Below, piece after piece: positions 1-56,249 of a stretch of 56,249 bases of DNA. The notes beneath the pieces were generated by a model. It saw only the letters and a list, made by a program, of their open reading frames with translations. It was not told where the DNA came from and made no database searches. Numbering within the stretch: the first letter of the stretch is position 1; each line of letters begins with the position of its first letter. The position numbers and the translations under genes were made by a program. The DNA is from Sporosalibacterium faouarense (GTDB lineage: Bacteria > Bacillota > Clostridia > Tissierellales > VENL01), in contig NZ_JAETGO010000047.1 in NCBI RefSeq assembly GCF_016765695.1, positions 1 through 56,249 on the forward strand, written 5' to 3'.

Positions 1-47
1 ATGGTACTTGGTGGGTAACTGCCTGGGAGAGTAGGTCGTCGCTGGAT
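1..47 (+). rRNA. rrf: 5S ribosomal RNA, 3' end (partial)
   Basis: The first bases carry the conserved 3' part of 5S rRNA: ATGGTACT, then CTGCC and GGGAGAGTAGGTCG, ending near GTCGCTGG. The 5' part lies outside the window. A T-rich stretch (about 48-61) follows directly and probably ends the rRNA transcript. This places the window immediately downstream of an rRNA operon. Confidence 0.85.
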
Positions 48-183
48 TGTTTTATTTTTTTGACCTTAACCTTACAAATAATGTAAAATAAACCATAATT
101 AGTATGAAGACTAGAAAATATTTAAAAAATATAATACTGCAGAAATATGATTATCATGAAGTAAAAAATCTTGAAATAAAAAA

Positions 184-236
184 GTGGAGTAGAGTCTCCA
201 TCTGAAGTCTGATGTTCTGCTTTAGCAGAACAAGTT
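184..236 (+). repeat. Two-hairpin repeat, copy 1
   Basis: Two short stem-loops sit side by side: GTGGAG/CTCCAT around TAGAGT, and GTTCTGC/GCAGAAC around TTTA. A nearly identical copy lies on the opposite strand at the far end of the window (56191-56249), differing by only a few bases and one indel in the linker. It lies between the 5S rRNA and the LtaS-like gene, in what would be that gene's leader. I do not recognise it as a known family. It could be a dispersed REP-like repeat or a structured RNA. Confidence 0.75.
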
Positions 237-289
237 TACTATATATAGTATCTATGATTAAGTAAAGCTTTAAAGTTAGGAGGAATATA

Positions 290-2140
290 ATGGAGAGTAG
301 AAATCGTATAGATCTGATAGAAATATTTATTTTATTTTGCATTTCTTTAGTAAAGACTATGATTTTACATGTATATCTAGAATCACAACATTATTTTGAA
401 ATTATTATAGCTGTAATTCCTCCACTATTGATTGTCTATGGATTATTAAATCTGATTAAAGGCAAGAAGAGGAATTTATATATAATTATAGGACATACTA
501 TAATATCATTTATATTATTTGCTGATTTAATGTATTATCAACATTTTGGTTTTTTACCTTCAGTTAGGTTAATACCTTTGCTTAAATTAGTACCATCTGT
601 TGCTAACAGTGTAGCTTTTATGATACATCCTATGTATTTAATTATGCTAATAGATATAATACCACTAATAATATACTTTAAAAGCAAGAAGAAAAGGAAC
701 ATCACATACAGCAGGAGATCTAAACGTATTAATAGATATGTAGTTATAATAATGCTTATAGCTTTTATAGTTAATATAACATTTATAAATGGAGAAAGTA
801 TGTATGCTTATAGTGATCATGGTGTATATAGCTACCATGTTTATGATATAGTTAACATAATATCCGATAGTACTGAGGAAACCAGTACTAATATCTATGA
901 TTTAGATACAATCATAGAAGAAGTAAATAATAAAGAATATCTCTCAGATAAAAGGAGATATCACGGTATTGCTAAAAATAGAAATGTTATAATAATTCAA
1001 TTTGAATCATTACAGGACTTTGTAATTAATAGGAAGTATAGAGGTCAAGAATTAACACCAAATTTAAATAAATTATTAAATAATGATAGTATTTATTTTA
1101 ATAATTATTATCAACAGGTAGGGCCAGGGAATACATCAGATGCTGAATTTACTGTAAACAATTCTATGTATCCAATATATAAATATAGTGTATATAAAAA
1201 ATATACGGAAAATAATTTCTATACATTACCTCATTTATTAAAGGAAAATGGATATTCAACGATAGCTTTACATGGATATAAAGAAGAATTTTGGAATAGA
1301 AATATTATGTATCCTAATCAAGGAATTGATGATTTTATTAGTATAGAAGATTTAAATGATGATAACACAATAGGATTAGGAATAGGTGATAAATCATTTT
1401 ATAATCAATCAATAAAAAAACTTAGTGAAATAAATAAACCATTTTATTCACTTATGATAACATTATCTAGTCATAATCCTTATGAAATACCAGAAGAAAA
1501 ACAAAAAATAAAATTATCTGAAGAACATGAAGATACATTATTTGGAAACTATATCCAGTCAGTAAATTATGCAGATGAAGCTTTAGGTGAATTTATAGTA
1601 GAACTAAAAGAAAATGGATTATATGATAATTCTTTAATAATGATATATGGTGATCATTCAGGCCTTTTTCCTAATAGAGAAGACAACAAAGAAATTATGA
1701 CAGAATTTCTTGGAGTTAATTATGATTTTGATGAGTCAATGAATGTTCCATTAATTATTCATGTACCTGGTACTGGAATTAATGAAAATAAATCAATAGT
1801 TGGAAGTCATGTTGATTTATTTCCTACTATTATTAACTTACTAGGTTTAAAAAATAATAAAGGGATAATGTTTGGTCAAGATTTAAATAATGCTAAAGAA
1901 GGGTTTGTAGCTTTACAATATTTTGTACCTAAAGGGTCATTTATAGATGATAAAAAAATATTTATTATGTCAAAGGATGGTATTTTTAAAAATAGTAGGG
2001 CATGGAACTTAATAACAAAGGAGCCAATAGATATAGAGAACTGTCGTGAAGGCTATGAAAAAGCTATTAAGAAAACAGATTACTCAAACTATATTTTAGA
2101 AAATAATTTAATTAGAGAAATAATAAATAAAAATAAATAG
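290..2140 (+). CDS. LTA synthase family sulfatase (LtaS-like phosphoglycerol transferase)
   Basis: A 616-residue membrane protein. The N-terminal third has about five hydrophobic segments (residues 10-165). An extracellular sulfatase-fold domain follows from about residue 230. The LtaS catalytic pattern is present: Glu239 in QFESLQ, the nucleophile Thr282 in GPGNTSDAEF, and a later YGDHSG metal-ligand motif. Family members take phosphatidylglycerol as donor and add glycerol-phosphate units to lipoteichoic acid or another glycolipid on the outer membrane face. The length matches the family. The ATG has AGGAGG 7 bases upstream. It is a single gene between the 5S rRNA and a strong terminator. 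Whether it is the polymerase or a primase/accessory paralogue cannot be told from sequence. Confidence 0.9.
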   Translation: MESRNRIDLIEIFILFCISLVKTMILHVYLESQHYFEIIIAVIPPLLIVYGLLNLIKGKKRNLYIIIGHTIISFILFADLMYYQHFGFLPSVRLIPLLKLVPSVANSVAFMIHPMYLIMLIDIIPLIIYFKSKKKRNITYSRRSKRINRYVVIIMLIAFIVNITFINGESMYAYSDHGVYSYHVYDIVNIISDSTEETSTNIYDLDTIIEEVNNKEYLSDKRRYHGIAKNRNVIIIQFESLQDFVINRKYRGQELTPNLNKLLNNDSIYFNNYYQQVGPGNTSDAEFTVNNSMYPIYKYSVYKKYTENNFYTLPHLLKENGYSTIALHGYKEEFWNRNIMYPNQGIDDFISIEDLNDDNTIGLGIGDKSFYNQSIKKLSEINKPFYSLMITLSSHNPYEIPEEKQKIKLSEEHEDTLFGNYIQSVNYADEALGEFIVELKENGLYDNSLIMIYGDHSGLFPNREDNKEIMTEFLGVNYDFDESMNVPLIIHVPGTGINENKSIVGSHVDLFPTIINLLGLKNNKGIMFGQDLNNAKEGFVALQYFVPKGSFIDDKKIFIMSKDGIFKNSRAWNLITKEPIDIENCREGYEKAIKKTDYSNYILENNLIREIINKNK

Positions 2141-2155
2141 ATAAAAAAATAAAGG

Positions 2156-2198
2156 CTACTACCTATCATTTTTTCATTTTGATAGTTAGTAGTTTTTT
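2156..2198 (+). terminator. Intrinsic terminator after the LtaS-like gene
   Basis: CTACTA(C)CTATCA pairs with TGATAG(T)TAGTAG across a T-rich loop and is followed by six T residues. Confidence 0.85.
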
Positions 2199-2294
2199 GT
2201 AGTATAAAATTTTTAACACATTGCTGAAAAAAAGTATTATTTATTTTAATTGTAGGGTAGCCTCTTTATTAGTATACTAGAAGCTCAACAAAGT

Positions 2295-2323
2295 TTGAAA
2301 AAAGTATAATTGGGTAGTATAAT
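2295..2323 (+). promoter_or_regulatory. Sigma-A-type promoter for the UPF0182 gene
   Basis: TTGAAA (2295-2300) and TATAAT (2318-2323) are separated by 17 bases. The start codon follows at 2380. Confidence 0.7.
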
Positions 2324-2379
2324 ATAATGTAATAAACATAAAGCTAACCAATTTTTGTAAATAGAGAGGAGATGTTTAT

Positions 2380-5169
2380 TTGAATAGAAAAACTAAATAT
2401 ATTACTGCAGTTGGAATAATAATTGTTATATTTATAATCAGTTCATTTTCTAGTATTATTGAATTTGTTACTGATTATAAGTGGTTTAATGAATTAGGAT
2501 ATACTAAAACTTTTTTAACAAAGTTAGTTACACAGTTCAAGATAGGTATCCCAGCTTTTCTTATACTATTTGGACTAATGATAGGGTATCTACTATTTAT
2601 TAAGAAGAGGTACTATAAAGATGTTGGAATTATGCCTGATAAAAAAGGAGAGAGGAAGCTTAATGTTTTTCTTGGATTAATATCAGCCCTTCTATCGTTT
2701 TTTGTATCTTCCATAATTTCTGGGAATTTATGGTTTAGCATTTTACAATTTATAAACTCAACTAAGTTTAATACGAATGATCCAATCTTTAATAAAGATT
2801 TATCTTTCTACATATTTAAACTTCCTTTAATAAAGGATATTATGAATATATTATTATTAATAATATTCCTTTTCATAATATCAACAGTAGTATTTTATTT
2901 AGTCTTAATTACATTGAGGAGACCTAAAAATGAAGCAGAAAATGTTTTTGATTTTAATGAATTTGCTAATAATGGAAAAGTAAATATTAATAAAATTTTT
3001 AACAAGAAGCTTTTTAAAAGAGCATGGTTTCAAATAGGAATATCAGGGTTAATGATATTTATAATAATTGCTATAAACTATTATTTAAGAGCCTATGATT
3101 TACTTTACTCAACGCGAGGAGAAGTATTTGGTGCAAGCTATACAGATGTACATGTTTCTCTATGGTTGTATAGAATAATGGCAATAGGTGCATTAGTTTC
3201 AGGAATAGGATTCTTAATAGGAGTATTGAAGAAAAATATAAAGCTAGCTTTAACAGGTCCAGTAATTATGATAGTCGTATCAATTATTGGCGGTTTAGCT
3301 GGTGTTGCAGTAGAAAAATATATAGTTGAGCCAGATCAAATATCTAAGGAATTACCATATCTAGCTCATAATATTGAATATACTCAAAAGGCCTATGGAT
3401 TAGAAGATGTTGTAGAGAAGGATTTTCCAGTAGAACAAAACTTAACAAAAGAAGATTTATTAGAAAATCAAGAAACTATAAAAAATATTAGAATAAACGA
3501 TTACAGACCAATAAAACAAGTATATTTTCAACTTCAAGGAATAAGACCATATTATAAATTTAATGATATTGATGTTGGAAGATATACTATAAATGATGAG
3601 TATACTCAAGTATTTTTATCTGCAAGAGAATTAGATCAAAAAGAGTTAGATTCGCAAGCTCAAAACTGGATTAACTTGCATTTAAAGTATACACATGGAT
3701 ATGGATTTACATTATCACCAGTTAATTCTGTGACATCTGAAGGTCAACCAGAGCTTTTGGTTAAGGATATACCACCTAAAACTGATACTAATTTAGTTAT
3801 AAATCGTCCAGAAATATATTTTGGTGAAATGACCAATAATTATGTTATCTTAAATACTGATGAAGAAGAATTCGATTATCCACAAGGCTCAAGTAATGCA
3901 TATACTACCTATAAAGGAACTGCAGGTATAAAGCTAAATGGATTAAACAAATTATTATTCTCAATAAAGCAAAGAGACTTAAAGCTTTTAATATCAGGAA
4001 ATATAACATCGGATAGTAGAATCGTATTAAATAGGAATATTGCTGACAGAGTAAGGAAAATAGCTCCGTTTATACAATATGACGATGATCCATATTTAGT
4101 TGTAAATCAGGAAGATGGAAAACTATATTGGATAATAGAGGGTTATACTGCTAGTCAAAGATATCCTTATTCTCAACCATATAATAGCAAAGGAATAAAT
4201 TATATTAGAAATTCGGTTAAAATAGTTATTGACGCCTATAATGGAGATGCTAAATATTATGTAATGGATGAAAATGACCCAGTAATTATGACCTATAAAA
4301 ATATTTTTCCAGATTTATTTTCAAGTAAGGAAGATATGCCAGTAGGTATTGAAGAGCATTTAAGATATTCTCATCATTTATTTGATATTCAATCAAATAT
4401 ATATAGAGCATATCATATGAATAATCCTGAAGTATTCTTTGCAAGGGAAGATTATTGGGCTATTGCACAAGAAAAATATATGGAAGATATTCTAAATGTC
4501 GAATCAAATTATGTTATGGTCAAGCTTCCAGAAGAAGAAAAAGCAGAATTCTTATTAACTGTACCATATACACCAAATAATAAGGATAATATGACTGCCC
4601 TATTTGTAGGTAGGAATGATGGTGCAAATTATGGACAACTAATATTGTATAAGTTTCCAAAAAGTAAGAATATTAGAGGTCCAATGCAGGTAGAATCAAG
4701 AATAGATCAGGATTCAAATATTTCACCACAGCTTTCATTATGGGATCAAAAGGGTTCAACCGTATTAAGGGGAAATCTAATAACAATACCTGTAGAAGAT
4801 TCTCTATTATATGTTGAGCCAATATACTTGAAGGCTGACAATGAGAATAGTTTACCTGAGGTTAAACGAGTTATAGTAGCATATGAAGATAGAATAGTGA
4901 TGGAGGAGACCTTAGATAGGGCGCTTTCTCAAATATTTGGTCAAGTAGACCAAGAGAAAGACGACAGTGGGGTAATAGATGATATTGATACAGATGTAGA
5001 AGATGAAAATGTAAAAAGTATTATTCAAAAAGCTAATCAATTATTTAATCAAGCTAAAGAGGCTTCAAGAGAAGGTAATTGGTCAGAATATGGCGAGTAT
5101 ATCAATCAGCTTGAAGAAATATTAGGACAGTTAGATAATTATTACTCTGATGATAATATTGACGAATAA
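2380..5169 (+). CDS. UPF0182 family membrane protein
   Basis: A 929-residue protein of the UPF0182 (COG1615) family, whose function is unknown. About seven membrane segments lie in the first 320 residues, starting with one at residues 8-28. A large extracytoplasmic region follows, with family-typical stretches such as PYLAHNIEYT and FPDLFSS. An acidic linker (about 875-890) precedes a short C-terminal helix (IIQKANQLFNQA) typical of the family. The start is TTG, 8 bases after AGAGGAG. The gene is monocistronic, with its own promoter and terminator. Length is normal and nothing looks truncated. Confidence 0.9.
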   Translation: MNRKTKYITAVGIIIVIFIISSFSSIIEFVTDYKWFNELGYTKTFLTKLVTQFKIGIPAFLILFGLMIGYLLFIKKRYYKDVGIMPDKKGERKLNVFLGLISALLSFFVSSIISGNLWFSILQFINSTKFNTNDPIFNKDLSFYIFKLPLIKDIMNILLLIIFLFIISTVVFYLVLITLRRPKNEAENVFDFNEFANNGKVNINKIFNKKLFKRAWFQIGISGLMIFIIIAINYYLRAYDLLYSTRGEVFGASYTDVHVSLWLYRIMAIGALVSGIGFLIGVLKKNIKLALTGPVIMIVVSIIGGLAGVAVEKYIVEPDQISKELPYLAHNIEYTQKAYGLEDVVEKDFPVEQNLTKEDLLENQETIKNIRINDYRPIKQVYFQLQGIRPYYKFNDIDVGRYTINDEYTQVFLSARELDQKELDSQAQNWINLHLKYTHGYGFTLSPVNSVTSEGQPELLVKDIPPKTDTNLVINRPEIYFGEMTNNYVILNTDEEEFDYPQGSSNAYTTYKGTAGIKLNGLNKLLFSIKQRDLKLLISGNITSDSRIVLNRNIADRVRKIAPFIQYDDDPYLVVNQEDGKLYWIIEGYTASQRYPYSQPYNSKGINYIRNSVKIVIDAYNGDAKYYVMDENDPVIMTYKNIFPDLFSSKEDMPVGIEEHLRYSHHLFDIQSNIYRAYHMNNPEVFFAREDYWAIAQEKYMEDILNVESNYVMVKLPEEEKAEFLLTVPYTPNNKDNMTALFVGRNDGANYGQLILYKFPKSKNIRGPMQVESRIDQDSNISPQLSLWDQKGSTVLRGNLITIPVEDSLLYVEPIYLKADNENSLPEVKRVIVAYEDRIVMEETLDRALSQIFGQVDQEKDDSGVIDDIDTDVEDENVKSIIQKANQLFNQAKEASREGNWSEYGEYINQLEEILGQLDNYYSDDNIDE

Positions 5170-5178
5170 AATAATATA

Positions 5179-5216
5179 AAAAGGAGTAGTCTTGGTGGAC
5201 TACTCCTTTAAATTTT
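5179..5216 (+). terminator. Intrinsic terminator after the UPF0182 gene
   Basis: AAGGAGTAGT pairs perfectly with ACTACTCCTT around a short loop. A T-rich tail follows. Confidence 0.8.
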
Positions 5217-5323
5217 ACTTAATTAAGGAAATATATAATGAATTCTTATGCTAAATTATGTTTGATGGTAGACATGTAACTAATTTAATTTATATACTAG
5301 GACAATAATTATTGATATAAAAA

Positions 5324-5347
5324 AATCCTATGCATATACATAGGATT
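5324..5347 (-). terminator. Terminator of the small minus-strand gene
   Basis: AATCCTATG/CATAGGATT hairpin overlapping the stop codon of the minus-strand gene. The + strand A-run just before it (5318-5325) reads as a T-run on the minus strand. Confidence 0.7.
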
Positions 5348-5537
5348 ATCTCATCCTTCTTAATCTTATATCTTCTATGGACATTGAATCAAGTTCCTTG
5401 GCTTTAGTAGCTATATCTCTTCTATTTATTACTCCCTTGTCTACGAGAACTTCTATAATACTTGCTAATGCTAAGGTATTTCTATAATCTACTTCCTTCA
5501 TATCACCTAACTTGGCTAATATTTCTAGTTCATTCAC
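5346..5537 (-). CDS. Small uncharacterised protein (63 aa)
   Basis: A 63-residue soluble protein, mostly helical by composition, rich in Leu, Asp and Arg. I do not recognise the family. The gene looks real. On the minus strand its ATG has a clear GGGGGA ribosome site 5 bases upstream and the stop falls in a terminator hairpin. It is a lone gene, divergent from the serS leader. The segment VDKGVINRRDIATKAKEL could be a small helix-turn-helix-like element, but that is a guess. Confidence 0.65.
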   Translation of the reverse strand: MNELEILAKLGDMKEVDYRNTLALASIIEVLVDKGVINRRDIATKAKELDSMSIEDIRLRRMR

Positions 5538-5730
5538 ATCAAATCCCCCTTAAATATGTTAATATTTATATTATTAACATATAAATGTAAGATATACAGA
5601 AAAATTTAATTATTAGGTATATAATAATTGACTAAATATAATAATTATTATTAAGATGTATACTGTTTACATTATATATAGAAACTAAAAAATAAGTTTT
5701 TAGTCTAGGAAAGTATATATCAATATCTAA

Positions 5731-5811
5731 TGTAAGATTATATCATCAAGACTCTATTATTTGATGAAATTGCATATTAAAATTTTATGCAAGATTATAT
5801 TCTCGTGACTC
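5731..5811. repeat. Imperfect direct repeat pair in the 5538-5935 gap
   Basis: Two 24-base copies with the pattern TGYAAGATTATATYnTCnnGACTC lie at 5731-5754 and 5788-5811, 57 bases apart, matching at about 20 positions. They fall in a roughly 400-base AT-rich stretch without a credible gene, upstream of the serS promoter. Their role is unknown. Nothing else is recognisable in this gap. Confidence 0.4.
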
Positions 5812-5935
5812 CGGTTTACTATTTAATTAAAGGAAAAAATGACTTTATAAGTTGTTTTAATCTGAGAATTAATTTTCCAAAAACATATTTAAGTACTAAA
5901 TATGTAACTTTGTCAGTTAAATAAATTTAGAATAC

Positions 5936-5964
5936 TTGTAAAAAAGTAACTAATATGCTATAAT
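5936..5964 (+). promoter_or_regulatory. Promoter of the serS T-box leader
   Basis: TTGTAA (5936-5941), a 17-base spacer and TATAAT (5959-5964). Transcription would start near 5971, just ahead of the T-box. Confidence 0.7.
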
Positions 5965-5970
5965 TCTTTC

Positions 5971-6205
5971 AAAATAAATATTAGAAATGCAATGAAGGGA
6001 AATAGTAGATAAGCTAATTTCTTCAGAGAGCTAGTGTTTGGTGAAAACTAGTGTAAATAGTTTATTGAATCTGTCCTTGAGCTTTTTACCGAATAGGTAA
6101 ACCTTGTAAGGGATATATTACAATAAGTGAATCACATTGTGATTAACTAGGGTGGCAACGCGGGTATCTCTCGTCCCTAATTATTTAGGTACGAGGGTTT
6201 TTTGT
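5971..6205 (+). promoter_or_regulatory. T-box leader (serine) with terminator, controlling serS
   Basis: The leader has an AGAGAGCT element and GGTGAAA distal-loop sequence in Stem I. A specifier in the usual context, GAA-TCT-GTCCTTGAG, makes TCT (6070-6072) the serine codon. The T-box sequence AGGGTGGCAACGCGGG lies at 6149-6164. A terminator (stem 6170-6195, T-run 6198-6203) competes with the antiterminator. The TGGC of the T-box would pair with a tRNA ending GCCA. The window's own tRNA-Ser has discriminator G, which fits. Uncharged tRNA-Ser should stabilise read-through into serS. Confidence 0.93.
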
Positions 6206-6249
6206 ATTTATAAAACTAAGCAATAAATAATAATGATATAAAAGATTAA

Positions 6250-7533
<1,284 letters not shown>

Positions 7534-7607
7534 TAAATTAACAAGAATTTTAATAATCTAAATGTAAATAATAAAAGGTATTGCTATGATTTCAGGAGGT
7601 GAAATAA

Positions 7608-9170
7608 ATGTTTATTAGAAAGAAGATTCTAATGATAGTCCTATCATTAATTATTATCTTATCAATCTCTGGTTGTACAACAGAAAACCAGTTAAATGGT
7701 GATGAAAATCTTAATAATGATGATGAGAGTACATTAAATAATGAAAGCGGCAAAATTTACTCCACTCTATTAATAGACGATTATAATGGATTAAAAATGG
7801 ATGAATTAAATAATTATGATATAAGTTTAGAATTTAATCCAGATTCAAAAACTTATACTGCTGAACAAAAGATAAGATATATAAATAATGAAGATGTGTC
7901 ACTAGAAGAGATATATTTTCACTTATATCCGAATACCTTTAGAAAAAAAGAGACAGCTCCATTTTTATTTGATAGTTTTGAATCAGCATTTCCAAATGGG
8001 TTTGATTCAGGGTATATTGATATAAGTGAAGTGTCAATTAATCAAGAATCAATAACAAACTTTGAGACGAGTGGAACTGGTGAAACAATATTAAAGATAC
8101 CTTTAATATCAAATCTAGAGCCAAAAAAGAGTGTAGAAATCAGCATGAAATATACAGTCAAGTTGCCTTCTGCACAAGATAGATTTGGATATGGACAAAA
8201 TACCTTTAATTTTGGTAACTGGTATCCAATTGCTGCAGTATATGATGATGAAGGATGGAATCTAGATCCATACTACAGTATAGGAGATCCTTTCTACAGT
8301 GATACAAGTAATTATAATGTTACAATAAAGGCTCCTAAAGATATAAAAATTGCATCATCAGGCAATATCACTTCAGAAAAAGTTCAAGGTGATAGTAAAA
8401 TTTGGAATATAGAAGCAAAGTTGATGAGGGACTTTGCTTGGGTAGCAAGTAAAGATTTTAAAGTTATTGAAAAGGATGTTGATGGTACACTTGTTCAGGT
8501 ATATGTATTAAAAGATAATGAAAGCATTAATAATTATGCTGCAGAGGCAGCTTTCAATTCAATTGAGATTTTCAATCGCGTATTTGGTAAATATCCATAT
8601 GGACAATATTCTGTTGTAGCCACTAGTTTTCCAAGTGGAATGGAGTATCCAGGAATAGTGTTCATAGGAGAAAAATATTATAATAACACATATAAAGGAT
8701 ACTTAGAAACTGTTATAGTGCATGAAACTGGGCATCAATGGTGGTATAGCTTAGTTGGTAATGATGAGGTAGATGAAGCTTGGCTAGATGAGTCAATAAC
8801 ATCTTACTCTGAAGTTATATATGCAGATGAGAAATATGGTGATGATACTGCTGAAACCTATTATAAGAGTAGTACGGAAAATAGCTATAATTCCATCGCC
8901 AACAGTTTAACGGATAAAGTGGTTTTAAAAAAATTGAGTGAATTTACAAATTGGGACGACTATGGAGCATTAGCATATAATAGAGGTGCAATGTTTATTC
9001 ATGAAATAGAAGAGAGATATGGTGAAGAGACATTGTATAGGATTCTGAATGAATATTATAATAAATATAAGTTTTTAAATGCTACTACTGATGATTTTGT
9101 AGAAGTATGTGAAGAAATAACTGGTCAAGACTTTGAACCTTTAGTTGATGAATTCTTATATGGAAAATAG
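7608..9170 (+). CDS. M1-family metallopeptidase lipoprotein
   Basis: A 520-residue secreted zinc peptidase. A signal peptide ends in the lipobox SISGC, with lipidated Cys23, followed by an Asn/Asp-rich linker. The middle is the M1 beta-sandwich. The catalytic site is H372-E-T-G-H376 with the third zinc ligand Glu395 exactly 18 residues on (HEXXH-X18-E), inside WLDES. GMEYPG resembles the GAMEN substrate motif of M1 enzymes. It is probably anchored outside the membrane and trims peptides for uptake. It is shorter than classical aminopeptidase N, so the C-terminal helical domain is reduced. A GGAGGTG ribosome site precedes the ATG. Confidence 0.88.
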   Translation: MFIRKKILMIVLSLIIILSISGCTTENQLNGDENLNNDDESTLNNESGKIYSTLLIDDYNGLKMDELNNYDISLEFNPDSKTYTAEQKIRYINNEDVSLEEIYFHLYPNTFRKKETAPFLFDSFESAFPNGFDSGYIDISEVSINQESITNFETSGTGETILKIPLISNLEPKKSVEISMKYTVKLPSAQDRFGYGQNTFNFGNWYPIAAVYDDEGWNLDPYYSIGDPFYSDTSNYNVTIKAPKDIKIASSGNITSEKVQGDSKIWNIEAKLMRDFAWVASKDFKVIEKDVDGTLVQVYVLKDNESINNYAAEAAFNSIEIFNRVFGKYPYGQYSVVATSFPSGMEYPGIVFIGEKYYNNTYKGYLETVIVHETGHQWWYSLVGNDEVDEAWLDESITSYSEVIYADEKYGDDTAETYYKSSTENSYNSIANSLTDKVVLKKLSEFTNWDDYGALAYNRGAMFIHEIEERYGEETLYRILNEYYNKYKFLNATTDDFVEVCEEITGQDFEPLVDEFLYGK

Positions 9171-9355
9171 AATAAATGAGGAAATTGTATAATTAAAACT
9201 CTGTATAAGATGATACCTGTATGATTCAAATATTATTAAGAATAAAAAAGTGGCTAAATAGGTGATTTTTGTCTAAAATCATATCTTGTAAGACTATATT
9301 TGATTTATGAATATACAATTTCTTAGAATAGAAAAATTTGAATAATGATAGCAGA

Positions 9356-9394
9356 AAAGCTATGATTTCTATAACTATAAAATCATAGCTTTTT
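9356..9394 (+). terminator. Intrinsic terminator in the 9171-9566 gap
   Basis: AAAAGCTATGATTT pairs with AAATCATAGCTTTT and is followed by T residues. It lies about 190 bases after the M1 peptidase gene and ahead of the tRNA promoter. The rest of this gap is AT-rich, with no gene seen. Confidence 0.7.
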
Positions 9395-9513
9395 AATACT
9401 TATTGATTAATTTGATATAGATATGGTTAAACTAATTTGGAAAGTGAAATAGACTAAATATGTTTTTAAGAATAGAATTTCTAGGTGATAGTAAATAATA
9501 AGTAACAGAATAT

Positions 9514-9542
9514 TTGACAATTATGATAAAATAAATTAAAAT
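9514..9542 (+). promoter_or_regulatory. Promoter of tRNA-Arg
   Basis: A consensus TTGACA (9514-9519), a 17-base spacer and TAAAAT (9537-9542). This is 24 bases ahead of the tRNA. Confidence 0.75.
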
Positions 9543-9566
9543 ATATATCTAGTGAATATTATATTT

Positions 9567-9643
9567 GCACCCGTAGCTCAGTAGGATAGAGCAGTGCCCT
9601 CCTAAGGCATGTGCCGGGGGTTCGAATCCTCCCGGGTGCACCA
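9567..9643 (+). tRNA. tRNA-Arg (anticodon CCU)
   Basis: A complete 77-base cloverleaf with encoded CCA. The acceptor stem is GCACCCG/CGGGTGC with discriminator A. The anticodon stem GTGCC/GGCAT carries the loop CTCCTAA, giving anticodon CCT, which reads AGG. The T arm has GTTCGAATC. It has its own promoter and terminator and is transcribed alone. Confidence 0.95.
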
Positions 9644-9650
9644 TTATTTA

Positions 9651-9676
9651 AATCTTCCTTATAAGGAAGATTTTTT
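9651..9676 (+). terminator. Terminator of tRNA-Arg
   Basis: AATCTTCCTT/AAGGAAGATT hairpin with a minimal loop, followed by six T residues. Confidence 0.85.
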
Positions 9677-9921
9677 ATTAACTAAAGAAAAAATATATTA
9701 TAGTTTTAATGAAGATTTACTCCATTAACATTTGGTAATTTATGGAATAAATATATTAGTTTTTATTAAAAATAAATATATAATTCATAAGAAATTTAAT
9801 ATAAAACTATTACTTCTAATCAAAAGCAATTTTATAAAACTAGTATTGAATTAATATTACTTAATTAAGTTTAGAAAGAATTTTAAACACTTTTAAAATA
9901 CTATGAAGGTTGGTATTCGAT

Positions 9922-10377
9922 ATGGATGAATATTTTATGAAAATGGCCCTTAATGAAGCTTATAAAGCTTATGATATAGATGAGGTTCCAATAGGGGCTG
10001 TTATAGTTAAAGAAAATAAAATTATTGGTTCAGGATTTAATATTCGAGAAAGCTCTAAAGATCCAACTACCCATGCTGAGATGATAGCAATAAGGGAAGC
10101 TAGTAAAAATATAGGAGGATGGCGTTTAATAGGATGTACATTATATGTAACCATAGAGCCATGTCCTATGTGTGCAGGAGCTATTATTAACTCAAGGATA
10201 GATAGAGTGGTAGTAGGTGCAAAAGACCCTAAAATGGGAAGTTGTGGCTCTATAATTGATATAACACAAAATGAAAAATTTAATCATCAAGCTCAAGTAC
10301 AATGGGGAGTGTTAGAAGAGGAATGCTCTTCTATAATGACAGATTTTTTCAGAAAACTACGTAAAAAACGGAAATAA
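9922..10377 (+). CDS. tadA: tRNA-specific adenosine deaminase
   Basis: A 151-residue zinc deaminase. It converts wobble adenosine 34 to inosine, in tRNA-Arg(ACG) in bacteria. The deaminase signature is complete: zinc ligand and proton-shuttle Glu in H51-A-E53, and P80-C81-P-M-C84 for the other two ligands. A TTG 12 bases upstream in frame is possible, but ATG at 9922 is preferred: AAGGTTGG sits about 10 bases ahead of it and MDEYFMKMAL is the usual family start. In Bacillus tadA also lies next to the SRP RNA and dnaX; here they are 31 kb apart. Confidence 0.95.
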   Translation: MDEYFMKMALNEAYKAYDIDEVPIGAVIVKENKIIGSGFNIRESSKDPTTHAEMIAIREASKNIGGWRLIGCTLYVTIEPCPMCAGAIINSRIDRVVVGAKDPKMGSCGSIIDITQNEKFNHQAQVQWGVLEEECSSIMTDFFRKLRKKRK

Positions 10378-10507
10378 ATTATTTTATGCTTTTTTGAATG
10401 AGTAAATTTCATAGTTACAACTTAAATATATTTTCAAATAAAATTTTCATATTTAATTTCTTCGAATGAAGAATTCTTTTATAGAAAATATTCTAAATAA
10501 ACATATT

Positions 10508-10541
10508 AAGGCTATTGGAAAATATAATCGATAGCCTTTTT
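10508..10541 (+). terminator. Intrinsic terminator after tadA
   Basis: AAGGCTAT/ATAGCCTT stem with a T-rich tail, about 130 bases after the tadA stop. Confidence 0.8.
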
Positions 10542-10647
10542 CTGATGGATTTTTATAAATATATATTTTTGATATTTTTCATTTTACTAATTTCAAAGTA
10601 TGATATACTTTATAAGAAAAACAATACTTTTGTAAAAAGTATGTATG

Positions 10648-10670
10648 ATACGATTTTGATGGTATCGTAT
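10648..10670. promoter_or_regulatory. Inverted repeat upstream of the double ThyX gene
   Basis: ATACGAT (10648-10654) and ATCGTAT (10664-10670) form a perfect 7-base inverted repeat with a 9-base spacer, about 100 bases before the coding start. It has no T-run, so an operator is more likely than a terminator. No regulator can be assigned. Confidence 0.35.
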
Positions 10671-10770
10671 GAAGCTTATATATAGTGAGAGATGTATATT
10701 TTGTTTATCTGGTGAAAATATATGTCATGTTATAATTATATTATAAACAAATCTATAAGGGGGATAAATA

Positions 10771-12114
10771 GTGAGAATAACTAACTTTGATAATACAGGC
10801 TTAGATAGAGTTGAACAATGGATAGAAAAAAATAGACATCTTAATTTAGATGATAACGTGTTAAGTGAAGTTTTAAAGACTGTTAATATATCCTTTGTAG
10901 CTGAAAAAGTAAATAGGATACAAAGTATGCTTCTTTGTGAATTAAAGGATTCATATGTTCAACAGAGTCAAAGATACGTAACCATGGGTGAAAATGCCTA
11001 TGACTTACCTGAATTAGAAGAAGAGGATACTAATAAGGCAAAGGAGTTAGTAGATAAGCTTTTTAGACTATATTCTGATATGTCACAATTAAAAGACGGT
11101 GACTTTAAAGGGAGACCTAAAAATGAAAATTATAAATACGGTATACCCATTGAGGATGCCAGATATATTTTACCTATATCAACAAAAACAAATCTATTTT
11201 GTGCTATGACGGGAGATAAATTAATAGATTTATATTCTCTTATACAAGATGAAGCATACTCATCAATATTTTATGACTTTTCCAAGGAATTAGAAAAATA
11301 TATACCTTCCAACATATTAAGTGTTTTACATAATCAAAAAAATACTAATTCAGAAATAATTAATATTTCAGAATCATTCTATATTGATGATTTTAATAAA
11401 ATAGATGAAGATAACAATATGATATTAGTTAATTCATTTGAAGACTTAGATTTAAAAGTAGGATTGGGAGCCTTAACAAGTACTCAAAAAAGAACCCCAT
11501 CTGAGACCATTGAAATATGGAAAGATGAAGCTAAGACAAAGGCAAAGAATGTTGCTAAGAGGGTACTAGGTTATGGACACGATAGTATTGCAGAACAAGC
11601 AAGAACGACATTTGGAATGATGTGTAGTCTAGTAACATACCATCAGCAGGTGAGGCATAGACTTACAAACAATCATAGAGAACCACTTGTAAACTTGATT
11701 AAAGACAAAGAACGTCTAGCTGTAAGTCCACCAACCATAAGAGAATCTAAATTTAATAATGAGTACTTAAATTTAATTGATAAGATAAAGGATTTTAGGA
11801 TATATATTTATGAAAAATATGGATTTGATAAAGCGCTATATTTCCTATTAAATGCAGATCAAATTAAAATAATCATTTCATCAAATGCTAGAATGGATAT
11901 AAATATGCTTTCGGAGAGAATATGTCTAAATGCTCAATGGGAAATTAGAGATTTATCAACAAAGAAGCTAATGATTTTAAGAACATTGTCGGATACATTA
12001 TATGAGAAGGCTCTTCCTTCATGTGTTAATGGTAAATGTAAGGAAGGAAGGTTGTCCTGTGGAAAGGTATTAGAAGTAAAAAGGAAGTTTTCCCAATCAA
12101 AGGCTAAGAATTAA
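10771..12114 (+). CDS. Double-length ThyX-family protein (FAD-dependent thymidylate synthase-like)
   Basis: A 447-residue protein made of two ThyX-like halves (about 1-215 and 216-447), whereas ordinary ThyX is about 220-250 residues. ThyX makes dTMP from dUMP with FAD, using the signature RHR-X7-S. Here the signature is divided. The first half has Cys56-Glu-Leu58 where RHR belongs but keeps Ser66 in QQSQRY. The second half keeps R295-H-R297 but has Pro305 in the Ser position. The second half also keeps GHDSIAEQA and the C-terminal NAQWEIR. The start is GTG after GGGGGAT. A lone gene. It may be a working enzyme with composite sites or a relative with another job; annotation as thymidylate synthase would be premature. 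Confidence 0.75.
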   Translation: MRITNFDNTGLDRVEQWIEKNRHLNLDDNVLSEVLKTVNISFVAEKVNRIQSMLLCELKDSYVQQSQRYVTMGENAYDLPELEEEDTNKAKELVDKLFRLYSDMSQLKDGDFKGRPKNENYKYGIPIEDARYILPISTKTNLFCAMTGDKLIDLYSLIQDEAYSSIFYDFSKELEKYIPSNILSVLHNQKNTNSEIINISESFYIDDFNKIDEDNNMILVNSFEDLDLKVGLGALTSTQKRTPSETIEIWKDEAKTKAKNVAKRVLGYGHDSIAEQARTTFGMMCSLVTYHQQVRHRLTNNHREPLVNLIKDKERLAVSPPTIRESKFNNEYLNLIDKIKDFRIYIYEKYGFDKALYFLLNADQIKIIISSNARMDINMLSERICLNAQWEIRDLSTKKLMILRTLSDTLYEKALPSCVNGKCKEGRLSCGKVLEVKRKFSQSKAKN

Positions 12115-12240
12115 GCTATTAAACATTTAACAAGAAAATGACTAATCATAAAAATTGATAAGGTATAACGAGTTAACTTGATATTAAACAAGTAGAATAC
12201 TTAAGTTTATTTGGAATATAAATTTTTCATAGTGAAAAGA

Positions 12241-12278
12241 AACCGTGATAGATAAAAAATATCTACACGGTTTTTTAT
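12241..12278. terminator. Bidirectional terminator between convergent genes
   Basis: AACCGTG-ATAGAT pairs with ATCTA-CACGGTT. Its T-run serves the + strand and its upstream A-rich side can serve the minus strand. It separates the ThyX-like gene from the MBL-fold gene. Confidence 0.75.
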
Positions 12279-13009
12279 TTTTTATATAAAAACTCTTTAT
12301 TCTTTTCAGTTATTACTGCAATATTAGTGTCTAAATGCTGAAGCTTCTTAGATAGCTTTTTTGGTATATTAAATTTATCACTGAAATGCATAGGAAATAG
12401 TACTTTTGGTTTTATGGTTTCAATAAAATATTTACATGCAAGATAATAAAATTCTTGGAGTCTAGGATCAGCTGGAACAAATGCCATATCTATTTTTTTA
12501 CCTATTAGTTTGTCAACTTCTGATTTAAAATCTTTTTCCTCTTTTGATTGCGTTTCTTTACTATCATTTTGCCAATGCCACCAATTTAAATCTCCACTAT
12601 GAAATATTATCAACCCATCAACTTCTATTAAAAAAGATACGCCCAAATCAGTTGAACCATATGTATTAATTTTCAAGCTATCTATTTTGGTTTCCTCATT
12701 TTTACTTACAAAGTAAGTATCAGATATTTGTTCATTTAATTCTACGTCATTACTTAATATATATCTAATGTCAGGATTTGATTCCTTCCACTGAAATATT
12801 TCTGGATCAAAATGATCCTTATGACTATGACTCACAAATACATAAACGTTTTTTCTATTATTGAAGAAATCCGAGGTTAAAATTTTACTAGAGTTTATAA
12901 TGTGATGACAGGTGTAATCGAAATAGTCAAAGATTAAAGTATGATTTTCAGTTTCAACTAAAAAGCTACTGTGAAACAAATGTGTTATTTTTGCCTTTCG
13001 AGTACTCAC
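12275..13009 (-). CDS. MBL-fold metallo-hydrolase
   Basis: A 244-residue metallo-beta-lactamase-fold protein. Motif SHSHKDHFD (about residues 59-67) supplies the HxHxDH metal ligands, HSGD (about 136-139) gives the bridging Asp, and PMHF (about 212-215) a late His ligand. No signal peptide, so it is cytoplasmic. The closest general type is the UlaG/YtmM-like L-ascorbate-lactonase-like group of unknown substrate; I cannot name the substrate. The gene is alone on the minus strand. Its ATG has a GGAGGTG ribosome site. Confidence 0.85.
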   Translation of the reverse strand: MSTRKAKITHLFHSSFLVETENHTLIFDYFDYTCHHIINSSKILTSDFFNNRKNVYVFVSHSHKDHFDPEIFQWKESNPDIRYILSNDVELNEQISDTYFVSKNEETKIDSLKINTYGSTDLGVSFLIEVDGLIIFHSGDLNWWHWQNDSKETQSKEEKDFKSEVDKLIGKKIDMAFVPADPRLQEFYYLACKYFIETIKPKVLFPMHFSDKFNIPKKLSKKLQHLDTNIAVITEKNKEFLYKK

Positions 13010-13082
13010 TTTAGCACCTCCACAACATATTCCAATTTTTTACTATACAATATATTTTATAACATAAAAAAATCTAAAACAA

Positions 13083-13096
13083 GGTACTAAAGTACC
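13083..13096. promoter_or_regulatory. Short palindrome between divergent genes
   Basis: GGTACT-AA-AGTACC is a perfect palindrome in the 200-base gap between the divergent MBL-fold and YdjY-domain genes. It could be an operator for either. No regulator is encoded beside it. Confidence 0.3.
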
Positions 13097-13257
13097 AAAT
13101 TAAATTAAGCTAAACTTTTAAAAAAATTATCATAGAAAAAATTAATACTTATATACTTTGATATAAATAAAACTTATTAGATTAATACTCAAAACAATAA
13201 TATAATTATTAGGTGGTAGGTATAAAGTATAAAATAACGAGCTTTAGGAGGAATATA

Positions 13258-13893
13258 ATGAAAAAAACAGCAATCTTACTTATATCATTAGTGATAGTAG
13301 CAGCAACATTAATTGCTTGTTCTTCTGATAAAGATACTGGCAATAATAATTCAGCTGAAATGCTAAAAGTTAACAAAGAATCAAAAGAAGTGGAAATAGT
13401 AACAGAGGTTAATGCTAAATATTTTACGGAGCCAACAAGACATGGAATAGTATTTGAAGGTGGTTCAAATGGTGAAAAATCAGTTTTAAGAGGATTAGCT
13501 GATGAAAAGGAATTTTATCAAGCTTTAATAGATATTGGAGCACAAGCAGGTAATAACATTACTTTAGAGGACGTAGGAAGTGGAGAGAAGGTTGAAGGAG
13601 ATAAATTAGATGTAACTGTAACTTGGGAAGGATTAGGTAAGGAAATTCCTTTTAGTGATATAATCACTTCTAGTGATCCTAGACCAATGGATATTAGATT
13701 CGGTGGAAATCTTGAGAGGGCAAAGTCTAAAAATACCGGATGTGTTTTATGCCTTGATAGTTGTGCTGTAGGTATTACAAGTGATAATAGTTATGGCAGT
13801 GGAGAATCTGACACAGTTAAGTTTTATGGAAATAAAGAAGTTTTACCTGAAGATGGAACTAAAGTAACAGTAACGTTTAAGTTAGCTGAATAA
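13258..13893 (+). CDS. YdjY-domain lipoprotein
   Basis: A 211-residue exported protein. The signal peptide ends in lipobox LIAC, with lipidated Cys21. The rest matches the YdjY domain: NAKYFTEPTRHGIVFEGGSNGEKS is the family hallmark region, followed by GCVLCLDSC with Cys162, Cys165 and Cys169, suited to metal or Fe-S binding. Function is unknown. In E. coli ydjY sits between two TVP38/TMEM64 genes in the ydjXYZ-ynjABCDEF cluster, and the rest of that cluster lies about 6.6 kb downstream here. A GTG 45 bases upstream is in frame, but the ATG at 13258 follows AGGAGGAAT directly and starts a proper signal peptide. Confidence 0.85.
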   Translation: MKKTAILLISLVIVAATLIACSSDKDTGNNNSAEMLKVNKESKEVEIVTEVNAKYFTEPTRHGIVFEGGSNGEKSVLRGLADEKEFYQALIDIGAQAGNNITLEDVGSGEKVEGDKLDVTVTWEGLGKEIPFSDIITSSDPRPMDIRFGGNLERAKSKNTGCVLCLDSCAVGITSDNSYGSGESDTVKFYGNKEVLPEDGTKVTVTFKLAE

Positions 13894-13902
13894 AAATTAA
13901 TG

Positions 13903-13933
13903 ATAAGGTACGGCGAATAATGCCGTACCTTAT
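13903..13933 (+). terminator. Intrinsic terminator after the YdjY-domain gene
   Basis: ATAAGGTACGGC pairs perfectly with GCCGTACCTTAT around a 7-base loop. The T-run is weak, but the stem is strong and sits directly after the gene. Confidence 0.7.
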
Positions 13934-13956
13934 TAGTAGTTATATGGAGGGTTAAC

Positions 13957-14355
13957 ATGAAATACTTTAATATCTTATACAATAGTTTTTTATGGGGAAT
14001 TATATTTTCTGTGTTAGCATTTCAAAATAAATGGTTAGAAATGAGGATAAATATAGGAATCATTATTCCGATAACCATTATAATTGCTTTTATAGTATTT
14101 ATTTTATTTGAGAAAATCAATAGATTTAATATAGACGAAATATTAAGCTTTAAATTTGCTTTTATTAATACTATTCTAATGATAGTTTTTACTATAATTA
14201 TTATTGGAATAGAAAGAACTAAAATTCTTCCAGCAGCTATTATTAGAGAGCTTCTTGGAATGACAAAAGTTAGTTTCTCAAGAATAAATATGGTTATTAT
14301 ATCAATAATTATACTTGGATTGGTTATTATTGGTTTTAGTCGTAATAAGAAATAA
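13957..14355 (+). CDS. Small four-helix membrane protein, unknown function
   Basis: A 132-residue, very hydrophobic protein with four predicted membrane helices (about residues 6-24, 31-51, 65-85 and 108-127) and short loops. I do not recognise the family and see no catalytic motif. GGAGGG lies 8 bases before the ATG. It begins just past the terminator of the YdjY-domain gene and ends before another terminator, so it is probably expressed by partial read-through or from an unrecognised promoter. Confidence 0.65.
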   Translation: MKYFNILYNSFLWGIIFSVLAFQNKWLEMRINIGIIIPITIIIAFIVFILFEKINRFNIDEILSFKFAFINTILMIVFTIIIIGIERTKILPAAIIRELLGMTKVSFSRINMVIISIIILGLVIIGFSRNKK

Positions 14356-14422
14356 AAATACAGATAGTTGAAAACTAATATTTTAATCTAAAGTTAATAT
14401 TAATATAAGGTCTTTTAAACTT

Positions 14423-14454
14423 ACATCCGTGGATAAATCCATGGATGTTTTTGT
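14423..14454 (+). terminator. Intrinsic terminator
   Basis: ACATCCgTGGAT/ATCCAtGGATGT hairpin followed by TTTTT. It ends the small membrane protein gene. Confidence 0.8.
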
Positions 14455-14530
14455 CAATTTAAAGGAATTCACTAACCTATGTAGAATTATCAAATAATGA
14501 CTAATCTAAATCTATATAGGGTGATAACGT

Positions 14531-15670
14531 ATGGAATCTTTAGTTAATGAACTTAAGGAAAAAAAGATTCTTAGTCAGGATGATATTTCTAAACTAAGAG
14601 AACATATTGAACAAGAATATCCTAATACTGATATTGGTAAACGGGCTTCTTTGTTATCTCGTTATATATATAAATCTATAGACAATAATTTAAATGGATT
14701 TAGTAAAGAGCATAAAGAAGCAATCAAGAAAAAGCTAGTGGAGATATTTATTTATCAAGATAAGGGGATAATAGATAAATCAGATGTCTTATTTATTTGT
14801 TCTGAGCTTCAAGATAATACAGAAGAGTTTCTGGAAAGTCTTACATCTTGGATTAACAGCAATATACAGAATTTTGTTAGAAAAGAAGATATAAGTGAAT
14901 ATATTGCATGTGCAGTAGATACAACTTATAGCAATGATATCATTAGTGTATTTAAAAAGTACTATAATTATTTAAAAGAAAAAATCTGTTATTCGTTAAC
15001 ATCATTAGTTGAAAATAAAGATAAAAAAATAATAATAGCTGCTAGTATATCCCTAGTGTTTACTTTAATGATATTTAGTAAACATTTAAATACTGATTCA
15101 TTTTTTAAGTTACGATTATTTGGAAATAATAAGAGTGATTATATAGATTTATCTTATCAGAATAGAAATATTATGAAACCAGAAATTATTGAATATAAAC
15201 CTAGTGATTTCCATTTAAGTGAAGACTCTTACTACCTACATATTCCAGATGAACTGAGATACAAGGTAATAGATAGGGAGAAACTAAAGAAATATCTTAA
15301 GTCAAGAAATTCTATACTATATCAAGAGCCTTATTTTTCTAGTTTAATTGATACTGCAGAGGAATTCGGTTTAAATCCAAATGTATTATTTGCCATAACA
15401 GGTCAAGAACAGTCTTTTGTTCCTATTGACCATGAACATGCTGAAGAGATAGCTAATAATCCTTTTAATGTATTTGGGAGTTGGGTTAAATATAATACAA
15501 ATATAAAAGACTCATCAGAGATAGCAGCTAGGACTATATGTAACTTGCTTAAGAATAAACCTAATGACGTTAACTCATTTAAATGGATTAATAGAAAATA
15601 TGCTGAAGATAAAAGATGGTGGTGGGGTGTAAATCAGTTATATGAACAGCTAGAAGAAGCAGTTAAATAA
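14531..15670 (+). CDS. Membrane-anchored glucosaminidase-like (lysozyme-fold) protein
   Basis: A 379-residue protein in three parts. A helical N-terminal region (1-160) is probably cytoplasmic. One membrane helix follows (about 166-184). An extracytoplasmic C-terminal domain (about 265-379) resembles glucosaminidase/lysozyme-fold enzymes that cut the peptidoglycan glycan strand. The likely catalytic Glu is in ITGQEQSF; NPFNVFGSW and WINRKYAEDKRWWWGV fit the domain's substrate groove. The long cytoplasmic N-terminus on a wall hydrolase is unusual and might bind an internal partner. The start ATG follows AGGGTGATA. It is an independent gene. Confidence 0.7.
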   Translation: MESLVNELKEKKILSQDDISKLREHIEQEYPNTDIGKRASLLSRYIYKSIDNNLNGFSKEHKEAIKKKLVEIFIYQDKGIIDKSDVLFICSELQDNTEEFLESLTSWINSNIQNFVRKEDISEYIACAVDTTYSNDIISVFKKYYNYLKEKICYSLTSLVENKDKKIIIAASISLVFTLMIFSKHLNTDSFFKLRLFGNNKSDYIDLSYQNRNIMKPEIIEYKPSDFHLSEDSYYLHIPDELRYKVIDREKLKKYLKSRNSILYQEPYFSSLIDTAEEFGLNPNVLFAITGQEQSFVPIDHEHAEEIANNPFNVFGSWVKYNTNIKDSSEIAARTICNLLKNKPNDVNSFKWINRKYAEDKRWWWGVNQLYEQLEEAVK

Positions 15671-15816
15671 GTAAATTTTATAGTGAAATATTAAATATGA
15701 TATATTTTATTTTTAAGGTTTTTACATCTTTAAATAAAATAGATAGAAAAATAATATTGTGATATACTTTATATTGACTTTAGTTTTTATTTTTATTACA
15801 GAAAAGAGGGAATTGT

Positions 15817-16989
15817 ATGGAAGATCAAAATATACATAGAGTACATATTGAGGATAAAGAAATAATTTTGATAGGAACTGCCCATGTATCAAAGAAAAGT
15901 GCGGAACAAGTAAAACAAGTAATAGAAGAAGAACAGCCTGATTCAGTTTGTATTGAATTAGATAAACAGAGATATAAGTCAATACGAGAAGGTCAGAAAT
16001 GGAAAGACATGGATATATTTAAAGTAGTAAAGGAAAATAAAGCGTTACTATTATTAGTCAATTTAGTAATGTCATCCTTTCAAAAAAGAATGGCAAAACA
16101 GTTTGGTATAAATCCAGGACAAGAGATGATTCAAGGTATTCAGTCAGCTGAAGATATAGATGCGAATCTAGTTTTAGCAGATAGAGATATAAATATTACC
16201 TTTACTAGAGTGTGGCGAGGAATTAATTTTTGGGGAAAAATAAAGCTTTTTTTTGAGTTGTTTTTCAGTATCTTTAGTGACGAAGAGATTACAGAAGAAG
16301 AATTAGAAAAATTAAAAACAGAAGATATGCTAACATCAATGCTCAGTGAATTGGGGGACTCATTTCCAAAGCTTAAAAATGCATTAATTGATGAGAGAGA
16401 TAAGTACCTATCCCATAAAATAAAAACTGCTCCAGGAAAAAAAATAGTTGCAGTTTTAGGTGCAGGACACGTGCCTGGAATTAAGGAGGAAATACTTAAA
16501 GATCAGAATTTAGGAGATTTAACAAAGGTTCCACCGAAATCAAAAGTTGGAAAGATTATAGGTTGGATGATTCCTATCATAATTCTCAGTATCATTGGAT
16601 ATACATTTTATACGAATAGAAATACTGGAATAGATCAAACAATTAGTTGGGTATTATGGAATGGATCACTTTCTTCATTAGGTGCTTTAATTGCCTTGGG
16701 ACATCCATTATCAATTCTTACAGCTTTTGTAGTTTCACCAATAAGTTCTCTAAATCCAGCTCTAGCGGCAGGTTGGTTTTCGGGTATAGTTGAGGCTTTT
16801 ATTAGAAAACCAAAGGTAGAAGATTTTCAAAATTTATCTGATGACGTATTTACAATAAAAGGCTTTTGGAGAAATAAAGTTACTAGAATACTTCTAGTTG
16901 TAGCATTAACTAATCTTGGTAGTGTTTTAGGTACAGCTATAGGTGGAGCTGATGTCATAAGACTATTTATTAAGAACATAATTGGATAA
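15817..16989 (+). CDS. TraB/PrgY family membrane protein
   Basis: A 390-residue protein of the TraB family, named after pheromone-shutdown proteins of enterococcal plasmids. Biochemical function is uncertain, though the fold is related to metal-dependent (Tiki/GumN-like) proteases. The N-terminal domain has the family motifs ILIGTAHVS (about 17-25) and CIELDKQRY (about 47-55), and GAGHVPG (about 216-222). The C-terminal part has about four membrane helices (about 248-385). GAGGGA lies 7 bases before the ATG. Its position before an agr-type peptide signalling locus (11 kb away) is probably coincidence. Confidence 0.88.
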   Translation: MEDQNIHRVHIEDKEIILIGTAHVSKKSAEQVKQVIEEEQPDSVCIELDKQRYKSIREGQKWKDMDIFKVVKENKALLLLVNLVMSSFQKRMAKQFGINPGQEMIQGIQSAEDIDANLVLADRDINITFTRVWRGINFWGKIKLFFELFFSIFSDEEITEEELEKLKTEDMLTSMLSELGDSFPKLKNALIDERDKYLSHKIKTAPGKKIVAVLGAGHVPGIKEEILKDQNLGDLTKVPPKSKVGKIIGWMIPIIILSIIGYTFYTNRNTGIDQTISWVLWNGSLSSLGALIALGHPLSILTAFVVSPISSLNPALAAGWFSGIVEAFIRKPKVEDFQNLSDDVFTIKGFWRNKVTRILLVVALTNLGSVLGTAIGGADVIRLFIKNIIG

Positions 16990-17031
16990 ATTTTAGTATT
17001 ATGATTAAACAAAGCTTCGAGGAGGGGTTTC

Positions 17032-17541
17032 ATGAAAAAAGATATAAATTTTAATGAGTATTCAACTGAGATGCTTGAACAACTAAAAAAAGGTGCTTTT
17101 TTAACTGTAAAAGATGGAGATAAAGTGAATACGATGACTATAGGTTGGGGAAACATTGGTGTAGTATGGGGTAAGCCCATATTTACTGTTGAAGTAAGAT
17201 ATAGTCGATACACATATGAACTACTTGAGAACTCCAAAGAATTTACTGTAAGTATTCCATTAAATAAAGACTTAAAAGAAGAGCTAGGAATATGTGGTAC
17301 AAAATCAGGAAGAGATATAGATAAATTTACAGAATGCGAGCTTACACCTGAGCAAGGAAAAGTTCTATCTACTCCTATAGTCGGAGAATGTGAGTTGCAT
17401 TATGAATGCAAGGTTGTATATAAGCAAGCAATGGAACCAGGCACATTAAGTGATGAAATAAAAGAAAAGTATTATACCAATAATGATTACCATGTATTAT
17501 ATTATGGTGAAATTGTAGCAACATATGTAAAAGAAAACTAA
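17032..17541 (+). CDS. Flavin reductase family protein (FMN-binding split barrel)
   Basis: A 169-residue cytoplasmic protein of the flavin-reductase-like family. MTIGWGNIGVVWGKPIFTVEVR and the later EFTVSIP segment are the FMN-binding split-barrel core. Clostridial members are usually annotated as flavin or flavoredoxin-like reductases; the natural substrate is unknown. Cysteines at CGTKSGRDIDKF are common in this group. GAGGAGG lies 9 bases before the ATG. It follows the TraB gene by 42 bases and may be co-transcribed with it, ending at a bidirectional terminator. Confidence 0.88.
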   Translation: MKKDINFNEYSTEMLEQLKKGAFLTVKDGDKVNTMTIGWGNIGVVWGKPIFTVEVRYSRYTYELLENSKEFTVSIPLNKDLKEELGICGTKSGRDIDKFTECELTPEQGKVLSTPIVGECELHYECKVVYKQAMEPGTLSDEIKEKYYTNNDYHVLYYGEIVATYVKEN

Positions 17542-17570
17542 TATAACTTTAATAGAACAATAAATAAAAA

Positions 17571-17605
17571 AATCGCATCTGTTTAGTGGTATTGCAGATG
17601 TGATT
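17571..17605. terminator. Bidirectional terminator
   Basis: AATCgCATCTG pairs with CAGATGtGATT, with a T-rich tail on the + side and A-rich sequence on the other. It lies between the convergent flavin reductase and PilZ genes. Confidence 0.75.
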
Positions 17606-18067
17606 TTATTTATTTATATTCCTTATTCTAAATTTAAGGCATTCTTCTTGATTATCACTTTCACAAAAGCTACAGTCTTGAATATTATAGTTTTTTCTAA
17701 TTTTAATTGATAGTTTGTTGAAAGTTTCTAAATATTGACTGCTAGTTTTATCAACTGCTATAAACTGAACTCCATATTCCCAAATATCTTCCTTGAGCGC
17801 TTGTCGTCTTACAATAAATCCTGAAAATTGCTTTGATTGGTCCAATATATCTGTTTGAAAGTCTAAAATAATACCTTCAGATATTGGCATTTTCATATTA
17901 GATATAAATCTCAGGCCACTGGCACTTATATCTTCTATACATACTCTTGTTCTACCTGTATTTACTGGCTTTTTATTAACTAGAGCTATAGTCATAGTTG
18001 CACATAAAGGATTATTAAAATATATGCGAAAATAACTGCGTTGGTTTTTCTCGAATTTTTGAAGCAT
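17606..18067 (-). CDS. PilZ-domain cyclic-di-GMP receptor protein
   Basis: A 153-residue cytoplasmic protein with one PilZ domain. Both c-di-GMP-binding motifs are intact: RxxxR as R10-S-Y-F-R14, and (D/N)xSxxG as D46-I-S-A-S-G51. The C-terminal tail has a cysteine cluster (CSFCESDNQEEC). Binding of the dinucleotide normally changes contact with a partner protein; the partner cannot be told from sequence. The minus-strand ATG is preceded by GGAGG. With an HD-GYP phosphodiesterase and a c-di-GMP riboswitch elsewhere in the window, it is one of three c-di-GMP elements here. Confidence 0.9.
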   Translation of the reverse strand: MLQKFEKNQRSYFRIYFNNPLCATMTIALVNKKPVNTGRTRVCIEDISASGLRFISNMKMPISEGIILDFQTDILDQSKQFSGFIVRRQALKEDIWEYGVQFIAVDKTSSQYLETFNKLSIKIRKNYNIQDCSFCESDNQEECLKFRIRNINK

Positions 18068-18246
18068 AAAAACCTCCTTTGGAAAAAGATTTGTTATATG
18101 TATGATACAAAGTATTTAGATCCATAAAATTGTTTAGTTATATGTATAATTATAATAAAACATCACGATGATGTATAGCCATAGAGTTAAGAAAAAATAT
18201 CTGATTTAGATACATTAAAATTTAATATAAATGCCTGAATATTCGT

Positions 18247-18274
18247 ACCTTTTTAGCCTTTTTAGCATATATTA
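18247..18274 (+). promoter_or_regulatory. Possible sigma-K-type sporulation promoter
   Basis: AC (18247-18248), a 17-base spacer and GCATATATTA (18265-18274) fit the mother-cell sigma-K pattern AC-N16/17-CATAnnnTA. It lies 26 bases before the start codon of the LysM-GH18 gene, which fits spore-coat or cortex expression. AT-rich DNA makes such matches easy, so this is tentative. Confidence 0.4.
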
Positions 18275-18299
18275 AATTAGCGAGAAAGGGGGGTTTATA

Positions 18300-19583
18300 T
18301 TGATTATTCATGTAGTGCAGCCAGGTGAAAGTATATATACTATTGGACAGCTATATGGGGTATCGCCATCAAAAATAGCTAGTGATAATGAACTAGAATC
18401 GCCTAATTTGTTAACACCAGGTCAATCCTTAGTGATATTAGAAGGAACTAGAAGACATAGGGTGGTTCAAGGACAATCTTTGTATACAATAGCAAGATTA
18501 TATGGAGTAACTGTTGAAGATATACTTGAAGTAAATCCACAGATAACAGATCCAAGGCAATTATATGTAGGTCAGATTATTAACATACCGCCTAGAACAA
18601 GAAAATTAGGAACTATTGATGTTAATGGATATGCTTTGCCAAATATAGATATGGAGGTTCTTAGTAAAACGCTTCCTTATTTAACTTACTTGAGTATATT
18701 TAGTTATCATGTTAATTCAGATGGCAGTTTGAGTGGTATAGAAGATGAGTCACTGATAGAAGCAGCTAGAAATGCTAATGTAGGTCCTTTAATGGTAATT
18801 ACAAATATAGATGAAGAAGAAGGGGGCTTCAGTAGTGATTTGGCTCAGACAATTTTAACTAATGAAGAAGTACAAAATACACTAATAGAAAATATTATTA
18901 CTACACTAGAAGAAAAGAACTACTATGGATTGGATATTGATTTTGAGTTTATTTACTCTGAAAACAGAGAAGATTATAATAATTTCTTAAGAAAGATAAC
19001 AGCACGTCTTAATGACTTAGGCTATACTGTTAGTACTGCCTTAGCACCTAAGGTATCTGCTGATCAACAGGGATTACTATATGAGGCACATGATTATCCT
19101 GTACATGGAGCTCTTGTAGATCACGTTATTTTAATGACATATGAATGGGGATACACTTATAGTGCTCCTATGGCTGTAGCGCCAATTAATCAAGTTAGAA
19201 CAATACTAGATTATGCAGTAACAGCTATTCCTAGTGAGAAGATTCTTATGGGTATTCCTAATTATGGATATAACTGGACCTTACCATATACTCCTGGAAC
19301 AGCTGCAAGCTCAATCTCTAATACGGCAGCTGTAGAGTTAGCTGCAAGGGTAGGAGCAGCTATACAATTTGATTCAGAATCTAAATCACCTTATTTTAGA
19401 TATTATGATGAGAATGGAGTACAACATGAGGTATGGTTTGAAGATGCTAGGAGTATTGAAGCAAAATTACTTCTTGTAGACGAATATGACCTCGGTGGAG
19501 TAAGCTATTGGACTATAAATAGGTTCTTCCCACAAAATTGGTTAGTTTTAAGCTCCTTATATGATGTACGTAAGGTTCTTTAG
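18300..19583 (+). CDS. LysM-LysM-GH18 glycoside hydrolase (YaaH/SleL-like)
   Basis: A 427-residue protein without a signal peptide. It has two LysM peptidoglycan-binding repeats (about 2-47 and 52-97), each starting HxVxxGxSxYTI, then a GH18 barrel (about 105-427). The GH18 catalytic motif is present as GLDIDFEF, with the acid Glu at about residue 219. The architecture matches B. subtilis YaaH and Bacillus SleL, N-acetylglucosaminidases that break down spore cortex fragments. The absence of a signal peptide is normal for proteins placed in the coat from the mother cell. The start is TTG after AAGGGGGG. yaaH also lies between serS and tadA in Bacillus, so the neighbourhood agrees. Confidence 0.9.
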   Translation: MIIHVVQPGESIYTIGQLYGVSPSKIASDNELESPNLLTPGQSLVILEGTRRHRVVQGQSLYTIARLYGVTVEDILEVNPQITDPRQLYVGQIINIPPRTRKLGTIDVNGYALPNIDMEVLSKTLPYLTYLSIFSYHVNSDGSLSGIEDESLIEAARNANVGPLMVITNIDEEEGGFSSDLAQTILTNEEVQNTLIENIITTLEEKNYYGLDIDFEFIYSENREDYNNFLRKITARLNDLGYTVSTALAPKVSADQQGLLYEAHDYPVHGALVDHVILMTYEWGYTYSAPMAVAPINQVRTILDYAVTAIPSEKILMGIPNYGYNWTLPYTPGTAASSISNTAAVELAARVGAAIQFDSESKSPYFRYYDENGVQHEVWFEDARSIEAKLLLVDEYDLGGVSYWTINRFFPQNWLVLSSLYDVRKVL

Positions 19584-19662
19584 AATTAATATGGTATAAA
19601 AAATAATTTTACTTCATATGAACTATGTAATTTCTTTAAATATAAAAGTATAGATAGAGTTT

Positions 19663-19696
19663 AGGCGTTATGAATATATTTCATAGCGCTATTTTA
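19663..19696 (+). terminator. Intrinsic terminator after the LysM-GH18 gene
   Basis: AG(g)CGTTATGAA pairs with TTCATAGCGCT and is followed by ATTTTATT. Imperfect stem. Confidence 0.6.
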
Positions 19697-19867
19697 TTAT
19701 GAGAAGAAATTACATAATTAAACTTATAAATTGAGTTATAAGATATATCTATAGAGTTTGGACAAAGTATAACAAATTTCTATTTAACTAAGTTTTTTCC
19801 CCATGATATACTTTACACGAACAACTATGAAAACGACAATAAATGAAGTTAACAGGGGGTATATGGA

Positions 19868-20314
19868 ATGAAAAAAATTATTAGTTTATTACTTGTTGGA
19901 TTATTACTAATACCAGTAATGATGACAGCTTGTAGTCAAGGTGAAGAAACATCACAGGATGTGGAGTTTAAGTATTACAGTGCAGAGAAGGTAAAAGAAA
20001 GTATTGAAAATGATGAAGAATTTGATTTAGTGGATATACAAGTGCAAGAGGAATACGATGAGCACCATATTGCTGGAGCAATTGAAACTAATGCTTATCC
20101 TGTAAAAGAGGATACAGATAAAGCTAAGATTGATGCTATCTATTCTCAGCTTGAAGGGAAAGAAAACCCGATAGTAATAGTATGCCCACGTGGTGCAGGT
20201 GGTGCAGAAAGAACATATAAGTACTTATTAGAAAAAGGAATTAATGAAGATCGTTTATTCATACTTGAAGATGGTCAAGCTGGATGGCCATATGAAGATC
20301 TTTTAGCTAAATAG
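19868..20314 (+). CDS. Rhodanese-domain lipoprotein
   Basis: A 148-residue exported protein. The signal peptide ends in MTAC, with lipidated Cys22. A single rhodanese domain covers about residues 36-146. The sulfur-carrying Cys106 sits in the loop CPRGAGGA, and the conserved VDIQVQEEYDEHHIAGA entry motif is present. It would carry persulfide sulfur or act as a redox/anion-binding protein on the outer membrane face. It leads the cluster that resembles E. coli ydjXYZ-ynjABCDEF, where the rhodanese is YnjE (larger, multi-domain). GGGGG lies about 8 bases before the ATG. Confidence 0.9.
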   Translation: MKKIISLLLVGLLLIPVMMTACSQGEETSQDVEFKYYSAEKVKESIENDEEFDLVDIQVQEEYDEHHIAGAIETNAYPVKEDTDKAKIDAIYSQLEGKENPIVIVCPRGAGGAERTYKYLLEKGINEDRLFILEDGQAGWPYEDLLAK

Positions 20315-20323
20315 TCAATAATT

Positions 20324-20355
20324 GCCCTTTCTTATGTGGAAAGGGCTTATTTTTC
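20324..20355 (+). terminator. Hairpin (partial terminator) between rhodanese and first TVP38 gene
   Basis: GCCCTTTC pairs with GGAAAGGGC and is followed by TTATTTTT. The downstream gene starts 23 bases later with no clear new promoter, so this may reduce rather than stop downstream transcription. Confidence 0.65.
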
Positions 20356-20377
20356 ATAGACATGGAGGGTGTTGCTA

Positions 20378-21073
20378 ATGAATAAAATTAAAAAGTCAAC
20401 ATGGATAAAAATTGGAGTTTTAGCTGCCATAATTCTTGTATATTTCTTTGTTGAACCTGTTAATAGTACAGTAAAACAATTATTCGCCTTATTTAGTAAA
20501 ATGGATGTAAATGCAATAAAGGAATATATACTAGGCTTTGGTATATGGGCACCTGTAATATCTTTTTTTCTTATGGTTTTTCAATCTGTAGCAGCACCGT
20601 TACCAGCTTTTCTGATCACATTTGCAAATGCAGGCCTATTTGGATGGATAAAGGGTGCTATATTATCATGGGCTAGTGCAATGGCAGGAGCTACTTTATG
20701 CTTTTATATTGCTAAGCTTTATGGAAGAAAGACCGTTGAAAAATTGACTGGTAAATTTGCGTTAGATAATGTTGATAGTTTTTTTGACAGATATGGGAAT
20801 TATGCTATATTAATTGCAAGACTTCTTCCATTTATGTCATTTGATATAGTAAGCTATGCTGCTGGGTTGACATCTATGAGCTTTTGGTCCTTTTTCTGGG
20901 CTACTGGATTAGGTCAGCTTCCTGCAACATTAATTTATTCATATGTTGGAGGTATGTTAGTTGGTGGTGTTAAGAAATTTGTATTTGGATTATTATTATT
21001 ATTCTCATTGAGTATATTGATTTTCCTTATAAAAAAAGTGTGGAATGAGAAAAAAGCTAAACAGATAAATTAA
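20378..21073 (+). CDS. TVP38/TMEM64 family membrane protein (YdjX/YdjZ-like), copy 1
   Basis: A 231-residue polytopic membrane protein of the TVP38/TMEM64 (SNARE-associated, DedA-superfamily) type. Related proteins move lipids or ions across or between membrane leaflets. The signature region is present: FANAGLFGWIKGAILSW, then the reentrant segment ARLLPFMSFDIVSYAAGL. About six hydrophobic segments. GTG at 20369 is in frame, but it overlaps the GGAGGG ribosome site, so ATG 20378 is the start. It pairs with the second family member downstream, as ydjX and ydjZ do in E. coli. Confidence 0.9.
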   Translation: MNKIKKSTWIKIGVLAAIILVYFFVEPVNSTVKQLFALFSKMDVNAIKEYILGFGIWAPVISFFLMVFQSVAAPLPAFLITFANAGLFGWIKGAILSWASAMAGATLCFYIAKLYGRKTVEKLTGKFALDNVDSFFDRYGNYAILIARLLPFMSFDIVSYAAGLTSMSFWSFFWATGLGQLPATLIYSYVGGMLVGGVKKFVFGLLLLFSLSILIFLIKKVWNEKKAKQIN

Positions 21074-21101
21074 AAATAGTCAAATAAAGTGGTGGGATAA
21101 A

Positions 21102-22244
21102 ATGGAAAAGTCCAAGCTATCTAATAGTGCTATAGAAACAGTAAAAGATACTGAAAAAAATTGTATAGGATGTAAATTGTGTATGGAACATTGTCCTATG
21201 TTAAATAAGTTTTGTAGTTCTCCTAAGGAATTACTTAAGAATATTGTTAAAGGAGAAGAAGTTGACCCATCAATTCCATATTCATGTACTTTATGTAATT
21301 ATTGCAATGTAGTATGTCCTAATGATGTTAGTCTAAAAAATGCATTTTTAGATATGCGAAAGGATTTATTTTCAAGAGAAAAATCGAAAATAAAAGAGTT
21401 AGGATACAATACTGTGAAAAATCATCAAAAGAACAGCTTCTCCAAAATTTTCAGCACTAGTATTAAAGGATTTGAAGATGAAAAGGTTCATAGGAAAAGA
21501 AGTGTATTCTTTCCTGGTTGCAGTTTGTCTTCTTATAGTCCAGACATAGTTTTGAGAACTTATGATTATCTAAAAGAGAAGTTGCCTGAAGTAGGAATAA
21601 TGCAGAATTGTTGTGGAAAGCCAACATATTCCATGGGAGATATGGAGCAGTTTAAAGAATATAGCAAAAAACTAGAAAAGGAATTTTCAGATAATAATAT
21701 AGATGAAATAATTGTAGCCTGCCAAAACTGCTTTAAAACATTTGAGGTAAGTAGTAATGTTAAGGTTACATCTTTATGGGAGATAATATCGAATTATGGA
21801 ATACCAAATGAGGTGAGAGGTATTGGCAAAGGGATAGATTTATCATTTGCAATACATGATCCTTGTCCCACTAGATATGAAAGGATTATTCATGACTCTA
21901 TAAGAGATATAACTAATCAGTTGGGATTGAAAATTAAAGAAATGGAGTTTTCAAGAGAAAAAACTCTATGTTGTGGGTCTGGTGGTATGTTAAATGTGAC
22001 TAATAATTCTTTAGCACAAAGTCAGATGAAAAAAAGGGCTAATCAAGCAGATACAGACCATATATTAAGCTATTGTGAAGAGTGTGTGGAGTCAATGAAA
22101 AGAGGAGGAAAGCAATCTTTTCATATATTAGACTTACTTTTTAACACTCATATTTATTCTACTTTTACTCAAAAAGACCAAGGTACCATAAAAAAATGGA
22201 TAAATAGATATAAGAGCAAGCAGAAAATAAATAAAATTAAATAA
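21102..22244 (+). CDS. Fe-S oxidoreductase with two CCG (cysteine-rich) domains
   Basis: A 380-residue cytoplasmic protein. A two-cluster [4Fe-4S] ferredoxin module comes first: Cys21-24-27-31 and Cys62-65-68-72. Two CCG domains follow: FPGCSLSSY...NCCGKP, then HDPCPTRYE...LCCGSGG. The plan is that of HdrD/GlpC-like subunits, which pass electrons to thiols, disulfides or quinones. No flavin domain or membrane anchor is in the protein. It lies 28 bases after the first TVP38 gene, so it is in the same operon. E. coli's ydjXYZ-ynj cluster lacks this gene, so it may be the clostridial redox partner. Confidence 0.88.
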   Translation: MEKSKLSNSAIETVKDTEKNCIGCKLCMEHCPMLNKFCSSPKELLKNIVKGEEVDPSIPYSCTLCNYCNVVCPNDVSLKNAFLDMRKDLFSREKSKIKELGYNTVKNHQKNSFSKIFSTSIKGFEDEKVHRKRSVFFPGCSLSSYSPDIVLRTYDYLKEKLPEVGIMQNCCGKPTYSMGDMEQFKEYSKKLEKEFSDNNIDEIIVACQNCFKTFEVSSNVKVTSLWEIISNYGIPNEVRGIGKGIDLSFAIHDPCPTRYERIIHDSIRDITNQLGLKIKEMEFSREKTLCCGSGGMLNVTNNSLAQSQMKKRANQADTDHILSYCEECVESMKRGGKQSFHILDLLFNTHIYSTFTQKDQGTIKKWINRYKSKQKINKIK

Positions 22245-22347
22245 ATATAAAAACAGAGTAATATAATTTTGTGTTAGATTATATTTTCAGATAAGAATTG
22301 TTTAAATTAATTTTTTATTAGTATAAAAAGGGGGCGAAGGATAGATT

Positions 22348-23031
22348 ATGAATAAAAAAATCACAAAAACTAGTATAAAGGTTTTACTAATAGTTTTATT
22401 TGTTGGAATAGTTTATGTGTTAAATAAGATGAATGTATTTAAAGGTTTAAGCCCAGAAGATATTAAAGCTTATCTAGATTCCTTTGGATTACTAGCTCCA
22501 ATAGTTTATATCGTTATGTTTACATTTATTCCTTTAACTCTTTTTCCAGACTCGATACTTGCAATAGCTGGTGGTATGGGGTTTGGCTTAATTAAAGGAA
22601 GTATATTAACAATGATAGGAGCTTTACTTGGAGGCACATTATCCTTCTATATAACAAGACTCTTAGGAAAAGACTTTATAAAGCGGATTATTAAAAAAGA
22701 TATATCGTTTATAGGAGAGCAGTTAAAACAGAAAGGTTTTTTTATTATACTAATATTAAGATTAGTCCCTTTATTTCCTTTTGATGTAATAAGCTATAGT
22801 GCAGGTCTTTCAGATATTAAATATAGAGATTTTATTTCTGCTACCATTATTGGCACTATACCAGGAATCTTAGTTTATACAAATTTAGGAGACAAATCTA
22901 CTCAATTTGGTTCAATGGACTTCTATATTTCAGTTTTTCTATTATTGGCATTACTTTTAATATCGATGGTACTTAAAAAATATATAAGTATTGATAAAGT
23001 ACGAAGAAAATTAGATAATATTGAATCTTAA
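22348..23031 (+). CDS. TVP38/TMEM64 family membrane protein (YdjX/YdjZ-like), copy 2
   Basis: A 227-residue paralogue of the protein two genes upstream. FPDSILAIAGGMGFGLIKGS and LRLVPLFPFDVISYSAGLSD are the family hallmarks, at the same spacing as in copy 1. Sequence outside the motifs is clearly diverged, so this is an old duplication with separate roles rather than a recent copy. A GGGGGCGAAGG ribosome site precedes the ATG. Two members in one cluster match the E. coli ydjX/ydjZ arrangement. Confidence 0.9.
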   Translation: MNKKITKTSIKVLLIVLFVGIVYVLNKMNVFKGLSPEDIKAYLDSFGLLAPIVYIVMFTFIPLTLFPDSILAIAGGMGFGLIKGSILTMIGALLGGTLSFYITRLLGKDFIKRIIKKDISFIGEQLKQKGFFIILILRLVPLFPFDVISYSAGLSDIKYRDFISATIIGTIPGILVYTNLGDKSTQFGSMDFYISVFLLLALLLISMVLKKYISIDKVRRKLDNIES

Positions 23032-23158
23032 GAGATTAGAAAAATGGTATTTATGGATAAACTTTAGAAAATCATAAACTGAAATTTCATAAAGGTTATT
23101 TAATAATAGACTTAAAAATTATCTAGTTGATGATAAATTGCAGAGGAGATGAATAGTT

Positions 23159-24397
23159 GTGAAGAAAAAAATTGCAGTTATATTAGCTACAATGCTAGTT
23201 GCTTTAACCTTTGTTAGTTGCTCGCAAGACAATAAACAAGTGGACACTGTAAACTTACTAGATGAAGATTGGAATACAATTATTGAAAAAGCAAATGGCC
23301 AAACTGTTAATATGCATATGTGGGGTGGAGATGAAGCTGTTAATAAATATATAGACCAATGGGTATCACCTAAATTGAAATCTCAGTTTAACATAGTATT
23401 GAATCGTGTACCTATAAATGATGCAAAAGATATGATAAATAAATTATTAACAGAAAAACAGGTAGAAAAAGAAGAAGGCAGCATAGATATTTTTTGGATT
23501 AATGGTGAAAATTTTAAAAATGCAAAAGACAATGACTTATTATTGGGGTCATTTGTTAAAAAACTACCAAATTATAATATGTATATTGATAATGAAGCTG
23601 ATGATTTAAATTATGATTTTGGACAAGCTACAGAGGGCATGGAAGCTCCATGGGGAAAATCTCAATTTGTTTTTATATATGATTCTGAGAAAATTAAAAA
23701 TCCACCTACAACTATGGATGAATTAAAGAAATGGGTTAAAAATAATCCAGGAAAGTTCACATATCCTGCACCACCAGACTTCACTGGAAGCGCTTTTATA
23801 CGTAATGGTATTATAGAAGTCACTAGTGGATATGAATCATATATGGAAGATATGGACCAAGAGTCTCTTTTAAGCAAAATAAGTCCATTTTGGGAATATT
23901 TAAATGAAATAAAACCATATCTATGGAGAGAAGGCAAAACATATCCTGAAAGCTCAGGGAAATTAGATCAAATGTATAGTAATGGAGAAGTTTGGATGAC
24001 TATGTCATATAATCCTGTTCACGCAGCTAATAGAATAAAAGAAGGACAATTTCCACAGTCTACTAAAACTTTTGTACTTGAAGAAGGGACCTTATCTAAT
24101 ACACATTATTTAAGCATTCCTTATAATAGTGTAAATAGAGCAGGAGCGTTAGTTGCTATTAATTTCATGCTATCACCAGAAGCTCAGATAGCTAAATTTA
24201 ATCCTAATAATTGGGGAGATGGCCTAGTAATATCTACAGAAAAGTTAAATGAAGAAGATAAGGCAGGGTTAGAATCAATTGATAGAGGTGATGCAACCTT
24301 ATCTCCACAAGAATTGCAGATTCATAGAATACCTGAAATGCCTTCAAAGTATGTAGATACAATTGAAAAGGATTGGCTAGAGAATGTTGCAAAATAG
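23159..24397 (+). CDS. YnjB-like ABC transporter substrate-binding lipoprotein
   Basis: A 412-residue extracellular solute-binding protein. The signal peptide ends in lipobox FVSC, with lipidated Cys21. The MHMWGGDEAVNKYIDQWV and DIFWINGENF stretches are typical of the YnjB group. The ligand is not known; the fold is that of polyamine/iron/sugar-type class I binding proteins. The start is GTG after GAGGAGA. Its last 14 bases overlap the first permease gene, indicating coupled translation. It is the entry point of the transporter in the ynj-like cluster. Confidence 0.85.
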   Translation: MKKKIAVILATMLVALTFVSCSQDNKQVDTVNLLDEDWNTIIEKANGQTVNMHMWGGDEAVNKYIDQWVSPKLKSQFNIVLNRVPINDAKDMINKLLTEKQVEKEEGSIDIFWINGENFKNAKDNDLLLGSFVKKLPNYNMYIDNEADDLNYDFGQATEGMEAPWGKSQFVFIYDSEKIKNPPTTMDELKKWVKNNPGKFTYPAPPDFTGSAFIRNGIIEVTSGYESYMEDMDQESLLSKISPFWEYLNEIKPYLWREGKTYPESSGKLDQMYSNGEVWMTMSYNPVHAANRIKEGQFPQSTKTFVLEEGTLSNTHYLSIPYNSVNRAGALVAINFMLSPEAQIAKFNPNNWGDGLVISTEKLNEEDKAGLESIDRGDATLSPQELQIHRIPEMPSKYVDTIEKDWLENVAK

Positions 24398-25259
24398 AAA
24401 ACCATATTTACTAATATTACCTTCTTTATTAGCTACAGTTTTCTTATTTATTGGAGGAATATTATATGGAATTTTTGAGAGTATCGGTTTTTCGCCTCTT
24501 GTAGGTGAAAAACAGGTCACTCTTAAGTATTATCTAGAGATTTTTAATAGTGATGATTTTTGGCAAGCCTTTTTTACTACAATACGTATTGCATCTCTAT
24601 CGACAATATTTTCAGTTATTTTGGGAGTATTAATCATTTATTTTTTATATATAATGAAGGTTAATAAAAAAAATCAATCAGCTATATTAGCCCAAAGATT
24701 ATTTCAAGTTCCTATGCTTTTTCCATATTTAGTTTTTTCTTATATAGTATATATTATTTTTTCATCTACTGGATGGTGTTCGAGAATTTTATATGGCTTA
24801 GGTATTATTGATTCAATGGATAATTTTCCTATTATGATAAATGATAGATTTGGATGGGGAATTATAATCGCATATGTATGGAAGACAAGTCCTTTTGTAG
24901 TACTTATGCTTTATCCTGTCTTATTAAAGGTCCCATTATCACTAATAGATGCAGCTAAGGTCTTTGGAGCTAATAAATTTACAGCTTTCAAGGAAGTTGT
25001 TTTTCCTCTCTTAATTAGTCCTTTAAAATTATCTGCATTTATAGTATTTTCCTATTCATTTCTTGCCTTCGAAGTACCGTATATATTGGGAGTCACTTAT
25101 CCAAAAACTCTATCGGTATATTCATATCTAACATATACAACTGGTAATCTATCGGAACGGCCCAAGGCAATGGCTATAAATATAGCTTCTACTTTTTGTG
25201 TTATAGTAATAGGACTGATATTTTATTTACTAAAGAAAGGAGAAGGTAATGAAGGATAA
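24384..25259 (+). CDS. ABC transporter permease (first half of a YnjC-type permease)
   Basis: A 291-residue permease with six membrane helices of the binding-protein-dependent transport family. The cytoplasmic EAA-like loop that docks the ATPase is seen as DAAKVFGANKFTAFKEVVFPLL. It overlaps the binding-protein gene by 14 bases and the next permease by 11. In E. coli YnjC is one double-length protein; here the two halves are separate genes. Confidence 0.88.
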   Translation: MLQNRKPYLLILPSLLATVFLFIGGILYGIFESIGFSPLVGEKQVTLKYYLEIFNSDDFWQAFFTTIRIASLSTIFSVILGVLIIYFLYIMKVNKKNQSAILAQRLFQVPMLFPYLVFSYIVYIIFSSTGWCSRILYGLGIIDSMDNFPIMINDRFGWGIIIAYVWKTSPFVVLMLYPVLLKVPLSLIDAAKVFGANKFTAFKEVVFPLLISPLKLSAFIVFSYSFLAFEVPYILGVTYPKTLSVYSYLTYTTGNLSERPKAMAINIASTFCVIVIGLIFYLLKKGEGNEG

Positions 25260-26055
25260 GACTACAAATGGAGTTATATTAATAGGAATTATATTTATTG
25301 CTTTAATAAGCATATTACCCTTTGTTTTTCTATCTATATTGAGCTTTTCTCAAGGATGGGCATGGCCTAAAATATTACCGAATTCTCTAAGTCTTGGAGC
25401 ATGGAAATATGTATTTGCGCCTACCTCTGGCACTATAAATGCCATTTTCACCAGTTTGAAGGTGGCTATTGTAGTAACTATTATTAATCTAGTATTAGCT
25501 ATACCTGCAGGGGATGCCCTTGGTAGATATAAATTTAAAGGAAAGAAAATAATAGAAGCTATTTTACTAATGCCAATAATAATCCCGCCGATTATAATAA
25601 TGATGGGGATGCATAAAACCTTTATAGTATTTAATCTTACAGAATCTACTCTAGGAGTTATTTTATGTCATATAGTTCCGACACTACCTTATATGATTAG
25701 GGCAGTAACAATAAGCTATAATCAACTAGGCTTTAAATGGGAAGAGCAAGGTAAAATGCTTGGAGCTGGAAAAATAGATCGTTTTTTTAACATAGTTTTT
25801 CCTTTCTTAATTCCTGGAATTGTGGCGGGATCGAGTTTATCTATAGTGATATCATTGAGTCAATACATTATTACAGTTCTAATGGGTGGTGGTCAAGTAG
25901 TTACTTTGCCTATGATTATGTTTCCCTTTATAAATGGAGGGAATCAGGGGATAGGGGCAGCTTACTCTATTTTATTTGCTTTAATAGCTGTTATAGCATT
26001 AATTGCTATGGACTTATTACTTAAAAGATATTATAATGATAGGAAAATTAATTAA
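25249..26055 (+). CDS. ABC transporter permease (second half of a YnjC-type permease)
   Basis: A 268-residue six-helix permease. The docking loop reads EQGKMLGAGKIDRFFNIVFPFL. Its ATG lies inside the end of the preceding permease gene with AGAAGG upstream, so the two are translated together and probably form the membrane heterodimer. The substrate is unknown. Confidence 0.88.
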   Translation: MKDKTTNGVILIGIIFIALISILPFVFLSILSFSQGWAWPKILPNSLSLGAWKYVFAPTSGTINAIFTSLKVAIVVTIINLVLAIPAGDALGRYKFKGKKIIEAILLMPIIIPPIIIMMGMHKTFIVFNLTESTLGVILCHIVPTLPYMIRAVTISYNQLGFKWEEQGKMLGAGKIDRFFNIVFPFLIPGIVAGSSLSIVISLSQYIITVLMGGGQVVTLPMIMFPFINGGNQGIGAAYSILFALIAVIALIAMDLLLKRYYNDRKIN

Positions 26056-26111
26056 TATTAAAAGACAAACCTGAATTATGAAAACCTTTGATTAAGAAAG
26101 GAATAATATTG

Positions 26112-27245
26112 ATGACAAAATTATGTTTAGAAGGAATCGAAAAGTCATATATAAAGAATAATAGCTCTAAGAATAAAAGTGAAGATGATTTTAGAATACA
26201 GATTGACGAATTATTAATTAATGAAGGAGAATTTTTTGGAATAGTGGGGCCTTCGGGATGTGGCAAAACAACGCTTTTAAAAATAGTAGCTGGATTACAA
26301 GAAATTAATAAAGGAGAAGTAATAATTGATGGTAATAACATTACTAAAATTTCTGCTGAAAATAGAAACATTAGTATGGTTTTCCAACAGCCACTGTTAT
26401 TTCCACATATGACAGTAGAAGAAAATGTTACATTTGGATTGAAGATGAAAAAGATAGATAAAACTGAAAGGAAGAAAAGAGCAAAACAAATATTAGAAAG
26501 TGTTGGTTTAAATGGATATCTATATAGATATCCATCGGAATTAAGTGGAGGTCAAAAGCAAAGAGTTGCCATAGCAAGAGCTATAGCATATAAGCCAGAA
26601 GTATTACTAATGGATGAACCTTTTAGTTCTTTAGACCCTGCCTTGAGAGAAGATATGAGAAATTTAATTCTAAAGCTTCACAGTAAATATAAAATGACTA
26701 CGATCTTTGTTACCCATGATAGGGAGGATGCATTTACTCTTTTTGATCGCATGGCAATAATGAGAGGTGGAGAAATACTTCAAATAGGGTCGCCTAAAGA
26801 AATTTATGAAAATCCTTTGACTAAGTATATTGCAGGATTTATGGGATACAAGAATATTTTTCAAGGTCATATAAATGTAAATGAATTTGTAGGAAAAAAT
26901 GTGAAATTTAAGTTACCTAATCAAAATTATTTAAAAAATAAGTCAATCTATGGATATATAGTAATCCCTTCGGAAAGTCTAGAGGTTAATCTTGTAGAAA
27001 AAAACAATCAAAACATAAAAAAAATGCATCAAATAGAAAGTAAGGATTATTATGCTTTTCTTGGTATTTTAGAGGAGGTTAATTACAATCAAGGCTTACT
27101 CTATTTAAAGATAAAATATAATTCAGAAGAAATATTTATTACTCAAAAAAATAAATTTAGCGAAGATTTGAAAATAGGACAAAATATTTTAGTAGAATAT
27201 ATGCCTGAAAAAATACATTTTATTGAAAAGAAGGTTAGGGGGTAA
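26112..27245 (+). CDS. ABC transporter ATPase (YnjD-like)
   Basis: A 377-residue ATPase with all motifs: Walker A GPSGCGKTT, Q-loop FQQ, signature LSGGQKQRVAIARA, Walker B VLLMDEP and switch His in VTHDREDA. The C-terminal 130 residues resemble the TOBE-type regulatory extension of importers such as PotA/MalK. A TTG 24 bases upstream is in frame, but ATG 26112 has AAGAAAGGAA at proper spacing. It powers the two permeases just upstream. Confidence 0.9.
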   Translation: MTKLCLEGIEKSYIKNNSSKNKSEDDFRIQIDELLINEGEFFGIVGPSGCGKTTLLKIVAGLQEINKGEVIIDGNNITKISAENRNISMVFQQPLLFPHMTVEENVTFGLKMKKIDKTERKKRAKQILESVGLNGYLYRYPSELSGGQKQRVAIARAIAYKPEVLLMDEPFSSLDPALREDMRNLILKLHSKYKMTTIFVTHDREDAFTLFDRMAIMRGGEILQIGSPKEIYENPLTKYIAGFMGYKNIFQGHINVNEFVGKNVKFKLPNQNYLKNKSIYGYIVIPSESLEVNLVEKNNQNIKKMHQIESKDYYAFLGILEEVNYNQGLLYLKIKYNSEEIFITQKNKFSEDLKIGQNILVEYMPEKIHFIEKKVRG

Positions 27246-27248
27246 AGT

Positions 27249-27851
27249 ATGCTAGATACACATGCAAGAAGATATGTAAGTCCAGTCATAAGAATAATTG
27301 CAAAGGCATTTTTGAAATACAATATCAGTGCTAATCAAATTACAATATTAGCTTTTTTAATAGGTGTTTTAACAGGTCCTCTTATTTATTTTGATTTCCC
27401 TATTTTAGCATGTATTTTTTTATGGATTTCTGGATTATTAGACGCAGTAGATGGAGCAGTGGCTAGAATGAAAAAAAATATAACAGCTTGGGGAACCCTT
27501 ATGGATATAACTTTTGATAGAATAGTAGAATTAGCTGTTATTATTGGACTAGCTTTTAAATATACTAATATAAGAATAGAGCTTTTAATGTTAACATCTG
27601 CCATAATATTTTCAATGACGATCTTTCTCACAGTAGGGGCATTAACAGAAAAAAAAGGAGAAAAATCATTTTATTATCAAGCAGGAGTGGCTGAAAGGAC
27701 AGAAGGATTTATATTACTTAGTATCATGATTTTATTTAATAATTTGATAGTTTGGAGCACCATCATATTTACTATTCTTGTGACTATAACAGCTTTTCAG
27801 AGAATGATAGAAGCAAAAAGAATATTTGATACAATAGATAAAAATAAGTAA
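27249..27851 (+). CDS. CDP-alcohol phosphatidyltransferase (YnjF-like)
   Basis: A 200-residue integral membrane enzyme of about six helices. The full CDP-alcohol phosphotransferase motif is present: D65-x2-D68-G-x2-A-R73-x8-G82-x3-D86-x3-D90. The family joins an alcohol to a CDP-activated donor, for example in making phosphatidylglycerol or phosphatidylinositol; the substrate here is unknown. It starts 3 bases after the ATPase gene and closes the cluster, as ynjF does in E. coli. An importer next to a phosphatidyltransferase suggests, as inference only, that the imported solute is a lipid head-group precursor. Confidence 0.9.
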   Translation: MLDTHARRYVSPVIRIIAKAFLKYNISANQITILAFLIGVLTGPLIYFDFPILACIFLWISGLLDAVDGAVARMKKNITAWGTLMDITFDRIVELAVIIGLAFKYTNIRIELLMLTSAIIFSMTIFLTVGALTEKKGEKSFYYQAGVAERTEGFILLSIMILFNNLIVWSTIIFTILVTITAFQRMIEAKRIFDTIDKNK

Positions 27852-28030
27852 GAATATTTAAAGTTAATGAAAAAATTTATAAAAAAATAAAAAAAAGATA
27901 AAAATTTGAAGGATTATGCAGATTAATCTTGAAATATGATTTTATAAGAATATTTGTCATTTAAAGTGCTTTATAAAATATTTTCTAGTAATATATAGCT
28001 CAAATATGACTATTGAAAGGGAGAAAATAA

Positions 28031-28696
28031 ATGGATTATATCTCAAATAAAATAGAAACTTTAATTACGAAGATTATTAGTTTATATGAAAAGCATTTAG
28101 ATATTGATAAAAGTCAAATATCAATAGTAAAATATTCCTTACGACTGGTAATTAGCACAATTATTGGCTATTTGTTGGCACTAGTATGTGCATACTTTTT
28201 AGGTACTTTTAGTTATGTTCTAACAATTATGATTACTATATCTATATATAGATCCTTTTCAGGAGGTGCCCATTGCAGTAGCATGATAAATTGTGCAGTA
28301 TATGGTATGATTATAATAAACCTATTGGGATTATTAGTCTCTAAAACGATCTTACCTAATCAAGGTATTATTTTAGTACTTTGCTTTCTAGCATTTTTAT
28401 TTGCAATTTGGACAATAAATAAATATGCTCCTGCTGATACACCCGGTAAACCTATAGAATCTAAGGTAAAAAAAGTTAAGTTGAGAAAAAGGTCTTTTTT
28501 AATAATATGTATCTGGTATGGGAGTACTATAGCTTGGCATTTTATCTTTAAGGAGATGCATCAGATTATTTATATTTCAGCAATAGGAATAATCTGGCAA
28601 TCATTTACCCTTACTCCAATTGGATATAAGTTTTGTCATATCTGGGATATGGCATTAAATAAAATATTCTTTATAAAGGGGGATATGTATGCTTAA
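28031..28696 (+). CDS. agrB: AgrB-type peptide-processing membrane protease
   Basis: A 221-residue membrane protein of the AgrB family. The catalytic His81 lies in SGGAHC and Cys88 is exactly 7 residues on, the spacing of the AgrB cysteine-protease dyad. YAPADTPGKPI is the family's second hallmark. It cuts the C-terminal part of AgrD and closes the peptide ring. GAAAGGGAG lies upstream of the ATG. agrD overlaps its end by 8 bases. The C-terminus beyond the core is typical of clostridial members. Confidence 0.95.
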   Translation: MDYISNKIETLITKIISLYEKHLDIDKSQISIVKYSLRLVISTIIGYLLALVCAYFLGTFSYVLTIMITISIYRSFSGGAHCSSMINCAVYGMIIINLLGLLVSKTILPNQGIILVLCFLAFLFAIWTINKYAPADTPGKPIESKVKKVKLRKRSFLIICIWYGSTIAWHFIFKEMHQIIYISAIGIIWQSFTLTPIGYKFCHIWDMALNKIFFIKGDMYA

Positions 28697-28817
28697 AAAA
28701 ATGCTACAACTATCAGTGGTTTTTTTTACACTAATCGCCTTTGCTAACGTGGCAGCTGCCACAAGCGTAATTGCCTATCAACCAGAATTGCCAGAAGAAT
28801 TAAAAGACATCGAGTAG
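28689..28817 (+). CDS. agrD: AgrD-type cyclic autoinducer precursor, cysteine-free
   Basis: A 42-residue peptide starting inside the end of agrB, with GGGGGATAT as ribosome site. It has the AgrD layout: a short basic, then hydrophobic amphipathic N-terminus, the segment ANVAAATSVIA, and the charged recognition tail YQPELPEELKDIE. Staphylococcal and clostridial AgrD normally have a Cys whose thiol closes the ring. This peptide has no Cys at all. The ring would have to be a lactone through Ser or Thr in TSVIA. The exact ring residues are uncertain. Confidence 0.88.
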   Translation: MLKKMLQLSVVFFTLIAFANVAAATSVIAYQPELPEELKDIE

Positions 28818-28848
28818 ATAGTAAAAGACTCTTTGAGTCTTTTACTAT
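28818..28848 (+). terminator. Strong hairpin just after agrD
   Basis: A perfect 14-base stem (ATAGTAAAAGACTC with GAGTCTTTTACTAT, 3-base loop) begins at the agrD stop codon. It lacks a T-run after the stem. It may act as a partial terminator or mRNA-stabilising end that keeps agrBD output above that of the downstream sensor genes. Confidence 0.6.
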
Positions 28849-28880
28849 GATCACAAGTTTATATAAAAGGATGTGAAACT

Positions 28881-29372
28881 ATGTTGGTAATTATAGAGAA
28901 ACTTATAATATTTTTCATAGAACCTTTTTTAATGATAGGAGCTGGGCTTGGTGTAACTGGAAATGGAATTAGCAAAGGAAAAATGGCATCAATATCAGCG
29001 ATTTATTCATTACTTACTTATGGAATAAGAACATTTTATAAAATGCGCGGAATACCACTCGGGACTCATACAATAATATTATGTATTAGTTTAGTTATAA
29101 TGTTAATACTTATAGGAAAGAAAAAGGCATTGGATAGCACTATTGCTGTATTATTTAGTCTAGGACTAATAGTACTAGGAGAAGGAGTATTTCTCTTTCC
29201 ATTGATAGATTTATTACATATAAATCTTGCAGTAGTTTTAGGGAAGCCTGGAATGACCATAGGATTAGGACTTATGTCTGAAATACCTTTAATAATAGCT
29301 TTTATTCTATGTTACATTTTTAAAATTACTATAATCGATTTAAACTATTTTAAAGAAGCCAAAAGAATGTAG
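28881..29372 (+). CDS. Membrane protein of the agr locus, possibly a detached sensor domain
   Basis: A 163-residue protein with five predicted membrane helices and almost no soluble part. I do not recognise it as a named family. It sits between agrD and the histidine kinase and is 8 bases from the kinase gene. AgrC sensors normally have a six- or seven-helix N-terminal sensing domain; the adjacent kinase has only two helices. The simplest reading is that the peptide-sensing domain is encoded as a separate subunit. AAAGGATGTG precedes the ATG. Confidence 0.7.
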   Translation: MLVIIEKLIIFFIEPFLMIGAGLGVTGNGISKGKMASISAIYSLLTYGIRTFYKMRGIPLGTHTIILCISLVIMLILIGKKKALDSTIAVLFSLGLIVLGEGVFLFPLIDLLHINLAVVLGKPGMTIGLGLMSEIPLIIAFILCYIFKITIIDLNYFKEAKRM

Positions 29373-29380
29373 GTGTATCA

Positions 29381-30253
29381 ATGAAACTTGATTCTAAAGC
29401 ATATATATTAGTTATAGCAATATTGGCTCAAAATGTTGTAGTATTATTATTAGCTAACAAGACCTTTGTTAGCTTTTTAGACCAAACCATAGATGCATAT
29501 AGATATCCTCTATTTGTAGCAATATTTATAAATATATTAGGTTTTATTGGAGTTATATCCGTACATTATATAATAAAATTTCTAAAAAAAGAAAAGGATT
29601 TTATACTAAAATTAAATGATTCAAAGGGTATAATTGATGCTCTTCAAGGACAAAAACATGATTTTAATAATCATCTTAATGTTGTGGCTGGACTTTTACA
29701 AATAGGAAAAGATAAGCAAGCTTTAGAATATATTTTTAAGATATCAGGAAAGGTAGAAGAGGTATTTTCTATATCTAAAATTAAAAATGTGGAGATTGCC
29801 GCTACTTTATATAGAAAATGTGCAATTGCAGAGAGCAAAGGAATAGAAGTAGACCTTTATATAGATTCAAATTTAGAATACATTAAAATTGCTCCAATAG
29901 ATATATGTAAAATACTTTTTAATTTGATTGATAATGCTATATATGAACTTGATAACTGTAGAGATGAAGTAAGAGTTTTGACATTAGATATTAATGAAGT
30001 AGATGATAAATATAGGATAAGTATAGGAAATTCATATCCAGTACTATCTCCCGATTTATATAAAAAAGTTTTTGATAGAGGTTTTTCTACAAAAGGAGCG
30101 GGTAGTGGGCATGGATATGGATTAGGTATCGTAAAAAGTATAGTGGAGAAAAATAAGGGAATAATTTACGTGGAGAGTTTTGAAAATGTAGGAACAGTAT
30201 TTACTATAGAATTACCCATGAATGTAAGGTTAAGAGAAGCAGAAGCTCAATAG
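29381..30253 (+). CDS. AgrC-like histidine kinase (GHKL type) with short membrane part
   Basis: A 290-residue kinase. Two membrane helices (about 8-26 and 43-65) are followed by the phospho-acceptor region KHDFNNHLNVVAGLL and a GHKL ATP-binding domain with NLIDNAIYEL (N box), STKGAGSGHGYGLGI (G boxes) and VGTVFTIELP. The DFNNHL motif is that of peptide-sensing AgrC/CitA-type kinases. No response regulator gene follows; the next operon is the V-type ATPase. The partner regulator must be elsewhere. Probably co-transcribed with the preceding membrane protein. Confidence 0.88.
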   Translation: MKLDSKAYILVIAILAQNVVVLLLANKTFVSFLDQTIDAYRYPLFVAIFINILGFIGVISVHYIIKFLKKEKDFILKLNDSKGIIDALQGQKHDFNNHLNVVAGLLQIGKDKQALEYIFKISGKVEEVFSISKIKNVEIAATLYRKCAIAESKGIEVDLYIDSNLEYIKIAPIDICKILFNLIDNAIYELDNCRDEVRVLTLDINEVDDKYRISIGNSYPVLSPDLYKKVFDRGFSTKGAGSGHGYGLGIVKSIVEKNKGIIYVESFENVGTVFTIELPMNVRLREAEAQ

Positions 30254-30283
30254 TATACATTTTAAGGAAACCCATGGCAAAAA

Positions 30284-30313
30284 TTACAACAAATACAAAA
30301 AATATGATATAAT
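30284..30313 (+). promoter_or_regulatory. Promoter of the V-type ATPase operon
   Basis: TTACAA (30284-30289), an 18-base spacer and TATAAT (30308-30313). The predicted leader of about 140 bases contains a stem CCCATATTT/AAATATGGG (about 30364-30392). No riboswitch is recognised. Confidence 0.6.
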
Positions 30314-30460
30314 TATTAAAGAAGATTTAGGCTTGCCTAGGTCTTTTAAATTTTTACATTTACCCATATTTGAAAGAGTAAAATATGGGTATGATATTTA
30401 TTGGAACATAAATTAAATATAATTAAATATATTACATAATATATTAAAAGAGGTGTTTAG

Positions 30461-30784
30461 ATGGATAAGATAATAAAAAAAATAGTAGCCATTGATGAAC
30501 AAGCCTTAAGTATTAAGAAAAAGACCGATAAAATTATTCAGAATAATAAAAAAAATCTTAAAAAGGAATTGGATAAAATACAAGAAGAAATGGTTAAAAA
30601 TGCAAAGGATGAAGCGGAAAGCAAGTATGCAGAAATAATATCTAAAGGAGAGAGAAATTCTGAGGATATAACTACACAGGGGAACGAAAAATATAAAAAA
30701 ATTGAAGATATGTATGAAAGAAAAAAGCCTAAATTACAGAATATGATATTTGATAAAATCTTTAAAGAAAGCAATAACCATTAA
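30461..30784 (+). CDS. V-type ATP synthase subunit G/H (peripheral stalk)
   Basis: A 107-residue, highly charged helical protein, almost entirely heptad-like Lys/Glu coiled coil. It matches the small stalk subunit (AtpH/NtpF type) that pairs with subunit E. Assignment rests on composition, size and place as first gene of a full V-type operon, since this subunit is poorly conserved. AGAGGTG precedes the ATG. Confidence 0.75.
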   Translation: MDKIIKKIVAIDEQALSIKKKTDKIIQNNKKNLKKELDKIQEEMVKNAKDEAESKYAEIISKGERNSEDITTQGNEKYKKIEDMYERKKPKLQNMIFDKIFKESNNH

Positions 30785-30824
30785 TGGGTTATAATCATTC
30801 TATATACTCTAGGGAGTGGATAAA

Positions 30825-31892
30825 ATGGGAATGGGAAGTGTGAAAGATTTTGCAGCCATAAACACTAAAATAAGAGCTTTAAAAGGTAAGATGCTTGATG
30901 AAAAGGATTATTTAAAGCTTATATCAAAAAAATCCGTACCTGAAATAGCTGAATATTTAAAGAACAATACATATTACACTGACGTTTTAAAGGACGAAGA
31001 TATAAAAAATATTCATAGAAATAGGTTGGAGCTATTATTTAAAAAACATATTATAATACAATTTGAAAAGATACTTCATCACTTTACAGGTGAGTATAGA
31101 AAGCTTTTTAAAATTTTATTTATGAGATATGAGATAGAAGATTTAAAATTATATATAAGGGCATTATCTAGGGGAGAAAGTTTAGAAGAAGTAAAAAAAC
31201 TGGTCTTATATTCAGGGATTTACAGTTCTATAGACCATGATTTATTAATAACTTCTAAAAGTATAAGCGAATTTGTTAGAAATCTTAAGGGTACTATTTA
31301 TTATGATGGACTAAAGGGTTATCAAGATGAACAGGGAAGTAAATTGACTTTCTATTTAGAAATGAATCTAGATATATTATACTTTACTAAATTGTATGAA
31401 CAAGCAGGTAGTTTAGATAAGAAGAATGAAAAAATCCTTAAGGAGCTTTTGGGGAAAAATATTGATTTATTAAATTTAGAATGGATATATAGAGGGATAA
31501 AATTTTATAAGTTATCACCTGAAGAATTAATTAACTATACTCTGAATGGTGGGTATTCATTAAGCTTTAATGATATAAAAAATCTTTGTTACTCTAAGGA
31601 TGAAAAGGAACTAATAGAAAGAATGATTAATTCACAATATGGATTTTTATTTGATAATGAAGACACTCTCGACTTATTTATGGAAAGAAGAATTGAGAGA
31701 TATCTTTATTTTCAATTTTTAGGGTATTATAGAAAGGAAAGAATGAATATAACTCAATCAATTGCGTATATTCATTTATTAGAATATGAAATTCGGGATA
31801 TTATTTCTATAACTGAAGCTATAAGATATGACTTAGATAAAAGTCAAGTAAAGAGCTATCTAGTTCGGAAAATAGAAGGAAGTGATTTATAG
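30825..31892 (+). CDS. V-type ATP synthase subunit C
   Basis: A 355-residue helical protein of the AC39/NtpC family, which links the central shaft to the membrane rotor ring. RYEIEDLKLYIRAL, a family hallmark, is present, and the C-terminal ISITEAIRYDL repeats it. GTG at 30816 is in frame but lies within the AGGGAG ribosome site, so ATG 30825 is taken. The stop abuts the start of subunit I with no gap. Confidence 0.88.
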   Translation: MGMGSVKDFAAINTKIRALKGKMLDEKDYLKLISKKSVPEIAEYLKNNTYYTDVLKDEDIKNIHRNRLELLFKKHIIIQFEKILHHFTGEYRKLFKILFMRYEIEDLKLYIRALSRGESLEEVKKLVLYSGIYSSIDHDLLITSKSISEFVRNLKGTIYYDGLKGYQDEQGSKLTFYLEMNLDILYFTKLYEQAGSLDKKNEKILKELLGKNIDLLNLEWIYRGIKFYKLSPEELINYTLNGGYSLSFNDIKNLCYSKDEKELIERMINSQYGFLFDNEDTLDLFMERRIERYLYFQFLGYYRKERMNITQSIAYIHLLEYEIRDIISITEAIRYDLDKSQVKSYLVRKIEGSDL

Positions 31893-33857
31893 ATGGCTAT
31901 AGAACAGATGGTAGTAATGAATGTGGTGGGGTTAAAAGACTCTGTCGATAATGTGGCAAGAGAAATAGTACTGATGGAAAACGTCGATATTATCAATGCT
32001 TTAAATGAGATAAATGAAAGTCATTTTACCTTAACTATTGAAGAAGAAAATGTTGAAGAAATTGTTGATATGTCACTAATAAAGCCGATGTCAGATGATG
32101 TTAGCTATGAAGATACATTTAAGAAAATTGATGATTTGAGTAATGTCTATGAGGAGAATTTTAAAGTTAATAAAAACTATTTAGATGAATCCTTTGATTA
32201 TAAGCTATGTTCAGATAATGTTGATAGTTTATACGACAAACTAATAGCACCCTATGAGAAAATAATGGAATTGAAGGAAGAAAAGAAGAAGATAGAAGAA
32301 TTTTATAGGAACTTCATGTACATAAAGGATTTAGATGTAGAGGTAGAGACATTTAAGAATTTAAATTATTTCACTTATACTTTTGGAATATTATCTAAAG
32401 AAAATGTTAAAAAGCTTAAGCGGAATTATGAGAATATTACAGCAATTGTATTGCATACTGGAACTAGTAAATCAGGTGAGGTGTATCTAGTTATTTCGCC
32501 TAAGGAAATGGAATTAGAAACTAATCGAATATTGAGATCGTTAAATTTTAATAAGATAGAAATGAAAATGAATTTCACAGGTACTCCTATGGAAATAGTG
32601 AAAAAATTAGAATCAAGAAACCAAGAAATAGACGAAAAATTATCTGAATTAAATAATAAATTTAATCAATTAAAGAGTCAATGTAAAGCATTAGTAGAAG
32701 AATGTTATAGCAAATTGGCCCTTCAATCTAAAATAAAAGAAGTTAAAAATCAAATGGTTTCAAGTAATAATTTTTTCTATTTATCTGGATGGATTCCTAA
32801 GAAGAATGAAAAAGAAATAATGGAAAGACTAGATCAGTTCGGAAATTTAATTATAGTGTTTAAAGGTGAGGAAGAATTTGAAGAGGGATTTAGTCCACCT
32901 ACTAAGCTTAGAAATAATAAACTATTTAGTCCATTTGAATATCTTGTAAAGATGTATGGAATTCCATCTTACAATGAAATAGATCCGACGGTATTTTTAA
33001 GTATAACATATATGTTCTTGTTTGGAGCAATGTTTGGAGATGTTGGTCAGGGATTAATACTTTTTATTGGAGGATTACTTTCAAGGACAAAGTCAGAATT
33101 ATTTGGGAATATACTTAGTAGATTAGGTATTAGCTCTATGGTATTTGGGTTATTGTATGGAAGTGTATTTGGGTTTGAGCACATTATTAATCCTGTGCTA
33201 ATAAGTCCTTCGTTTGAGGATTTTGATAGTATAAATATTATTTTGATAAGTGCAGTTGTAATAGGAGTTGTACTATTACTTATAAGTTATGTTTATAGTA
33301 TTATAAACGCTATAAAGCGAAAAGATTTAAAAGAAGGTCTTTTTGGAAGAAATGGTGTAGTTGGGTTAGTGTTTTATATTCTCCTACTTATACTAGTTGG
33401 CGGTAAAGTCAATAATGCTGAGATTATACCTACTATAGTCATAGTTTCTGTACTTATTGTACTAATTGGACTAATGGTGGTAAGAGAGCCTCTGTCAAAC
33501 TTAATATTAGGAAAGAAGCCCCTTTATCACGAAACTATTTCTAGCTATTATATTGAAAGTGGCTTTGATATTTTAGAGACATTGCTTAATATGTTGAGTA
33601 GTACAGTTTCATTTATAAGAGTTGGAGCTTTTACATTAACCCATGTGGGGTTATTTGTAGCATTTGAAATAATAGCTCATCTATTGGGAAGTTTTACTGG
33701 TAGTTTAATTACTTATATCATAGCAAATATAATAGTTATAGGATTAGAAGGCTTAATAGTGTTTATTCAAGGCTTAAGACTAGAATATTATGAGCTTTTC
33801 AGCAAATATTATAAGGGAGAAGGTGTAGAGTTTAGTCCTATAAAATTAAATGATTAA
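31893..33857 (+). CDS. V-type ATP synthase subunit I (a-subunit)
   Basis: A 654-residue protein. The N-terminal half is a soluble coiled-coil stator region. The C-terminal half (about 360-640) has about seven membrane helices and forms the ion half-channels. FGAMFGDVGQGL and FIRVGAFTLTHVGLF contain the conserved charged residues, including the key channel Arg in FIRVGAF. Length is normal. It starts one base after the subunit C stop. Confidence 0.93.
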   Translation: MAIEQMVVMNVVGLKDSVDNVAREIVLMENVDIINALNEINESHFTLTIEEENVEEIVDMSLIKPMSDDVSYEDTFKKIDDLSNVYEENFKVNKNYLDESFDYKLCSDNVDSLYDKLIAPYEKIMELKEEKKKIEEFYRNFMYIKDLDVEVETFKNLNYFTYTFGILSKENVKKLKRNYENITAIVLHTGTSKSGEVYLVISPKEMELETNRILRSLNFNKIEMKMNFTGTPMEIVKKLESRNQEIDEKLSELNNKFNQLKSQCKALVEECYSKLALQSKIKEVKNQMVSSNNFFYLSGWIPKKNEKEIMERLDQFGNLIIVFKGEEEFEEGFSPPTKLRNNKLFSPFEYLVKMYGIPSYNEIDPTVFLSITYMFLFGAMFGDVGQGLILFIGGLLSRTKSELFGNILSRLGISSMVFGLLYGSVFGFEHIINPVLISPSFEDFDSINIILISAVVIGVVLLLISYVYSIINAIKRKDLKEGLFGRNGVVGLVFYILLLILVGGKVNNAEIIPTIVIVSVLIVLIGLMVVREPLSNLILGKKPLYHETISSYYIESGFDILETLLNMLSSTVSFIRVGAFTLTHVGLFVAFEIIAHLLGSFTGSLITYIIANIIVIGLEGLIVFIQGLRLEYYELFSKYYKGEGVEFSPIKLND

Positions 33858-33924
33858 AAAAAATAGAAAGATAGTATCAAATTAAATTATTAACTTTAAG
33901 TTTCAATTTTTAAGGAGGTATAAC

Positions 33925-34353
33925 ATGACATTAATTATGATAACAACAAGCATTATGGTATTAATGACAATTTCATCAGGTATGTTTCTAATGTATAAGG
34001 AATATAAAACTACTAAAAGCAGGCTTAAAAAAGTTTTAAAATATAATTTGTTTACATTTATTCCGCTACTTATAGGAGCTTTAGTGTTATTAGCTCCTAA
34101 AATCACCTTTGCCGTTTCTAATGGAATGGCACCTACAGATGGAAGTGGACTTGGTTATATTGCAGCTGCATTATCAACTGGTTTGGCAACTATAGGAGCT
34201 GGTTATGCCGTAGGAGCAGTGGGAGCATCAGCATTAGGGGCAGTTTCTGAAGATCCTAAAATATTAGGTAAAACCTTAATATTTGTTGGTCTAGCCGAAG
34301 GTATTGCTATCTATGGTTTAATAGTTTCAATATTAATAATCAGTAGATTGTAG
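33925..34353 (+). CDS. V-type ATP synthase subunit K (rotor c-subunit) with N-terminal extension
   Basis: A 142-residue proteolipid. The C-terminal two-helix hairpin (about 75-140) is the c-subunit proper, with Gly/Ala-rich packing and the ion-binding Glu in GLAEGIAIYG. The loop SEDPKILG faces the stalk. The first 60 residues add two hydrophobic segments and a basic stretch (KSRLKKVLK), ending TFAVSNG, which could be a processed leader or extra helices. AAGGAGG precedes the ATG. The Glu is not followed by Ser/Thr, so a Na+ site is not evident, but coupling ion cannot be fixed from this. Confidence 0.88.
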   Translation: MTLIMITTSIMVLMTISSGMFLMYKEYKTTKSRLKKVLKYNLFTFIPLLIGALVLLAPKITFAVSNGMAPTDGSGLGYIAAALSTGLATIGAGYAVGAVGASALGAVSEDPKILGKTLIFVGLAEGIAIYGLIVSILIISRL

Positions 34354-34360
34354 TGATATT

Positions 34361-34669
34361 ATGAAGTCATTTTTAATTAGCGATAATAGAGATACTCAAG
34401 TTGGTATGAGGCTAGCAGGTATTACAGGTGTTGTAGTCCATGAGAGGAAAGATATTCTAGCTGAATTAAATGAAGCCTTAAAAAATAAAGAAATTGGAAT
34501 AATTATCATAACAAAAAATATTATGTCAAAGGCCCATGATGAGATTATGGAGATTAAGTTAAAACGAACATTTCCATTAATCGTAGTAATCCCTGATCGC
34601 CACGGATTTGGGGAAGAAGGGCTTTCGATTACAAAATATATTAGTGAGTCTGTAGGAATTAAGATTTGA
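34361..34669 (+). CDS. V-type ATP synthase subunit F
   Basis: A 102-residue Rossmann-like protein of the central stalk. The N-terminus KSFLISDNRDTQVGMRLAGI and the mid-segment EIGIIIITKNIM are typical. It ends IVVIPDRHGFGEEG, near the family PG(I/S) loop. It lies 8 bases after subunit K and 12 before subunit E. Confidence 0.9.
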   Translation: MKSFLISDNRDTQVGMRLAGITGVVVHERKDILAELNEALKNKEIGIIIITKNIMSKAHDEIMEIKLKRTFPLIVVIPDRHGFGEEGLSITKYISESVGIKI

Positions 34670-34680
34670 GGTGTTAGATA

Positions 34681-35322
34681 ATGATTACTATAGAAGAAAA
34701 ACTCAATACTTTTTCTAAGATGATTTTTGAGAAAGAACAAAAGGAAGCTGACGAGAAGCTAAAAAATATGAGAGAAGAAAATCAAAGAATAATTGAAAAT
34801 CATAAAAAGGAAATATCTAAAAAGTGTAATTTATTAATAGAGAAAAAAGTTAAAGAAGCTAAAACTAAAAAAAATGAAATGACATCTAAAGCCAGTTTAG
34901 AAGCAAGAAACAAAATTCTAAATGAGAAAAAAAGAATGCTAGCGGATCTTGTTTGTGAAATTAAAAACAGAGGAAGAAGGTTTATTGAAAATAATGAATA
35001 TGAAGCCTTTTTAATATATGGATTATCAGATATATTTTCTAATATGAAAAAGGATACACATCTTTCCATATATGTTACTGAGAAAGATGTTAATAGATTT
35101 AGAGACAAAATATATAAATTGATAGAAAAAAGAGATTTAAGCTCCAATGAAATAGATATAATTCCAATTGAGGAAGATATCATAGGAGGATTTATAATTA
35201 TAGACCATGATAAGGACATACGCATAGATCATACCATTAAAACGAGAATAGAAGATAATAAAGAATTAATTGGACAGATGCTCTATGAATCTTTAGAAGA
35301 ATCAGGTGATGAAAATGAATAA
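34681..35322 (+). CDS. V-type ATP synthase subunit E (peripheral stalk)
   Basis: A 213-residue protein. The N-terminal 95 residues are a long charged helix rich in Lys and Glu; the C-terminal domain (about 110-205) contains DIIGGFIIIDHDKDIRIDHTI, the conserved cap region. It pairs with subunit G/H to form the stator stalk. Its 3' end overlaps the start of subunit A by 14 bases. Confidence 0.88.
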   Translation: MITIEEKLNTFSKMIFEKEQKEADEKLKNMREENQRIIENHKKEISKKCNLLIEKKVKEAKTKKNEMTSKASLEARNKILNEKKRMLADLVCEIKNRGRRFIENNEYEAFLIYGLSDIFSNMKKDTHLSIYVTEKDVNRFRDKIYKLIEKRDLSSNEIDIIPIEEDIIGGFIIIDHDKDIRIDHTIKTRIEDNKELIGQMLYESLEESGDENE

Positions 35323-37090
35323 TTCTCAAGGTATAATTACAATGATAAATGGACCAGTTATTCAAGGCAGTAATATGTCTGACTATAAAATGAGAGAAAT
35401 GGTAACAGTAGGCAATAAAAGACTTATAGGTGAGGTTATTTCTATTGAGGGAGATATAGGAACTGTTCAAGTCTACGAAGAGACAGAAGGACTTAAGATT
35501 GGAGAAGAAATTGTTTCTACAGGTAAGCCCTTGTCTTTAAAGCTTGGTCCTGGAATGATAGGAAATATGTTTGATGGAATAGAGCGACCTCTTAAAAGAA
35601 TGAATTCTATGTCAGAAAATTTTATTGCAGAAGGTATAGGATTGATATCAATTGATACAGAAAAAGAATGGGAAGTAGATATATTTGTAAAAAGAGGAGA
35701 TAGAGTAACACCAGGCTTAATCTTTGGAGAAGTTCAAGAAACTTCTTTGATTGTGCACAAGCTTATGGTTCCTGCAAATGTGGAAGGTGAAATAATTGAA
35801 GTAAAAGAGAATGGAAATTATACTGTTGAAGAGAGTTTAGTTATTGTACAAGATAAAAATGGAGAAAAGTATGAATTAAAAATGTATCAAGAATGGCCAG
35901 TAAGAGAACCTAGACCAGTAGATGAACGAATGCCTATAAGTAAGTTATTAGCTACAGGACAAAGGGTATTAGATATATTTTTTCCAATAGCTAAGGGTGG
36001 GACAGCAGCAATTCCTGGTGGATTTGGTACTGGGAAAACCATGACACAGCATCAGCTGGCTAAATGGTCAGACGCTGATATTATAGTATATGTTGGTTGC
36101 GGAGAAAGAGGAAATGAAATGACAGAGGTTCTAGAAGACTTTCCCGAACTGATAGATCCAAAAACCGATAAACCTATAATGGAAAGAACTATTCTTATCG
36201 CTAATACGTCCAATATGCCTGTTGCAGCAAGGGAAGCCAGTATTTATACTGGAATAACGATGGCAGAGTACTTTAGAGATATGGGATATCATGTTGCAAT
36301 AATGGCAGACTCTACATCAAGATGGGCAGAAGCTTTAAGAGAAATCTCTGGTAGATTAGAAGAGATGCCAGCTGAGGAAGGGTATCCAGCATATTTGCCA
36401 TCAAGACTTGCCGAATTCTATGAAAGAGCAGGTTATGTAAAGACTTTAAATGATAATGATGGGTCTGTTACTATAATAGGAGCAGTTTCTCCCCCAGGCG
36501 GAGATTTTTCAGAGCCTGTGACAGAGAATACCAAGAGGTTTGTAAATGTATTTTTAGCTCTAGACAGAGAGTTGGCCTATGCTAGACACTATCCTGCAAT
36601 TAATTGGCTTAATAGTTATAGTGGATATGTAAAGGTCTTAGATAATTGGTATAAAGAAAGTGTTTCTGAAAATGTACCAGATGTAAGGGCAAAGATGCTA
36701 GAGATCCTTTATGAAGAAAATAAGCTTCAAGAAATTGTTATGTTAGTTGGGGAGGACGTACTTCCTGATGACCAGAGACTGATTCTTGAAATTGCAAAAG
36801 TTATGAAAATAGGATTTTTACAGCAAAATGCATTTCATAAAGAGGACACTTATGTTCCAATTGAAAAGCAGTTCCAAATGTTAAAGACTATAGAGCATTT
36901 ATATGATAGGAGCTATAGTGCTGTAAAAAAAGGTATACCAATATCACAGATTAAAGATGAAGAATTATTTAATGATATTATTAAGATGAAATATAACATA
37001 CCGAACGATGACCTTCAAGGATTAGAAAATCTAAATAGTAGAATAGATGAGTTCTATAATGGACTTGAAAGAAAGTATTCAGATGATTAG
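35309..37090 (+). CDS. V-type ATP synthase catalytic subunit A
   Basis: A 593-residue catalytic subunit. Walker A is [11 protein letters not shown] (about residue 237), followed by the GCGERGNEM and [19 protein letters not shown] motifs with the catalytic and arginine residues, and an A-type non-homologous insert before them. GTG 35306 and ATG 35309 and 35315 are all possible starts; 35309 has AGAAGA at proper distance. It overlaps the subunit E gene, suggesting translational coupling. Confidence 0.95.
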
Positions 37091-37102
37091 GGAAGTGATA
37101 AG

Positions 37103-38485
37103 ATGAAAAAAGAATATTTAAAACTCGATAGAATAGAAGGTCCTTTAATTGAATTATCAGATATTGAGAATGTATCCTATGGAGAAGTTATAGATATAAA
37201 AGTAAAGGGAGAAGATAAAAGAAAAAAGGGAAAGGTAATTAAAATAGATAATGATAGAGTTGTTGTTCAAGTATTTGAAAGCACCTCGGGGATATCTGTT
37301 AATAATAGTTCTGTAAGCTTTACAGGAAAGCCTTTTGAGCTTCATTTATCTAAGGAAATATTAGGAAGGTCTTTTAATGGAATTGGTGAGCCTATAGATG
37401 GTGGAGGAGAGATATTCAGCAGTAAAATTTTTAATATTAATGGGCGACCTATCAATCCTGTAGCTAGAAAGTATCCAAGAAACTACATACAAACGGGGGT
37501 TTCATCTATTGATGGTCTTACTACATTAATAAGAGGACAAAAGTTACCTATTTTCTCAGGTAATGGGTTACCTCATAATGAATTAGCTGCACAAATAGTA
37601 AAACAAGCAAAGATTAGTGCCGATTCAAATGAAGAGTTTGCAGTAGTTTTTGCAGCTATTGGTGTAAAGCATGATGACGCAGATTATTTTAGAAAAAGCT
37701 TTGAGGAGTCCGACGCCATTAATAGAGTTGTAATGTATATCAATTATGCTGATGATCCTATTGCTGAAAGATTAACAACACCTAGATGTGCTCTAACGGC
37801 AGCCGAATATTTAGCTTTTGAAGAAGATATGCATATTCTTGTTATAATGACTGACATAACTAGCTATTGTGAAGCATTAAGAGAAGTTTCATCTGCTAGG
37901 GAGGAGGTTCCTAGTAGAAAAGGATATCCAGGATATCTGTACTCGGATTTAGCTTCTCTATATGAAAGGGCAGGAATGCTTAAAAATAGGAAGGGGTCAA
38001 TCACATTATTGCCTATACTTACTATGCCTAATGATGATATAACTCACCCTGTTCCTGATTTAACTGGATATATAACAGAGGGACAAATAGTATTAGGAAG
38101 AGAACTTAACCAAAAGCATATTGTTCCACCAGTAAACATATTACCTTCTTTATCTAGGTTAATGAAAGATGGCATAGGCGGGGACTATACAAGGGAGGAT
38201 CATCCTGATGTATCTAATCAATTATTCTCATCATATTCAAAGGTGCAAGAAGTTAGGGCTTTATCTCAGATAATTGGTGAGGATGATTTATCGGAAACAG
38301 ATAGAAAATATATGGATTTTGGCAGAGACTTTGAAGATAGATTTATAGGTCAGGGCTTCAATGAGAATAGAAGCATCGAAGAAACTCTTGACCTTGCATG
38401 GGATATTCTGAAAGTACTACCTGTTGAAGAATTGGATAGGATTGATCCAAAACTTATAGATAAGTATCTTAAAAAATTAAAGTAA
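37103..38485 (+). CDS. V-type ATP synthase subunit B
   Basis: A 460-residue non-catalytic nucleotide-site subunit. It has the B-type pattern: a [13 protein letters not shown] loop in place of Walker [35 protein letters not shown], and [22 protein letters not shown]. Length is normal. It follows subunit A by 12 bases. Confidence 0.95.
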
Positions 38486-38571
38486 ATTAATCAATAAATA
38501 GAGATTCATATTTAAATTTTATAAAATATAAAGGAATCAATCTAATTGAGAGAAATGAAAGGAAGTTTTTT

Positions 38572-39189
38572 ATGGGCTTAAAGGTAGCTCCAACAAAAGC
38601 AAATTTAATAAAGGCAAAAAACTCTTTGGAATTTTCAAAAAAAGGATTTGATTTGTTAGACAAAAAAAGGACAGTTTTAATTAGGGAAATGATGCAGCTT
38701 ATAGACAAAGCAAAGGAAATTCAAAAGAAAATTACAAATATATTTGAAGATGCTTATGAGGCCCTGCAACTAGTAAATATGACTATGGGTATAAATAGCG
38801 TGGAGGAAATCGCCCTATCTATAATGAAGGAAGAAGAGCATGATATATTGTTAAATAGTATTATGGGTGTAGAAATTCCTAATGTTAAATACTCGAAAAA
38901 TGGAATAAATACACAATATGGTTTTTTTAGAAGCAATCCAGTTCTAGACATTGCAGTGTCTAAATTTAAGGAAGTTAAACATTTAGTATATGAATTAGCA
39001 GAAGTTGAAACATCAGTCTTTAAGCTCGCCATGGAAATTAAGAAAACTCAAAAAAGAGCTAATGCTCTAGAGAAAATCCAAATACCAAAATATGGTGAAC
39101 AAATAAAATTTATTGAAGAAACTTTAGAAGAAAAGGAAAGGGAAGATTTCTTTAGGCTAAAGAAAGTAAAACAAATTAGTAAATCATAA
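38572..39189 (+). CDS. V-type ATP synthase subunit D (central shaft)
   Basis: A 205-residue protein, two long helices forming the rotary shaft, with MGLKVAPTKANLIKAKNSL at the start and RANALEKIQIPKY near the end, both family hallmarks. It is the last gene of the operon, 86 bases after subunit B, and is followed by a strong terminator. Confidence 0.93.
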   Translation: MGLKVAPTKANLIKAKNSLEFSKKGFDLLDKKRTVLIREMMQLIDKAKEIQKKITNIFEDAYEALQLVNMTMGINSVEEIALSIMKEEEHDILLNSIMGVEIPNVKYSKNGINTQYGFFRSNPVLDIAVSKFKEVKHLVYELAEVETSVFKLAMEIKKTQKRANALEKIQIPKYGEQIKFIEETLEEKEREDFFRLKKVKQISKS

Positions 39190-39249
39190 GGAATATAAAT
39201 GGGATGGAGAAATAATAAAATATAACTGATTAGAAAGACTAAATATGGC

Positions 39250-39305
39250 ATGCTTTCCCTGTAGCAAACGGTAAAATTGGTTGCTACAGGGAAAGCATTT
39301 TTATT
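39250..39305 (+). terminator. Strong terminator of the V-type ATPase operon
   Basis: An 18-base near-perfect stem, ATGCTTTCCCTGTAGCAA with TTGCTACAGGGAAAGCAT, followed by TTTTTATT. Confidence 0.92.
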
Positions 39306-39400
39306 ACATTTTCTGTAAAAAGTTCCATTTGAAGCTAAGGAAAAAGTAGATATATAAAAAAACCACTAGACAAAATACGACAAAATATGATAATATATTC

Positions 39401-39530
39401 TTGTAAGTTTAGGAGCATTAAGATTTCAGCCCCTTAACAAGAGTATATTGAATTATACTAAAACTCCCCAAGCAAAACTTTATTATTAAAGAGAGTAGGT
39501 CCCCCCATAAATCCTACTCTCTTTTACTTT
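39401..39530 (+). ncRNA. Candidate C-rich small RNA
   Basis: A possible promoter (TAGACA at 39367, 16-base spacer, GATAAT at 39389) is followed by about 130 bases with no good reading frame, ending in a strong terminator (AAAGAGAGTAGG with CCTACTCTCTTTT, 39488-39525). Three C runs are spaced along it: CCCC at 39430-39433, CCCC at 39466-39469 and CCCCCC in the terminator loop at 39501-39506. Such C-rich loops in Firmicute sRNAs pair with GGAGG ribosome sites. I cannot assign it to a named family. Confidence 0.45.
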
Positions 39531-39623
39531 TTTGAAAATAAAAATGGAAAATATATGATTAAAATTATTATTATTATTGACTATGCTAATAATAATATAT
39601 AAATTATATAGGAGGAGTTTTTT

Positions 39624-39923
39624 ATGACAGAGAGGGAGATTTTATTTAATTTTATGAAAAAATTTAGGTTAAATTGTAATTACAGATTTATGTTTATGCC
39701 TATAGAGATTGGAACTATTCCATTTCATATATATAATGAAGCATATAAGGAAGCCAAGAGTGAAATAAAAGAACAAGACAATTTATCAGAAGAAGAATTA
39801 AAACTTATCGATAATTTATATGACTTCTTTATGCGTACTTTCAAGGAAACAGAAAACTATAATACTGCCGATGAGATAGTAGTTAAGGAAATTCAAAAAG
39901 GATTTAAATTAAAAGAAAAATAA
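39624..39923 (+). CDS. Small uncharacterised protein (99 aa)
   Basis: A 99-residue soluble, acidic, mostly helical protein with no signal peptide or cysteine cluster. I do not recognise the family. AGGAGGAG lies 8 bases before the ATG. It sits between the ATPase operon and the YtxH/DUF948 pair and seems to be transcribed on its own. Confidence 0.65.
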   Translation: MTEREILFNFMKKFRLNCNYRFMFMPIEIGTIPFHIYNEAYKEAKSEIKEQDNLSEEELKLIDNLYDFFMRTFKETENYNTADEIVVKEIQKGFKLKEK

Positions 39924-40073
39924 AAAGAGGATTTGCAAAAGTAATATCCAATTTTTGTATATAGTATAGAAAAAATGGAGTTAAGTAAAAAAAAGAATAA
40001 AATCATGAAGAAAAGGGTATTTACACAATAAGGAAGATTAATTAGTTGAATAGATGATAGAGGAGGGTTTTTA

Positions 40074-40427
40074 ATGGCTATTAAGAATATGTTAAAAGAG
40101 AAGAAGGAAATAATTGAGAAAAAGAAGAGAAGAAATACTGGAAAAAAGGTAGCTACAGGTCTTACTATTGGCGCTTTTATTGGAGCTATAGCAGGAGTAT
40201 TATTAGCACCTAAATCAGGAAAAGAAATTAGAAATGACTTAAAAGAAACCACAAAAGGTTCAATTAATACAATAAAAGAATCTGCTAATAAGATTAAAGG
40301 GAATGTAAAAGAATCTACTGAAGGCTTTAGAAACAATCAGGAAGGTATGGAAATAGATTTGACTCATACCATTAATAAAGTTAAGGATAAACTAAAGTCA
40401 GAAAAAAATGATTCGGAAGAAGAATAG
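40074..40427 (+). CDS. YtxH-domain protein
   Basis: A 117-residue protein. A basic N-terminus (about 8-24, rich in Lys and Arg) precedes one Gly/Ala-rich membrane helix, VATGLTIGAFIGAIAGVLLAPKSGKEIR, the YtxH signature (gas-vesicle GvpP-like). A helical, charged C-terminal tail follows. In Bacillus ytxH is a stress gene beside ytxG (DUF948), and the same pairing occurs here. AGGAGGG precedes the ATG. Confidence 0.88.
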   Translation: MAIKNMLKEKKEIIEKKKRRNTGKKVATGLTIGAFIGAIAGVLLAPKSGKEIRNDLKETTKGSINTIKESANKIKGNVKESTEGFRNNQEGMEIDLTHTINKVKDKLKSEKNDSEEE

Positions 40428-40531
40428 GAAATTCTTAAGTTAGGAAGTTACATATTGAAAAGTATCAAAAACATATTTGAAATTTAAATATATGCTTTTT
40501 ACAAAAAAACAAATTAAGGGGGATAAGGATT

Positions 40532-40987
40532 ATGGCAAATACTTTTACACTTCAAGAAATAGGAATTTTTGTCCTGTTTTCTATTTTAGGGGTTTTTGGA
40601 ATATACTTAATCATTGCTCTAAAGAACTTAATTACAACTATGAAAAATATAAATAGGGTAATTGAAAAAAATGAAGATGCTCTTCAACGCTCTATATCAA
40701 CATTACCTAATATAACAAATAATGTTGAAAGCATATCAAAAAATGTGGACGAGAAAGTAAAGGAAGTAGGGGATTCATTACCTATAATACTTGATAATGT
40801 TACTGAAATAAGTGACGATATCAGAGAAAGCATAGACATGGTAGAAGGTACAGTTAGCACGGTGAGCAAAGGTGTTAATGATACAGTGGTTACTATTAAT
40901 GAAGGTAGTAAAAATATCAGTTCATACATAAAGGCAGCTGGAGAAATAATAAAAGTAATTTCAAATATTTTTAGTAAATCTAAGTAA
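40532..40987 (+). CDS. DUF948-domain protein (YtxG-like)
   Basis: A 151-residue protein. One N-terminal membrane helix (about 9-30) is followed by a long cytoplasmic or extracellular helical region (about 35-140) with repeated hydrophobic/Ser/Asn heptads typical of DUF948. It is paired with the YtxH-domain gene 104 bases upstream, as in Bacillus ytxGH. Function is unknown beyond association with stress responses. AAGGGGGATAAGG lies upstream of the ATG. Confidence 0.85.
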   Translation: MANTFTLQEIGIFVLFSILGVFGIYLIIALKNLITTMKNINRVIEKNEDALQRSISTLPNITNNVESISKNVDEKVKEVGDSLPIILDNVTEISDDIRESIDMVEGTVSTVSKGVNDTVVTINEGSKNISSYIKAAGEIIKVISNIFSKSK

Positions 40988-41086
40988 ATTGGTATCATAT
41001 AAAAAAATCAATTCATGGATCAATATAAATATAAAGAAACATAAAGAAAATGATATGATATCATTAATTTTTATTATATAGATATC

Positions 41087-41123
41087 TACTCCAAGACCCC
41101 ACTTATACGGGGTCAATGGAGTA
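41087..41123 (+). terminator. Hairpin after the DUF948 gene
   Basis: TACTCCAAGACCCC pairs with GGGGTCAATGGAGTA with one internal mismatch. No strong T-run follows, so termination may be partial. Confidence 0.55.
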
Positions 41124-41183
41124 TTAGTTCACAGTTTCCTTATAATTTTGGCATGAATTACATAAATTACAAGTAGTATATAG

Positions 41184-41212
41184 TTGACATATTATCTATA
41201 TTTAGTTATAAT
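41184..41212 (+). promoter_or_regulatory. Consensus promoter of tRNA-Ser and SRP RNA
   Basis: TTGACA (41184-41189), exactly 17 bases, TATAAT (41207-41212). This is a perfect sigma-A consensus, as expected for stable RNA. Confidence 0.88.
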
Positions 41213-41255
41213 ATAAATCTGTTAGCAATAAAATATCTTTTTAAAAAACAAGTTT

Positions 41256-41349
41256 GGAGAGATGGCTGAGTCTGGCTGAAGGCGCTCGCCTGGAAAGCGG
41301 GTAGACGGCTATAACCGTCTCGGGGGTTCAAATCCCCCTCTCTCCGCCA
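41256..41349 (+). tRNA. tRNA-Ser (anticodon GGA)
   Basis: A class II tRNA of 94 bases with encoded CCA. Acceptor stem GGAGAGA/TCTCTCC with discriminator G. The anticodon loop CTGGAAA gives GGA, reading TCC and TCT. The long variable arm is GTAGACGGCTATAACCGTCTC. The discriminator G matches the C of the serS T-box TGGC. It is transcribed with the SRP RNA 11 bases downstream. Confidence 0.95.
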
Positions 41350-41360
41350 TCAAAAAGTTT

Positions 41361-41627
<267 letters not shown>

Positions 41628-41629
41628 TA

Positions 41630-41674
41630 AAAAAAGTCACAGTAGCTTAAAAAAGTTACGGTGGCTTTTTTTAG
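41630..41674 (+). terminator. Terminator of the tRNA-Ser/SRP RNA transcript
   Basis: A GTCACAGTAGCTT region pairs imperfectly with AGTTACGGTGGC, followed by TTTTTTT. Confidence 0.75.
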
Positions 41675-41916
41675 TGCATAAAAATAATTCAAAAAAAGAC
41701 ATAAAAAGACAAATATTTACAATGAACTTGTATAGTCGTACAAAAAAGAAGGAGTTTAGTAAACTTTATAGAATTATATAAACTACATATAAAATAAGGG
41801 AATATGCCAATTAGGATTAGCTAATTGGCATATTGTTACAGTTATTGCAGTAAGCCTATAGCAATTTCAATATTAATTAAAAAGACAAAATAAGCTATGT
41901 GACATAAGGTGAGGAG

Positions 41917-44598
41917 GTGGGGAGATTCTTTAATTCATATCGGATTAAGTTGATTATCGGTTTTATTTTAATTGCAATGATACCCATCGTAATTATTGGT
42001 ATTAGTGTTAATTACAGAATTAGAAATCAAGTAGCTAATGAAAGCGTCCAAGTGAAGATGGATGGAATGAACTATGAAATGGAAAATATTGAACTTTGGT
42101 TTAGAGATAAGGAGCAAATTTTAAAATCTATTTCTAGAAATTATCCCCTATTGCAGGATATGATGAATCAACCTGATGCGTTTACTCAGGTTAGCAGTTA
42201 TCTTAAATCTCATATTAATTCAGAAGATGGATTTATTAATATTTATATTACTATGATAGATGGAACTCAATACAATTCTAAGTTAGCAGACATACCGGAG
42301 GATACTAGGCTAAGAGATTGGTTTATAAATGCATATTTAACAGATGATATAGCTTGGACTCAGCCATATAATGATTTATTAACAGGTGAAAGAGTTGTTA
42401 GTGTTTCCATGCCGGTAAAGGATAAAGAAGGAAGTATTGATGGCATAATAGGAGCTGACATAAAATTTAAGTATCTGATGGATAAATTTAAGATAACTAA
42501 GATTCATCCTGAGGCTACTACATACATAGTTAACTCTAGAAATGAAATATTAATTATAGATGGAACAGATATTTTTGATATAGATAATGATGAAGGTGAA
42601 TTTTATTATAGTAATAGTGAAGAAGCAAAAAAGCTTTTAAACACTATGTCAAGTGATAAAGTTGGAAACACAACAGTTAAATTAAAAAATGAATATTTTG
42701 GGGTATATAGTAAGATTAATTCTTTAGATTTGAAATTGGTTTCACTGGTAGATAAAAATATACTATTTTCCGGTTTAACAAATCTAAAAACCTTTGTAAT
42801 AATAACTATTCTTATTTCAGTAATTTTAATAATTTTACTATCGATATTTTTTTCCAAGCTCTTGTCAAAATCTTTAGAAAAATTACAGCTTGGGACTCAA
42901 GAAATTCAAAAAGGAAACTATGACTATAGGATTAAAATTGATAGAAATGATGAGTTTGGTAAACTATCTAATGCCTTTAATATTATGGCTGCAAACTTTA
43001 AGGAAACATATAGAAAGCTAATTAATACAACTGAAGAGCTTGCCACAAACAACAATCAACTTCAAGAAATGAATACAGAGCTTGAGGCCTCGTATGAACA
43101 GCTTCAAGCAACTACAATTCAATTAAATGAATCTGAGGCAAAGCATAGAACACTTATTGAAAATATGCATGACCTTGTTTGGGTTATAGATTTAGACTAT
43201 AGATTATTATATGTTAATGATCATGTTCACAAAATGTTAAAATACAAACCAAAAGAAGTTATCGGTAAGGATATAAGGCGGTTAGATATCAATGAAGATG
43301 GTATATTAAGCTCTAGAGAAGTTGAAAGAATACAAAGAGTAGACTTAAGAAATAAGATAATAACTCTCAAATCTAAATATAATGAAAATATAATTGCGGA
43401 GTTAAACACAAATAGGATTTTTGAAGATGGTAAAGTAGTTGCGATTCAAGGAGTAACAAGAGATGTTACTAAACGTATGCTGATGGAAAAAGAAATATTA
43501 AAGAGAAACAAAGAGCTTTCAACTATAAATAACATAGGCAGTATACTAAACTTAGTTATGGATATAGATTTACTAGGAAAAGATATAGTTGAAAGTATTA
43601 CTAAAATGTTGGATGTTCCTTTGTGCACAATAAGGCTAATTAAAGATGAAAAACAACTAAAACTAACGGCGTGTGCAGGAGAGTTATGTCATCTGATTAC
43701 AGAAGAATATATCAATATTGATGAAGATATAATTGGACAATCGGTTAGAACTGGAAAAGTTTTTAGTATTTCTGTGTCAGATGAAGAACATATTAATCAT
43801 TTTAATAAAAAAGTATTAGAGTCTAAGGAGGCAAATTATTCAACTATTTTCCCATTAAAGGCCAGAGATAAGGTGCTCGGTGTATTAATAGTATCATCAA
43901 TAAGTACTCTTGATGAAAGTGAGCAAAATATATTATCTTCTCTATCTAGTCAGATAACTATGAAGATTGATAATATTTATTTATATCAAAATTTAAAGGA
44001 TAGCTATATGAAGACTATTAAAACGTTAGCTGCCGCCGTAGAGGCTAAGGATAAATATACGGAGGGTCACTCCCTAAGAGTATCTAAATATGCTGTTATG
44101 ATTGCAGAATATGGTGGGTTTTCTAAAGATATAATAGATGAAATAGAAATTGCAGGAATCTTACATGACATTGGGAAGATTGGAGTAAGGGATCATATAT
44201 TAACAAAGCCTGGAGCTTTAACAGGTGAAGAATATAAAGAAATAACAAAGCATCCATCTATAGGAAGTAAAATATTAAAGGATGTAAATCTTTCAGATTT
44301 CATTATGAATTCCATAAAATATCATCATAAGAGATATGATTTAAATGGATATCCATATGATGAATATATAGATGAATTGCCTTTAGGAGCATGTATAATT
44401 GGAGTAGCTGATGCTTTTGATGCTATGACATCTAGAAGGTCATATAGAGAGCCAATGGGCTTTAGAGATGCTGTTAAAGAACTAGAACGTAATAGTGGAA
44501 CGCAATTTCATCCTGATATCGTCAGTATAATGGAAAAAATATATAGTGTTAATGCAGAATTTATAAGGGAAGTTGCAGTTACGTATAATACTAAATAA
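41917..44598 (+). CDS. Cache-HAMP-PAS-GAF-HD-GYP sensor, cyclic-di-GMP phosphodiesterase
   Basis: An 893-residue transmembrane sensor. Domains in order: membrane helix (about 10-28), extracellular Cache sensor (about 35-270), second helix (about 288-308), HAMP (about 310-365), short coiled coil, PAS (about 410-520), GAF (about 545-705) and HD-GYP (about 720-885). Output motifs are LHDIGKIG (HD pair, about residue 749) and HHKRYDLNGYP (about 800-811), so the c-di-GMP-degrading site looks intact. The start GTG follows AAGGTGAGGAGG closely; no better start is seen. It interrupts the usual SRP RNA-dnaX pairing. It likely lowers c-di-GMP in response to an external ligand. Confidence 0.9.
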   Translation: MGRFFNSYRIKLIIGFILIAMIPIVIIGISVNYRIRNQVANESVQVKMDGMNYEMENIELWFRDKEQILKSISRNYPLLQDMMNQPDAFTQVSSYLKSHINSEDGFINIYITMIDGTQYNSKLADIPEDTRLRDWFINAYLTDDIAWTQPYNDLLTGERVVSVSMPVKDKEGSIDGIIGADIKFKYLMDKFKITKIHPEATTYIVNSRNEILIIDGTDIFDIDNDEGEFYYSNSEEAKKLLNTMSSDKVGNTTVKLKNEYFGVYSKINSLDLKLVSLVDKNILFSGLTNLKTFVIITILISVILIILLSIFFSKLLSKSLEKLQLGTQEIQKGNYDYRIKIDRNDEFGKLSNAFNIMAANFKETYRKLINTTEELATNNNQLQEMNTELEASYEQLQATTIQLNESEAKHRTLIENMHDLVWVIDLDYRLLYVNDHVHKMLKYKPKEVIGKDIRRLDINEDGILSSREVERIQRVDLRNKIITLKSKYNENIIAELNTNRIFEDGKVVAIQGVTRDVTKRMLMEKEILKRNKELSTINNIGSILNLVMDIDLLGKDIVESITKMLDVPLCTIRLIKDEKQLKLTACAGELCHLITEEYINIDEDIIGQSVRTGKVFSISVSDEEHINHFNKKVLESKEANYSTIFPLKARDKVLGVLIVSSISTLDESEQNILSSLSSQITMKIDNIYLYQNLKDSYMKTIKTLAAAVEAKDKYTEGHSLRVSKYAVMIAEYGGFSKDIIDEIEIAGILHDIGKIGVRDHILTKPGALTGEEYKEITKHPSIGSKILKDVNLSDFIMNSIKYHHKRYDLNGYPYDEYIDELPLGACIIGVADAFDAMTSRRSYREPMGFRDAVKELERNSGTQFHPDIVSIMEKIYSVNAEFIREVAVTYNTK

Positions 44599-44634
44599 AA
44601 AGTTAGGCTGATATATAGCTCACAGCTTGATGAC

Positions 44635-44662
44635 AAAACCCACAATTTTTATTGTGGGTTTT
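44635..44662 (+). terminator. Terminator after the HD-GYP gene
   Basis: AAAACCCACAAT pairs perfectly with ATTGTGGGTTTT around TTTT. Confidence 0.8.
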
Positions 44663-44837
44663 GATAATTTCTATTAAGTTTTCAAAAGAATTCTAATTCG
44701 AATAATTTTCTAGGTAATACTTTGTATATAAAGAGAAGTATATATATGATAGATGGTCCTTTTAGGCCAGTATATCGGTCAAAGTTTCTTTCAGTTTGGA
44801 CATATAAGCATTAATTCTGGTAGAATGCACTTATATT

Positions 44838-44846
44838 TGTTATAAT
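44838..44846 (+). promoter_or_regulatory. Extended -10 promoter for dnaX
   Basis: TGtTATAAT (44838-44846) is an extended -10 element with no good -35. The dnaX ATG follows 59 bases later. The rest of the 44663-44837 stretch shows nothing recognisable. Confidence 0.5.
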
Positions 44847-44904
44847 ATATGTACTATGGATAAATAGCTATAAATGGAGAACTTATGAATTTGAAGGTGA
44901 TTAA

Positions 44905-46617
44905 ATGGCATACCAATCATTATATAGAAAATTTAGATCAAAAAACTTTGACGAGCTTATAGGTCAAGAGCATGTAACTACTACATTGAAAAATCAAATT
45001 ACTAATGATAGTATTGCCCATGCATATTTATTTTGTGGTACTAGAGGAACTGGAAAAACCTCAGCTGCTAAAATATTTGCAAGGGCTGTTAACTGCCTTA
45101 ACAATACTGATGGCAACCCTTGCAACGAATGTGAGGTTTGCAAAGGTATACTTGATGACAGTATAATGGATGTAGTAGAAATGGATGCAGCATCTAACAA
45201 TAGTGTGGAAGATATAAGAGACCTAAGGGAAAAGGCAAAATATCCTCCAGCTAAAGGTAGATTTAAGGTTTATATAGTAGATGAGGTTCATATGCTTTCA
45301 AAAGGAGCATTTAATGCTTTATTAAAAACTTTGGAAGAACCCCCTAAACACTTGTTGTTTATTTTAGCAACTACTGAACCACAAAAACTACCTACAACAA
45401 TTCAATCTAGGTGTCAAAGATACGATTTTAGACGAATAAGTGTTAAAGATATGCTTAAGCATATGCAGGATATTTGTGAACAATTAAAGATAAAAGTAGA
45501 TGAGAGAGGTCTATATCTGATTGCAAGAAATGCAGATGGAGCTATGAGAGATGCTTTGAGTTTATTAGACCAATGTATATCTTTTGCTGAATCAGAAATA
45601 ACCTATGAAGATATAATATCAACATTAGGAACAGTAAATAATACCATAATATTTGATATAGCTAATGGAATAATTAATTTAGATGTTAATAAATCCCTTA
45701 GGATTGTAGACGATATAGTGCAGAGTGGAAAGGATATAAATCAATTTATTAAGGATTTGATTGTTCACTTTAGGAATCTTATGATAATAAAATCAACAGA
45801 TGACATTGATAGTATAATTGAAGGTTCTAAAGAATTTATTGAGGAACTTAAAGAGCAGTCTTCTAGTACTACCTTAGCTAGTATTTTAAGGTGTATAAAA
45901 ATACTATCAGAAGCAGAAAATCAAAGTAAATGGTCATCTCAGCCAAGAATTGTATTAGAGATAACTATAATCAAGCTGTGCAACAAAGCTACCGGTTTAT
46001 CGCTAGAAGAACTATCCTCAAGGGTAGAAGAGTTAGAGGAAATGATAAGAAGTGGAAAAATAAGTACAGGTAATAATGAAAGTAATAAGCGAAAAGTTAG
46101 TGTAAAGAATAAAGAAGATAATAATTATAATAAAAAGAGTAACATACCATCTAGTAATGGTAATAGTTTGGATAATAAAACTGAAATTGAACGAAACAAT
46201 GTAAATGTGAAAGAGACTAATATGATTAGTGAATCAGGTGCTGACAATCTTAAAAGTACTGCCAAGATAACTACTGAAAAAGCAGTTAAAGAGTGGCCTG
46301 AGGTGTTGAGAGATATTAAGAAAGAAAGAATAAGTATACATGCTTTATTAATGGAGGGTAAACCTGTTGAAGTAAGAGGTAATACTTTTATAATATCATT
46401 TAATGAAGGGTTTGGATTCCATAGAGATGCTGTAGATAAAAAGCAGAATAAAGAATATGTCCAAGAGAAATTGAATAAATTCTTTAATTCAGGTTTAGAA
46501 GTTAAGTTCATAATGGATAGTGATATAGTAGACATTAAACAGGATGAAAAAAAAACAGATAAAGTAGTTGAAAAGGTTAAAGAAGTATTTGGAGAAGATT
46601 TAGTTGAAGTGGAGTAA
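44905..46617 (+). CDS. dnaX: DNA polymerase III subunit gamma/tau
   Basis: A 570-residue AAA+ clamp-loader ATPase. Walker A is GTRGTGKTSAAK, the zinc site CLNNTDGNPCNECEVC, Walker B VDEVHML and the arginine-finger motif QSRCQRYDF. The central linker (about 390-450) is low-complexity, rich in Asn, Lys and Ser. The C-terminal tau-like domain (about 460-570) binds polymerase. Starts MAYQSLYRKFR, the usual family start. It is followed 48 bases on by ybaB and then recR, the standard trio. Confidence 0.97.
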   Translation: MAYQSLYRKFRSKNFDELIGQEHVTTTLKNQITNDSIAHAYLFCGTRGTGKTSAAKIFARAVNCLNNTDGNPCNECEVCKGILDDSIMDVVEMDAASNNSVEDIRDLREKAKYPPAKGRFKVYIVDEVHMLSKGAFNALLKTLEEPPKHLLFILATTEPQKLPTTIQSRCQRYDFRRISVKDMLKHMQDICEQLKIKVDERGLYLIARNADGAMRDALSLLDQCISFAESEITYEDIISTLGTVNNTIIFDIANGIINLDVNKSLRIVDDIVQSGKDINQFIKDLIVHFRNLMIIKSTDDIDSIIEGSKEFIEELKEQSSSTTLASILRCIKILSEAENQSKWSSQPRIVLEITIIKLCNKATGLSLEELSSRVEELEEMIRSGKISTGNNESNKRKVSVKNKEDNNYNKKSNIPSSNGNSLDNKTEIERNNVNVKETNMISESGADNLKSTAKITTEKAVKEWPEVLRDIKKERISIHALLMEGKPVEVRGNTFIISFNEGFGFHRDAVDKKQNKEYVQEKLNKFFNSGLEVKFIMDSDIVDIKQDEKKTDKVVEKVKEVFGEDLVEVE

Positions 46618-46664
46618 AATATTACATTTTATATAAAACTAATAATATATAGGAGGATGATATT

Positions 46665-47003
46665 ATGGCAAGAGGTGGATTTCCTAAAGGAATGGGAAAC
46701 ATGGGAAATATGATGAAGCAAGTTCAAAAAATGCAGAAAAAAATGGCTGATATGCAAAAAGAATTAGAGGAAAAAGAAGTAGAAGCAAGTGCAGGTGGAG
46801 GAGTAATAACAGTTAAAGCTAATGGTAAGAAAGAAGTAATTGATATAACAATTGATCCAGAAGCTGTAGACCCAGATGATGTGGAAATGTTAGAAGATCT
46901 TATTCTTGCTGCAACTAACGAAGCTTTAAGAAAAGCTGATGAAATGGTTTCAGGTGAAATGGAAAAAGTAACTGGAGGAATGAACATACCAGGACTATTC
47001 TAG
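46665..47003 (+). CDS. YbaB/EbfC family nucleoid-associated protein
   Basis: A 112-residue DNA-binding protein. The N-terminal Met/Gly-rich tail and coiled coil ([18 protein letters not shown]) precede the conserved core [19 protein letters not shown] and [15 protein letters not shown]. Family members bind DNA as tweezer-shaped dimers. It lies between dnaX and recR, as in most bacteria. AGGAGG precedes the ATG. Confidence 0.95.
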
Positions 47004-47068
47004 CAATTACTTAAATTGTAATAGAAGGAGACCTTCACAGGTTTCCTTTTTGTGAAGGATGTGAATAT

Positions 47069-47668
47069 ATGGAATATTTTCCTATACCAGTAGCTAAGCT
47101 AATAGAAGAGTTTTCTAAGCTTCCTGGAGTTGGAAAGAAAACAGCCCAACGACTAGCATTTCATGTTTTAGATATGGAAAATGAAGAAGCAAATAGCTTA
47201 GCCAATTCGATCATAAGTGCTAAGAAAAACATAAGATATTGTAGTGTTTGTAGCAATCTAACAGATAGAGATCCTTGTATTATTTGTAGTAGCAAAAAAA
47301 GAAATAGGGAAGTAATCTGTGTTATTGAAGATCCTAGAGACATGGTTGCTATGGAGAGAACTAAGGAATTTAATGGCTTATATCATGTTTTACATGGAAG
47401 CATATCTCCTATGGAGGGCATAGGGCCTGAGGATATTAAAATAAAAGAACTGCTCCAAAGAATACAACATGATACTGTAGAAGAAGTTATCTTAGCAACT
47501 AATTCTACTATTGAAGGTGAAGCTACAGCCATGTATATATCTAAGTTATTAAAACCAATGGGAATAAAGGTTACTAGAATTGCTTATGGATTACCTGTTG
47601 GTGGAGATTTAGAATATGCCGACGAGGTTACACTTTCAAAAGCTCTTGAAGGTAGAAGAGAAATATAA
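47069..47668 (+). CDS. recR: Recombination mediator RecR
   Basis: A 199-residue recombination protein. The helix-hairpin-helix [17 protein letters not shown] is followed by the C4 zinc finger [16 protein letters not shown] (about 57-72) and a Toprim domain with [13 protein letters not shown] and [14 protein letters not shown]. It forms a ring clamp with RecO/RecF that loads RecA at gaps. Its start lies just after a small hairpin (CTTCACA with TGTGAAG, about 47033-47057). Normally yaaL and bofA follow; here they are 7.9 kb away. Confidence 0.97.
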
Positions 47669-47733
47669 TTTTTACAATTGAGTGTTTTAAAAACTAAAGT
47701 TTTTTTAAAATAAATAAAGTTTTTCAAAGGTCA

Positions 47734-47777
47734 GGAGAAATCATGGAATTAATTCCATGATTTCTCCTTCTTTTTTA
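47734..47777 (+). terminator. Terminator of the dnaX-ybaB-recR operon
   Basis: A perfect 17-base palindrome, GGAGAAATCATGGAATT with AATTCCATGATTTCTCC, followed by a T-rich run. Confidence 0.9.
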
Positions 47778-47840
47778 TGACTATTCCTCCATTTTATCCT
47801 ATGTTTTTGAAGAACGTTATTTTAGGATTACAACTGGGCG

Positions 47841-47892
47841 TTGACAAATATAATTAAGTATTATATTATCTAATTAAGTTAATACTTAATTA
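47841..47892 (+). promoter_or_regulatory. Promoter and operator of the arsR-permease operon
   Basis: TTGACA (47841-47846), a 17-base spacer and TATTAT (47864-47869). Two 13-base arms, TAATTAAGTATTA (47851-47863) and TAATACTTAATTA (47880-47892), form a perfect inverted repeat around the -10 element. This is a typical autoregulatory operator for the ArsR-type gene that follows. Confidence 0.8.
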
Positions 47893-47909
47893 AAAGAAAG
47901 GGGTAAATT

Positions 47910-48275
47910 GTGGATCAAATTGTGCAGATGTTTAAAGCCTTGGCTGATGAAACAAGATTGAAAATATTAATAATACTTTCTAGAAGAAGAATATGTGCTA
48001 AAGGAATTGCAAACTACTTAAGCATTTCTGAAGCAGCAGTATCACAGCATATTAAAGTTCTCAGAGAAGCAGGAATTATTATTGGAAGAAAGGTCGGTTA
48101 TTATGTCCATTATGATTTACAAAAAAAGTTACTATTAGATATAGAAGAATTTATTGGACAGTTGAATAATGATGAAGCAATTAATGCATATAAGTTAGAT
48201 ATAAATATACCCGATAGATGTAAAGCATCATGTAAATCAAATAAAAATAAATGCTGTCAGAGAGATAATAATTAG
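47910..48275 (+). CDS. ArsR/SmtB family metal-responsive repressor
   Basis: A 121-residue winged-helix repressor. The core MFKALADETRLKILIIL and the recognition helix SEAAVSQHIKVLREAG are typical of ArsR. The tail has a cysteine cluster, CKASCKSNKNKCC, and one more Cys lies in RRRICAKG; these could bind a thiophilic metal or metalloid, such as arsenite, antimonite, cadmium or zinc. The start is GTG after AAGGGG. It heads an operon with two half-permeases and sits behind a perfect palindromic operator. Confidence 0.92.
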   Translation: MDQIVQMFKALADETRLKILIILSRRRICAKGIANYLSISEAAVSQHIKVLREAGIIIGRKVGYYVHYDLQKKLLLDIEEFIGQLNNDEAINAYKLDINIPDRCKASCKSNKNKCCQRDNN

Positions 48276-48360
48276 AAATTACAAGGAAATGAGAGGCACT
48301 TGCTAAAGAGTAAATGTCTTTTTATATATGAATATACGGAAAATTTAAGGAGATTGAAAA

Positions 48361-48846
48361 ATGAATAGTTATGTTATGTATATAGTAGTTACAATGCTAT
48401 TAATAATTTCGTATTTTAAAGATAAGAACAAAACAAGAATGGTCATTAAGAAGGCTTATAAGGCATTTCAGAATATTTTGCCACAGTTTTTAGGAGTAAT
48501 AATACTTGTGGGAATACTGCTTTCAGTTTTTAATGCTGAACTTATATCAAAGATAATAGGTAATGAATCTGGATGGATAGGTGTAATAGTTTCTGCTATC
48601 GTCGGCGCAATTACATTAATTCCTGGATTTGTAGCATTTCCAACATCAGCTATGTTATTAAATAGTGGAGCAGGGTATATGCAAATAGGCGCATTTGTAT
48701 CTGCCTTAATGATGGTAGGTATTGTAACAGCACCGGTAGAAATAAAATATTTTGGTAAACGAATTACTATTATAAGAAATTTTCTGTCATTTTTATTTTG
48801 TTTTATTGTAGCTTATATTATTGGAAAGGTGGTTGGTGGAATATGA
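48361..48846 (+). CDS. ArsP/DUF318-type permease, first half
   Basis: A 161-residue membrane protein with about four helices, matching the N-terminal half of the ArsP/DUF318 (PF03773-type) permeases. Key patterns are VGAITLIPGFVAFPTSAMLL and GAFVSALMMVGIVTAPVEI. ArsP proteins export methylated arsenicals or related metalloids. It ends by overlapping the start of the second half by 4 bases (ATGA). AAGGAGA precedes its ATG. Confidence 0.85.
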   Translation: MNSYVMYIVVTMLLIISYFKDKNKTRMVIKKAYKAFQNILPQFLGVIILVGILLSVFNAELISKIIGNESGWIGVIVSAIVGAITLIPGFVAFPTSAMLLNSGAGYMQIGAFVSALMMVGIVTAPVEIKYFGKRITIIRNFLSFLFCFIVAYIIGKVVGGI

Positions 48847-49373
48847 CTTTAATAAAGCAATATAGATTTCCTATAACTACTATTTTTGCTATGGTTGTTA
48901 TATTTTTAATCAATAAAGAGATAGGCATAAAAGCAATTAAGATTACTGGACATAGTTTAAAGGAAATGCTTCTAATTGTACCACCGATTTTCATTTTTTT
49001 AGGGCTACTGGATGTATGGGTTCCAAAAGAAACAATGATGAAATATATGGGAGAAAAATCAGGTGTAAAAGGAGTTGTCTTGTCCTTTTTATTAGGATCT
49101 GTGGCAGCAGGACCGTTGTATGGCGCATTTCCTATTGCAGCAGTGTTTATGAAAAAAGGAGTTAAATTTAGGAATATTTTAATATTTATAGGAGCATGGT
49201 CTACAACAAAAATTCCTATGTTTTTATTTGAACTTTCGGCCTTGGGAGCAAAATTTGCCATAACAAGATTATTTATAGATATTCCTGGGATAATCATAAT
49301 TTCACATGTTTTATGCTTTCTTACAAATGAGTCAGGAGTAAAAAAGATATATGAAAATGCTGAACTAATTTAG
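48843..49373 (+). CDS. ArsP/DUF318-type permease, second half
   Basis: A 176-residue membrane protein with about four helices. SVAAGPLYGAFPIAAVFMKKGV mirrors the Gly-Pro motif of the first half, and FIGAWSTTKIPMFLFELSAL follows. The start is the ATG overlapping the previous stop (ATGA), which indicates coupled translation; a longer in-frame start 45 bases upstream would lack a ribosome site. The two halves probably assemble into one transporter. Confidence 0.85.
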   Translation: MTLIKQYRFPITTIFAMVVIFLINKEIGIKAIKITGHSLKEMLLIVPPIFIFLGLLDVWVPKETMMKYMGEKSGVKGVVLSFLLGSVAAGPLYGAFPIAAVFMKKGVKFRNILIFIGAWSTTKIPMFLFELSALGAKFAITRLFIDIPGIIIISHVLCFLTNESGVKKIYENAELI

Positions 49374-49392
49374 TTAATATAAACATTTATCA

Positions 49393-49439
49393 AAAACATG
49401 CCTTAAAAACATCGTACGATGTTTTTAAGGCATGTTTTT
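49393..49439 (+). terminator. Terminator of the arsR-permease operon
   Basis: A long perfect palindrome from AAACATGCCTTAAAAACATC to its complement, followed by TTTTTT. The 49440-49734 stretch beyond it is AT-rich, with no riboswitch or other feature recognised. Confidence 0.9.
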
Positions 49440-49734
49440 TATTAAAAAGATATATTAGCAGATATTAGGAATGAATATGAAAAAAAACTTATGTAATCTT
49501 TACAAAAGAAGGATGAAAATTTACAAATATAAAGTATAATTTTAGCAAGGTAAAATACAGGACCTAAAAAAACAAAATACACAGAACTTATAGAATCATA
49601 TTAATATTCTTATCAATAACTCTGTCATAAAATTCAAGCTATAATAGAGTCACTAATATCATATTTAAAAAAGAAAAAACAATCTATACAGATAAGTTTA
49701 AGGAATTGAGTATCATGAGAGGAGAGGTGTAGTT

Positions 49735-51723
49735 ATGAGAAGCGTAAAGAGTAAGCTGATATTATATTTTAGTATATTAATAATAATAGTAGCTTCCATT
49801 TTGGGGTTATTATCTTTGAAACAAGCTAGTAAATCGATTATTAATGAATCAGAGAAAGGACTTCTTAACTTTGCTAAAGAAGGAGCTAATGTGGCAGGAA
49901 GCAAAGTTGAGACTCAAGAAAAGGTTTTGGAATTAATCGCGACTATGGAAGGAATACAAAGTATGAACTGGGAAACTCAAGATCGAGTATTAGATAGGGA
50001 ACTAGAATATACGAGTTTTCAAGTACTAGGGGTTGCTTTTCCAAATGGTATGACATATTTTAACGATGGAACCACTGCAGATTTAGGTGATAGAGCACAT
50101 GTTATAAAGGCTTTTCAGGGAAAAACAAATATATCTGATTTATTAATCAGTAGAGTAACCAATGAGCCTGTTCTAATCTTTGCTACTCCAATTAAAAGAA
50201 ATGGAGAAATAGTTGGTGTATTAATTGGACGTAGGGATGGTAATGCGCTAAGTGAAATTACTAATTCAATGTCTTATGGTAAAAAGGGATATGCATATAT
50301 CATAAATAGTAAAGGGACAGTTATCGCTCATCCTGATAAACAGAAAGTTTTAAACAAATCTACTCCAACTAAAGAAGCGGAGGGTAATATAGAATTAGAG
50401 TCTGTTGCAAAGCTATTTACAGAAATATTAGAACAAGGACAAGGTGTTAGTGAATATTCATATCTAGGGGATGAATATTATGCTGGATATGCTCCAATTA
50501 AAAATACTGATTGGATTTTAGTTGTTAATGATAATAAGACAGAAGTTCTATCTGCTATTCCATCACTCCAGAGAAATACAATTATTATGACGATAATAGT
50601 ATTGATAATAGGTGTAGTCATAGCATATTTTATAGGTAATTCAATTACAAAACCAATTATAAGTATAATAGGATACTCAACTAGAATGGCTGAATTAGAT
50701 TTAAAAGAAGATTTTCCTAATGAACTTATTCAATATAAAGATGAAACTGGAAAGCTAGCAAAAGCATTACAAACTATTAATAGCAGTTTTAGAAATATAA
50801 TAAAGGAAATTATACAGTCAGCTGAGCAAGTAGCAGCTTCATCTCAGCAATTAACAGCGACATCTCAACAATCAGCGATAGCGATAGAAGAAGTAACTAA
50901 GACAGTTGAAGAAATAGCAAGTGGCGCAACCCAACAAGCAAGGAGTACTGAGGAGGGATCCTTCAAGGCTGTGGAGTTAGGAAAAACTATTGAACAAGAA
51001 CAAGTTTATTTACAAGATATGAATTTAGCATCCAATAAAGTATCAACAGCTGTACAGGAAGGGCTAAAAGAAATAAAAAAACTAATTGAAATTTCTGCTG
51101 AAAGCAGAAAAGCAACTGGTGAGGTACAAGAAGGAATCATTAGAACAAATGATAGTGCCAATAAAATTGGACAAGCCAGTACTGTTATAGCCTCAATAGC
51201 AGAACAAACAAATCTATTGGCTTTAAATGCAGCTATTGAAGCTGCAAGAGCAGGAGAAGCAGGAAAAGGTTTTGCTGTGGTTGCAGATGAAATTAGAAAA
51301 TTAGCAGAGCAATCTACTAATTCGACTCAGACCATAGATGAAGTAGTTAATGAGCTTCAAAGCAATTCAAAATCAGCAGTAGAAATAATGCAAAGGGTAG
51401 CAACAATATTAAGAGCTCAGGAAGAACACGTTAATCTGAATAAAGAAAAATATTTACTGATAGAAGAAGCAATAAATGAAACTGAGAATACTGTTAGAAA
51501 ATTAAACATATCGGGAGAAGAAATGGAGAAGATGAAAGAAGAAATAGTAGTGACATTAGAAAGCTTATCTGCTATAGCAGAAGAAAACTCAGCATCTACT
51601 CAGCAAACTTCAGCTTCTATGGAAGAACAAAATGCATCAATGACAGAGATATCAAGTGCAAGTGAAGAGCTTTCAAATTTAGCACAAGATTTACAATCAA
51701 TAATTATGAAGTTTAAAATATAA
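49735..51723 (+). CDS. Methyl-accepting chemotaxis protein (Cache type), paralogue 1
   Basis: A 662-residue receptor. Membrane helix (about 8-28), extracellular Cache domain (about 35-275) with [20 protein letters not shown], second helix (about 285-305), HAMP (about 306-360) and a long cytoplasmic signalling coiled coil. The conserved hairpin tip is [20 protein letters not shown]. The C-terminus [21 protein letters not shown] is typical of clostridial receptors. It would sense a small extracellular ligand and steer CheA. It is the same length as the receptor at 53434-55422. AGAGGTG precedes the ATG. Confidence 0.95.
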
Positions 51724-51756
51724 AAGATATAATAAAATACTAAATATAATTTTACT

Positions 51757-51800
51757 AAAAACATGATTTTAAAGAATTAATTCTTTAAAATCATGTTTTT
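51757..51800 (+). terminator. Terminator of chemoreceptor 1
   Basis: A near-perfect palindrome (AAAAACATGATTTTAAAGAA with its complement) followed by a T-run. Confidence 0.88.
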
Positions 51801-51878
51801 TTTATTCTGTTAAAACAAGTTAAATGCTGTTCTATTAACTATTTCTAAAAGATTAATTAAAAAAAACCAAAAAATCCC

Positions 51879-51930
51879 TTTACAAAATGAAAAAGTTAAA
51901 CTATAATATTATTTGTAATCATTACAAATA
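51879..51930 (+). promoter_or_regulatory. Promoter with PerR/Fur-like box for the Cys-rich protein-rubrerythrin operon
   Basis: TTTACA (51879-51884), 17 bases, TATAAT (51902-51907). Directly downstream, a perfect 7-1-7 palindrome TTGTAATcATTACAA (51913-51927) overlaps the expected transcription start. It matches the PerR box TTATAATnATTATAA at 13 of 15 positions and extends to 10-1-10. PerR represses peroxide defence genes, including rubrerythrins in clostridia. Confidence 0.75.
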
Positions 51931-52009
51931 TAAAATAAAAACAAATATAAAACCATTGCAAATTACGAAGAGACATAAATTAGAATTTTATAGATTAGGG
52001 GGTGAGGAG

Positions 52010-52441
52010 CTGAGTAACATAAATTATGATTTGTTAATCAAAGACTTGTCAAATTGTTGCTTAAAGGATTCTTACTGTCAGAGTTGTCAAGGGGAAAAGT
52101 GTCTTATTGGATATTCTCAAAAACAACTAATTGATTCATTAAAGAGTAGAGAAGAATTTTTAGAGGGAGTACTAGATGAATTACCGTTATATGATGTAAA
52201 AAATTATGATGAAGAAACTATATTAAAAAGTATTGGTAATTTACTTAAGCAATGTAGGAACTGCAAGACTTATCATGATGAAGATTGTATCATCAATATA
52301 GTTAGGAGTGCACTAGAGATAGCTATACTAGGTGAATCCCATGAGTATGAGGGAAGTGTACTGATGTACTTGTTAGCTATAAGTGAAGAAAATCCAGAGG
52401 TTGGAATGAAAATTAAAGAATATTTTAATCAAACTAGTTAA
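52010..52441 (+). CDS. Small cysteine-rich protein, unknown function, with likely CTG start
   Basis: A 143-residue cytoplasmic protein with two cysteine clusters: NCCLKDSYCQSCQGEKC (about residues 15-31) and CRNCKTYHDEDC (about 83-94), suited to metal binding. I cannot name the family. The start matters: an in-frame ATG at 51887 lies between the -35 and -10 of the only visible promoter, so it cannot be used from that transcript. CTG at 52010 has AGGGGGTGA at ideal distance and begins SNINYDLLIKDL. The gene is co-transcribed with the rubrerythrin 34 bases later. Confidence 0.65.
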   Translation: MSNINYDLLIKDLSNCCLKDSYCQSCQGEKCLIGYSQKQLIDSLKSREEFLEGVLDELPLYDVKNYDEETILKSIGNLLKQCRNCKTYHDEDCIINIVRSALEIAILGESHEYEGSVLMYLLAISEENPEVGMKIKEYFNQTS

Positions 52442-52475
52442 GTTAAAGCATATAAAATATAAGGAGGAGTTTATT

Positions 52476-52904
52476 GTGAAAAATTTAGAATTTGTTATTG
52501 AACAAAAAATAGGTGAAACTAAGGACTCAGAATTACAGAATATTGTAAAGCAAAACTTTAAAGGAGAAACAGCTGAAGCGGGGATGTATTTTGCCATGGC
52601 TAGGCTTGCTGAAAGACAAGGATATCCTGAAATAGCTGAAGCTTTAAGAACTATAGGTATAGAGGAAATAGAGCATGCATCTAGGTTTGCACAGTTAAAT
52701 GGAATGATATCCGAGGATATTTTTGAAAATATTAGAGTTATGCTAGATGGAGAAACAAATGCCAATAAAGGAAAAAGAGAGGCAGCAATTAAGGCAGAAG
52801 AGTTAGGGATAGTGTCAGCAAGGGACTATTTCAATGAATCGGCTAAAGATGAAGCAAGACACGCAAGAATTTTAGAAGGATTGCTAAATAGATTTGCAAA
52901 ATAA
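52476..52904 (+). CDS. Rubrerythrin-like diiron protein (no rubredoxin domain)
   Basis: A 142-residue four-helix diiron protein. Ligand patterns are GETAEAG (Glu31), EEIEH (Glu64, His67) and DEARHARIL near the C-terminus. It lacks the C-terminal CxxC-CxxC rubredoxin domain of classical rubrerythrin, so electrons must come from another protein. Such proteins reduce hydrogen peroxide in anaerobes. The start is GTG after AAGGAGGAG. It is the second gene behind the PerR-like box. Confidence 0.92.
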   Translation: MKNLEFVIEQKIGETKDSELQNIVKQNFKGETAEAGMYFAMARLAERQGYPEIAEALRTIGIEEIEHASRFAQLNGMISEDIFENIRVMLDGETNANKGKREAAIKAEELGIVSARDYFNESAKDEARHARILEGLLNRFAK

Positions 52905-52960
52905 TTAGTTAAAACTAAATTTTATAACTAATATGTTTAAAGGGAATAATGCATAAGAAG

Positions 52961-53005
52961 AGACTAGAAGATAGATGGAAACCCATCTATCTTCTAGTCT
53001 TTTTA
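52961..53005 (+). terminator. Terminator after the rubrerythrin gene
   Basis: An 18-base perfect stem (AGACTAGAAGATAGATGG with its complement) around AAAC, then TTTTT. Confidence 0.92.
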
Positions 53006-53113
53006 TTAGAAAGGTAAACGAAGGGCTAGACCTTAAACAAATTCTTTTATTAGGATTGGCTCATATAAAAACTGTTTCAATACAAGTTAAAAGTAAAAAA
53101 TTTTAGAAATTTG

Positions 53114-53142
53114 TTGCATCTGTACACTACATAAGATATTAT
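53114..53142 (+). promoter_or_regulatory. Promoter of the c-di-GMP riboswitch
   Basis: TTGCAT (53114-53119), 17 bases, TATTAT (53137-53142). The start would fall near 53149, 16 bases ahead of the aptamer. Confidence 0.65.
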
Positions 53143-53164
53143 GATAGTTGTGTAATAGAATTTT

Positions 53165-53300
53165 ATAAGAGGGCAAACTTATCGAAAGGTAAGGACGCAA
53201 AGCCAAGGGCCTACATCATAGGATACGGTAGCCGGTTGCAGATATACTTAGGGAGCCCCTTATTATTAGAGATTAAGAGATAAGGGGCTTTATATTTTTT
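53165..53300 (+). promoter_or_regulatory. Cyclic-di-GMP-I (GEMM-I) riboswitch with terminator
   Basis: The aptamer (about 53171-53239) has all GEMM-I landmarks: GGCAAAC, a GAAA tetraloop in CGAAAGG, GGACGCAAAGCC, GGGCCTA, and a second stem ending in GTAGCCGGTTGC. A terminator follows directly: AGCCCCTTAT (53254-53263) with ATAAGGGGCT (53280-53289), then a T-run. The aptamer's 5' flank ATAAGAGGGC (53165-53174) can pair with the terminator's 5' arm with one bulged A. This suggests an OFF switch. Confidence 0.93.
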
Positions 53301-53433
53301 GTAAAAGATATAAATTTCAAATAATAAAAGACTAGCTATCTATAGATCCTAAGGGTTAAGAATCAAAGACTATGAGTTAAAAGAAAAAATTGATGTAAAT
53401 CTACAATGCTAATTTATGGAAGGAGAATTTGAA

Positions 53434-55422
53434 ATGAAGAGTATAAAAACAAAACTTATTGTCTACTTTGGGATATTTATACTGTTAATATCCTTTTCTT
53501 TGAGTATTTTATCACTTATAAGTGCTAATAATTCAATAGTTGGACAAGCAGAAGAAGGACTAGAATCATTAGTAAACGAAGGTACAAAATCAATTGAAAG
53601 TAAAATAGAAGCTACGAAGCAAGCTCTAGGTATGTTAACCAATATAGAAGATATACAAAGTATGGATTGGGAGTTACAGAAGCCTGTATTAGAAAGACAG
53701 TTGAAAAATACGAATTTCCTTGCTTTAGGTATTGTATATCCAGGTGGCAAATCCTACTATAACGATGGGCAAACTTCAGATTTAGGAGATAGGGAGTATA
53801 TAAAAAAGGCATTTGAAGGGACTACTAATATATCTGAACTATTAATTAGTAGAGTAACTAATGAGCCTGTTGTAATGTATGCAGCTCCTATCAAGAAAAA
53901 TGGAAGAGTAGTAGGTGTATTAGTAGGGCGTAAAGATGGTGATGCATTGAGTAGCATCACTAATGAAATAAGTTATGGAAAAAATGGTTATGCATACATG
54001 ATTAATAATAGTGGTACAGTAATTTCCCATAAGGATAAAGAAAAGGTTCTAAATCAATTCAATCCAATAGAAGAAGCAAAAAAGGATGAAAGTTTAAAAA
54101 CCGCATCAACACTATTTAAAAAAATATTGAATGAAAAAAGTGGAGTTAGTAATTATACTTATCAAGGAAAAAACTTATATGCAGGATATGCTCCGGTAAA
54201 AGATACTAATTGGTTTTTAGTAATTACTGCTGATGAAAAAGAAGTGTTGTCAGCATTACCAGTACTAGAAAGAAATATTATAAAATTAACCATTATTACT
54301 CTATTAATTAGTATTATTATTACATATTTTATAGGTAATTCAATAACTAAGCCAATAATTAGTATGATTAGGCATTCAGAAAAAATTGCTAATTTAAATA
54401 TTAAAGAAAATGTTCCAGAAAATCTTCTGAAGAAAAAAGATGAAGTTGGTAAGATGTCTGTAGCATTGCAGACAATTACCAATAGCTTTAGAGATATAAT
54501 TAAGGGGATTAGCGACTCATCAGAACAAGTGGCATCATCGTCAGAAGAATTAACTGCTACTTCTCAACAGTCGTCTACTTCAATTGAAGAAGTATCGAGA
54601 ACAGTAGAAGAGATTGCATCTAGTGTGTCAGAACAAGCAAAAAGTACAGAGGAAGGATCTACTAAAGCTTTATATCTAGGGCAAGCAGTTGAAAATGACC
54701 AAGCCCACATGAGAAATCTAAATGAAGCATCGCAAAAGGTATCTGTTATTGTTGAAGAAGGTCTTGAGGAAATAGAAAAGTTAACAAAAATATCTGATGA
54801 AAATAAAAAGGCAACAGAAGAGGTACATGTTGGAATAATTAATACCAATGATAGCGCTAATAAGATTGGAGAAGCCAGCACAGTCATTGCTTCCATAGCT
54901 GAGCAGACTAATTTATTAGCCTTAAATGCTGCAATTGAGGCTGCAAGGGCAGGAGAGTCAGGTCAAGGCTTTGCAGTGGTAGCAGAAGAGATTAGAAAAT
55001 TAGCAGAACAATCTACGGAATCTACTAAAACTATTGATGATGTTGTTAATGAGTTACAAAAGAACTCGAAAGCTTCTGTTGAAGTAATGAAGAAAGTATC
55101 TTTAACTTTAAGAGAGCAAGAAGAAAGTGTTAAGTTAAGTAGAGAAAAATATATGAACATAGCTGAGGCAATTGATGAAGCAACAAATGCAGTTAAAAAA
55201 CTAAACGTATCGGGAAGAGAAATGAACAAAATAAAAGATGAAATAATGGATACTCTACAAAACTTATCCGCTATTGCTCAGGAGAACTCGGCTTCAACTC
55301 AGCAGGCTTCAGCGTCTATGGAAGAGCAATCTGCATCAATGGTGGAAATTTCTAACGCAAGTGAGGGTTTATCAAATTTGGCTCAAGATCTTCAAGAAAT
55401 TATTGCTAAATTTGAAGTTTAG
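53434..55422 (+). CDS. Methyl-accepting chemotaxis protein (Cache type), paralogue 2, riboswitch-controlled
   Basis: A 662-residue receptor with the same layout as paralogue 1: helix, Cache domain with [20 protein letters not shown], second helix, HAMP and signalling domain with [20 protein letters not shown]. An ATG at 53416 is in frame, but the GGAAGGAGA ribosome site lies inside it; ATG 53434 is used. Identity with paralogue 1 is high in both the signalling and sensor domains, so this is a duplication. Unlike paralogue 1 it has a c-di-GMP riboswitch upstream, so receptor level depends on the second messenger. Confidence 0.95.
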
Positions 55423-55499
55423 GAACCTAAAAATAATATTTCTAATCAAATAATAGAAAGAATCAACGATTGTTTAAAATAAAAATATTATGTATAAAT

Positions 55500-55550
55500 C
55501 CCCTACATTTGTCAATAATCAAAAATAGGAAAATATTACAAATGTGGGGG
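55500..55550 (+). promoter_or_regulatory. Inverted repeat covering the yaaL ribosome site
   Basis: CCCCTACATTTGT (55500-55512) pairs with ACAAATGTGGGGG (55538-55550), 13 pairs with one G-U. The right arm contains the GGGGG ribosome site of the next gene, 7 bases before its ATG. If transcribed, it would hide the site. A promoter-like TTGTTT-17-TATAAA (55470-55498) lies upstream and would start inside the left arm, in which case an operator is the alternative reading. Confidence 0.6.
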
Positions 55551-55557
55551 TATATAT

Positions 55558-55851
55558 ATGTCTAGAATAATGGTGGAACAAGAGCAATCCTTTGAATCAA
55601 AAAATGGTTTTTTAAACTTTTTAGTCAGTATTAAAGAAAAGGTAACTCCAAGTAAAGAGAGCGAAAAGGATAAATTAGTAAATATGATTAAAGAAGCTCA
55701 TAATGAATGGCAACAGGCGGAAAGTTTTTTTCAAGATGCAACTGAGCCAGATTTAATAGATTATGCAATATATAGAGTTGAAGCTACTAAAACAAAATAT
55801 AGATATCTCATAAAACAGGCTAAGCAGAGCAATATAAAAATTGATTTATAA
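55558..55851 (+). CDS. YaaL family protein (DUF2508)
   Basis: A 97-residue cytoplasmic helical protein. The family core reads IKEAHNEWQQAESFFQDA, then EPDLIDYAIYRVEATKTKYRYLIKQAK. Function is unknown. In Bacillus yaaL lies directly between recR and bofA; here bofA follows in the same order but recR is 7.9 kb upstream. An inverted repeat overlaps its ribosome site. Confidence 0.9.
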   Translation: MSRIMVEQEQSFESKNGFLNFLVSIKEKVTPSKESEKDKLVNMIKEAHNEWQQAESFFQDATEPDLIDYAIYRVEATKTKYRYLIKQAKQSNIKIDL

Positions 55852-55916
55852 AAAAATAGACAAAGAGTCATATTTTTAATAGAACCTTTATATTATTTAA
55901 TATAGAGGTGAGGAAT

Positions 55917-56189
55917 ATGGGAATGGGAATAGAATTAAGCGTAATATTAGCATATGTTTTTGGATTGATATTATTATACTTTATAGGTTGGATATTGATA
56001 GTTCCAATAAAAATAATTGGAAAGTTAATAATAAATGGTATTCTTGGTGGGATAGCCCTTATAATAGTTAACTTTATTGGGGGATTTCTAAATTTCTCTA
56101 TAGGAATTAATCCCATTAATGCTGTAATAGTAGGTTTTTTAGGAATTCCAGGTTTAATTTTATTAATAGTGCTTCAAATAATTCTGTAA
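55917..56189 (+). CDS. bofA: Pro-sigma-K processing inhibitor BofA
   Basis: A 90-residue membrane protein of two to three hydrophobic segments. The conserved BofA features are present: GWILIVPIKIIGKLIINGI and the C-terminal INPINAVIVGFLGIPGLILL. In Bacillus BofA sits in the outer forespore membrane with SpoIVFA and inhibits the SpoIVFB protease that activates sigma-K. GTG 55908 is in frame but overlaps the AGAGGTGAGG ribosome site; ATG 55917 is chosen. It marks the organism as a spore former. Confidence 0.93.
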   Translation: MGMGIELSVILAYVFGLILLYFIGWILIVPIKIIGKLIINGILGGIALIIVNFIGGFLNFSIGINPINAVIVGFLGIPGLILLIVLQIIL

Positions 56190-56190
56190 G

Positions 56191-56249
56191 TGAACTCGTT
56201 CTGCTAAAGCAGAACATCGGGGCTTCAGATGGAGACTCTACTCCACCTG
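56191..56249 (-). repeat. Two-hairpin repeat, copy 2 (inverted, reaches window edge)
   Basis: The reverse complement reads GGTGGAGTAGAGTCTCCATC, CTGAAG, CCCCGATG, then GTTCTGC-TTTA-GCAGAAC. It matches copy 1 at 184-236 apart from a few linker and edge bases. It begins two bases after the bofA stop codon and may extend beyond the window. Confidence 0.75.

Follow-up and report, generated by a model that had tools for sequence, protein, structure and literature searches.

A clostridial counterpart of the Escherichia coli ydj-ynj genes and a second gene set found beside the same membrane partners

Introduction

What do the ydj-ynj genes of Escherichia coli do, and do their unlike families serve one system? 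In E. coli K-12 the genes lie in the order ydjX-ydjY-ydjZ-ynjA-ynjB-ynjC-ynjD-ynjE, and ynjF is read from the other strand; eight of them (ydjX, ydjY, ydjZ, ynjA, ynjB, ynjC, ynjD, and ynjF) are annotated without an assigned job. The question is raised again by a 56,249-nucleotide stretch of the Sporosalibacterium faouarense genome (the window; contig NZ_JAETGO010000047.1), in which a first-pass annotation recognized the same family set as in E. coli, in agreement with the E. coli gene annotation. Its remark that the set has no known function also holds, in that literature searched by E. coli gene names, by families, and by TIGR04282/TIGR04283 gave no joint function. Of the DedA proteins of E. 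coli, those reported as nearest to human Tmem41b are YdjX and YdjZ (PMC7818093). An FNR-regulon table lists ydjXYZ-ynjABCD as one operon, and ynjE is reported to be a direct target of FNR activation (PMC3688515); as far as that listing goes, separate regulation of the genes, which the first-pass annotation had named as an argument against a common pathway, is therefore not what is seen in E. coli.

Results and discussion

Organization of the gene set

Nine co-directional genes occupy positions 19868-27851 of the window, all of them open reading frames with families assigned by profile searches (Table 1). The gene order and families are those given in the first-pass annotation, although its count of eight falls short of the nine genes in its own list. 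The genome is 4.12 Mb and 97% complete, and no Rfam family reaches its gathering threshold between positions 12 and 28 kb of the window.

Table 1. Features of the ynj-type gene set and the upstream YdjY-W pair (window coordinates)
Feature	Position	Strand	Evidence and remarks
YdjY-domain lipoprotein	13252..13893 (ORF listed from 13213)	+	NF040466 163.9 bits, cut-off 50
W, small membrane protein	13957..14355	+	YdjY partner; recurrence in YdjY loci
Rhodanese-domain lipoprotein	19868..20314	+	PF00581 42.4 bits; lipobox MTAC and loop CPRGAGG, both by eye
Terminator-like hairpin separating the rhodanese gene from the other eight	20324..20346	+	Weak; 7 such sites in the region vs 3.9 expected
TVP38/TMEM64 (VTT) membrane protein 1	20369..21073	+	PF09335 97.7 bits
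Hdr/GlpC-like Fe-S protein	21102..22244	+	Two 4Fe-4S motifs (Fer4_8), two CCG stretches
TVP38/TMEM64 (VTT) membrane protein 2	22348..23031	+	PF09335 104.3 bits
YnjB solute-binding lipoprotein	23159..24397	+	NF008633 519.7 bits, cut-off 203
Permease 1 (first half of YnjC, by order)	24384..25259	+	BPD_transp_1 PF00528 49.7 bits
Permease 2 (second half of YnjC, by order)	25249..26055	+	BPD_transp_1 PF00528 46.5 bits
YnjD-type ATPase	26088..27245	+	ABC_tran PF00005 132.5 bits; later ATG start also possible
YnjF CDP-alcohol phosphotransferase	27249..27851	+	CDP-OH_P_transf PF01066 49.8 bits

Two TVP38 genes, YnjB (over its curated cut-off), permeases, an ATPase, a rhodanese, and the CDP-alcohol phosphotransferase YnjF occur together as in E. 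coli, and YdjY is also common to both, but the layouts differ in several ways. The E. coli rhodanese is ynjE, annotated as a molybdopterin synthase sulfurtransferase, whereas the window has a short rhodanese in front; the gene between the two TVP38 genes codes for YdjY in E. coli and for an Fe-S dicluster protein in the window; ynjC is a single 1,536-base gene in E. coli and two permease genes here; and ynjF is on the opposite strand in E. coli but co-directional in the window. A DNA-level search against E. coli gave no match, and the AhpD-like YnjA is absent from the called ORFs of window positions 9001-34500; a YnjA label is present at 2 of 54 YnjB loci, one of which is E. coli itself.

YdjY is inside the E. 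coli operon, whereas in the window it is accompanied by W and ends ~6 kb upstream of the nine genes. The distant lipoprotein reported in the first-pass annotation is real; between it and the nine genes lie W and five further ORFs, of which one runs in the other direction, so YdjY does not belong to the same operon. Judged by its families, the YdjY-W pair is a separate unit of what would be the same module, and nine genes plus pair are best read as one membrane system. Only one copy of YdjY is found in the genome, and its TGC-x2-C-x3-C-x2-GITS stretch is conserved, with invariant cysteine columns in nine aligned sequences; the predicted fold (pLDDT 78.5) gave no usable match (best Z, 5.7), which does not imply a new fold. 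W, for which Pfam and NCBIfam searches gave no family, is present in 18 of 21 YdjY loci, and in 11 of the 18, all Bacillus-type, W and TVP38 are in one reading frame (frames of YdjY itself are broken in loci L052, L053, and L059 and were left as found). Co-occurrence of YdjY with YnjB in the phylum sample is weak (2/26 YnjB genomes and 6/273 others; P = 0.15, Fisher test ignoring relatedness), and the match in G132 is partial (56.4 bits).

Recurrence of the partners across YnjB loci

The same partners recur at 54 YnjB loci; from outside the Firmicutes, the evidence comprises only E. coli and some plasmid records. TVP38 is near YnjB at 45 loci by six-frame search (44 within 10 kb by called genes), YnjF at 42 (41 by called genes), YdjY at 17 (14 by called genes), and a flippase-like protein at 17 (six-frame), with a rhodanese at 19 (called genes). 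The six-frame recheck raised the counts, the greedy gene caller having misread E. coli ydjX and ynjD and missed genes elsewhere; the home-made rhodanese model had a rhodanese-VTT fusion as its seed, and its label was dropped where VTT scored higher. From the density in the window genome (six copies), TVP38 would be expected in ~3% of random 20-kb segments, a figure that is only indicative because the YnjB loci are related by descent. Together with the distribution of the dicluster protein described below, these counts bear out the expectation that the families cluster beyond chance. Four loci (L063, L065, L066, and L067) end within or shortly beyond the cluster.

Fused genes also place these partners together. 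Locus L007 codes for two rhodanese domains joined to VTT, and proteobacterial plasmid records annotated as TVP38/FAD-oxidoreductase fusions adjoin ynjB, so that both partner types are next to YnjB as in the window, although there the redox partner is a separate Fe-S protein rather than a fused flavin reductase. TVP38 is missing from the stretch examined at 9 of the 54 loci, and two Rhodobacterales plasmids carry F-B-C-D alone, with no TVP38 or rhodanese annotated nearby; the core may therefore be the importer and YnjF, with the redox part optional.

The Fe-S dicluster protein

The first-pass annotation regarded the Fe-S protein as an addition to the E. coli set, a view that its distribution does not support. 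It matches model positions 304-662 of the 759 in NF045663 (pyridine nucleotide-disulfide oxidoreductase/dicluster protein, "near Sec") at 267.5 bits, below the cut-off of 530; it shares the Fe-S dicluster and CCG half of that family but lacks the flavin half. Low-scoring dicluster proteins of this type are present in 18 of the 26 genomes with YnjB over cut-off but in only 2 of the 273 others (299 genomes of the phylum, three candidates scored per genome, so dicluster genes may have been missed). The gene is 0.8-7.6 kb from ynjB in the 14 genomes with both on one contig and is on a different contig in the remaining 4. High-scoring NF045663 members, by comparison, are found in 17 of the 299 genomes and in none of the 26, and the regions examined around 8 of the 17 (L106-L111, L114, and L115) carry no YnjB, YnjF, or permease label. 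Across the 54 loci, a dicluster or flavin oxidoreductase is present at 28, and at L071-L073 a fused disulfide oxidoreductase-dicluster gene is at most 7 kb from ynjB. The window genome and 20 others of the 26 contributed to the 54-locus table; G216, G148 (L116 and L118), and a second G083 contig (L117) were read outside it, and G166 and G265 were left out.

A second gene set beside the same partners

A new observation is that the module of TVP38, YdjY, flippase-like, and C-GCAxxG proteins pairs with either YnjBCD plus YnjF or "arsenosugar-type" transferases of TIGR04282/TIGR04283. The comparison set comprises 13 genomes with TIGR04283 and no YnjB over cut-off, in which TVP38 is found in 10, a flippase-like protein in 8, C-GCAxxG in 7, a rhodanese in 6, and YdjY in 5; these clusters also have W partly in common with the YnjB loci. 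They differ in that YnjF is found in none of the 13 and that a radical-SAM gene is nearby in 10, compared with 1 of the 54 YnjB loci (the radical-SAM match at L132 is split in two, and the G080 genes are on two contigs, L122 and L132).

The exchange is also visible within the YnjB loci. An APH kinase, TIGR04282, or nucleoside hydrolase gene is present at 7 of the 12 loci without YnjF, spanning at most six genera, but at 0 of the 42 with YnjF (P = 4e-6; Fisher values here ignore relatedness of the genomes). A home-made TIGR04283 model (two seeds) matches one YnjF locus, L083, at 50.9 bits, which we take to be a general glycosyltransferase because G268 is absent from the 17 genomes returned by the curated model; counting it gives 1/42 versus 7/12 (P = 3e-5). 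The two sets overlap in part: of the 26 YnjB genomes, 4 carry TIGR04283 as well, near ynjB in three. In the window's genome, nothing matches TIGR04283 at E 1e-45.

Because the two sets stand in for one another alongside the shared partners, we read the window cluster, at a probability of roughly 0.4, as the importing variant of a membrane pathway whose product is either made or imported, with a possible connection to sulfur or selenium chemistry. YnjB, the two permeases, and YnjD would bring in an organic solute resembling a sugar or nucleoside, and YnjF, going by its family and motif, would join it to a CDP-activated lipid or alcohol. Other bacteria would make a comparable product with the radical-SAM enzyme and TIGR04282/TIGR04283 transferases, sometimes also with the kinase and nucleoside hydrolase. 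At the membrane, the product would be handled by the shared part of the module: TVP38 proteins may move it across together with W or the PF03706 flippase-like protein; the Hdr-like Fe-S protein, or elsewhere a flavin disulfide oxidoreductase, may provide thiol/disulfide or persulfide reducing power on the cell side; and the rhodanese and YdjY lipoproteins, judged by domains and lipoboxes, would act outside.

A more specific and doubtful version holds that the product is a shared lipid-borne redox carrier with a sugar-like sulfur or selenium head group. TVP38, W, and flippase-like proteins would flip it between the cytoplasmic Hdr or flavin reductase and the rhodanese and YdjY lipoproteins outside; makers would build the head group with radical-SAM and TIGR04282/TIGR04283 enzymes, and importers would acquire it through YnjBCD and load it onto lipid via YnjF. 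If so, the orphan ydjXYZ-ynjABCDEF genes would be the scavenging version of this system. With eight E. coli genes annotated without a job, including a DedA-family pair and an ABC importer, the gene-set exchange offers a cheap functional test, and work on ydj-ynj could give bacterial TVP38/TMEM64 proteins a function.

Sulfur and selenium links in relatives

Neighbors of the ynj genes in relatives hint at sulfur or selenium chemistry and favor it at least as much as lipids. LysR_Sec_metab is the best match for all eight regulators tested, seven of them from YnjB loci (four over cut-off; seven of the nine LysR-like proteins at these loci were covered) and one from L122 (over cut-off); YedE/TsuA-like halves and a TusA-like protein are also among the neighbors. 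A PrdB-like gene has an in-frame UGA at one codon in 13 of 13 loci, and SelB is over cut-off in all 12 searchable genomes with this gene. The UGA and the selenium-linked regulators would suggest such chemistry for the proposed pathway too. One PrdB-like protein, with TGA read as C, scores 178.1 bits against the cut-off of 300 for D-proline reductase PrdB (TIGR04483). A hairpin is in place 3' of the UGA but is no better than shuffled sequences (z, -0.36 to -1.37; four sequences). No selenium- or arsenosugar-type genes were found in the window's own cluster, and the LysR_Sec_metab gene of its genome is on another contig.

These neighbors raise the alternative that the system serves only sulfur or selenium uptake and trafficking, in which a sulfur- or selenium-containing organic compound would enter through YnjBCD and be reduced by the Fe-S or flavin protein, rhodanese and TusA-like proteins would carry the chalcogen, and YnjF would be a bystander or general lipid enzyme. 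The "near Sec" name of the dicluster family fits this, as does a genetic-interaction screen in E. coli that grouped ynjABCDEFI with sufCDS (PMC3930520), a result that also counts for the import version. However, YnjF is one of the most regularly present partners and is retained on the Rhodobacterales plasmids where TVP38 and rhodanese are unannotated nearby, so that this alternative, although it carries real weight, is on the unlikely side.

Other readings of the importer and YnjF

The first-pass annotation proposed import, with redox or sulfur processing, of a lipid head-group-like solute. In this reading YnjF would attach the solute to CDP-diacylglycerol, the TVP38 proteins would be lipid scramblases, and the products of the redox genes would alter the head group. 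All 41 called YnjF homologues, including that of the window, have the motif DxxDGxxAR-x7to9-GxxxDxxxD (a stricter first pattern matched 31 of 41), YnjF is closest to inositol-phosphate-type synthases, it stands alone with YnjBCD on the Rhodobacterales plasmids, and the YnjB model resembles sugar, UgpB, and dinucleotide binders, among others. But YnjF is below the cut-offs for archaetidylinositol phosphate and phosphatidylinositol phosphate synthases (113.9 vs 180 bits, NF040950; 67.3 vs 170 bits, NF045883), scores that do not assign its acceptor; moreover, the TIGR04283 clusters contain TVP38, rhodanese, and YdjY genes, and there the module is found next to radical-SAM and TIGR04282/TIGR04283 genes, with no YnjBCD or YnjF. 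We consider this proposal improbable.

Detoxification of organometals or metalloids (arsenic or mercury) by disulfide-reductase flavoproteins, TVP38, and arsenosugar-type genes is quite improbable. Pyr_redox proteins with a mercuric-reductase layout (our label) lie beside ynjB, a cut-short copy on an IncC plasmid adjoins DUF692/DoxX genes, ArsS is over cut-off in one YdjY cluster (L119), and L126 and L128 have ArsS-like proteins, the first at 357 bits to that ArsS and the second a candidate by its match to DUF3641, which is presumably linked to ArsS. ArsS is nevertheless over cut-off in only 1 of the 16 genomes tested, a set outside which L126 and L128 fall, the best match in the window's genome is 59 bits (TIGR04167, cut-off 300), and the E. 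coli operon is placed in the FNR regulon by the table cited above (PMC3688515).

A conventional importer of thiamine or polyamines, its neighbors being unrelated, is highly improbable, as the weak subunit matches are below curated cut-offs (TIGR01254, 21.8 vs 93.4 bits; PotA NF006987, 302.0 vs 482 bits) and the ynj neighbors are conserved across loci. A thiamine label is used in KEGG. Assignment to the SAO (Sec-assisted organometallic) ABC system is likewise rejected (ATPase, 190.4 bits; SaoA cut-off, 360). Among the best 50 rows of the YnjB fold comparison, Z ranges from 25.3 to 27.5 with mixed ligands and no single one ahead, and a search of solved structures returned two polyamine binders at E 0.001 and none better. 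Two further observations on E. coli regulation were given no weight in these readings: the effect of BaeR is modest (ynjA, 1.6; ynjB, 1.4; PMC2731931), and ynjE and ydjY are both at about -5 in a table for a LysR regulator (PMC9068703).

Gene cluster of the window

Nine co-directional genes occupy positions 19868-27851, and assignment of their families confirms both the cluster and the gene order described in the first-pass annotation, although the count was given there as eight while nine genes were listed. Spacing between the genes is, in order, 54, 28, 103, and 127 b, then overlaps of 14 and 11 b, and finally 32 and 3 b; because this spacing is small, the genes from 20369 onward look like an operon. 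Between the rhodanese gene and the remaining genes lies a terminator-like hairpin that may separate the two, but the evidence is weak, since seven such sites are found where 3.9 are expected. The cluster is very probably a genuine and widely distributed functional unit.

Features of the window
Feature	Coordinates	Assignment	Basis or remark
T-box leader	5983-6181		140 bits
W	13957-14355 (+)	132-residue membrane protein	Immediately 3' of YdjY
Nine-gene cluster	19868-27851
Gene 1		Rhodanese lipoprotein	Pfam/NCBIfam
Hairpin	20324-20346	Terminator-like
Operon	20369-27851
Gene 2		TVP38	Pfam/NCBIfam
Gene 3	21102-22244	380-residue protein, 4Fe-4S and two CCG stretches	Pfam/NCBIfam
Gene 4		TVP38, second copy	Pfam/NCBIfam
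Gene 5		YnjB	519.7 bits, cut-off 203
Genes 6 and 7		Permeases	Pfam/NCBIfam
Gene 8		ATPase	Pfam/NCBIfam
Gene 9		CDP-alcohol phosphotransferase (YnjF)	Pfam/NCBIfam
Directly downstream of cluster	28031-30253	Putative agr-type processing protein and histidine kinase	Read by eye
Downstream	30461-34353	V/A-type ATPase-like subunits	Read by eye
ARAGORN tmRNA call	41253-41741	Looks spurious	Rfam: tRNA-Ser, then bacterial large SRP RNA (41362-41626)
c-di-GMP-I riboswitch	53162-53243		70 bits

Conservation and composition of the module

Fifty-four YnjB loci were labelled (the window, four plasmid records, 48 genome loci, and E. coli), with 13 related Bacillus/Neobacillus-type loci included in the counts. 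A six-frame search finds TVP38 in 45, YnjF in 42, and a flippase-like protein (PF03706) and YdjY in 17 each; a dicluster protein or flavin oxidoreductase is present in 28, and called genes add rhodanese in 19 and a PrdB-like gene in 13. Rechecking altered some of the counts (by one to three) without changing the odds. The parts are tied together by fusions: an Ilyobacter VTT domain is fused to two rhodanese domains, Salmonella and Pseudoalteromonas plasmid records are annotated with a TVP38/FAD-oxidoreductase fusion, and the small membrane protein W is joined to TVP38. The Salmonella IncC plasmid carries the annotated fusion, an FAD oxidoreductase, and ynjB, followed by a gene annotated as hypothetical and then IS26 and resistance genes. 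Nine of the 54 loci in which TVP38 was not found within the stretch covered, together with two Rhodobacterales plasmids coding for YnjF-YnjB-YnjC-YnjD only, count against the view that the parts always travel together, and the importer plus YnjF may be the minimal core; YnjF itself was not found by six-frame search in 12 of the 54 loci, some of which are cut by contig ends.

A single YdjY lipoprotein gene was found in the window's genome (163.9 bits against a cut-off of 50); it ends some 6 kb before the cluster. Its neighbor W has no match in Pfam or NCBIfam, but of 21 YdjY loci searched with a W-derived profile, 18 have a relative close to YdjY (L008, L121, and E. coli do not), and 11 of these encode it in the same reading frame as TVP38. 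On these counts the window's lone YdjY-W pair is assigned by family to the module, yet is a separate transcription unit. Of the 299 genomes sampled from the phylum, eight contain YdjY: two have an over-cut-off YnjB, less than 10 kb away in each, five have TIGR04283 (one of these YdjY matches is partial), and one has a weak, broken YnjB. Three loci (L052, L053, and L059) have a broken YdjY reading frame with adjacent genes called normally, which may be decay or sequencing error.

The Fe-S dicluster protein

The Fe-S protein aligns to positions 304-662 of the 759-position disulfide-oxidoreductase/dicluster model NF045663 with 267.5 bits, under the 530-bit cut-off, and retains the CCG and CxxC cysteines in both CCG stretches. 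This arrangement is that of heterodisulfide-reductase-type subunits, and disulfide or persulfide reduction would therefore be its likeliest activity. Three loci (L071 to L073) have both NF045663 halves in a single protein less than 7 kb from ynjB, and in Marinisporobacter the dicluster gene adjoins a flavin-oxidoreductase gene, both before ynjB. Among the 299 genomes, the low-scoring subgroup is present in 20 (18 of 26 YnjB genomes versus 2 of 273 others), whereas the high-scoring subgroup is present in 17 and in none of the 26. The low-scoring gene lies 0.8 to 7.6 kb from ynjB in the 14 genomes with both on one contig; in the remaining 4 of the 18 they are on separate contigs. High-scoring genes adjoin a protein of about 900 to 970 residues in eight regions (L106 to L111, L114, and L115), often with proteins of about 440 to 470 residues and a C-GCAxxG gene, and this neighborhood is a distinct conserved cluster.

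Proposed make-or-import versions

The best reading of the module, with a probability of roughly 0.5, is that the same membrane components accompany either import of a molecule (YnjBCD-YnjF) or its synthesis (radical-SAM and TIGR04282/04283 genes). Regions of the 13 TIGR04283 genomes without over-cut-off YnjB contain TVP38 in 10, flippase-like protein in 8, C-GCAxxG in 7, rhodanese in 6, and YdjY in 5, with YnjF in none; G024 and G235 have only the flavin oxidoreductase among partner genes beside TIGR04283, and G286 has none. YdjY occurs together with TVP38, flippase-like, C-GCAxxG, and TIGR04282/04283 genes in L119 to L121, and beside TIGR04282/83 and W in L122, where no TVP38 is found on the stretch covered. 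Ten of the 13 have a radical-SAM gene (one in two pieces), identified by over-cut-off Pfam matches for six of the ten plus L120, by phmmer similarity in L126 and L132, and in L119 as a bona fide ArsS gene (418.5 bits, cut-off 300); a comparable gene was found in 1 of 54 YnjB loci (L069, weak, 36 bits). Fisher P values are 1.2e-8 for radical SAM and 2e-7 for YnjF between the two sets, both to be discounted for relatedness. The versions overlap, with TIGR04283 in 4 of 26 YnjB genomes.

Among the 12 YnjB loci without YnjF, 7, spanning six genera or fewer, carry an APH kinase, TIGR04282, or nucleoside hydrolase, whereas none of the 42 with YnjF does (P = 4e-6, or 3e-5 if a weak glycosyltransferase match in L083 is counted as TIGR04283). 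TIGR04282 also gives a CofC-like Pfam match. This looks like two alternative routes for activating or attaching one type of molecule: one would use the kinase, the nucleotidyltransferase-like TIGR04282, and a glycosyltransferase, and the other YnjF.

Sulfur and selenium signs

A role for the cluster in sulfur or selenium metabolism is an evenly balanced proposition. Eight of 54 YnjB loci have a LysR-type gene close to the cluster but on the other strand, and LysR_Sec_metab is the top match for all eight regulators tested (seven from YnjB loci and one from L122), five exceeding the 250-bit cut-off; a published study links this subfamily to selenium-using organisms (PMC5322559). Of the loci carrying the dicluster protein, seven also have YedE/TsuA-like halves and six a TusA-like protein, with one of each put to the family test. 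All 13 Bacillus/Neobacillus-type loci (L049, L050, and L052 to L062) have a PrdB-like gene immediately upstream of ynjB (7988-8776 in L055) with an in-frame UGA at the identical codon, followed by YICHQSVGLIQ (NPG-U-YICHQSVGLIQ). The one protein tested scores 178 bits against the PrdB cut-off of 300, so the gene is perhaps a distinct reductase. SelB is over cut-off in all 12 searchable genomes of these 13 loci and is carried by the window's genome, although no LysR_Sec_metab, YedE/TsuA-like, TusA-like, or PrdB-like gene was found in the window's own cluster. In E. coli, a genetic screen placed ynjABCDEFI in one group with sufCDS (PMC3930520), and the operon belongs to the FNR regulon (PMC3688515).

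Possible ligand and lipid attachment

YnjF is nearest to inositol-phosphate-type synthases, yet under those families' cut-offs. Attachment of the putative imported solute to lipid is a tentative proposal, and the lipid-head-group idea of the first-pass annotation is a possible reading; the combined statement of make or import, sulfur or selenium, and lipid attachment falls a little short of even odds. The predicted YnjB model (pLDDT 88.5) has, among the matches listed, many sugar, UgpB, and dinucleotide binders (Z of 25 to 27.5) with no single ligand favored, and its invariant tryptophans and its WGG and WxNGENF loops would fit a ligand resembling a sugar or a ring.
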